Below are positions 1-35,521 of a stretch of 35,521 nt of DNA, in pieces (the first letter of the stretch is position 1; each line of letters opens with the position of its first letter). Source of the stretch: an uncultured Verrucomicrobiales bacterium (GTDB lineage: Bacteria > Verrucomicrobiota > Verrucomicrobiia > Verrucomicrobiales > Akkermansiaceae); NCBI GenBank assembly GCA_913060685.1, contig CAJXVQ010000006.1, forward strand, positions 1-35,521, read 5' to 3'. Both the position numbers and the translations under genes were made by a program. The notes under the pieces are model-generated. The model was given only the letters and a program-made list of their open reading frames with translations. It had not been told where the DNA came from and ran no database searches.

Positions 1-48
1 TCTACACAGAGTAGATCGTCGGCAGCGTCAGATGTGTATAAGAGACAG
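1..48 (+). other. Nextera read-1 adapter (library artefact)
   Basis: This is not genomic DNA. Positions 1-7 match the end of the P5 primer, 8-15 (AGAGTAGA) match an i5 index that I recall as S504, 16-29 are TCGTCGGCAGCGTC, and 30-48 are the 19-bp Tn5 mosaic end. Open reading frames that begin here carry the artefact peptide MYKRQ. Genomic sequence starts at 49. Confidence 0.98.
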
Positions 49-50
49 CC

Positions 51-674
51 CCATGGAAGTATCTCAAACAGCAAATGGGCTATGGTCGCGCCGAAGCCCT
101 CCTCTTTAAAAAATACCCCCACCGTTTCTCCGAAGGCGGCATACGCTGGGAAGGCTGCGTTTACCGTGGCGTCGCCCTCGGCATCGAACCGGGCGATTTC
201 ATCTACTCCGGACCCACCGGAGAAGCCCCCTACCAGTCGCTTGGCAGATTCCTCCGCCAGCCCATGCGCGGTCTTACCCCGGCCTTCGATTCCCCTTTCG
301 CAAACAGTCTCCTCCGCATTCTCAGCTGGACCCAATCCCACCTCCGCCACTGGACCCGCAAACACCACGGCGGCCCATCTGCCCGCATCACCTGGCCCAC
401 TCAACCCAAAGCTCCCACCATCCGAGCCCGCCTCACCCTCATTCATACCGGGGGCCAAGGCCGCCACGAACTCTACCAACACCTCCTCGCAAACGGCTGG
501 TCCCCTTGCGACGATCCAGACTTCGATCTCCAACACGGCTCCTGTAAACTCCTCGCCGCCACCGAACAAAGCGGCACCCCCATCAACCGCACCTTTGTCG
601 CCCTGAGTCAGCGCAGTCCTGCTTTCAATACTCTCACCCAAGAGATTGGCTTCCTTCCCTCGTTGCCTCAATAA
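51..674 (+). CDS. Probable family 2 glycosyltransferase, C-terminal part (5' end missing)
   Basis: The frame is open from the adapter junction, so the real start lies off the contig. The first readable residues are PWKYLKQQMGYGRAEALL. A block of the type YL+QQ.GYG.AEALL..K+P..F followed by W.G.+Y is, to my knowledge, typical of the region just after the catalytic domain of some bacterial GT2 glycosyltransferases, where the substrate is a nucleotide sugar. The GT-A fold and its DXD motif would be upstream and cannot be checked. The last roughly 100 residues (HTGGQGRHELYQHLLANGWS) look like an extra soluble domain that I do not recognise. It ends at TAA 672-674, 76 bases before the next gene. 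The ATG at 75 is only an internal methionine. The family call is moderately secure; the specific substrate is unknown. Confidence 0.55.
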   Translation, partial: PWKYLKQQMGYGRAEALLFKKYPHRFSEGGIRWEGCVYRGVALGIEPGDFIYSGPTGEAPYQSLGRFLRQPMRGLTPAFDSPFANSLLRILSWTQSHLRHWTRKHHGGPSARITWPTQPKAPTIRARLTLIHTGGQGRHELYQHLLANGWSPCDDPDFDLQHGSCKLLAATEQSGTPINRTFVALSQRSPAFNTLTQEIGFLPSLPQ

Positions 675-750
675 TAACGAAACGAACAGCCGGACGGCCC
701 CGTAAAGGTCTTCACTTAAGTATCCTCATCCTCTTTCTGAACACCGAATC

Positions 751-2025
751 ATGAAATCCCTTCTCATCATCCTCTGCACCATCGCCTCCGGTTTCGCTGG
801 CGAATGGTCGATCCCCCTCGCCGGTAACGCCTTTCGCTCCGAGCCAGAACCCGGAACTGCCACAAATCGCCAGGGAAATCTCACTTGGTCGAAGCCTGAA
901 GAAGTCTACTCCATCTACTTCCATCTCGACCGCGCGACCACACTCGAAGTCGCGCTTGGCGATGCCACTGCGACCGCGCCGGCGACCTGGAAAATCGAAA
1001 TCAAGGACCAAGTTTTTGAAGTCAAAATCGACGGGGCAGAACCGAAAGAAAGAGCGGTTGGCGTAGTCAAAGTCGCGGGCGCAGGCTACCTGCGAGTCGA
1101 TCTTTCGGGCCTCAAAAAAACCGGTGACGCCTTCGGGCAGGTGAGCAACTTAATCGTCCGTTCAAAAGACAAGGAGGTGAAACTCCACTACGTCAAATCC
1201 AACGAAGGAAACATGTTCTACTGGGGACGACGGGGTCCTTCCGTGCACCTCAAATACGCCGTGCCCAAGGACAAATCCATCGAGTGGGCCTACAGCGAAA
1301 TCACGGTGCCCAAGGGGGAAGACCCGATCGGTTCCTACTTCATGGCCAATGGATTCGGCCAAGGATACTTCGGCTTTCAGGTCAAAAGCTCGACCGAGCG
1401 GTGGGTCTTGTTTTCAGTCTGGAGCCCATTCAGCACCAACAACCCAAAAGCCGTTCCCGAGAAGGATCGCGTCACCACCCTTGGCAAAGGCAAAGACGTG
1501 AGTGCCCAAAAATTCGGCGGCGAAGGATCCGGAGGACAGAGCTTCCTCAAATACCCGTGGCAGGCCGGGAAAACCTACCGCTTTCTCACCCGGGTTCAGC
1601 CAAACGAAGACAACACCACCGACTACACCGCGTGGTTCGGCGACAAAGAGTCCGACGAATGGCGGCTCATCGCCAGCTTCCGACGCCCCCGCACCAAGAC
1701 CCATCTCACCGGCTTCCATTCCTTTCTCGAGAATTTTTCCGTCTCCTTCGGAGCAAAGCAGCGCCTCGGGCGCTATGGCAATCAATGGGTCTGTGACACC
1801 GAAGGAACCTGGCACGAAATTACCCGCGCCCGCTTCACCGCCGATGCCACTGCTCGCGGCGGCCACCGCCTCGACTACGCAGGTGGCACTCGTGACGGAG
1901 TCTTCTTCATGAAAAATGGGGGATTCTTCGATAACCGGGTCAAGTTCGACCAATGGTTTGAAAAACCATCAAATCCTCAAAACAAACCCGTCATCGACTT
2001 CAAGGAATTGCCCCAAGAAAAGTAG
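751..2025 (+). CDS. Secreted DUF3472 (with DUF5077-like N-terminus) protein
   Basis: A 424-residue exported protein. Residues 1-17 (MKSLLIILCTIASGFAG) form a signal peptide. About residues 20-130 look like the DUF5077 beta-sandwich that often precedes DUF3472 (GNAFRSEPEPGTATNRQGNL, then a YSIYFHL strand). About residues 150-400 fit DUF3472: YFGFQVKSSTERWVLFSVWS, SGGQSFLKYPWQAGKTYRFL and a C-terminal GTRDGVFFMKNGGFF segment. The family is common in Bacteroidetes, Verrucomicrobia and Planctomycetes and resembles carbohydrate-binding or glycan-acting modules, but I know of no established reaction. The ATG is chosen because the signal peptide begins there; no clear Shine-Dalgarno sequence precedes it. 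It stands alone between the glycosyltransferase tail and queA. Function beyond secretion and likely sugar-related binding is inference. Confidence 0.8.
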   Translation: MKSLLIILCTIASGFAGEWSIPLAGNAFRSEPEPGTATNRQGNLTWSKPEEVYSIYFHLDRATTLEVALGDATATAPATWKIEIKDQVFEVKIDGAEPKERAVGVVKVAGAGYLRVDLSGLKKTGDAFGQVSNLIVRSKDKEVKLHYVKSNEGNMFYWGRRGPSVHLKYAVPKDKSIEWAYSEITVPKGEDPIGSYFMANGFGQGYFGFQVKSSTERWVLFSVWSPFSTNNPKAVPEKDRVTTLGKGKDVSAQKFGGEGSGGQSFLKYPWQAGKTYRFLTRVQPNEDNTTDYTAWFGDKESDEWRLIASFRRPRTKTHLTGFHSFLENFSVSFGAKQRLGRYGNQWVCDTEGTWHEITRARFTADATARGGHRLDYAGGTRDGVFFMKNGGFFDNRVKFDQWFEKPSNPQNKPVIDFKELPQEK

Positions 2026-2102
2026 AGCCGAATCTCTTTGCTGATCTGGAATCGTTCCAGCCCTTGCAGGATCATCGGGCTTCGCTATAGCTCCCTCCAG
2101 CC

Positions 2103-3074
2103 ATGCGCACCACTGACTTCCACTACGACCTCCCGCCGGAACTCATCGCCTCCCGGCCTCTCGACGACCGGGCTTCCTCCCGGATGCTGCTCATTGACCG
2201 GGCCACCGGCGAAATTTCCCACCACCACTTCAACGACTTTCCCGATCTCCTCCCGCCTGACCATCTCCTCGTCCTCAATGACACCAAGGTCATCCCGGCC
2301 CGCCTCTTCTCCAACGATGGCAAGATCGAGCTCGTCCGCACCAACGCCCCCGACCCCGACCACTGGTGGTGCCTCGTTCGTCCCGGCAAAAAAATGAGGG
2401 ACGGCCGCACCGTCCAAGTTGGCAATAGTACGGGCACCGTCGTACAAACCAACGACAAAGGCGAACGTCTCATCCAGTGGGACACCCCGCCCGACCTTGA
2501 AGAACACGGCCACCTCGCCCTTCCCCATTACATGGAACGTGAACCGGATAAAGCCGACCGCGATCGCTACCAAACCGTTTATGCCAGGGAAGAAGGCGCC
2601 ATTGCCGCGCCCACCGCCGGTCTCCACTTCACGCCCGAACTCCTCTCAAAGCTCGACCACACCTTCCTCACCCTCCACGTCGGCGTCGGCACCTTCCGCC
2701 CCGTCAAGGCCGAGGACCCGCGCAATCACGACATGCACTCCGAACGGTACGAACTCAGCGAGGATGCCGCCTCCAAAATGCAATCTGCCAAGAAGATCGC
2801 CGCCGTTGGCACCACCGTCACCCGCGTCCTCGAGCATCTCGCCCGCGACCGTGAAATCGCAGCCTGCCATGGCGAAACCGACATTTTCATCTACCCGCCT
2901 TACCAGTTCAAAGCGATCAACGCGCTCCAAACGAACTTCCACCTCCCCTGCAGCACCCTCATGATGCTCGTCTCCGCCTTTGCCACCCGCGAACTCATCA
3001 TGGAAGCCTACGCCAAAGCGGTCGAAGAACGCTACCGCTTTTACTCCTACGGCGACTGCATGCTGATTGTCTAA
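2103..3074 (+). CDS. queA: S-adenosylmethionine:tRNA ribosyltransferase-isomerase
   Basis: QueA transfers and isomerises the ribosyl part of S-adenosylmethionine onto 7-aminomethyl-7-deazaguanine in tRNA, giving epoxyqueuosine at the wobble position of GUN anticodon tRNAs. It is cytoplasmic. Family signatures are plain: FHYDLPPELIASRP at the N-terminus, LLVLNDTKVIPARLF, ARVEGAIAAPTAGLHFT-type sequence (here YAREEGAIAAPTAGLHFT), LTLHVGVGTFRPVKAED, MHSERYEL, AVGTTVTRVLE, TDIFIYPPYQFK and NFHLPCSTLMMLVSAF. At 323 residues it is slightly shorter than many family members (about 340-355) but all landmarks are present. The start at 2103 puts the conserved DFHYDLP block at residue 5. The RAYT-like gene on the other strand ends 11 bases downstream. 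No other queuosine gene is in the window. Confidence 0.97.
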   Translation: MRTTDFHYDLPPELIASRPLDDRASSRMLLIDRATGEISHHHFNDFPDLLPPDHLLVLNDTKVIPARLFSNDGKIELVRTNAPDPDHWWCLVRPGKKMRDGRTVQVGNSTGTVVQTNDKGERLIQWDTPPDLEEHGHLALPHYMEREPDKADRDRYQTVYAREEGAIAAPTAGLHFTPELLSKLDHTFLTLHVGVGTFRPVKAEDPRNHDMHSERYELSEDAASKMQSAKKIAAVGTTVTRVLEHLARDREIAACHGETDIFIYPPYQFKAINALQTNFHLPCSTLMMLVSAFATRELIMEAYAKAVEERYRFYSYGDCMLIV

Positions 3075-3085
3075 GTAAGAAGTTC

Positions 3086-4243
3086 CTACTCCAAGGCTTG
3101 CACCTTCAGCTCTCTCAACGAATACAAACTCCCACCTTCCACCGGCAAACCGCGCGCCCCTGATTTTCGTTTCTTCCCAAACCACTCACGCTTTTCCAAG
3201 AAAGCTTTTTCCACAAAATCCCGACTCCCCAACACCAGCCCGTCGCTGAAATACCTCACCCGACATCGCAACAAATCCGCCTTGCTCAACGTTTTTCCTT
3301 CCCGAAGTTCCGCCAAAACCTCTGCCCGCTTCATGCCACGACGCCGATACTTCCGTCCTTGTTGTTTTTCGGTTCTCTTGACTTCCTCACCCGCCTCTAT
3401 CCCGATTCCCAAAATCAATCGACGAAATGCTTCCCGACCAGTTGATTCCCAACTCGTCACCGTCATTCCCAAAACAACACAGAGACCCCGTCGGGCCCGC
3501 TTACTACCACCCAGGGCTTCGGCAAAGCCACACCATCGGTAATCCTTTGGATCATCCACCAAACCCGCCCGAACCGGGTTCAAGTCGATATAAGCCGCCA
3601 TCGTGCGCAGAGCCTCACCACTTTCCACCAAGACACTCCGATATCGATCCTGCCAAAGCGTTCCTCGTCTTCCGTGCCGCTTATTGAACCAACGGCTGAA
3701 ACGTTCCTTCAGCTCCTTCATGAAGTGAGTCAGACTGCAGAGCCGATCCAGATATCCCTGCACCGTCTTCTCATAGAGCTCGTCCAGTCGCTTTTCCGTC
3801 ATCACCTCCAACTCTGTCTTCAACTGAGCCAAATAGGCCCGGGAGTAGAGCAATCCCAGATGCTCAAATAGTCGCTCTTCCCGCTCCGCCTTGGTTCCTC
3901 TTTTGAATTTGCGCAGGAACTTTTCCCGTTCCGGCACTCGCAGTAAAAGATGGAAATGGTTCCCCATCACCGCATAGGTCAGGACCTCGACTCCCGAAAA
4001 TCGTTCCAGCCGCCTCATTAGCTTCCGAAAAGCCTCCTTTTCCACATCGCCAAAGAGAAGATCCCCACCTGCGACACGCGACATCGTGTGATAACAGCAA
4101 TCCCGGTCCGGAAACACAAACCGCCGTCGTTTCCCGCGCCCCCAGCCGGGTTCCTTCAGGGCAATTCCCCCAATCATTTTCCCCGTCTTGCAATCGGCTT
4201 TCTCGAGATCGGTGAACTCTGTTTTTTTCCGTGGCTGAGACAT
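3086..4243 (-). CDS. Y1/HUH transposase of the REP-associated (RAYT, IS200-like) type
   Basis: A 385-residue single-strand DNA transposase-like protein. The HUH metal-binding motif is H96-F97-H98 in YAVMGNHFHLLLRVPE. After it come FMKELKERFSRWFNKRHGR, GTLWQDRYRS and AAYIDLNPVRAGLVDDP, all hallmarks of RAYT/TnpA-REP proteins, in which a downstream tyrosine attacks DNA. It is longer than a minimal Y1 transposase: about 60 residues lie between the HUH motif and the RFSRWFN block, and a basic tail of about 120 residues follows the YIDLNPVRAG block. I chose the ATG at 4243; the open frame extends to a TTG at 4270, but family similarity starts well inside. I see no REP-type palindrome beside it, so it may be a domesticated or solitary copy. 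It faces queA, with an 11-base gap. Family call secure; current mobility is doubtful. Confidence 0.88.
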   Translation of the reverse strand: MSQPRKKTEFTDLEKADCKTGKMIGGIALKEPGWGRGKRRRFVFPDRDCCYHTMSRVAGGDLLFGDVEKEAFRKLMRRLERFSGVEVLTYAVMGNHFHLLLRVPEREKFLRKFKRGTKAEREERLFEHLGLLYSRAYLAQLKTELEVMTEKRLDELYEKTVQGYLDRLCSLTHFMKELKERFSRWFNKRHGRRGTLWQDRYRSVLVESGEALRTMAAYIDLNPVRAGLVDDPKDYRWCGFAEALGGSKRARRGLCVVLGMTVTSWESTGREAFRRLILGIGIEAGEEVKRTEKQQGRKYRRRGMKRAEVLAELREGKTLSKADLLRCRVRYFSDGLVLGSRDFVEKAFLEKREWFGKKRKSGARGLPVEGGSLYSLRELKVQALE

Positions 4244-4310
4244 CTGAGGGATTTCTAGCAGACAAAACAAGACGACTCAAATACTGTTTGCCTGGCACCC
4301 TAGTTTAGTT

Positions 4311-4497
4311 CTAGTTCCCGGTGATGTTCACACTTCCGGTTAAGACCAATACCTGCCCCACAGACAGGGTCACTGTAGGAAAGCTCCCTACGAGGGTCTC
4401 CGCATCAGCATCCGTGGTGACCGGTGAGTTGGTCGCCTCACTCCCGGACGTGTTGGAGGAAAGCGAGAACGAACCGGAAGAGTGCTGCCGGTTTTTT
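4311..4497 (-). pseudogene. Possible C-terminal remnant of a Ser/Thr/Gly-rich secreted protein
   Basis: On the minus strand, about 60 codons read without a stop and end at TAG (4311-4313). The translation includes SNTSGSEATNSPVTTDADAE and ends VLVLTGSVNITGN. The Ser/Thr/Gly-rich, alternating hydrophobic pattern resembles the end of a beta-rich exported protein. There is no start codon or upstream body of a gene: the frame meets an A-run at about 4492-4500 that belongs to a plus-strand terminator. It could equally be a chance open frame over a structured RNA, since the plus strand is also open here. Low confidence. Confidence 0.25.
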
Positions 4498-4500
4498 TTT
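4472..4500 (+). terminator. Rho-independent terminator with no annotated gene before it
   Basis: AACCGG (4472-4477), a 10-base loop and CCGGTT (4488-4493) are followed by nine T (4492-4500). The hairpin works only in the plus direction. The nearest plus-strand gene upstream is queA, 1.4 kb away and separated by the opposing transposase gene, so it may end a short transcript from about 4300 or mark a terminator displaced from queA by the transposase insertion. Confidence 0.7.
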
Positions 4501-4532
4501 GCCCCTTTGGCCTTATCACCTAGACTCCGCGC

Positions 4533-7187
<2,655 letters not shown>

Positions 7188-7286
7188 GCCTGCGCAGCCC
7201 GCCACCGAAAACCAAAAAAACACGCCGCTTGATTTAGCACGATTCATGCTTGGCATTTCTCCCCCTCTTTGTTGAATAAGGCTAGT

Positions 7287-10200
7287 ATGCCTCTTCCCAA
7301 TCTTCCCCTCGTTTTTGCGCTCGTCCTTTGCTTCCTCGGACTGGCAAATCATCCTGTCTCGGCATCACCGGACGGTGTTGTTGTCTTTAATGAGGTACAA
7401 TACAATCCGGCGGGATCTGATGAGAGCGGCGAGTGGATCGAGTTGTTCAACCAGATGGGGATCATCACCGATATCTCGGGGTGGCGAATCGACGGGATCG
7501 GATACACTTTCCCAAACGGCACCTTGGTGAATCCTGGCAGCTACGTCGTGGTTGCCAAGACGCCTGGCGCGGGTGAGTTTGGCCCCTTCACCGGGAGCAT
7601 CGATAACGGTGGTGAACGATTGAGACTTTACAACCAAAGCGACCGTCTCATGGACGAGCTCGACTTTGGTGATGACGCCCGATGGCCGGCCGCCGCGGAC
7701 GGATCAGGGGCAACACTCGCCAAGCGTAAGCCTTACACCGCCAGCGGTAGAACGGATCGGTGGACTTATTCGGAGCAACTCGGGGGAACTCGCGCATCGG
7801 CCAACTTCCCTAGTACCGATGGCCCGCCTCCGCCGTCGACCGTCGGTTTGATCGCCCTCGCTGACATCTGGAGATACAAAGATACGCCGGCAGATCCGGG
7901 AGCGGACTGGGCCGCGAACGTACATCCGGTTGGCGGCGATTGGAAATCCGGTGCGGGCGGGATCGGCTTCGAGAGCGGTACCACGATCTCGCTTGGGACA
8001 GTGTTGAACCACCCGAACTCGAACTCGCCCTACGTGTTCACTTATCACTATGAGCGCGAGTTCGACTTGAGCACCGCACAGCTGGCGGGATTACAGTCGC
8101 TCAAATTGCGGCATGGTTTCGATGACGGCGCTGTCGTCTATCTCAATGGAACGGAAGTGTTGCGGGTGAATATGCCTGCCGGGGTCATCGACGCCGGCAC
8201 CTTGGCTCTCGGCGGCCTGGAAATCGACAACCTTTCAGCTGATACGACGCTTCCGACCGGCGCACTGCTTTCGGGAAGCAACCGAATTTCGATCGAAGTC
8301 CACCAGGAAGGTCTCGGCAGCAGCGACACCGTGTTCGGGGTCGAGCTGGATGTGGAAATCGCCGGGGTGGATCCGGGCGCGGGGCCAATGCTTTCACTCA
8401 ACGAGTTACCGCCCGCGAACGAAGCGAGCTTTTGGGTAGAGTTAATCAACACCGGTCCAGCCGATATCGAGCTGGCAGGAATCATCATCTCGGCTGGTGC
8501 TGATCCCTTGCGCGAGCACCAGCTTACGGCCGGGCAGCTTGCCCCTGGAGCCCTTCTCCTGATCGACGAGGCGACTCTCGGCTTCAGGCCGGCTGATGGC
8601 GAAAAACTTTTCCTCTTTGATGCGGCCGGGACGGCGGTTCTCGACGCTCGCCAAGTGACTGACAGCCTACTCGGACGTGCCGAAGATAGAAACGGCGCCT
8701 GGCTCTACCCGAGCACCGCCACGCCAGGTTTGCCGAATGTTTTTGTGTTCAATGACGACATCGTGATCAGTGAAATCGCTTACAGCCCGCCAGGTCTTGG
8801 CGGCAGTCCGGGAGTGCCTCCGACATTCGAGATCACTCCACTGGTAGCGATGGGGGACATCTGGCGCTACAACGATGCCGACGCGAACTTGTCTGCAGAT
8901 TGGTCCACGGCATCGCATCCGGCCGGCGGTGATTGGAAATCCGGAACAGGACCGATTGGAGCTGAGAACGGCCTGTTGCCGGTGCCGCTTGCGACGATGC
9001 TCAGCGGTTATCGTTCATCGACGGTAACTTACTACTTCGAGACCGATTTCACGGTCTCGGCGGAGGTTTTTAACACTGCCGAGTCGCTGGAGATCACCCA
9101 CCAGATCGACGATGGAGCCGCGTTCTACATCAACGGCGTGCGCGTTGGCGAATTCAACCTGTCTTCGGGTGCGCTCAACCCGGAGACGCTTGCGAGCCCA
9201 AGCGTTGGCAATGCGGTGATCGACAGCCTGGAGGTTCCGATATCGAGTCTCATGTCCGGGGTGAACCGGCTCTCGGTAGAGGTGCATCAGAGCAGTACGG
9301 GGAGCAGCGACATGGTATTCGGGGTTGGGCTCGCTGCACGCGTGCAGACTTCCCCCGGCATCCCGGCGCTCCCGTTCCGCAACTCGGACAACCAGTGGGT
9401 CGAAATCGCCAACCGCGGAGCAAGCACGATCAACCTGGGCGGCTGGGACTTCGACAATGGGATCTCATTCGATTTCCCGGCAGGCACGATCCTGGCATCC
9501 GGGGAACACGCTTGCGTTGCGCGTGATTCGGCTCTGTTCACCGCTGCTTTTCCAGGGGCCCGTCTCCTCGGTGAGTTCTCCGGTTCGCTGTCACGAACCA
9601 GCGAATATGTCCTCCTGCGTGATGCCAACCGCAACCCGGTGAACGAAGTCAGATACTTCGACGGAGGGCGCTGGCCTGGGGCTGCAGACGGCGGTGGCTC
9701 GACTTTGGAGTTGCGCGATTTGAATGCCGACAACCGCGATGCGGGCGCGTGGGCAGCGAGCGACGAATCCGGGCGGACGGCGTGGAAAACCTACACTTAC
9801 CGTGAGACCGCAACCAGTAGCCGTGGTCCGGACAACCAATGGCGCGAGTTCAACATGGGGCTGCTTTCCGATGGCGAGATGCTGATCGACGACATCAGCG
9901 TGATCGAAAACCCCGACGGCAGTGCAGTGCAAAAGCTGAGCGACACCACCTTTAACAATGCCGCCGCCTGGAAACTCGTCGGCAACCATCGACACGGGGA
10001 GATCATCGATGATCCCGACAGCCCGGGAAACAAGGTACTGCGGATTGTCGCCACGGGCGCGACCGAGCACATGCACAACCAGATTTTCACGAAGCTTTCG
10101 TCGGCGATCTCCAACGGCACCGAATATGAAATTTCGTTCCGAGCACGCTGGATTTCGGGGTCTCGTCAGCTGCACACGCGGCTCTATTTTAACCGCTGTG

Positions 10201-12839
10201 CCAACGTGAATTTGATCGATCGTCCGGGAGATGTCGGCACCCCGTCCGCGCCTAACTCGCGTGCCGAGGTAAACATCGGGCCGACCTATTCGGGGATGAA
10301 GCACTCGCCGGCAGTGCCCTCGGCGGGCGAACCCACCACGGTTTCGGTCGTGGCAAACGACCCGGACGGCATTTCCAGCCTGACATTGTTCTACTCGGTC
10401 AACGGTGGGGCATTTCAAACGGTCGCGATGGGTGGCGGCGCGAGTGGATTGTATCGCGGAGAGGTTCCCGGGCAGTCATCCGGCGCGCGCGTGCAGTTCT
10501 ACCTGACGGGTGCCGACTCATTCGGAGCCACGCAGACATTTCCGCAAGCGGGTCCGGACTCGCGTGCGATGTATCAAGTCAACGACGGTCTGGCGGCCAC
10601 CAACGGCTGGCAAAATTTTCGCATCATCATGACTGCTGCGGACTCCAGCTTCCAACACCAAGCGATCGAGGTGATGAGCAACGACCGTCTCGGCGCCACG
10701 ATCATCGACCGTGAGGGGGACATCTACTACGGCTGCGGCGTGCGATTGAAGAGTAGTCAGCGTGGGCGCGCCAACCTCAACCGGGTCGGTTACAGCGTGC
10801 GCTTCCCATCGGACGGGCTCTACCGCGGCGCACTTGACTCGGTGGCGATCGATCGTTCCGAGAGCCAAAGGCCGGGGCAGCGGGAATTGCTCTTCGACAT
10901 CATGATCTCCAACTCCGGCGGCGTGATCAGCCGCTACTACGACTTCGTCAAAGTGCTCGCCCCGAACTCATCGTTAACTGGCGGAGGACTGTTGCAGATG
11001 GCGCGCTACGGTGACGTCTTCCTCGATTCGCAGTTTGAAGACGGCGGTGATGGTCAGCTCTACGAGTATGAACTGATCTACTACCCTACCAGCGAGGACG
11101 CCAACGGCTTCAAGCGGCCACAACCCGACAACGTGACCGGCGCGCGTGTCTCCAACCTCGGCGATGATCAGGAACTCTATCGCTGGTTCTTCCTCAACAA
11201 GAACAATCGCGAGGCCGACCATTTCGCGCCGATCATGGCCTACAATAAACACTTCAGCAAATCGGGAGACTCCTTCGACGCCGGACTCGAGGATATCGTT
11301 GATGTCGACAGTTGGTTCCGCGGTATGGCCTACGCCGTCCTCAGCGGGGCGGGAGACAACGCCGGATCCGGCAGCCAGCACAACGGGATGTACTACGCGC
11401 GCCCCGACGACCGCGTGATGTTCCTCCCACACGACATGGACTTTGGGGCTGCCGGGGGAAACCCCACCGCATCGATCTTCGCCAACAGCGAATGCAACAA
11501 ACTGGCGAGCGTTCCCACACGCAGGCGCATCTACTTCGGCATCCTCCACGACATTGTCACCACGACGTGGAACAGCGCCTACATGTCAGACTTCACCTCG
11601 CACCTGGCATCGCTGGACCCAAGTCAGAACTGGGCTGGCAAGCTCAACTCCTTTGATCAACGCCGCAACTACGTGCTCACCCAGATCAATAACTCCATCG
11701 CGCCCATCGATTTTTCGATTACCACGTCCTCGCCGCTGATGGTCGCATCGAGCACGGCAACGATCTCTGGCGAAGGGTGGGTAGACGTTCGGGAGATCCG
11801 CCTGACAGGCGGGGCTGATCCGCTGGCGGTGGAATGGACGGACGGCAATTCCTGGACAGTGGACATCCCGGTGGCGCCCGGCTCACACACCTACACGATC
11901 GAGGCGTATGATTTCTCCGGGGAGCTCATCGACACCGATACGATCACGGTCGATAACACCGGCACGGTCGAACCAGCCTCTGCCTTGAATCTCGCCGTCT
12001 CCGAGTTGATGTACCATCCATCCGACCCGACGGCGGCAGAGATGGATGCTGGATTCACCGATGCGGATCTGTTCGAATTCATCGAGTTGACCAACATCGG
12101 GACACTGGACATCGACCTGACAGGCGTGAGCTTTACCGCAGGCATCAATTACGATCTCCCGGCGGCGACGATTCCCGCCGGAGGGCAGGTCGTGCTTGCC
12201 CGCAACCGTGCCGCCTTCCTGTCACGCCATCCAGGGGCGAGCACATTCCTGCTCCCGGGCGAATACGGGACCGGCGACACGAACAAGCTCGCCAATGGCG
12301 GCGAACAGGTTGTCATTGAAGATGCGCTGGGAAGCGATATCCGTCGCTTCACCTACGGCGACCGACTCCCTTGGCCAAATGCCTCTGACGGTGTCGGACC
12401 CAGTCTGGTGCTGATCGCGCCCGATACGAATCCTGACCACACCCTCCCGGAAAATTGGAGGCCCAGCACGACTTCCGGGGGTAACCCGGGATCTTCAGAC
12501 GCCAGGGCCTTCGTTGGCGATCCGAATGCTGATCTCGACAACAACGGTGTCCCCGACCTCGTCGACCACGCATTGACTGGCGATGGCCTGCCGATCCTTA
12601 GCTTCAGTGGTACGACAGTCGGTCTCGAGTATGATCGTGACCTGGCTGCAGATGACGTGATCGTCGAAATTCAAGTCTCAACTGACTTGTCAACTTGGAC
12701 CGATGGCTCCGGGCTGTTCTCGGAACTGGAGCCGATCTATCTCGGCGCGGGGGGGCAGCGAATGCGTTATGAAGCCCAGAGAACGGCGCTGCCAGCAGGG
12801 CGCTTTTTCATCAGGCTTCAGGTGACGCTGACCGAGTAG
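7287..12839 (+). CDS. Giant secreted lamin-tail / jelly-roll / CotH-kinase-like protein
   Basis: A 1850-residue exported multidomain protein. Residues 1-26 are a signal peptide ending near NHPVSAS. Domains in order: lamin-tail domain (LTD) about 30-155 (GEWIELFNQ); jelly-roll-like module about 186-363 (ADIWRYKD); LTD-like piece about 367-480 (FWVELINTG); first strand of another LTD near 490 (IVISEIAYSPPG); a second jelly-roll-like module about 519-690 (GDIWRYND); the rest of that LTD about 698-820 (QWVEIANRG); a carbohydrate-binding-like beta sandwich about 840-970; an Ig-like domain about 990-1095; a CotH-like kinase region about 1105-1470 (ELYRWFFLNKNN, FLPHDMDFGA); an Ig-like segment; a further LTD about 1565-1720 (FEFIELTNIG); an Asp/Asn-rich calcium-type loop (DPNADLDNNGVPD); and a C-terminal beta domain. 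CotH proteins phosphorylate partner proteins in spores; in such secreted forms the role is unproven. I use ATG 7287 rather than TTG 7269 because the signal peptide starts there. Confidence 0.85.
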   Translation: MPLPNLPLVFALVLCFLGLANHPVSASPDGVVVFNEVQYNPAGSDESGEWIELFNQMGIITDISGWRIDGIGYTFPNGTLVNPGSYVVVAKTPGAGEFGPFTGSIDNGGERLRLYNQSDRLMDELDFGDDARWPAAADGSGATLAKRKPYTASGRTDRWTYSEQLGGTRASANFPSTDGPPPPSTVGLIALADIWRYKDTPADPGADWAANVHPVGGDWKSGAGGIGFESGTTISLGTVLNHPNSNSPYVFTYHYEREFDLSTAQLAGLQSLKLRHGFDDGAVVYLNGTEVLRVNMPAGVIDAGTLALGGLEIDNLSADTTLPTGALLSGSNRISIEVHQEGLGSSDTVFGVELDVEIAGVDPGAGPMLSLNELPPANEASFWVELINTGPADIELAGIIISAGADPLREHQLTAGQLAPGALLLIDEATLGFRPADGEKLFLFDAAGTAVLDARQVTDSLLGRAEDRNGAWLYPSTATPGLPNVFVFNDDIVISEIAYSPPGLGGSPGVPPTFEITPLVAMGDIWRYNDADANLSADWSTASHPAGGDWKSGTGPIGAENGLLPVPLATMLSGYRSSTVTYYFETDFTVSAEVFNTAESLEITHQIDDGAAFYINGVRVGEFNLSSGALNPETLASPSVGNAVIDSLEVPISSLMSGVNRLSVEVHQSSTGSSDMVFGVGLAARVQTSPGIPALPFRNSDNQWVEIANRGASTINLGGWDFDNGISFDFPAGTILASGEHACVARDSALFTAAFPGARLLGEFSGSLSRTSEYVLLRDANRNPVNEVRYFDGGRWPGAADGGGSTLELRDLNADNRDAGAWAASDESGRTAWKTYTYRETATSSRGPDNQWREFNMGLLSDGEMLIDDISVIENPDGSAVQKLSDTTFNNAAAWKLVGNHRHGEIIDDPDSPGNKVLRIVATGATEHMHNQIFTKLSSAISNGTEYEISFRARWISGSRQLHTRLYFNRCANVNLIDRPGDVGTPSAPNSRAEVNIGPTYSGMKHSPAVPSAGEPTTVSVVANDPDGISSLTLFYSVNGGAFQTVAMGGGASGLYRGEVPGQSSGARVQFYLTGADSFGATQTFPQAGPDSRAMYQVNDGLAATNGWQNFRIIMTAADSSFQHQAIEVMSNDRLGATIIDREGDIYYGCGVRLKSSQRGRANLNRVGYSVRFPSDGLYRGALDSVAIDRSESQRPGQRELLFDIMISNSGGVISRYYDFVKVLAPNSSLTGGGLLQMARYGDVFLDSQFEDGGDGQLYEYELIYYPTSEDANGFKRPQPDNVTGARVSNLGDDQELYRWFFLNKNNREADHFAPIMAYNKHFSKSGDSFDAGLEDIVDVDSWFRGMAYAVLSGAGDNAGSGSQHNGMYYARPDDRVMFLPHDMDFGAAGGNPTASIFANSECNKLASVPTRRRIYFGILHDIVTTTWNSAYMSDFTSHLASLDPSQNWAGKLNSFDQRRNYVLTQINNSIAPIDFSITTSSPLMVASSTATISGEGWVDVREIRLTGGADPLAVEWTDGNSWTVDIPVAPGSHTYTIEAYDFSGELIDTDTITVDNTGTVEPASALNLAVSELMYHPSDPTAAEMDAGFTDADLFEFIELTNIGTLDIDLTGVSFTAGINYDLPAATIPAGGQVVLARNRAAFLSRHPGASTFLLPGEYGTGDTNKLANGGEQVVIEDALGSDIRRFTYGDRLPWPNASDGVGPSLVLIAPDTNPDHTLPENWRPSTTSGGNPGSSDARAFVGDPNADLDNNGVPDLVDHALTGDGLPILSFSGTTVGLEYDRDLAADDVIVEIQVSTDLSTWTDGSGLFSELEPIYLGAGGQRMRYEAQRTALPAGRFFIRLQVTLTE
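7842..8376 (+). repeat. First copy of an internal jelly-roll-like module
   Basis: This encodes about residues 186-363 of the large secreted protein. Landmarks shared with the second copy are DIWRY, ADW, HP.GGDWKSG.G.IG.E near the start and SIEVHQ..LGSSDTVFGV near the end. The pattern (edge strand, insertion loop, VYLNG-type hairpin, EVHQ strand) resembles modules used for glycan binding, but that function is inference. Confidence 0.7.
8835..9342 (+). repeat. Second copy of the internal jelly-roll-like module
   Basis: This encodes about residues 517-685 of the same protein and aligns with the first copy: GDIWRYND, SADW, HPAGGDWKSGTGPIGAE, FYINGVRVGEF, NRLSVEVHQSSTGSSDMVFG. The nucleotide sequences have diverged, so the duplication is old. 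It sits inside a lamin-tail domain, between that domain's first strand (ISEIAYSPPG) and its next one (WVEIANRG). Confidence 0.7.
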
Positions 12840-12856
12840 ATACTTGGGCAGCCATC

Positions 12857-13114
12857 ATGAAATCAGCGCGCTCAGGAAGCTGGTGGAGTGGCTCGGAAAC
12901 AAACCGCACTTTCCCGAAGACCGGTGGGGGACGATTTGCGGACGCATCGTATATTTCCGGATTCGGGTTCGATGACGAAGGGCGGGCGTTGGCCGTCACA
13001 GATTGGGATGGCGATGGTCACCTCGATCTGTGGGCCTCGCTATCTTCGCTGCATGCAACCTGGCCGGACGGGGTTGAGGGGTCGTGGCGGGCGAGCGCTA
13101 CGATAGCCGGGTGA
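12857..13114 (+). pseudogene. Remnant of an FG-GAP/VCBS - ASPIC/UnbV (CRTAC1-like) protein
   Basis: A short 85-codon frame holds SGSETNRTF, FADASYISGFGFDDEGRALA and VTDWDGDGHLDLW, the usual opening of CRTAC1-like proteins with FG-GAP/VCBS calcium-binding repeats (DxDxDG). The next recognisable words, about ten residues on, are TWPDGVEGSW, which resembles the WPDG motif of the far C-terminal ASPIC/UnbV domain. Intact proteins of this type run to several hundred residues with many repeats. The simplest reading is a large in-frame internal deletion that joined the two ends. There is no signal peptide at the ATG 12857. It follows the giant secreted gene by 17 bases and converges on the next gene 42 bases away. 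Confidence 0.6.
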
Positions 13115-13156
13115 TCCTCGTAACTTCCCGCCGCAGCACCACCCCGATCGGGCAGA

Positions 13157-15229
13157 TCAACGCGGCATCAATTGAACGCGGTAGAAGACGCGCGGCCCAG
13201 TGACGACTGAAAGATTATCGACGTAGGTGCTCTCGTCGTCTTCGGCTTCAAAACCGTCATCGAGTTCTCTCCATCCTCCGGGTTGCCCATCCGGCTGCAG
13301 AGCGGTGGATGCCTCAATCTTGTAAATGCGACCGGGGATCGAATCGAAAGTGAATTCTACTGATGGGGTGTCTCCATCGATGTATCTGATACTGGTGATC
13401 AGAGGATCCGCTTGTGAGCCTTCCACCACGTTGATCTCGAAAGCGTAAGTTCTACCGAGGCCGGCGTGGCTGAAACCGTCGACTGTTTGCCCAACGTCAG
13501 TGGGCGCTATAAAATCGTTGTCGTGGTCGGTGGAGCTGAAGCCCGAGCCGGAGTTATCGGCGTCCACTCCGATGATCTCAGAACCCAGGTTGGTCGTGAA
13601 GAACCCGGCATAGATATCTGTCGAAGCTTCCAGGGTGAAGCTTCCGGCCTCCGGTGCAGTCTGAATGCCATCGAGCTCCGGGTCGAACGCTGTTCCGAGC
13701 CACAGGATCGAATAGGATGGCGGTGTTCCAGTGAGGAGCATAGGAGTGACTTCGCCGGTGCCGGCATTGCTCATGACGACGTTGAGCCGCCAGTCGCTCA
13801 CGTTGTAGGTGCCCGCAGCAAGTGTGGTGAAGGTGCGGTCGATGTTGAGGCGCTCTTGATCGACGATATCGTTACCAGTCGCGTCCGTGATGTCGGCACC
13901 TGGACCAACAATGCTCCCGCCAATCACCGGGATCCGGGTGGCGAAATTCCAAGTTGTGTCATCGTCGATTCCCACAAAGCTGTTGCCCGCAAGGTCCTCG
14001 ATCGCGGTGGGGGCAATCTGAATCGCGTAGTTCTTACCGAACTCGAGGTCGTCCGTCGGGTTGATCGTCAAGACGGCTCCTGAAATCGAAACCTGGGCAT
14101 CGTCCACCGGAATCGCGGTCTGTGTCCCGTTGGTGATGTTCTTCAGCACGATGTCGCCGCTGCCAATCGCGATCTGTTCGTTAAAAGTCGCTACCAGGTT
14201 GCTTACGAGTGAAACATTCATTGCACCACTTGCGGGGCTGAGGGTTTCTATCTCCGGGGCGTCGAGGTCAGGCGCAGCCGTATTGAAATTCCACGTCACG
14301 TCATCCTCGATTCCGGCAAAGCTGTCTCCTGTCGTGTCATCGATAGCGGTCGCATCGATCTGGATGGCGTATGCCTTGCCCGCCTCGAGAGGTTGAGTCG
14401 GGGCGATGGTCAGGAAAACGCCCTCAACCGTGACTTGGGCGTCGCCAACCGGAATGGCGATTTGCGTCAAGTCGGTCAGATTCTTGATTGTGATATTGCC
14501 GGTGCCGGCCACGATCGGTTCGTCGAATGTCACCATCAGGTCGCTGCTGATCGCCACTTCGGTCGAGTCGTCACTCGGTTTCAGGCCGGTGACTATAGGT
14601 GGTGTCGGGTTAGGGGCACCGACTGGTTCGACCTCGATTGAAAAGGCGTAAGTGCGAGGGAGATTGCCATGCCCGAACGCAGTGAGTGCCGCACCAACGC
14701 TGCCTGCCTCGTCAAAATTGAGTCCGTTCGCGTGGTCGGTGGTGCCGAAGCTTGTATCGGTCAGGATACTGTTCTGGACCGCAGCGGCATTCGTGTTCTG
14801 AATTCCCGCCGCGACGGTAGCGCCTCCGGCGGGAACAACGAAAGTGTCGTCGGCTCCACCGAAGGGAACGAGGTTCTGGGTCCCCGGTTCGGTGTCGATG
14901 GTGGCTCCGAAGGCCAGGACGGTGTGATCCGCGGCTCCGTTGACGATCGTTAGGAAAGGGAACACTGGCTGGGTGGCGCCATTTGAGGCATCTGCTGCAG
15001 CCTGATAGTCCCAGGTCGTTGCCCGGTAGGTTCCTTCCGCGAGGAATACCGTATCGGTGATGTTGATGTTTTGACGCATCTGGTTGGTCGTGCCGTCGGA
15101 TGGTGTGTCTTGGACGCCGGTTAGGACTGGCCCGAAGCCGATGGTAACGGCGCTCGCGACCGTAATCAGTGACAATCCGATGGAGGCGGCCAGCAGAAGT
15201 CTGGCTCCGAGAGGTGTTTTCGTTTTCAT
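13157..15229 (-). CDS. Secreted protein with two Big_5 domains between duplicated outer modules
   Basis: A 690-residue exported protein with a signal peptide at residues 1-27 (LLLAASIGLSLITVASA). Two SbsA/Big_5 Ig-like domains lie at about 205-320 and 322-435; both show the order LxPxxxxxxVxxxSxLxxxFxExIxxGxGxIxxKNxTxxxQxAIPVxDAQV and end with DDxTWNF. They are flanked by two copies of a different module of about 165 residues (about 45-195 and 455-610), each ending with a TDH motif, then GH..LPRTYAF or AG.LGRTYAF and a short strand. The C-terminus (about 615-690) is a beta domain with FDSIPGRIYKIEAS and ends VFYRVQLMPR, a tail seen in many verrucomicrobial secreted proteins. There is no PEP-CTERM or LPXTG anchor. 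Big_5 domains are structural; adhesion or a surface layer role is plausible. No neighbour shares an operon with it. Confidence 0.75.
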   Translation of the reverse strand: MKTKTPLGARLLLAASIGLSLITVASAVTIGFGPVLTGVQDTPSDGTTNQMRQNINITDTVFLAEGTYRATTWDYQAAADASNGATQPVFPFLTIVNGAADHTVLAFGATIDTEPGTQNLVPFGGADDTFVVPAGGATVAAGIQNTNAAAVQNSILTDTSFGTTDHANGLNFDEAGSVGAALTAFGHGNLPRTYAFSIEVEPVGAPNPTPPIVTGLKPSDDSTEVAISSDLMVTFDEPIVAGTGNITIKNLTDLTQIAIPVGDAQVTVEGVFLTIAPTQPLEAGKAYAIQIDATAIDDTTGDSFAGIEDDVTWNFNTAAPDLDAPEIETLSPASGAMNVSLVSNLVATFNEQIAIGSGDIVLKNITNGTQTAIPVDDAQVSISGAVLTINPTDDLEFGKNYAIQIAPTAIEDLAGNSFVGIDDDTTWNFATRIPVIGGSIVGPGADITDATGNDIVDQERLNIDRTFTTLAAGTYNVSDWRLNVVMSNAGTGEVTPMLLTGTPPSYSILWLGTAFDPELDGIQTAPEAGSFTLEASTDIYAGFFTTNLGSEIIGVDADNSGSGFSSTDHDNDFIAPTDVGQTVDGFSHAGLGRTYAFEINVVEGSQADPLITSIRYIDGDTPSVEFTFDSIPGRIYKIEASTALQPDGQPGGWRELDDGFEAEDDESTYVDNLSVVTGPRVFYRVQLMPR

Positions 15230-15690
15230 GCAATCGAGGGAGTTAGGGTCTCTTCATCCTTCTCCAATGAGTGGGCTAGAAGAAAAGGCAGACCAATTCG
15301 CGGTGGAGTCTAACAGAAATTCACGACAAAATGCAATCACTGAATTCTTCTCGTTAACGGCCCGCGTGCGTTGCGCACCGAGTCCCACGAATTTCGGGAA
15401 GCTCCCTACCGCAAAAGCAAAAACACAGGAGCAGTGTGAACCGAACCTGTGCTCTGCCGTAAAAACTGCTAAGATCTGCGGGTGGACTCCGCGTGTAATT
15501 TTCAGTCGCTTGGATCATGCTTCGGCCAGTTGCAGTACGGGGAGACGGGGATAGAGCCGGCCGGATTGTGTCGGGAGATCGATCACGCTGTCCTTCGCGT
15601 CGGGGGGTGCTACCGGAATATTATCTGCTTATCAGCTTTCATCGAGAGCCGGCGTAAGTCCAAGACCTTCTTTGACCTCAGCTGCAAACA
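15230..15690. other. Intergenic region without a recognisable gene
   Basis: I see no credible coding frame here on either strand. It contains a minus-strand hairpin with a following T-run (15415-15451, listed separately) and a short hairpin GTGCG-TTG-CGCAC at 15366-15378. The promoter of the Big_5 gene should lie in about 15235-15350. Confidence 0.6.
15415..15451 (-). terminator. Possible second minus-strand terminator
   Basis: On the minus strand, CACAGG (plus 15446-15451) pairs with CCTGTG (plus 15424-15429) across a 16-base loop, and the strand then reads GTTTTTGCTTTTGC. The stem is only six pairs, so this is tentative. It lies about 240 bases beyond the stronger terminator of the receptor gene. 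Confidence 0.35.
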
Positions 15691-15691
15691 G

Positions 15692-15724
15692 AAAAACCGG
15701 AAGCCGTAGCCGACTCCCGGTTTT
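15692..15724 (-). terminator. Terminator of the TonB-dependent receptor gene
   Basis: AAAACCGG (15693-15700) and CCGGTTTT (15717-15724) form an eight-pair stem with a 16-base loop. On the minus strand, the stem runs into TTTTTCTG. It begins 22 bases after the stop codon of the receptor gene. The A-tract on the other side means it could also work weakly in the plus direction. Confidence 0.75.
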
Positions 15725-15746
15725 CAAGAAGGAAAGACCAATACGA

Positions 15747-17948
15747 TTAGAATTTCGCCTCAAATCCGATAAACGCCGTACGTCCGATATTGGCACGTGG
15801 TCCGCGGGCAAGGCGTGAGACAATGGCTTGCTCGTCGAACAGGTTGCTCACACCTGCAAGAAGAGTGACGTTTTCATTCACATCATAGGTTCCGGTGAAA
15901 TCAAAGAGGAGGAGGTCATCGATCTTGCCGGCTCGCGAACCGGCCCCGGCGGTGTCGTCGAGGGGTGAATCAACATTCTGGGCGGTGCCAAAGGTCTCGC
16001 TCACAAAGGTGGCATCGAGATTGAGACTCCAAGCTCCTTGGGCCAAACCGATACCAGCGGCAAGCTGCCACTCGGGGACGTAAGGAATCTCAGCACCATT
16101 CGTGGCTCCGGCATAGATGTTGTCGCCTCCTCCACTGTCGATGGCGGAGGTCAAGGTGGCGTCGGTCCAAGTCGCAGTGATATACATCGGGATGGATAGG
16201 TCACTCCCGGTGTCTGCACAGGGATCGTAGGAAAGCTGTGCTTCAATACCATAGACTTCGGCCTCACCGACATTCTGCGCATTTGGATCTCCAAGACCGG
16301 CATCGGTTGCGATCAAGTTATCGAAGTCGGTGAAGAAGGCCGTAACGTCATAGCTCAGCTTGGGACTCTGATAGCGGTAACCAAGTTCGAAGCCGGTGGA
16401 TTCTTCCTCTTCAACTCCACGGGAAGCCGAGCGAGGCCCGGGAATGGAAACGCCACGAAAAACTCCCCCATAGACAACCGAGGAGTTGTCGAACTCATAG
16501 TTGAAGCCGATCCCCGGGGTGACGAGGTCGAAGGTATTGGAGCCGGATTGGTTGCTATTGTAATCCACGTAGGATTGATCGGCATGCTCGTAGCGAATGC
16601 CCGGGGTCAGGGTGAGGTTCCCGATTGAGAGTTCATCCTGCAACCAGAGCGCGAGGGCATCGGTCTCCTGGGAACGATTGCCCTGGCTTCCCGGAGCGCC
16701 TACGATCCGGTCAGTGATGTTTCCAGTGTCTCCAAGAACAATGTTCTCATCGTTTTGAAAACGGCGAACATCGTCACGGTGGTAACGGGCTCCAAATTTT
16801 AGAGTATGATCCACTTGCCCGGTTATGAATTCGTAGTCACCGGTCATCTGGTAACCGTAGGCGGTGTAGTCGCGGTTGTTATTGCGAAACACGAGAGTGC
16901 CGGGTCCGCGCATTTGCAGGATCTCAAGACCATCACCGGTCGCGAGCGCTTCGCGAACCGAGTTTGCGCCACCGATAATGTCATCCACCTTCGCCCAGTT
17001 TCGGGTGAACTCGTTATAGTATCCGGCGAACTCAAGGCTGACGCTGTCGGTTGGCTCGATTCGGTATTTCAGATAAGTGCGGTGCTGCTCCGAAGCCATG
17101 TTGTCGAAACGTGATCCGGCGTATCGGCGGTCGGGATTCCGACGAACATCTTCTTCAGTGAGCCCGATGTAGGTCTCATCGGAATCAAAATTCGAGTAGC
17201 CATATTTAAACTCCACGCGCTGACGAAGTGGGGTATTGGGTTCCCAGAAAAGTTTCACCATGGGTTCGGTCAGGGTGAAGCCGGTATCATCCGAACTGCC
17301 GAGACCACCGCCACTGTCGATCTTTCGGAAACCATCACTGGAGTGCTGGAAGAGCTCGAAGAGAAAGCCCACCTTACCATTGGCGGTGTCTACCGTATTG
17401 CCGTAGTAGCTGTGGGAAAGGAACGTGTTGTAGGTGCCATAGGTATTCCGGGTGTAGAAAGTCTCCTCAGCCGGAATTTCGGTGGAGAGGAAGTTGATCA
17501 CTCCCCCGGTCGTCTGGGGTCCATATTGGATTTGACTGGAGCCCTTGAGCACTTCGATGCCTGACATGCGTCCGGCACGGGGAAAATAATACGCGGCAGG
17601 AGCCGAGTAGGGTGCCGGCGCGGTGAGGATGCCATCCTCCATGATGGTTACTTTTTCCGAACGGGTACCATCACCTCCACGGATGGAAATGTTGGGGAAA
17701 TTACCAAAACCGTCCTCTTCCCGGACATAAACCCCGGGGACTTTACGGAGGACCTTCTGGATGTTGGTGATGCCTTTCTTTTGAAATTCCTCCGCTTCAA
17801 TGTAGGCACCCGAACCGGTCAGTCCAAGGAGGTCCTCGGTGCTACCGATGACGTTGACGGTTTCGAGGGTTTCGATGGCGTCCTGAGCGGAAAGCATCCC
17901 CATCGCAAGGGCGGCGGTCAGGGTGAAAATACCAGTGTTCTTAGTCAT
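15747..17948 (-). CDS. TonB-dependent outer-membrane receptor, FecA/siderophore-like
   Basis: A 733-residue outer-membrane beta-barrel that imports a ligand, probably a ferric complex, using energy from TonB. A signal peptide (LTAALAMGMLSAQ) is followed directly by a TonB-box-like stretch TLETVNVIGS. The plug domain spans about residues 40-165: IQKVLRKVPGVYVREEDG, GNFPNISIRGGDGTRSEKV, TIMEDGILTAPAPYSAPAAY and IEVLKGSSQIQYGPQTTGG. The remainder is a 22-strand barrel of alternating residues that ends GFEAKF with a terminal Phe, as required for barrel assembly. The plug motifs are those I associate with iron(III) dicitrate-type receptors, but it lacks the extra N-terminal signalling domain of FecA, so it should not signal to a sigma factor through that route. 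tonB lies 101 bases upstream on the same strand. The ligand is inferred, not seen. Confidence 0.93.
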   Translation of the reverse strand: MTKNTGIFTLTAALAMGMLSAQDAIETLETVNVIGSTEDLLGLTGSGAYIEAEEFQKKGITNIQKVLRKVPGVYVREEDGFGNFPNISIRGGDGTRSEKVTIMEDGILTAPAPYSAPAAYYFPRAGRMSGIEVLKGSSQIQYGPQTTGGVINFLSTEIPAEETFYTRNTYGTYNTFLSHSYYGNTVDTANGKVGFLFELFQHSSDGFRKIDSGGGLGSSDDTGFTLTEPMVKLFWEPNTPLRQRVEFKYGYSNFDSDETYIGLTEEDVRRNPDRRYAGSRFDNMASEQHRTYLKYRIEPTDSVSLEFAGYYNEFTRNWAKVDDIIGGANSVREALATGDGLEILQMRGPGTLVFRNNNRDYTAYGYQMTGDYEFITGQVDHTLKFGARYHRDDVRRFQNDENIVLGDTGNITDRIVGAPGSQGNRSQETDALALWLQDELSIGNLTLTPGIRYEHADQSYVDYNSNQSGSNTFDLVTPGIGFNYEFDNSSVVYGGVFRGVSIPGPRSASRGVEEEESTGFELGYRYQSPKLSYDVTAFFTDFDNLIATDAGLGDPNAQNVGEAEVYGIEAQLSYDPCADTGSDLSIPMYITATWTDATLTSAIDSGGGDNIYAGATNGAEIPYVPEWQLAAGIGLAQGAWSLNLDATFVSETFGTAQNVDSPLDDTAGAGSRAGKIDDLLLFDFTGTYDVNENVTLLAGVSNLFDEQAIVSRLARGPRANIGRTAFIGFEAKF

Positions 17949-17964
17949 TTTGGTGTTTATTGAG

Positions 17965-17977
17965 ATTGCGTCGCAAT
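17965..17977. promoter_or_regulatory. 13-bp palindrome before the receptor gene
   Basis: ATTGCG-T-CGCAAT is a perfect inverted repeat centred 23 bases upstream of the receptor start codon. An overlapping CGCAATTG (17972-17979) recurs just before tonB at 18894-18901. It may be an operator for a dimeric regulator; it does not look like a standard Fur box. Confidence 0.4.
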
Positions 17978-18049
17978 TGCAGGTAATATTTAAAAAGGTC
18001 TCGTTATGTCTTAATTTCCCGGATTCCCTGGGATCGTGGAGTGGCCGAT

Positions 18050-18883
18050 CTAGCTGTTGAGCTGAAAGTTGAAGGGAATGGCCTTTTTGACACTCACGAC
18101 TTGGCCGAGCGCATTCTTAGCCGGGCGAAAACGGTAACGGCGGGCCGCACTGATGGCGGATTGATCAAGAGATGAATGCCCGCTGCTCTGAGAAATCTGG
18201 CAACTGGAAACCTTTCCCGAGGCTCCCACCGTGACTGTCACGACCACGCGGCCCTGCAAACCCTTCCGTCTGGCGCTTTTGGGGTAATTCGGAGTTCCCC
18301 GGGAAACGACGGATGCCTGCTGAACGATTTTTTGAGCAAGGCCCGCGCGCCTCTGTTGTTCGCGTTTTGCAAGCTCGGCCTGGCTTGGACCGCTGCGATT
18401 TACCGGGGTGGTATTCTTCGCAACCGCCGTTGCTTTCCGGGTCTTTGTCGGTTCGCTTGGCTCGGCCTTTTTGGCAAACGGATTTTCGAAGTCCAACTCC
18501 TCAAGCACGAGCAGGTCCGGAGTGGTTTCCAGCGTCAACGGAACTTTGACGAATTTGGGCGGGTCACTCGAAGGAGCGGGAGCTTGAACCACAGTGAAAT
18601 CAGGGCTGGAAGGGGTCGTGATGAGCCGTTGTGGCGCGAAATCAACCTGCGGTTTCACCTTCTTCACCGGTTCGACGTAGTGCATCGTGAGGTTTTCAGG
18701 ATGAACGGTGGTCTCTGTGAAAACCTGATGGGCCCGGATGATCAAGGCCAACGCACCGCACATTGCACCCGTTCCCAGCACTGCCACCACGAGGGAAGCA
18801 GAGAGTCGTTTTCCATATCCGGAGAGTCGGGTCTGGAGAGTGGGTGCGTTTTGCATGCCACTTGATACGCCTTGATTCGCCAT
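18050..18883 (-). CDS. tonB: TonB-type energy transducer
   Basis: A 277-residue inner-membrane protein that links the proton motive force to outer-membrane receptors. A cytoplasmic N-terminus of about 25 residues precedes one transmembrane helix (LSASLVVAVLGTGAMCGALA). A Pro/Lys/Glu-rich periplasmic linker follows (VEPVKKVKPQV, FAKKAEPSEPTKTRKA). The C-terminal TonB domain covers about the last 85 residues: TPNYPKSARRKGLQGRVVVT, VGASGKVSSCQISQSSGH and SAISAARRYRFRPAKN. The open frame reaches a TTG at 18898, but I chose ATG 18883, which has AGAAGA just upstream. No exbB or exbD is present. It is followed on the same strand by the receptor gene, 101 bases on, so this TonB is probably dedicated to that receptor. 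Confidence 0.92.
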   Translation of the reverse strand: MANQGVSSGMQNAPTLQTRLSGYGKRLSASLVVAVLGTGAMCGALALIIRAHQVFTETTVHPENLTMHYVEPVKKVKPQVDFAPQRLITTPSSPDFTVVQAPAPSSDPPKFVKVPLTLETTPDLLVLEELDFENPFAKKAEPSEPTKTRKATAVAKNTTPVNRSGPSQAELAKREQQRRAGLAQKIVQQASVVSRGTPNYPKSARRKGLQGRVVVTVTVGASGKVSSCQISQSSGHSSLDQSAISAARRYRFRPAKNALGQVVSVKKAIPFNFQLNS

Positions 18884-18943
18884 TCTTCTGTCGCGCAATT
18901 GTAATCTATTAGCGCTCAGTTGTCTTTGGCTGTCAAATGACGC

Positions 18944-18959
18944 CCAATTGTAAAATTGG
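18944..18959. promoter_or_regulatory. Inverted repeat between araC-type gene and tonB
   Basis: CCAATT-GTAA-AATTGG is a perfect six-pair inverted repeat in the 95-base gap between the AraC-type gene and tonB. There is no T-run, so it looks more like a protein-binding site than a terminator. Its half-site shares CAATTG with the two CGCAATTG sites near the starts of tonB and the receptor gene. Confidence 0.4.
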
Positions 18960-18978
18960 CCCCATCAACGTGATCGAA

Positions 18979-19371
18979 TCATCGACTCCCGATCTGATTC
19001 CCGCACCGCTTGTGGATGAGCTTTTTCAGCCGCAGAGGGGGAATTCCGTAATAACCCTTTATTTCGGTCGAAAAGTGAGAGTAGTGTCGGAAACCAAGGT
19101 TTTTAGCGATATCGTGGAGGTCTTCGCCCTCCTGAATCAATCTTCGTGCGAGAACCGCACGATATTGACGAAAGAAGTTTTTAGGTTTCATTCCAACCAC
19201 CCGGTCAAGCGCGACCTCGAAATCACGGACTTTCATCCCCAGACGCTCGGCCACACTATTCACCATAAACCCCTCATCATGAGCAATCGCAAGGATATCC
19301 CGGCCATCCCGGTCGACGACGTGATCCCCTCTTCGGTCAAACTGGCCATCGGAAAATGCTTCGCTTATCAT
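18979..19371 (-). CDS. Short AraC-family transcriptional regulator (DNA-binding domain only)
   Basis: A 130-residue protein that is essentially the double helix-turn-helix DNA-binding domain of AraC/XylS regulators. The first helix-turn-helix is about residues 35-60 (FMVNSVAERLGMKVRDFEVA) and the second about 80-110 (LIQEGEDLHDIAKNLGFRHY, then SHFSTEIKGYYGIPPLRLKK). The family signature (I..+...GF...S.F...FK...G.+P...+) is clear, though the usual final FK...G..P reads IKGYYGIPP. There is no ligand-binding domain, so the input signal is unknown; it may act with a partner. The start ATG is at 19371; no Shine-Dalgarno sequence is visible. It lies between tonB (same strand) and the divergent signalling operon starting at 19504, and could regulate either. 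Direct repeats start six bases upstream of its start codon. Confidence 0.88.
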   Translation of the reverse strand: MISEAFSDGQFDRRGDHVVDRDGRDILAIAHDEGFMVNSVAERLGMKVRDFEVALDRVVGMKPKNFFRQYRAVLARRLIQEGEDLHDIAKNLGFRHYSHFSTEIKGYYGIPPLRLKKLIHKRCGNQIGSR

Positions 19372-19376
19372 ACGTA

Positions 19377-19409
19377 TTTAGTCTAGAAATGGTGGAGATT
19401 TAGCCTAGA
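19377..19409. promoter_or_regulatory. Two 11-bp direct repeats, 22 bp apart, in a divergent promoter
   Basis: TTTAGTCTAGA (19377-19387) and TTTAGCCTAGA (19399-19409) differ at one base. Their starts are exactly 22 bases apart, about two DNA turns, so a protein could contact both on one face. They lie between the AraC-type gene (start 19371, minus) and the methyltransferase gene (start 19504, plus). AraC-family proteins often bind direct repeats, so autoregulation and control of the operon are reasonable inferences. Confidence 0.6.
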
Positions 19410-19503
19410 GGGGGATAAGCAATATCAGGACGCTAACTCACTGTATGCGTATTGCAATTCGTTTATTCGCTCTTAAGCTCTCATCCTCAGGTTTCTCTCC
19501 CGA

Positions 19504-20928
19504 ATGTCCGCAAACTTATCCAATTTGAATACCACCGTCGCGTGTAAAAACAGCCAAGGTCAGCAGATTGCGGCGAATGTTTTGCGCCTCAGAAGATATT
19601 CCGCCACGTTTGAGGTCTACAACCCATTCAGTCTCCTGCAACTCTCGGAGGTGATGCACGGATTTCAGATTCGTCTCGATGATCGCGTCGTCTACTCCGG
19701 CGATGCCATTGTCTCGAATTTGGTCAACACCGGCATTCTTCTGATTTGTGAAGTCACCCTGAGTGATGCTTGGCTGGATATCGACTTCCTTTCAGATCGG
19801 GAGGGCACCCTCCCGCTTGACCGCCAGTTCTCCTCCTTCCTGAACGAGTGGAAAATCGCGAACCAAGTCGATCCGGAGTTCAAGATGATCACCGCGGATT
19901 TACAAAGTCTCCTCGTGGGCTTGCAGCGCTGGATGGAACATGCCGATCTCGGACTGCGCACATCGACCACCGGCGATCTGGAGGAATTGGAGGAAAAAAC
20001 CATCAGAGGTCTGGAAGAACAGCTTGCTGAGCAGGTCCACGAAGCCATGGGGGACTTCGAGGTTTCCGCCCGGAACATCCCAAAGGACAATCAAGCCGCT
20101 CACAAATTCTACGTTCGCCGCCAGATTCATCCGCTGGTGCTGTGCTCCCCTTTCGCTTACCGGACCTTCTACAAGCCACTGGGATACGCCGGTGACTACG
20201 AAATGGTCAACATGATGCTGCGCTCCCCCTACGAGGGCGCTTCGCTCTTTGCCAAGTCAATCAACTGCGCCTTTCTTAAGACCGCACCCGTAGAGGCGCA
20301 TCGCAATCGCATCACCTACCTGAAGACAATCCTTGACGAGGCCGCCGGGAAAAGCGGAAACCGCAAAGCACGGATCCTCAACCTCGGCTGTGGTCCTGCT
20401 CACGAAGTCCGGTCCTTTATGCGCTCTTCTGAATTAAGCAGCCGCTGTGAATTCACCCTCCTCGATTTCAATGACGAAACCCTTCGCTTCACCGGAGAAT
20501 CTCTCGAAGAATTAAAAAACCAATACGGTCGGGACACCGAAATCCACCTCATCAAGCGCTCGGTCCACCAGCTCCTCAAACAAGCCAACACCGGCGATGC
20601 CGACTTGGACTGGGACGGCTACGATTTAGTCTACTGCGCCGGCTTATTCGACTACCTCTCGCAGAGGGTTTGCCGCCGCCTGACCGATGTCTTTTTCAAA
20701 CTCGTCCGCCCCGGAGGCAAAGTCGTAGTCACCAACGTTTCATCGACCAACCCCAGCATCGGCTGGATGGAATACCTCCTCGAATGGAATCTCGTCTACC
20801 GCAACGATGAAGAAATGAGAGATCTTGTTCCGAAAACCGTCCGCCCCGAGGCCGCTTCCGTCCTAGCTGATAAAACCGGAGTGAACCTCTTTCTCGAAGT
20901 TGAGAAACCCAGCCTGATCCGAGTGTGA
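19504..20928 (+). CDS. PhcB-like SAM-dependent methyltransferase (putative fatty-acid methyl ester signal synthase)
   Basis: A 474-residue soluble protein. Residues about 10-100 form a PilZ-like beta domain (VLRLRRYSATFEVYNPFSLL), though the full c-di-GMP motif RxxxR...(D/N)xSxxG is not present. A helical middle segment (about 120-200) leads to HPLVLCSPFAYRTFYKPLGY and AGDYEMVNMM, then AHRNRITYL. I recall this GYAGD...AHRNR block from PhcB-type proteins. The methyltransferase fold starts at about 285: SAM motif I ILNLGCGPAHEV (about 291), an acidic end of strand 2 (TLLDFNDE, near 320), and YDLVYCAGLFDYL. In Ralstonia, PhcB makes 3-hydroxy fatty acid methyl esters used for quorum sensing. Its stop overlaps the next start in TGATG, so translation is coupled to the sensor kinase. 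The methyltransferase call is secure; the PhcB assignment rests on motifs and neighbours. Confidence 0.8.
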   Translation: MSANLSNLNTTVACKNSQGQQIAANVLRLRRYSATFEVYNPFSLLQLSEVMHGFQIRLDDRVVYSGDAIVSNLVNTGILLICEVTLSDAWLDIDFLSDREGTLPLDRQFSSFLNEWKIANQVDPEFKMITADLQSLLVGLQRWMEHADLGLRTSTTGDLEELEEKTIRGLEEQLAEQVHEAMGDFEVSARNIPKDNQAAHKFYVRRQIHPLVLCSPFAYRTFYKPLGYAGDYEMVNMMLRSPYEGASLFAKSINCAFLKTAPVEAHRNRITYLKTILDEAAGKSGNRKARILNLGCGPAHEVRSFMRSSELSSRCEFTLLDFNDETLRFTGESLEELKNQYGRDTEIHLIKRSVHQLLKQANTGDADLDWDGYDLVYCAGLFDYLSQRVCRRLTDVFFKLVRPGGKVVVTNVSSTNPSIGWMEYLLEWNLVYRNDEEMRDLVPKTVRPEAASVLADKTGVNLFLEVEKPSLIRV

Positions 20929-23561
20929 TGCCGGAAAAATCAAACTTCCAAGGCCGGAACCTCTGGCAGAAATTTGAAGAAAACGAAGTTCGTATTCGTG
21001 CCGTCCACTTTCAGCGGGGCGTCTTTTTTGGAGGGGGCTTCATGGTCCTCGGCTCGTCTCTCGATTTCTTCGTCTATCCCCAACATCTGCTTCCGTTCTT
21101 TCTCGCCCGGGTCATCACCTTTGGCCTCCTCTTTCTCGCGCTCATCCCCCTTTCACTGAGCGATTCGCCGAAGATTATCAGACTCACGAGCCACTGGATG
21201 GTCTCTCTTCCCATGGTCGCGATCGGCTGGATGATCTACTATACCAACAATGGCGAATCACCCTACTACGCAGGACTCAATCTCGTCCTGGTCGGTGCGA
21301 GCCTCATCCTCCGATGGCGTTTTTCGGACAGTGTCATCAATGCCTGTATCTGCCTCCTCGGCTACATTGCAATGATTAGCTTTCTCCCGGGTAAGCCATC
21401 GGTTTTGTTCAACAACGCCTACTTCATCGGAGTGACGGCAGTCTTCGCATGCGCCGGCACCTACTTCTACAACCAACTCCGTTTTCGTGAGTTCGTCTTG
21501 CGGGATGAATTGGACACCAACCAAAAAGCCCTCGAAGAAAACAACGCCAAACTCAAGGCACTCGATGAAGCCAAAACCCGCTTCTTCGCCAACATCAGCC
21601 ACGAACTGCGGACACCACTCACCCTCATCCTGGGACCGGTGGAAAACCTCAAAAACATGCCCTCCCTACAGGCGGACCCCAAAGTCCGTGACACCCTGGA
21701 AACTCTCTCCGAGAACGGTTTCAGATTGCTCCGCCTCATTAACGATCTCCTTGATCTCGTCCGCCTCGACACCGGTGACGTTCCGCTTCGCCCTGAGAAC
21801 ATCAACCTCCCGGAATTCCTTGGTCAACTCGGCACCAGCCTCCGCCCCATGGCCGAGACCCAGCAGATCTCGCTTCAAGTGGAAAGCAATCTCCCCAAGC
21901 GCCCGATCCTCTTCTACGATCGGAATCAGCTCGAGAAAATTATCCTGAATCTCAGTATCAATGCCCTGAAATTCACTCCCGCCGGAGGCAAGGTGACCCT
22001 TGGATTGTCCGAGGAGGAGGAGCATTTCACCCTCACCGTCAGCGACACCGGCAAGGGCATGAACGAGGCAGAACTGGCCCGAATTTTCGAGCGATTTTGG
22101 CAAGCCGATGGCTCATCGAAAAGGAAGGCTCGCGGAACCGGAATCGGTCTCGCCCTCGTCAAGAGCCTCACTGAAAATCTCGATGGAGAAATCGAAGTGG
22201 AGTCCGAACCCGGAGAAGGAACGACTTTCACTCTACGCTTCCCCATCCGGATCGCCGAGAAGGAAGAATCCGAGGAAATCGAAATCCTCCCTGCCGAGGA
22301 GGCTGATGAATTCGACAAGCTTCACGACAAGGCCCGCCTGGCCGCCGCCAGTCCCAGACAACACCAAACCGCACAGGCCTCCGGACACAATACCGCCACC
22401 CGGTCGACCAGCGAACGAGCCACCGTCCTGGTCGTCGATGACGAATCAGGCATGCGAAGTTACATCGCCTCCCAGCTCGAGGATTATCACCTCCTGCAAG
22501 CCTCCGATGGCAGACAAGGCTGGGAACTCGCAAAACAACACATTCCCGATCTCATCGTCCTCGATCTCATGATGCCGGAAATGGATGGCATGGAAGTCTG
22601 CCGGCTCCTCCGGGAGCATCCTGCCACCGCCCGGATTCCCATCGTCCTCGTCACCGCTCATGCCGGGGATGCGCCACGGCTTGAAGCCATCCGCGCCGGC
22701 GTCAACGACTTCCTCACCAAGCCCTTCTCATCGGTAGAGCTCAAGGCCCGCATTAGCAACCTGCTCCTCACCGCAACCTTCGAGCGCGATCTCTCGATCA
22801 GCAACAAGGATCTCTCCCAGGCCCTCGAGCAACTCCAGGAAAACGAAGAGGAACTGGTCCGTGCCGAAAAACTCTCCTCCCTCGGCCGCATGAGCGCCGG
22901 GATTATCCACGAGATCAATAATCCCCTCAACTATGCGAAGACCTCCGTCCACATTCTCAAAACTTACTCCAGTCTCATCCCCGCGGATGAGAAGGAGGAC
23001 TATGATGATACTTTGGTCGACCTCGAGGATGGAGTCGAACGCGTCATCAACATCGTCACCGACCTCCGCGCCTTCACCAGAGGAGATGAAACCACCCGCC
23101 ATGTCTTGTCTCTTCGTAAGGTCGTCGAGACCACCTGCCGCCTCTTGGCCAGTGACCTCAGCGGCATCAATTTCACCTCTGAAATTCCCGAGGAAATCGA
23201 GCTGGAAGGAAACGACAACCAACTTTGCCAAGCCTTTGTCAACCTGATCCAAAACGCCTTACGGGCCACCGCCCATCGCGATGATCCCGTCATCAAGCTC
23301 ACTGCCCAGGCATCAGAAGGCGGAAGCATCCAAGTCCAGCTGGAAGACAACGGCGTCGGAATTCCTCCCGAAAACCAAGGCAAGATCTTTGACCCCTTCT
23401 TCACCACTCGCGACGTCGGGGATGGCATGGGCCTGGGCCTCAGCCTCACTCTGAAAATCATCGAGGGACACCGCGGACGGATCCATGTCGAAAGCGAGCC
23501 CGGCCACGGGGCCACCTTTACCATCTACTTTCCTCCACCCCATAATTCCCACGATTCGTGA
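20928..23561 (+). CDS. Membrane hybrid histidine kinase with two kinase modules (PhcS-PhcR-like fusion)
   Basis: An 877-residue sensor. Six transmembrane helices occupy about residues 29-185 with no large periplasmic domain, which suits a hydrophobic signal. First kinase: H-box FFANISHELRTPLT with H225, N-box LNLSINALKFT near 340, G-boxes DTGKGM and GTGIGLALVKSL near 404. Receiver: VVDDESGMRS, phosphoacceptor D546 in DLIVLDLMMPEMDG, lysine in FLTKPFS near 595. Second kinase: H-box GRMSAGIIHEINNPLNYAKT with H661, N-box FVNLIQNALRAT near 770, and DNGVGIPPEN through GMGLGLSLTLKIIEG. In Ralstonia the sensor PhcS and the receiver-kinase PhcR are separate; here the two units are in one chain in that order. 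The start ATG 20928 overlaps the previous stop. His225 to Asp546 to the second kinase is the likely phosphate route (inference). Confidence 0.9.
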   Translation: MPEKSNFQGRNLWQKFEENEVRIRAVHFQRGVFFGGGFMVLGSSLDFFVYPQHLLPFFLARVITFGLLFLALIPLSLSDSPKIIRLTSHWMVSLPMVAIGWMIYYTNNGESPYYAGLNLVLVGASLILRWRFSDSVINACICLLGYIAMISFLPGKPSVLFNNAYFIGVTAVFACAGTYFYNQLRFREFVLRDELDTNQKALEENNAKLKALDEAKTRFFANISHELRTPLTLILGPVENLKNMPSLQADPKVRDTLETLSENGFRLLRLINDLLDLVRLDTGDVPLRPENINLPEFLGQLGTSLRPMAETQQISLQVESNLPKRPILFYDRNQLEKIILNLSINALKFTPAGGKVTLGLSEEEEHFTLTVSDTGKGMNEAELARIFERFWQADGSSKRKARGTGIGLALVKSLTENLDGEIEVESEPGEGTTFTLRFPIRIAEKEESEEIEILPAEEADEFDKLHDKARLAAASPRQHQTAQASGHNTATRSTSERATVLVVDDESGMRSYIASQLEDYHLLQASDGRQGWELAKQHIPDLIVLDLMMPEMDGMEVCRLLREHPATARIPIVLVTAHAGDAPRLEAIRAGVNDFLTKPFSSVELKARISNLLLTATFERDLSISNKDLSQALEQLQENEEELVRAEKLSSLGRMSAGIIHEINNPLNYAKTSVHILKTYSSLIPADEKEDYDDTLVDLEDGVERVINIVTDLRAFTRGDETTRHVLSLRKVVETTCRLLASDLSGINFTSEIPEEIELEGNDNQLCQAFVNLIQNALRATAHRDDPVIKLTAQASEGGSIQVQLEDNGVGIPPENQGKIFDPFFTTRDVGDGMGLGLSLTLKIIEGHRGRIHVESEPGHGATFTIYFPPPHNSHDS

Positions 23562-23645
23562 ATCGATGGCAGACTCATCGAGAATGAAACCTCATAAAAA
23601 GTTTCTCTATCATTTCGAAATCATTACCTTCCTCCCAAAGACAGC

Positions 23646-24839
23646 ATGAGCACCCTGCCTCCACAAGACACCACCAACACACTTCCGACCATCCTCTTTG
23701 TGGATGACGAGGAGAAAACGAGGAAGCACTTCAAGCGCCTATTCCAACGACAGTTTAACATCCTCCTCGCTGAAGACGGAATTGAAGCCTTCAAGGTTTT
23801 TCAAGAATCCGTCACCGAAATCGGAGTGATCGTCACCGACCAACGGATGCCCAATGAAACCGGAACCGAGTTTCTCCAAAAAGCCGCGCTGCTCAAACCA
23901 GGGGTCATCCGCATCCTTTCCACTGCTTACGCAGAAGTCGATGCCGCCATTGATTCGGTGAACAAAGGAGGCGTCTATCGCTACATCACCAAGCCCTGGG
24001 AAGTCCCCGACCTGGAAGTCACCCTCACCCGCGCGGTCGAACTTTACCAACTTCAAAGCGAGCGGGACGAGCTCGTCCGGCAGAAATTGACCAGCCTTCA
24101 AAATCTCGCCGCCACCGAGCGGATTCACTCCCTGGCGGCCCTCGCCGTCTTCCAAAACACGGGCCTTCGTCACTGCTCCCGCGCCCTTCAGGCACTCGTG
24201 CAGCTCGCCGACCGACCGGGAGCGCCCGGCGCACTTCCAGCTCAAGGCAATCCAAACTGGGCCGAGATTTACCGTCACCACCGCCATTTTCTGGAAGTCG
24301 CTCACGCTCTCCTTCCCACCGGACTTGCAAACTCCGCTCCCCTGGATGATTCCAGTCTCGTTCCGGCGGCAGGCATCGTCCAAACAGTCTGCCAGACGGA
24401 CAACCGATTCCAGTGGACCGAGACGGAGCACAAGGGCATCGCCTGGCCCGGCCCCGCCGACCTCGTGACGCCGATCACCCAGCGTCTGTTTGAAGGATTG
24501 GGAGCGATTCTTTCACAAGCCGACCTCGTCGGCGCCAGAGAAGCCGAAAACGGCGTTGAACTCTCCATCTCCACCCTCGCCTTCCAACATGGCCTGCAGC
24601 CCCTGCTCTCACCAAGCTTCCCGGATGGACCTGAAAAAAACCGGAGTCTGCAGGTGACCTCCGCCTTCCTCGAGTGGGCCCATCACGGGGGATCGATGCA
24701 AATCCTGCCGGACCCCTCCAGCCGCACCATCACCCTGCGACTCGGCCTCGCTTCTCCAGGACCGATCCACGATCCATGGGAAACGTTGGCCGCCGACCTC
24801 GTTGCCAACGATCTCTTTTGGCAACGTCACCTCGACTAA
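23646..24839 (+). CDS. Response regulator with unassigned C-terminal domain (PhcQ-like)
   Basis: A 397-residue cytoplasmic protein. The receiver domain is at about residues 12-130: ILFVDDEEKTRKHF (acidic pocket), D65 as phosphoacceptor in IVTDQRMPNETGTEFL, LSTAYAEVDAA (switch Thr/Ser position), and RYITKPWEVPDLE with the conserved Lys. A coiled helix follows (LYQLQSERDELVRQKLTSLQ), then about 240 residues with no DNA-binding motif, GGDEF or HD-GYP. The last part (FLEWAHHGGSMQILPDPSSR and TITLRLGLASPG) vaguely recalls the end of a histidine-kinase ATPase domain lacking its N and G boxes. PhcQ of Ralstonia is also a receiver protein without a clear DNA-binding output and sits in the same place in its operon. 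The 84-base gap from the kinase gene has no terminator. Probably phosphorylated by that kinase. Confidence 0.75.
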   Translation: MSTLPPQDTTNTLPTILFVDDEEKTRKHFKRLFQRQFNILLAEDGIEAFKVFQESVTEIGVIVTDQRMPNETGTEFLQKAALLKPGVIRILSTAYAEVDAAIDSVNKGGVYRYITKPWEVPDLEVTLTRAVELYQLQSERDELVRQKLTSLQNLAATERIHSLAALAVFQNTGLRHCSRALQALVQLADRPGAPGALPAQGNPNWAEIYRHHRHFLEVAHALLPTGLANSAPLDDSSLVPAAGIVQTVCQTDNRFQWTETEHKGIAWPGPADLVTPITQRLFEGLGAILSQADLVGAREAENGVELSISTLAFQHGLQPLLSPSFPDGPEKNRSLQVTSAFLEWAHHGGSMQILPDPSSRTITLRLGLASPGPIHDPWETLAADLVANDLFWQRHLD

Positions 24840-24847
24840 TCAGCCAA

Positions 24848-24875
24848 GGTCGCATGATCCGTCCCGGTCATGACC
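24848..24875. other. Imperfect hairpin between convergent genes
   Basis: GGTCGCATGA (24848-24857) pairs imperfectly with TCATGACC (24868-24875). It lies in the 43-base space between the response regulator and the convergent oxidoreductase gene. With no T-run, it is only a weak candidate for a shared terminator. Confidence 0.3.
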
Positions 24876-24882
24876 ATTCGTC

Positions 24883-26199
24883 CTAGACCTTGATCTCCCA
24901 GCCCTTGCGATACTCTTTCGTGAGGAGCTTGTTCGCGGCTTCATCGTTCGTGATTTTGAACTTCGCAGCGTCCCAATCCAGCGCTTTCCCGGCGCGATGC
25001 GCCACGTTCCCGAGGAGATTGTGCTCAATGAGACTCCCCGAGTAATCGAAGTTACAGAGAGTCTTCCCTTCCCCGCGGCAAGCCTTCAACCACTCGTTGT
25101 AGTGCCCCGCTGACGGTGCGATGGTCTGCCCGGGCAGCTGGTAATTCTTGAACTGATCCGAGGGGCTCAAAACATTCTTCCCGTAGTCGGAAACCAGTAC
25201 TCCTTTCTCACCCACAAAGGCCACCCCGATTCCCCATTTATTGATCTCGGTATCGTTCCCCACCATCGGCTGCAGCACCTCACTCCGGCGCTTCATCCCC
25301 TCCGGTCCGTGATACCAAACCACCTTCACATCATCAGGATGATCCCACGTAATCTCCTGCCAGGGAGCTGCCCCAATCGCATCGGGTGCCGGTCCTTGAG
25401 AAGAGATCCGGGTGGGATGGCGCAGCTCCAGAGCCCACCACGCCAAGTCGATTAAGTGGCTTCCCATGTCTCCGGGCACACCATTGCCAAACTCCCAACG
25501 GCGGTTCCAATTCAAATTGCCACCCTTCCAATACCCTTCGTTATAAGCCCGATCTGCGGCCGGCCCAAGCCAGACATCCCAGTCAAAGTAATCCGGCACC
25601 GGCTGCGCCTCGAGCACCGCCTTGCCCACATCTTTGATGCTTCGGTTACACCAAACGTGCGCCTCCTTCACCCGGCCAATCGCTCCGGCCTGGATCAACT
25701 CCACTGCCCGGCGGTAATTCCCGGTCGCATGAATCTGCGTTCCCATCTGGGTGGCGATCTTGCCCTTTTGCCCGGCATAAACTTCCTGCATCCAGCGCGC
25801 CTCCTGCACCGTGTGAGCCAGCGGCTTCTCGCAATAAACATGCTTCCCCGCTTTCATCGCCGCAATCGCGGCCGGAGCATGATGATGGTCCGCCGTGCTG
25901 ATGACCACCGCATCGATCTCGGGATTGCTCACCACTTCACGCCAGTCGGTCGTCGTCTTCGCCCCTTTGAACCGACCCTGCACTGCCGCCAAGGTCTTCC
26001 GGTTGATATCGCAGAGCGTGTGAATGTTCTCCCCCTTCACCCCGTTCAGATTGGAGCCACCCCGCCCACCTGAGCCAATGATTCCCATGTTAAGCTTGGA
26101 GTTAGGCGACTGCGCCCGGGTCGCTGAAGGAGCCAGTGCCGAAGCGAGACCGAGTCCGACGAACTTTCGTCGGCTGAGATTTTGGTGATGATCGTTCAT
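24883..26199 (-). CDS. Tat-exported Gfo/Idh/MocA family oxidoreductase
   Basis: A 438-residue NAD(P)-dependent oxidoreductase, probably acting on a sugar or cyclitol in the periplasm. A twin-arginine signal (SRRKFVGLGLASALAPSATR) is at residues 8-30. The Rossmann fold begins with LNMGIIGSGGRGG near 36-48; the family EKP motif appears in HVYCEKPLAHTVQEA. The catalytic/substrate half includes GVPGDMGSHLIDLAWWAL, whose His-Asp pair matches the family's usual position, and a C-terminal GSLIEHNLLGNVAHRAGKAL typical of verrucomicrobial and planctomycetal members. The ATG at 26199 is chosen because the Tat signal starts eight residues later; the frame is open to 26673 but that part overlaps the divergent gene. 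It is divergent from the DUF1080 gene with 64 bases between, a pairing seen widely in these phyla. The substrate is not known. Confidence 0.93.
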   Translation of the reverse strand: MNDHHQNLSRRKFVGLGLASALAPSATRAQSPNSKLNMGIIGSGGRGGSNLNGVKGENIHTLCDINRKTLAAVQGRFKGAKTTTDWREVVSNPEIDAVVISTADHHHAPAAIAAMKAGKHVYCEKPLAHTVQEARWMQEVYAGQKGKIATQMGTQIHATGNYRRAVELIQAGAIGRVKEAHVWCNRSIKDVGKAVLEAQPVPDYFDWDVWLGPAADRAYNEGYWKGGNLNWNRRWEFGNGVPGDMGSHLIDLAWWALELRHPTRISSQGPAPDAIGAAPWQEITWDHPDDVKVVWYHGPEGMKRRSEVLQPMVGNDTEINKWGIGVAFVGEKGVLVSDYGKNVLSPSDQFKNYQLPGQTIAPSAGHYNEWLKACRGEGKTLCNFDYSGSLIEHNLLGNVAHRAGKALDWDAAKFKITNDEAANKLLTKEYRKGWEIKV

Positions 26200-26263
26200 A
26201 ATTGTTAGCGGTTTTGTCGAGGTATCCCGCAAGAATGCGATCCTGACTCCGTATTGCAAGATC

Positions 26264-27031
26264 ATGATTCTAAAAACTTTTCCAACGAAAGCCCTTTTTG
26301 CGGTGTCATTTCTCAGTCTCGGAATTTTTGCGGCGCAGAGCTTCTCCGATGAAAAGACCACCGAAATCAAAGAATCCCCCGAGTTGAAAAAAGCTTTCAT
26401 CGACGGCACCGGCCAAGGCTGGCAGGAACTCACCGGCGAGGACTTCGTCAACGTCAACTGCAAGCCCGATACCTGGACTTGGGAGGGCGGCCACGCTTCC
26501 TGCACCGGGAACCCGGTCGGAGTCATCCGCATGAAGGAACCCATCAAGAACTTCGAAATGGTCTGCGAATGGATGCACAAAAAGAACGCCGGTAACTCCG
26601 GAGTCTTCGCTTGGGCCAGCCAGGCCTCGATCGATAACCTTGCCGCCGGCAAGGGCCGCCTGCCCAATGGCATCGAGGTCCAGGTCCTCGACCTCGGCTA
26701 CGAAACCAACTGGGAGAAAAGTAAAGGCAAGCCCTCCGACTGGTTCACCTCACACGGCGACGTCTTCCCCACCGGCCCCGCCAAAATGAAGCCCTTCCCA
26801 CCCGTCGCCCCAAACGGCAAGCGCAGCTTCCCCACCAAACGCCTCACCAAAGGCATCAACGAATGGAACCACTACTACATCCGCGCCATCAACGGTGAAG
26901 TCCGCCTCTGGGTGAACGGCGAGGAAGTCTCCGGCGGCACCAACTGCGATCCAGCCACCGGCTACATCTGCCTCGAATCCGAAGGATCCCCCATCGAGTT
27001 CAAAAACATCCGCCTCCGGGTCCTGCCATAG
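26264..27031 (+). CDS. Secreted DUF1080 (3-keto-disaccharide hydrolase-like) protein
   Basis: A 255-residue exported protein with a signal peptide at residues 1-28 (ALFAVSFLSLGIFAAQSFS). The DUF1080 beta-jelly-roll (concanavalin-like) covers about residues 45-255: AFIDGTGQGWQ, WTWEGGHASCTGNPVGVI, FEMVCEWMHKKNAGNSGVFA, LPNGIEVQVLDLGYE, GINEWNHYYIRAINGEVRLW and a final GYICLESEGSPIEFKNIRLR. Members of this family have been linked to cleavage of 3-keto-glycosides, products of a Gfo/Idh- or GMC-type sugar oxidation; here a Gfo/Idh oxidoreductase is divergent with 64 bases between the starts, which fits that pathway. The assignment of exact substrate is inference. The stop codon at 27029-27031 abuts the inverted-repeat element that begins at 27032. 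Confidence 0.9.
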   Translation: MILKTFPTKALFAVSFLSLGIFAAQSFSDEKTTEIKESPELKKAFIDGTGQGWQELTGEDFVNVNCKPDTWTWEGGHASCTGNPVGVIRMKEPIKNFEMVCEWMHKKNAGNSGVFAWASQASIDNLAAGKGRLPNGIEVQVLDLGYETNWEKSKGKPSDWFTSHGDVFPTGPAKMKPFPPVAPNGKRSFPTKRLTKGINEWNHYYIRAINGEVRLWVNGEEVSGGTNCDPATGYICLESEGSPIEFKNIRLRVLP

Positions 27032-27354
27032 TGGCAAAGCCTGCGGAGCTGATGGGACCGCTTCGACATTGGCCCAATCGATTTAAAAAACGGGGAAATC
27101 CTCGACGAACACGGAACCTGGAGCACCGTCTTCGGGGAGTTCGTTTGCTGGATCTCTCAAATTGGCCAACGGCCTTGTTCATACCAGCATGGGGAAGAAC
27201 GAAGCGGCACCCCATGTTGAATGGTCGCAGCGCGGATTGTCTGAAGGACAATGTCATAGGGCAATGCTCATGAAGTTCGCCTACAGCGAACAACCTACGA
27301 CACACCGAAACCCCACGCGTGGCGTGGGGCTGCGATGAAGCAGGCCTTTGGCCA
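27032..27354. repeat. 323-bp element with imperfect terminal inverted repeats (MITE-like)
   Basis: The left end TGGCAAAGCCTGC (27032-27044) matches the reverse complement of the right end, TGGCCAAAGGCCTGC (27340-27354), apart from two extra bases. Inside are two strong hairpins: GTTCGC-CTACA-GCGAAC (27275-27291) and CCCCACG-CGTGG-CGTGGGG (27311-27329). A 49-codon frame (27189-27338) is present on the plus strand and longer frames exist on both strands, but none looks like a folded protein. From memory, unverified, very similar short predicted proteins recur in Rhodopirellula and related genomes, which would fit a DNA-level repeat mis-called as genes. No transposase is encoded, so it would be a non-autonomous element. 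I see no clear target-site duplication. Confidence 0.55.
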
Positions 27355-27493
27355 AAAAGCACCTTAACCGAGCGTCATTCCACTTAGAGTGGCAATAACA
27401 CCAAAAAAATTCACTGACATTCGGATTTGAGTAGTCTTAGCTCTCGCACCATTCCAAGTAGGGAAATTTAAAACACACAAAAGCATACAAGCA
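27355..27493. other. Intergenic segment before the transporter gene
   Basis: AT-richer than the neighbouring genes. I see no gene and no confident promoter; the transporter's promoter should lie here. Confidence 0.5.
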
Positions 27494-29221
27494 ATGATTA
27501 CAGTTTTGGGAATTCTGGGCGCTCTTGGCGTATTTCTCTTTGGCATGAAAGTCATGTCCGAAGGTGTTCAAAAGTTTGCCGGTGCCCGGATGCGGGCTGC
27601 GCTCTCTTCCATCACCGGTAACCGTTTTAAAGGCGTTCTTACCGGTCTTTTTACCACCAGTCTGGTGCAATCTTCTTCGGCAACGACTGTCTTGGTCGTT
27701 TCTTTCGTGAACGTAGGCCTCTTGACTCTGGTCGAATCGATCGGAGTGATCATGGGGGCAAACCTGGGCACCACGCTCACCGCCTGGATTATTGCCACCG
27801 TTGGTAAATTTAGTATCGCGAAAATCGCAATTCCAATCATCGGGGTAGGTTTCCCTCTCTTCTTTGTTGGAAAAGGAAAGTGGAAGTCATTCGGTGAGTT
27901 TGTTCTCGGATTTGGTCTTTTATTCCTTGGTCTTGGTCTTCTCAAAGAAGCGGTGCCCGATCTGAAATCAGGTGTGAAAGAGGATCAAAGCGTGATCGAC
28001 ACCATTCAATGGTGGATTGGTCTCCTCAGCGACAAGGGCTATCTCTCTTACGTTTTATTCATGATCGCAGGGGTCATTTTGACCCTGATGGTGCAATCCT
28101 CTTCGGCTGCCATGGCCATCACCATCACCTGTGCAACCCAGGGTTGGTTCGGGACTGACGCTTTTGAGGTTTTCAAAATTTCAGCAGCCGTGGTTCTGGG
28201 TGAAAACATCGGAACGACGGTAACCGCCTGGCTCGCCTCGCTGGGGGCTACGACTGATGCGAAACGCGCCGCGCGAGCGCACTTCCTGTTTAACGTGATC
28301 GGAACGATCTGGATGCTCGTGGTTTTCCTTGGATTCACCAAAATCGTATGGGAGGTCGCCCAGCACCTTCCAGAAGGGTTGAAGTCGGCCAAGAAAGACT
28401 TCGCATCCCACGAAGTGGCCTTTGCCACTGCTATTTTTCACACCTCTTTCAACCTCATCAACGTTCTCGCTCTGATTTGGTTTGTTCCCCAGATTGCCCG
28501 TATCGTCGAGAAATGGGTTCCCAAAAAGGAGGAGAGTGGGCGTGATCCAAAACGTCTGCGCTATATCTCCCAAAATCTCGTCGACCTTGGCGAGTTGAAT
28601 ATTGCCGAAGCCGAGGATTCGGTCCGTAAGATGGCGACTCACACCAATGACATGTTCAAGGGCTTCAAGGACGTCTTTGACAATCCATCCGCAGATCTCT
28701 CTTCCGAAGTCTCCCGTCTTAAGAAGATGGAGGAAGAGGCCGATCTCATGATGCAGGACATTACGGAGTATCTTGTGAAGTGTGTCGCTCATGACATGAG
28801 CGACCAGAATGCTTCCAACATTGCCGCGATGATTCGCATCGTGACTGAGCTGGAGGAAGCGACCGACTCCATCTACCGTCTCGTGAAGCTGACCGAGAAG
28901 AAGTATAACAAGAGTTACCAATTCACCGACCACCAGACGAATCAGGTGGGCCAGATTACCTCGGTCGTCGGACAGGCTCTTGGCGCAGTTGAAAACTTCC
29001 TTCTCCGCAAGACCCCGCCTGAGGTGATTGCCTCGGTGAAATCGTTGGAGGCGCAATCGCACAGCATGCGCAAGACCTTTAACAAACAGGCCATGAAGCG
29101 GATGTCCGAAGGCGATATTCGGATTGAGATGCTCAACACCGATATCAATAACCAGTTGATGGGGCTCGCCAATCACGCCCTCGGAGTGATGGAAGCAAGC
29201 GACTCGACTTCGGTTGAGTAG
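27494..29221 (+). CDS. Na/Pi cotransporter family protein with PhoU-like C-terminal domain
   Basis: A 575-residue inner-membrane protein. Residues 1-340 are hydrophobic with two inverted Na_Pi_cotrans units, each with the family QSSSA motif: TSLVQSSSATTVLVVSFVN near 55-75 and LTLMVQSSSAAMAITITCA near 198-215, each followed by a GxNxGTT motif (GANLGTTLTAW and GENIGTTVTAW). These motifs form the sodium- and substrate-binding core of NptA/SLC34-type phosphate transporters. From about 360 to 560 the protein is soluble and helical (LKKMEEEADLMMQDITEYLV, IVTELEEATDSIYRLVKLTE), a PhoU-like domain that usually regulates transport. The start places a transmembrane helix at residue 3. It stands alone with its own terminator 22 bases after the stop. 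Direction and ion specificity are family-based. Confidence 0.94.
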   Translation: MITVLGILGALGVFLFGMKVMSEGVQKFAGARMRAALSSITGNRFKGVLTGLFTTSLVQSSSATTVLVVSFVNVGLLTLVESIGVIMGANLGTTLTAWIIATVGKFSIAKIAIPIIGVGFPLFFVGKGKWKSFGEFVLGFGLLFLGLGLLKEAVPDLKSGVKEDQSVIDTIQWWIGLLSDKGYLSYVLFMIAGVILTLMVQSSSAAMAITITCATQGWFGTDAFEVFKISAAVVLGENIGTTVTAWLASLGATTDAKRAARAHFLFNVIGTIWMLVVFLGFTKIVWEVAQHLPEGLKSAKKDFASHEVAFATAIFHTSFNLINVLALIWFVPQIARIVEKWVPKKEESGRDPKRLRYISQNLVDLGELNIAEAEDSVRKMATHTNDMFKGFKDVFDNPSADLSSEVSRLKKMEEEADLMMQDITEYLVKCVAHDMSDQNASNIAAMIRIVTELEEATDSIYRLVKLTEKKYNKSYQFTDHQTNQVGQITSVVGQALGAVENFLLRKTPPEVIASVKSLEAQSHSMRKTFNKQAMKRMSEGDIRIEMLNTDINNQLMGLANHALGVMEASDSTSVE

Positions 29222-29243
29222 TCATCCGGAAGCACTTTCGTTC

Positions 29244-29284
29244 AGAACCCGGTTTGCGAATCATCGCAGCCGGGTTCTTTTTTG
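29244..29284 (+). terminator. Terminator of the Na/Pi cotransporter gene
   Basis: AGAACCCGG (29244-29252) pairs with CCGGGTTCT (29270-29278); an inner GCGA...TCGC extends the hairpin, and a T-run follows to 29284. It begins 22 bases after the stop codon. The convergent DUF1552 gene ends at 29304, so it may insulate both. Confidence 0.9.
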
Positions 29285-29303
29285 TCGGGACTTGTATCCC
29301 GGT

Positions 29304-30650
29304 TTACCTCGAGAGCCCGCCGAGTGGCGTTCTTGTCTCACCAAACTGACCCACGGGAACACCCATTCGCTGCAGCAGGGCGAGATGAAGTTGTGACATC
29401 GATGTCGCACGGCTCGGGGCGAGGTAGTGGCCGGTCTTGATCGTCTCGGCACCACCGCCGGCGAGGAGGATGGGGAGGTTCTTGGCCTCGTGGGCGTGGC
29501 CATCAGCGAGGCTCGAACCATAAACGATCATTGAACTTTCCAGAGCACTGGTGCCATCGGCGTTCTTGAGCTCCTTCAGACGCCCGAGAAAATAGGCAAG
29601 CTGCGAATGGTGCCAGCGGGTGACGGAATTATACATCGCCCCTTTCGCGGTGCTGCTATCCCATTTGGTTTTTCCATCGTCGTCTTCGGTGCGACCGCTC
29701 GCATCCTTCCAATGGGAGAGTGCGTGCCAGGTTCCTTTGACACCGGGCACGAAGTCGAAATAACGATTACTCTGTCCGTGATCGAGCATGAAGGTCGAGA
29801 CGCGGGTCGCCCCGGACCAAAAGGAAAGCGCCATCAACTCGAGCATCTGTCGGACATACTCTTGGTGATCGGCGGGGATGCCGGCGGCGGGACGTGTCAG
29901 GGTATCGGTGAGGGCCTTGTCGTCCGCAATGCGCTGCGTCTGCTCCTCCGCGAAATCGAGGCGCTTCTCAACCGCGCGCACGGAATCTAAATACTCGTCA
30001 ATTTTGCGACTGTCCGCTGCGCTGGCACGACGTTTCAGCGACTTTGATTGTTCGAGGACCAAGTCGAGGACACTGCGATCGACGAAACCCTCGCTTGCCC
30101 GCCGGAACAGTTTGTCAAAGACCGCTCGCGGCATCGTTTCACGTGCGGCGGGAACATCACGCTTGGTCCAGGAAAGGCAATTTCTCGGCAAGCTGCCGGA
30201 GAAACTCCCTTCCCCGGCGGTGCTCAGCTCCAGGGAGGGCAAAGGCGTCGATTCACTCAGATGACGGGCCACGATCTGATCAACAGAAGGCGCTCCCACG
30301 TCGTTTTTGCGGTGATCATACGAGCCGCCGGTGAGCCAGGTCGCGGTGCCGGCAGCGTGTCCGTTGCCACGTGGCGTCCACAAATTTTTGGTCACCACGA
30401 TGTCGGATTTGAAGGCTTCCAATGGCTCCATCCAAGGGTTCAATTTCTGCAACTCGCCGGCGGGGCCGACTCTCTCCGGCTCCCATGCTCCCTCGGCGGA
30501 ACCATTTGGAAAGTAGAGGTAGGCAAGGCGCGGCGGCACTCCTGAATTCGATGCATTGGTGATGGGGGCACCGAAACTCTCCAGAGAAGGAAGCGCGAGG
30601 CAGGCTCCCATTCCTCTGATAAAAGCGCGACGATTGGGATTACTCTTCAT
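29304..30650 (-). CDS. Tat-exported DUF1552 family protein
   Basis: A 448-residue exported protein with a twin-arginine type signal at its N-terminus (NRRAFIRGMGACLALPSLES). The body matches DUF1552, related in layout to DUF1501 proteins of the alkaline-phosphatase/sulfatase type: RLAYLYFPNGSAEGAWEPE, TATWLTGGSYDHRKNDVGAP, SVDQIVARHLSESTPLPSLE, VEKRLDFAEEQ, GATRVSTFMLDHGQSNRYF, MIVYGSSLADGHAHEAKNLP and ILLAGGGAETIKTGHYL. The biochemical function is not established. It nearly always sits next to DUF1592-type cytochrome proteins, as here: its start overlaps the end of that gene by 11 bases, which indicates translational coupling and joint action outside the cytoplasm. It is the last gene of the sigma-factor operon. 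Confidence 0.93.
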   Translation of the reverse strand: MKSNPNRRAFIRGMGACLALPSLESFGAPITNASNSGVPPRLAYLYFPNGSAEGAWEPERVGPAGELQKLNPWMEPLEAFKSDIVVTKNLWTPRGNGHAAGTATWLTGGSYDHRKNDVGAPSVDQIVARHLSESTPLPSLELSTAGEGSFSGSLPRNCLSWTKRDVPAARETMPRAVFDKLFRRASEGFVDRSVLDLVLEQSKSLKRRASAADSRKIDEYLDSVRAVEKRLDFAEEQTQRIADDKALTDTLTRPAAGIPADHQEYVRQMLELMALSFWSGATRVSTFMLDHGQSNRYFDFVPGVKGTWHALSHWKDASGRTEDDDGKTKWDSSTAKGAMYNSVTRWHHSQLAYFLGRLKELKNADGTSALESSMIVYGSSLADGHAHEAKNLPILLAGGGAETIKTGHYLAPSRATSMSQLHLALLQRMGVPVGQFGETRTPLGGLSR

Positions 30651-33069
30651 TGGCAGATGCGGGGGGAATTCGTTTCATGGTAAACGGAGAGCTGTCAGTG
30701 ATCGCGAGCACCAAATCACCGAAACGATAGCCGCCCGGTTTGAGCTTCGCCGCAATTTCTTTGACCGTGCCCTCATCGTAAAATTCGAGTTGGCGGCCAA
30801 GCGCATAGGAAAGCATTTTACGGATCGCCTGTGAACCGAGATCGTCAATTCGTTCATCGATCAGGGCGAGTTTGAGCCCGGCAGGTCCGCGGAATTTCGC
30901 CCCACTCGGCAAGGTGCCACGGTCGTCAACACCGGCACGCCACTGACCGAACTCGGCGTAACTCTCGAGCGCGAAGCCCAGGGGATCGATCTGCGAGTGG
31001 CAACCCGCACAGTTTGCCGCGTCGCGATGCGCTTCGAGCTTTTTTCGCAAGGTCGTCGCAGCCCGACGACCACGGCCCTCAACCTCGATCTCCGGAACAT
31101 CCGGCGGTGGGGGTGGGGGCGGTGTCCCCAAAAGAGTCTCGAGGATCCACTTGCCCCGCACCACCGGGCTGGTGCGGTCCGGGAATGAAGTCGTGGCGAG
31201 GACACTGGCCTGCCCAAAGACGCCCCCGCGTTTCGACGTCTCAACTGCGACCTTACGCATTGCGTCTCCCTCGACACCATCGATGCGGTAAAAGCGCGCC
31301 AGTTCGCCATTGAGAAAGGTGTAGTCGGCATCGATCAATCGCGAGACCGGAGCATTGTCACTCACCAGCGAGTGGAAAAAATAGGCCGTCTCAGCACGCA
31401 TTCCCGCCATGAGCGTCTCGGTGCACCAAGGGTTGTCGATCGGGTCCTTGCGGATCCGCGGGCCGACGTCATCCGTGCTGAGCCATTCCGCGGCAAAGAT
31501 CTCTCCGAGCGCAAGACTACGCGGATCGGCAAGCATTCGCTTCACTTGAGCCTGGCGCTTCACTGAATCCGAGAGATCACCGGCGGCGGCCGCATCGAGA
31601 AGCTCTTCGTCTGGTGTCGAGGCCCAGAGAAAATACGACAAGCGCGCGGCAAGATCGAAACCGGTCACGAGCTGATCTTCGGCAACATCGGCCGATTCCT
31701 CGACGCGCAGGAGAAAATTCGGCGAGATGAGAATCGTTTTAAACGCATTGGCCAAGGCAACTGGCTGGGAAACTTTGTTTGCGATTGAAGTATCGTAGCG
31801 CTGCGTCACCTCCTGAATCTCTCCCCTGGTAGGCGGTCGCCGGTAAGCGCGACGCATGAATTTCGCAATCGTCTCCGGGGCTTTATCGAGCGTTCCAGCC
31901 AACTTCATCCAGGCGTCACCGTCAGCTCGAACTTCGTCAATCACTCCTTCCGCTGCCGTGAAATAGCGATCGAGATGAGTCGTTTGAAGGAACAAGGTAT
32001 TGGCACTGTTGGAGAAGCCACTGGTGCCGCTGAAGTCCATCGGGAAGTCGTCCGCCGGTCTCAGGTCAAGCCCGACGAGATCGCGAATCGTACGGTTGTA
32101 TTCCTCCCGCGTGAGACGCCTTGCCTGGACATAGCCGGGGTTGCGGACCTTGCTGTAGTCGAAACCGCCGACCTCCGTCGCGAGCCAAGCGCGCAATTTC
32201 AACCGATCGGAATCTGCTGGCTGGGATTTCTTCCTGGGCGGCATATCGCCCATCTTCACGCGCTCCGCAACATTTTCCCACAGCAGCCTGTTTCGCACCA
32301 AAGGCGTTTCCGTAAGTGCGGATTCCAAGTCGATGTCGCCCTTGGCACTCGCGCGATCGTGACAGTCGAAACAGTAGGTCTCGAGCGTCTCCCGAATATC
32401 TTTATCAAAGTTAAAAGTGATGCCGTGAAGCTCGTCTTTCTCACCGGCCAGACCTTCCGGTGCGGGCGTGTAAACCGGTCCGTCCTCCAGATCTTCTTCA
32501 TCCTCCATTTCCCTCTCTTCGATATCCTCATCAATGAGCTCGAAATCCTGCAAGGTTTCCTTGAAGCGCTCCATGAGCACCTCCTCAGGATTCTCACGAC
32601 GCCACTCCAATTCCTCCTCCATCTCGTCCGTTTCCTCCCGCAGACGTTCGATCTCCATACGGTCCGATTCGTTGTTCAGGGCGATCTGCTTTTTCAACAA
32701 GCCAAGCAACGTGGCCTCACCTTCGTCCCCACCGATCTCTTCTTCCTTGAAACGCCACACAAACACTTCGATCTCAACCTCGACCTCTTCCAGCCCGAGG
32801 AGAACTTTTGCCCATTCCTCACCATGCTCTTCCTTCTCTTCGAAAAACATCTCACGTAATTCAACGGCCCGCTCGCGAGCTTCTTCGAGTTCCTCACCAC
32901 CCTCACGCCCATGTAATTCAATCGCCTTCAGGACCGCCGGAGCACGACGCTTGAGAAACGCCATCGTTTCCTCATCAATCGGTTCCGCACAGGCAGAGTG
33001 TCCCCACAGAGAGGCCACGATCGCAACCGCGATCATGATGCCATACTTGGGGATTCTCTGAGTCATCAT
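30640..33069 (-). CDS. Coiled-coil + PSCyt/DUF1587-1595-1592-1588-1585 cytochrome-like protein
   Basis: An 809-residue exported protein. A signal peptide (IMIAVAIVASLWGHSACA) is followed by an acidic coiled coil at about residues 25-200 (ELEEARERAVELREMFFEEK). A first heme site CFDCH (C233, C236, H237) lies in a PSCyt-type domain ending MGDMPPRKK. Then DUF1587 (RRLTREEYNRTIRDLVGLDL), DUF1595 (MRRAYRRPPTRGEIQEV), DUF1592 (ARLSYFLWASTPDEELLDAA), DUF1588 (YTFLNGELARFYRIDG; LLGTPPPPPPPDVPE) with a second heme site CAGCH (C687, C690, H691), and DUF1585 (AIRKMLSYALGRQLEFYDEG). The domain set is typical of Planctomycetes and Verrucomicrobia; two CXXCH motifs suggest electron transfer coupled to an unknown reaction. 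The N-terminal coiled coil is not usual for the family. I use ATG 33069, where the signal peptide begins, not the open frame to 33159. Confidence 0.93.
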   Translation of the reverse strand: MMTQRIPKYGIMIAVAIVASLWGHSACAEPIDEETMAFLKRRAPAVLKAIELHGREGGEELEEARERAVELREMFFEEKEEHGEEWAKVLLGLEEVEVEIEVFVWRFKEEEIGGDEGEATLLGLLKKQIALNNESDRMEIERLREETDEMEEELEWRRENPEEVLMERFKETLQDFELIDEDIEEREMEDEEDLEDGPVYTPAPEGLAGEKDELHGITFNFDKDIRETLETYCFDCHDRASAKGDIDLESALTETPLVRNRLLWENVAERVKMGDMPPRKKSQPADSDRLKLRAWLATEVGGFDYSKVRNPGYVQARRLTREEYNRTIRDLVGLDLRPADDFPMDFSGTSGFSNSANTLFLQTTHLDRYFTAAEGVIDEVRADGDAWMKLAGTLDKAPETIAKFMRRAYRRPPTRGEIQEVTQRYDTSIANKVSQPVALANAFKTILISPNFLLRVEESADVAEDQLVTGFDLAARLSYFLWASTPDEELLDAAAAGDLSDSVKRQAQVKRMLADPRSLALGEIFAAEWLSTDDVGPRIRKDPIDNPWCTETLMAGMRAETAYFFHSLVSDNAPVSRLIDADYTFLNGELARFYRIDGVEGDAMRKVAVETSKRGGVFGQASVLATTSFPDRTSPVVRGKWILETLLGTPPPPPPPDVPEIEVEGRGRRAATTLRKKLEAHRDAANCAGCHSQIDPLGFALESYAEFGQWRAGVDDRGTLPSGAKFRGPAGLKLALIDERIDDLGSQAIRKMLSYALGRQLEFYDEGTVKEIAAKLKPGGYRFGDLVLAITDSSPFTMKRIPPASANEE

Positions 33070-33094
33070 TTGCTTGGTTGTGGTCGTGAGATGA

Positions 33095-34498
33095 TTATCT
33101 GTCACGCAAGAAGTCCAGAAGCAGGCCTTCGCTGAGCGCCCGGGTGGCATTGTGCCCATGTTCGTTCACCTTAAAGTGAACGACATCTCCATCGAGATAA
33201 GAGAAGACTTCAATCTTACCGTTCACCCGACTGGGCTCGGTCAATTTTTGACCTTCGAACCCCATCTGCCTGGCCCACAAGTAAATGGATTCTTCAGCAT
33301 TTACGAAGGGGAGCTTCCCGCCTTTTGCCGGAATCGCTTTGGAAGGGCCACCCTGATAGGGAACAAGAGGATCGTCAGTCCCCGAGATGTTCAGGAGCCG
33401 TTTTCCGGAAAGCGGCTTTGCAATCGTGCGGTAGTCATTCTCTTTTCCCATGGCCTTGAAGTTCTCACCATCGTGCTGGAAGCCGTTCAGCGGGCTGACC
33501 GAGCTGATGTAATTTTTGATATTGGCGAGCTTGGTCTCAATCGCGATCTGATTGACCAAGGCCGCTCCATTTGAAATGCCCATGATCGTGAACTCTTCCT
33601 TCCTGACATCGTCGCGTTTGGCGAGTTCGCGAATGATTGCTTCAATAAATCCCCGGTCATCGGCCTTGGATCGCTCCGAGACGATATTCCAACTCTCCCG
33701 ATACCCTTCCGGGAACACCGTAATGAACTGACGGGCAAGCTCCGGATATCGGCCGAGGACCATGTTCTGCAAACCCTTGGGATTGCCTCCGTTGCCATGC
33801 AGAAAGATAATCACCGGCAGAGGGCCTTGATTCTCCCGCTCCGGAACATTGATCCAGTATGGACGCTTGTAGTTCTCTTCCTGTGACCACGACCGGGTGA
33901 TCGAAAACTTTTGCCTCCCTCCCACTTCCTCTTCGCGCTCTTCTTCATCTCCCTCTTCTTCGGACAAGATCTCGGCAAGTTCTTCCGCGATGATTGTTGC
34001 GCGATTCTCCTTCATCTCGGCAAGCTCTTCTTCAATCTCCGCAACCTCCTCTTTCAGTTTCTCAAGCTCCCGGTCTCCGTGATCAATCTCGCGGTCAATT
34101 TGCGCTCCAATCAGTTCCCCAATTTCCTCCCTAATTTCTCTTTTTTCGGCTTGATCGTCCACCTCATGCCAGGCCTCCACCAAAGCTTCCAGGCGCACCC
34201 TGCTTCGTTCCTCATCCAGGAACATCTCGGCAGCATCCAAGCCTTCCTCACCCTTGATCTCGAGATACTCCATCAGAAGATCGCCCCCACCTTCGAGGAC
34301 TTCTTGATATCCCTCCTCGCCCTCTTCATCACGCACACGTTCGAGTAACGCCATCGACTCCGGCATTTTTTCTTTTAGAAAATCAAGGACGTGTTCAGCG
34401 CTCGGACGATCATCTTCTTCAGCCTGAAGGCCAGGAGTGGAAATCGCCAAAACGGCAGCTAAGGCAATCAGCAAGGGAGATATTTTTAGGTGTTTCAC
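33095..34498 (-). CDS. Secreted alpha/beta hydrolase with an acidic coiled-coil N-terminal domain
   Basis: A 467-residue exported protein. The signal peptide covers residues 1-26 (LLIALAAVLAISTPGLQA). Residues about 30-190 form a Glu-rich coiled coil (VLDFLKEKMPESMALLERVR; KLKEEVAEIEEELAEMKENR). From about 205 it is an esterase/PHB-depolymerase-like alpha/beta hydrolase: oxyanion loop FLHGNGGNP with H234, nucleophile S309 in MGISNGAAL (G-x-S-x-G), acid in SGTDDPLVPY, and a catalytic His candidate in NEHGHNATR. It probably hydrolyses an ester or polymer at the surface. The start is GTG at 34498; it overlaps the previous stop in GTGA, so it is translated by coupling to the anti-sigma gene. The next gene starts 25 bases after its stop. 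A similar N-terminal module is present in that next protein. Confidence 0.87.
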   Translation of the reverse strand: MKHLKISPLLIALAAVLAISTPGLQAEEDDRPSAEHVLDFLKEKMPESMALLERVRDEEGEEGYQEVLEGGGDLLMEYLEIKGEEGLDAAEMFLDEERSRVRLEALVEAWHEVDDQAEKREIREEIGELIGAQIDREIDHGDRELEKLKEEVAEIEEELAEMKENRATIIAEELAEILSEEEGDEEEREEEVGGRQKFSITRSWSQEENYKRPYWINVPERENQGPLPVIIFLHGNGGNPKGLQNMVLGRYPELARQFITVFPEGYRESWNIVSERSKADDRGFIEAIIRELAKRDDVRKEEFTIMGISNGAALVNQIAIETKLANIKNYISSVSPLNGFQHDGENFKAMGKENDYRTIAKPLSGKRLLNISGTDDPLVPYQGGPSKAIPAKGGKLPFVNAEESIYLWARQMGFEGQKLTEPSRVNGKIEVFSYLDGDVVHFKVNEHGHNATRALSEGLLLDFLRDR

Positions 34499-35025
34499 AA
34501 TGATGAGGTGGGTATGTGGTTGAGTTCGGTTCGTAGTTTACGGGCCCGGTCACGAGCGATGGAAATGCGCTCGATCGCGGGCTCACGGCGACGTGAAGAA
34601 AAAAGCCGTTGTGAAAGTTTCGGTCTCACCGCGGGCTCTTCGTTCACAGATCTCCCTGGGAGTTTCCCTTCTTCAACGACACTCGCATTGACCTGGTCAT
34701 TACTCTCATGGGGCCACGACTTGATACCCAGAGCCACCAGCGCAATTGCAGCAGCAGCCGCCGCAATCCATGAGAGTGGGAATCGGGAAACTTTCCTTGC
34801 TACCCGGGCTCCGGCCACCGCTTCAGCAGCAAAGTTGCGCGACGGGTTCATCGCCGGCAGCTCCGCGAGTTCATCTCGAAGAGCATCGAACCAGCCCAAC
34901 TCCTCGAAATATTTGCGGGCCTCGAAGTCCGCTTCGACAAGAGCCTCCACTGCGGCAGTTTGCGTAGCATCTGCTTCACCACTCCAATAGAGCAGGAGAT
35001 CATCTTGGGTCTTTTGGTCCATCAT
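34495..35025 (-). CDS. Anti-sigma-factor-like single-pass membrane protein
   Basis: A 176-residue protein. The cytoplasmic N-terminal part (about 1-80: DDLLLYWSGEADATQTAAVE, YFEELGWFDALRDEL) resembles anti-sigma domains that hold ECF sigma factors, with the common opening of a short helix, L..Y..GE. No zinc motif HxxxCxxC is visible. One transmembrane helix is at about 82-102 (PLSWIAAAAAAIALVALGIK), followed by a basic periplasmic tail of about 70 residues. Its ATG directly follows the stop codon of the sigma-factor gene, and its stop overlaps the start of the hydrolase gene. The role is inferred from position and topology, since sequence signatures of this class are weak. Confidence 0.75.
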   Translation of the reverse strand: MMDQKTQDDLLLYWSGEADATQTAAVEALVEADFEARKYFEELGWFDALRDELAELPAMNPSRNFAAEAVAGARVARKVSRFPLSWIAAAAAAIALVALGIKSWPHESNDQVNASVVEEGKLPGRSVNEEPAVRPKLSQRLFSSRRREPAIERISIARDRARKLRTELNHIPTSSL

Positions 35026-35475
35026 CTACTCGTTTAATTCAGGTTCCAGAAGAGGTTTCAGTCGTTTCCTAGCACTGTGCATTCTGGACAGGACAGTTCC
35101 AATCGGAGCTCCAATGATTTTGGCAATCTCCTTGAAGGGAAGGTCCCCTTGCAGGCGCATCGCAAGCACCTCACGTTCGACATCCGGCAGCCGGGCAATC
35201 GCGTGATCGAGAGCCCGCAGGCGTTCTCTTTGCTCCATCACTTCACTCACCGCGGGCCGGCGATCGATCAACGGATCAGCCTCAAGGTGCTCCTCAGGCG
35301 ATTCAGCAACCACGGTCCGGCGGCGACGACGAATGATGTTAATCGCTTCGTTCCGCCCGATGCGAAACAACCAACTCTTAAAATAATCCTCCTCACGATA
35401 ACGCGGTAGCGCACGCAGAGCCTTGGAAAAAGTCTCCTGCATCGCATCTTCGCAATCTTGTGAGTGGTGTAGCAT
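35026..35475 (-). CDS. ECF RNA polymerase sigma factor, 5' end missing
   Basis: The last 149 residues of a sigma-70 ECF factor; the N-terminus is cut by the adapter at 35476. Region 2 is nearly complete: HHSQDCEDAMQETFSKALRA, then FKSWLFRIGRNEAINIIRRR (promoter -10 recognition helix). Region 4 follows a linker: AIARLPDVEREVLAMRLQGD and LPFKEIAKIIGAPIGTVLSR, ending MHSARKRLKPLL (-35 recognition). The methionine at 35475-35473 is internal, since about 25-40 residues of region 2 should precede it. Residues MYKRQ before it come from adapter sequence. It directly abuts the anti-sigma gene and is the likely regulator of the whole downstream operon (29304-35025). Confidence 0.93.
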   Translation of the reverse strand: MLHHSQDCEDAMQETFSKALRALPRYREEDYFKSWLFRIGRNEAINIIRRRRRTVVAESPEEHLEADPLIDRRPAVSEVMEQRERLRALDHAIARLPDVEREVLAMRLQGDLPFKEIAKIIGAPIGTVLSRMHSARKRLKPLLEPELNE

Positions 35476-35521
35476 CTGTCTCTTATACACATCTCCGAGC
35501 CCACGAGACCGAGGCTGATCT
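35476..35521 (-). other. Nextera read-2 adapter (library artefact)
   Basis: 35476-35494 is the Tn5 mosaic end, 35495-35509 is CCGAGCCCACGAGAC, 35510-35517 (CGAGGCTG) matches an i7 index that I recall as N710, and ATCT begins the P7 primer. Not genomic. Translations across it give the artefact peptides MYKRQ and GSEMCIRD. Confidence 0.98.

Follow-up and report, generated by a model that had tools for sequence, protein, structure and literature searches.

We conclude that the 35,521-nucleotide stretch of DNA analysed here (the window; contig C6 in a draft genome of 6.93 Mb) carries a three-gene operon that, judged from sequence, is more aptly described as a variant of Phc-type quorum-sensing systems, with a predicted product. 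The operon probably constitutes a self-made lipophilic-signal system of this type, while the narrower proposal that its signal is the predicted product, a 3-hydroxy fatty acid methyl ester, is evenly balanced. The reading as a self-made lipid signal is based on homology of the methyltransferase (MTase), sensor, kinase and receiver to an operon of Paraburkholderia graminis together with conserved gene order, on MTase-sensor co-occurrence, linkage across phyla and correlated divergence (r = 0.85), and on a six-transmembrane (six-TM) fold like that of ImcA and cyclase anchors combined with linkage to FadL. As PhcR has no gene of its own here and the product is only predicted, the operon is filed as a Phc variant and not as a proven member.

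The operon begins with a gene for a PhcB-like SAM-dependent MTase (19504..20928, + strand, 474 aa), identified by its open reading frame, Pfam, homology to P. graminis and a structure model. Its TGA stop overlaps the ATG of the following gene as TGATG, at GTGTGATG. That second gene encodes a fused sensor hybrid kinase (20925..23561, + strand, 878 aa; GTG start at 20925 or ATG start at 20928), recognised by Pfam, homology, catalytic motifs and a model, and the third encodes a PhcQ-like receiver protein (23646..24839, + strand, 397 aa), recognised by Pfam and P. graminis homology. A check of open reading frames verified that the MTase, sensor and receiver genes are real, lie on a single strand at these positions and include the TGATG overlap described in the earlier note. 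That note listed a membrane kinase and a "receiver plus second kinase" as separate genes; the two form a single fused 878-aa reading frame.

Divergent from the operon lies a gene for a small AraC-type HTH protein (18979..19371, - strand, 130 aa), a recurrent neighbour of such operons. The intergenic region between them (19372..19503, unstranded) holds a 12-nt direct repeat in the divergent promoter region, ATTTAGYCTAGA, with copies 22 nt apart (19376 and 19398; span 19376-19409). The repeat is absent from relatives, and its interpretation as a conserved AraC site 5' of the operon was rejected. Upstream of the AraC-type gene are a TonB-dependent receptor and a TonB-type gene (15747-18898, - strand), and the receptor is also retained in the nearest relative, locus L154. 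Elsewhere, the window encodes a 1856-aa protein in which Lamin Tail Domains are combined with a CotH kinase-like region (7269-12839, + strand) and a DUF1552 protein adjoining a DUF1592/1588/1587/1585/1595 and cytochrome protein with PSD/PSCyt domains (29304-33159, - strand).

A plasmid operon of like order in P. graminis contains homologues of every protein of the window operon; it encodes an MTase of 468 aa, a sensor kinase of 445 aa, a receiver of 134 aa and a receiver protein of 344 aa. The plasmid search gave a single full-length MTase match, and PhcB of Ralstonia or Cupriavidus was not found among the viral contigs searched. The link to characterised Phc systems consists of gene order, protein size and the P. 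graminis operon, itself uncharacterised. Published lengths are 464-468 aa for PhcB, 368-374 aa for PhcR and 336-337 aa for PhcQ (PMC8578825). The window operon resembles the Phc operons of Ralstonia, Cupriavidus and Paraburkholderia in gene order and strand, in an MTase of ~470 aa as the first gene, in a six-TM sensor kinase with its phospho-histidine near residue 230, in a receiver-kinase module, and in a PhcQ-type receiver protein lacking a DNA-binding domain as the last gene. The first phospho-histidine of the fused sensor is His226, close to H230 of PhcS (PMC11960443). Unlike in Phc, however, sensor, kinase, receiver and second kinase are joined in one 878-aa protein. A separate PhcR gene is absent, its receiver and second kinase being fused to the sensor, and this fusion is the rule in Verrucomicrobiota; the P. 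graminis operon has only the 134-aa receiver at the PhcR place. The Verrucomicrobial MTase clade also lies far from the Proteobacterial one on the tree, relatives of the window operon neighbour FadL and small AraC-type genes, and no PhcA-type LysR output regulator is linked to the window operon. The Phc interpretation of the earlier note is supported by order, lengths, homology and the retention of the sensor with the MTase; with PhcS and PhcR fused, the MTases far apart and the product only predicted, "variant" describes the operon better than "the same system".

The alpha-hydroxyketone systems Lqs (LqsA-LqsR-LqsS) and Cqs (CqsA-CqsS) offer a second comparison. They likewise combine membrane sensor kinases for lipophilic signals with linkage of synthase and sensor genes, but their synthase, LqsA or CqsA, is a PLP enzyme (PMC10653808; PMC4821796), in whose place the window operon has a SAM methyltransferase. 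No PLP-dependent synthase of the LqsA/CqsA type was found in the window operon or beside it.

The MTase comprises an all-beta N-terminal domain (residues 10-86), a helical middle (105-212) and a Rossmann MTase domain (261-467), and was modelled with a pLDDT of 87. Pfam identified a SAM methyltransferase domain, whereas over 46 family members it gave no PilZ and no other named N-terminal domain; the window protein had no NCBIfam match. It shares 37% identity with the P. graminis homologue along its whole length (467 aa, E 6e-106), and the latter keeps all 22 columns that are invariant in the 47-member family alignment. The window protein has A where the homologue has R22 in the alignment, and position 22 is the residue number mutated in PhcB (PMC6989110). 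A sequence-profile search of the PDB gave no close MTase relative, and the closest PDB folds include C- and O-methyltransferases with varied substrates. In the tree the window MTase falls among sequences of its own genus and of further Verrucomicrobiota, confirming the host phylum suggested earlier, and the branch leading to P. graminis is very long.

The MTase belongs to a broad superfamily, in which shorter members lacking the sensor also occur. Among these are free-standing homologues of the MTase core, 348 aa long, on Rhizobiales plasmids (L126, L142, L144), located beside EAL/GGDEF genes and without a sensor kinase. At L027 (841-1800 and 1939-3297) and L028, a 319-aa short relative lacking the N-terminal domain precedes a TM6 sensor kinase of its own, and the full operon is present in these genomes too; the pairing of a 319-aa short MTase with its own TM6 kinase is seen in genomes G200 and G191. 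At L118 (7941-9392) the MTase gene lies in two frames with an intact sensor alongside, representing either a pseudogene or an assembly error.

The fused sensor is ordered as a six-TM input (residues about 5-190; 20925..21554, + strand, defined by invariant residues and the model), kinase 1 (His226), a receiver (Asp547) and kinase 2 (His662). Pfam accordingly reports HisKA/HATPase twice around one Response_reg; the catalytic motifs are all present and the phosphotransfer residues intact. The AlphaFold2 model of the sensory domain contains six helices (pLDDT 95), and R62, S112, Y114 and Y115 (S112-x-Y114-Y115) are invariant in 44 sensor-domain sequences; the P. graminis sensor retains R62, S112 and Y115, with F in place of Y114. 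Identity to P. graminis is 27% in the TM domain (E 5e-11), 35% in the internal receiver and 31% in kinase 2, to which the P. graminis kinase is nearer than to kinase 1. The fused protein may have arisen when PhcS and PhcR were joined, or when a kinase-receiver unit was inserted into a protein resembling PhcS. Its sensory domain has as closest solved folds the diguanylate cyclase ImcA (TMq 0.66) and adenylyl cyclases including human AC9 (about 0.6), with weak E-values, and weak MASE8 similarity was seen in 22 of 44 sensor homologues at a permissive E-value, the window's own match being below cut-off. The likeness to ImcA and the class III adenylyl cyclases (MASE-type) is in the six-TM input fold, whereas the output here is a histidine kinase and theirs a cyclase. 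When the anchor of the Rv1625c cyclase was swapped for the quorum-sensing receptor of Vibrio harveyi, the cyclase was stimulated by CAI-1 (PMC4821796). At L162 (G314:C13:17000-30000, 6067-10496), a TM6-kinase-receiver-kinase gene is followed by two receiver genes with no MTase nearby, possibly a receiver-only ("eavesdropping") system.

The PhcQ-like protein has an intact receiver (motif TDQRMP) and is 38% identical to the last P. graminis protein over 154 aa. The latter lacks R at the number of the literature's PhcQ R154. The earlier description of the window protein as having no DNA-binding output agrees with Pfam, which finds Response_reg only, but overlooks a C-terminal degenerate histidine-kinase region; in many relatives this tail is a recognisable, though degenerate, histidine kinase, and it is more decayed in the window. 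Ralstonia PhcQ binds and stabilises the transcription factor PhcA (PMC13320629), and since PhcQ works in this way the missing DNA-binding output is no obstacle to the assignment.

A homologue scan of 84,980 species genomes returned hundreds of relatives. Among the best 80 of these, which were kept, the order MTase, TM6-kinase-receiver-kinase, PhcQ-like protein was found in nearly all loci of adequate length, compared with 0 of 40 control windows drawn from two operon-carrying genomes; L052 and L018 are among the few with a shorter one-kinase sensor, as in P. graminis. Carriers include Haloferula sp. BvORR071 and Pelagicoccus sp. SDUM812002. A full-length MTase was present in 22 of 388 Verrucomicrobiota genomes, all 22 of which also encode the TM6 sensor, almost always adjacent, and only one genome of the 388 gave a strong match to the sensor without a full-length MTase (Fisher p about 5e-35, uncorrected for phylogeny and inflated by co-inheritance). 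MTase and sensor distances were correlated (r = 0.85). In a second, small phylum, to which the candidate FCPU426 genome belongs, 9 of 45 genomes encode the MTase, with the sensor adjoining in the loci checked, and the sensor is still alongside an MTase of 27% identity from the Acidobacteriota set. Neither Acidobacteriota (one close match in about 250 genomes) nor the phylum of a Binatia genome (one in about 200) was accepted as a regular carrier. Two locus labels were dropped: "Omnitrophota" for L055, where the phylum search gave Verrucomicrobiota genomes, and "Proteobacteria" for L093, whose phylum is that of the FCPU426 genome.

Clustering of the flanking genes revealed two widely recurrent families outside the operon, neither of which occurs in the 40 control windows. 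FadL/TodX (PF03349), an outer-membrane long-chain fatty-acid porin, was found in 50 of 93 loci (30 of the 47 fully flanked), and the 130-aa AraC-type HTH gene in 33 of 93, where it is either divergent and some 480-630 bp upstream, the arrangement seen in the window, or lies downstream of the gene for the PhcQ-like protein; the loci include close relatives, and so these counts do not represent independent events. FadL lies directly 3' of the PhcQ-like gene in three of the window's close relatives. It is absent beside the window operon, where, as in the nearest relative (87%), a GFO/IDH gene occupies its place; two FadL genes elsewhere in the window's genome are 26-28% identical to the linked FadL of the close relatives. 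In Sinorhizobium, long-chain AHLs are taken up via FadL (PMC9938287). The two neighbours speak for a signal that is a long-chain lipid and suggest that an output protein exists, with the AraC-type protein as a candidate output or operon regulator.

From these observations a signalling route can be proposed. With SAM, the MTase would methylate the carboxyl group of a fatty acid, most likely one with a 3-hydroxy group, and the hydrophobic methyl ester would leave the cell. FadL-type porins, linked in relatives and present as unlinked copies in the window's genome, may return the lipid across the outer membrane, and the six-helix domain would bind it in the inner membrane and govern kinase 1. Phosphate is predicted to flow to the built-in receiver, on to kinase 2 and from there to the PhcQ-like receiver, through domains whose catalytic residues are present. 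The PhcQ-like protein would then probably bind a transcription factor, like PhcQ with PhcA, and the divergent AraC-type protein appears to be the best candidate target.

Three other explanations bear on this reading. The operon could encode quorum sensing of the same architecture, Phc-like, that uses a different lipophilic methylated compound as its signal, such as a non-hydroxylated or branched fatty acid methyl ester or a dicarboxylic or polyketide ester. The mere 37% identity of the MTase to its Proteobacterial homologue on a very long branch, the varied substrates of the nearest C- and O-methyltransferase folds, and a FadL linkage that suits any long-chain lipid all leave room for it, but P. 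graminis keeps 22/22 family-invariant MTase positions and largely shares the invariant sensor motif. We consider such a signal possible though rather unlikely; it is a sub-case of the lipophilic-signal explanation, with which its confidence overlaps. A two-component system for lipid stress or membrane sensing, with an MTase that alters or detoxifies a lipid inside the cell and a sensor that reads the membrane or fatty-acid state, would be compatible with FadL as a fatty-acid uptake porin and with an operon that has no secretion gene and only a candidate transcription-factor target. The whole operon nevertheless matches the Phc order, and the pairing of MTase and sensor is constant even in the short MTase-sensor pairs, making this explanation improbable.

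Chance proximity of an unrelated MTase to an ordinary hybrid kinase might be entertained given that both families are common in bacteria, but the order is kept in nearly all adequate loci, co-occurrence is 22/22 and the control windows gave 0/40. Synteny conserved across phyla refutes such an adjacency, which we regard as practically negligible. A broader extension of the Phc-type, self-made lipid-signal reading is that an ancient, lineage-wide system of lipid-ester signalling with an architecture of its own (fused kinase-receiver-kinase sensor, a FadL porin dedicated to re-entry of the signal, AraC-type output) is common to Verrucomicrobiota and one or more candidate phyla, with the Betaproteobacterial Phc as a derived branch; we put this forward tentatively, as the less likely outcome.

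Automatic annotation pipelines may already label MTases of the window type "phcB", and the new part is therefore the system-level evidence. In a survey that took in Proteobacteria only, phc clusters were confined to Betaproteobacteria (PMC10653808). Our literature search returned no description of a Phc-type system in Verrucomicrobiota, in line with the earlier note, which knew of none. For an abundant and poorly understood phylum, the operon would represent a signalling system whose signal class, receptor, porin and regulator are all predicted. The prediction is directly testable in the operon carriers Haloferula sp. BvORR071 and Pelagicoccus sp. SDUM812002, and the Verrucomicrobial sensors would form a natural comparison set for the residues with which a six-helix receptor would read a fatty-acid ester.
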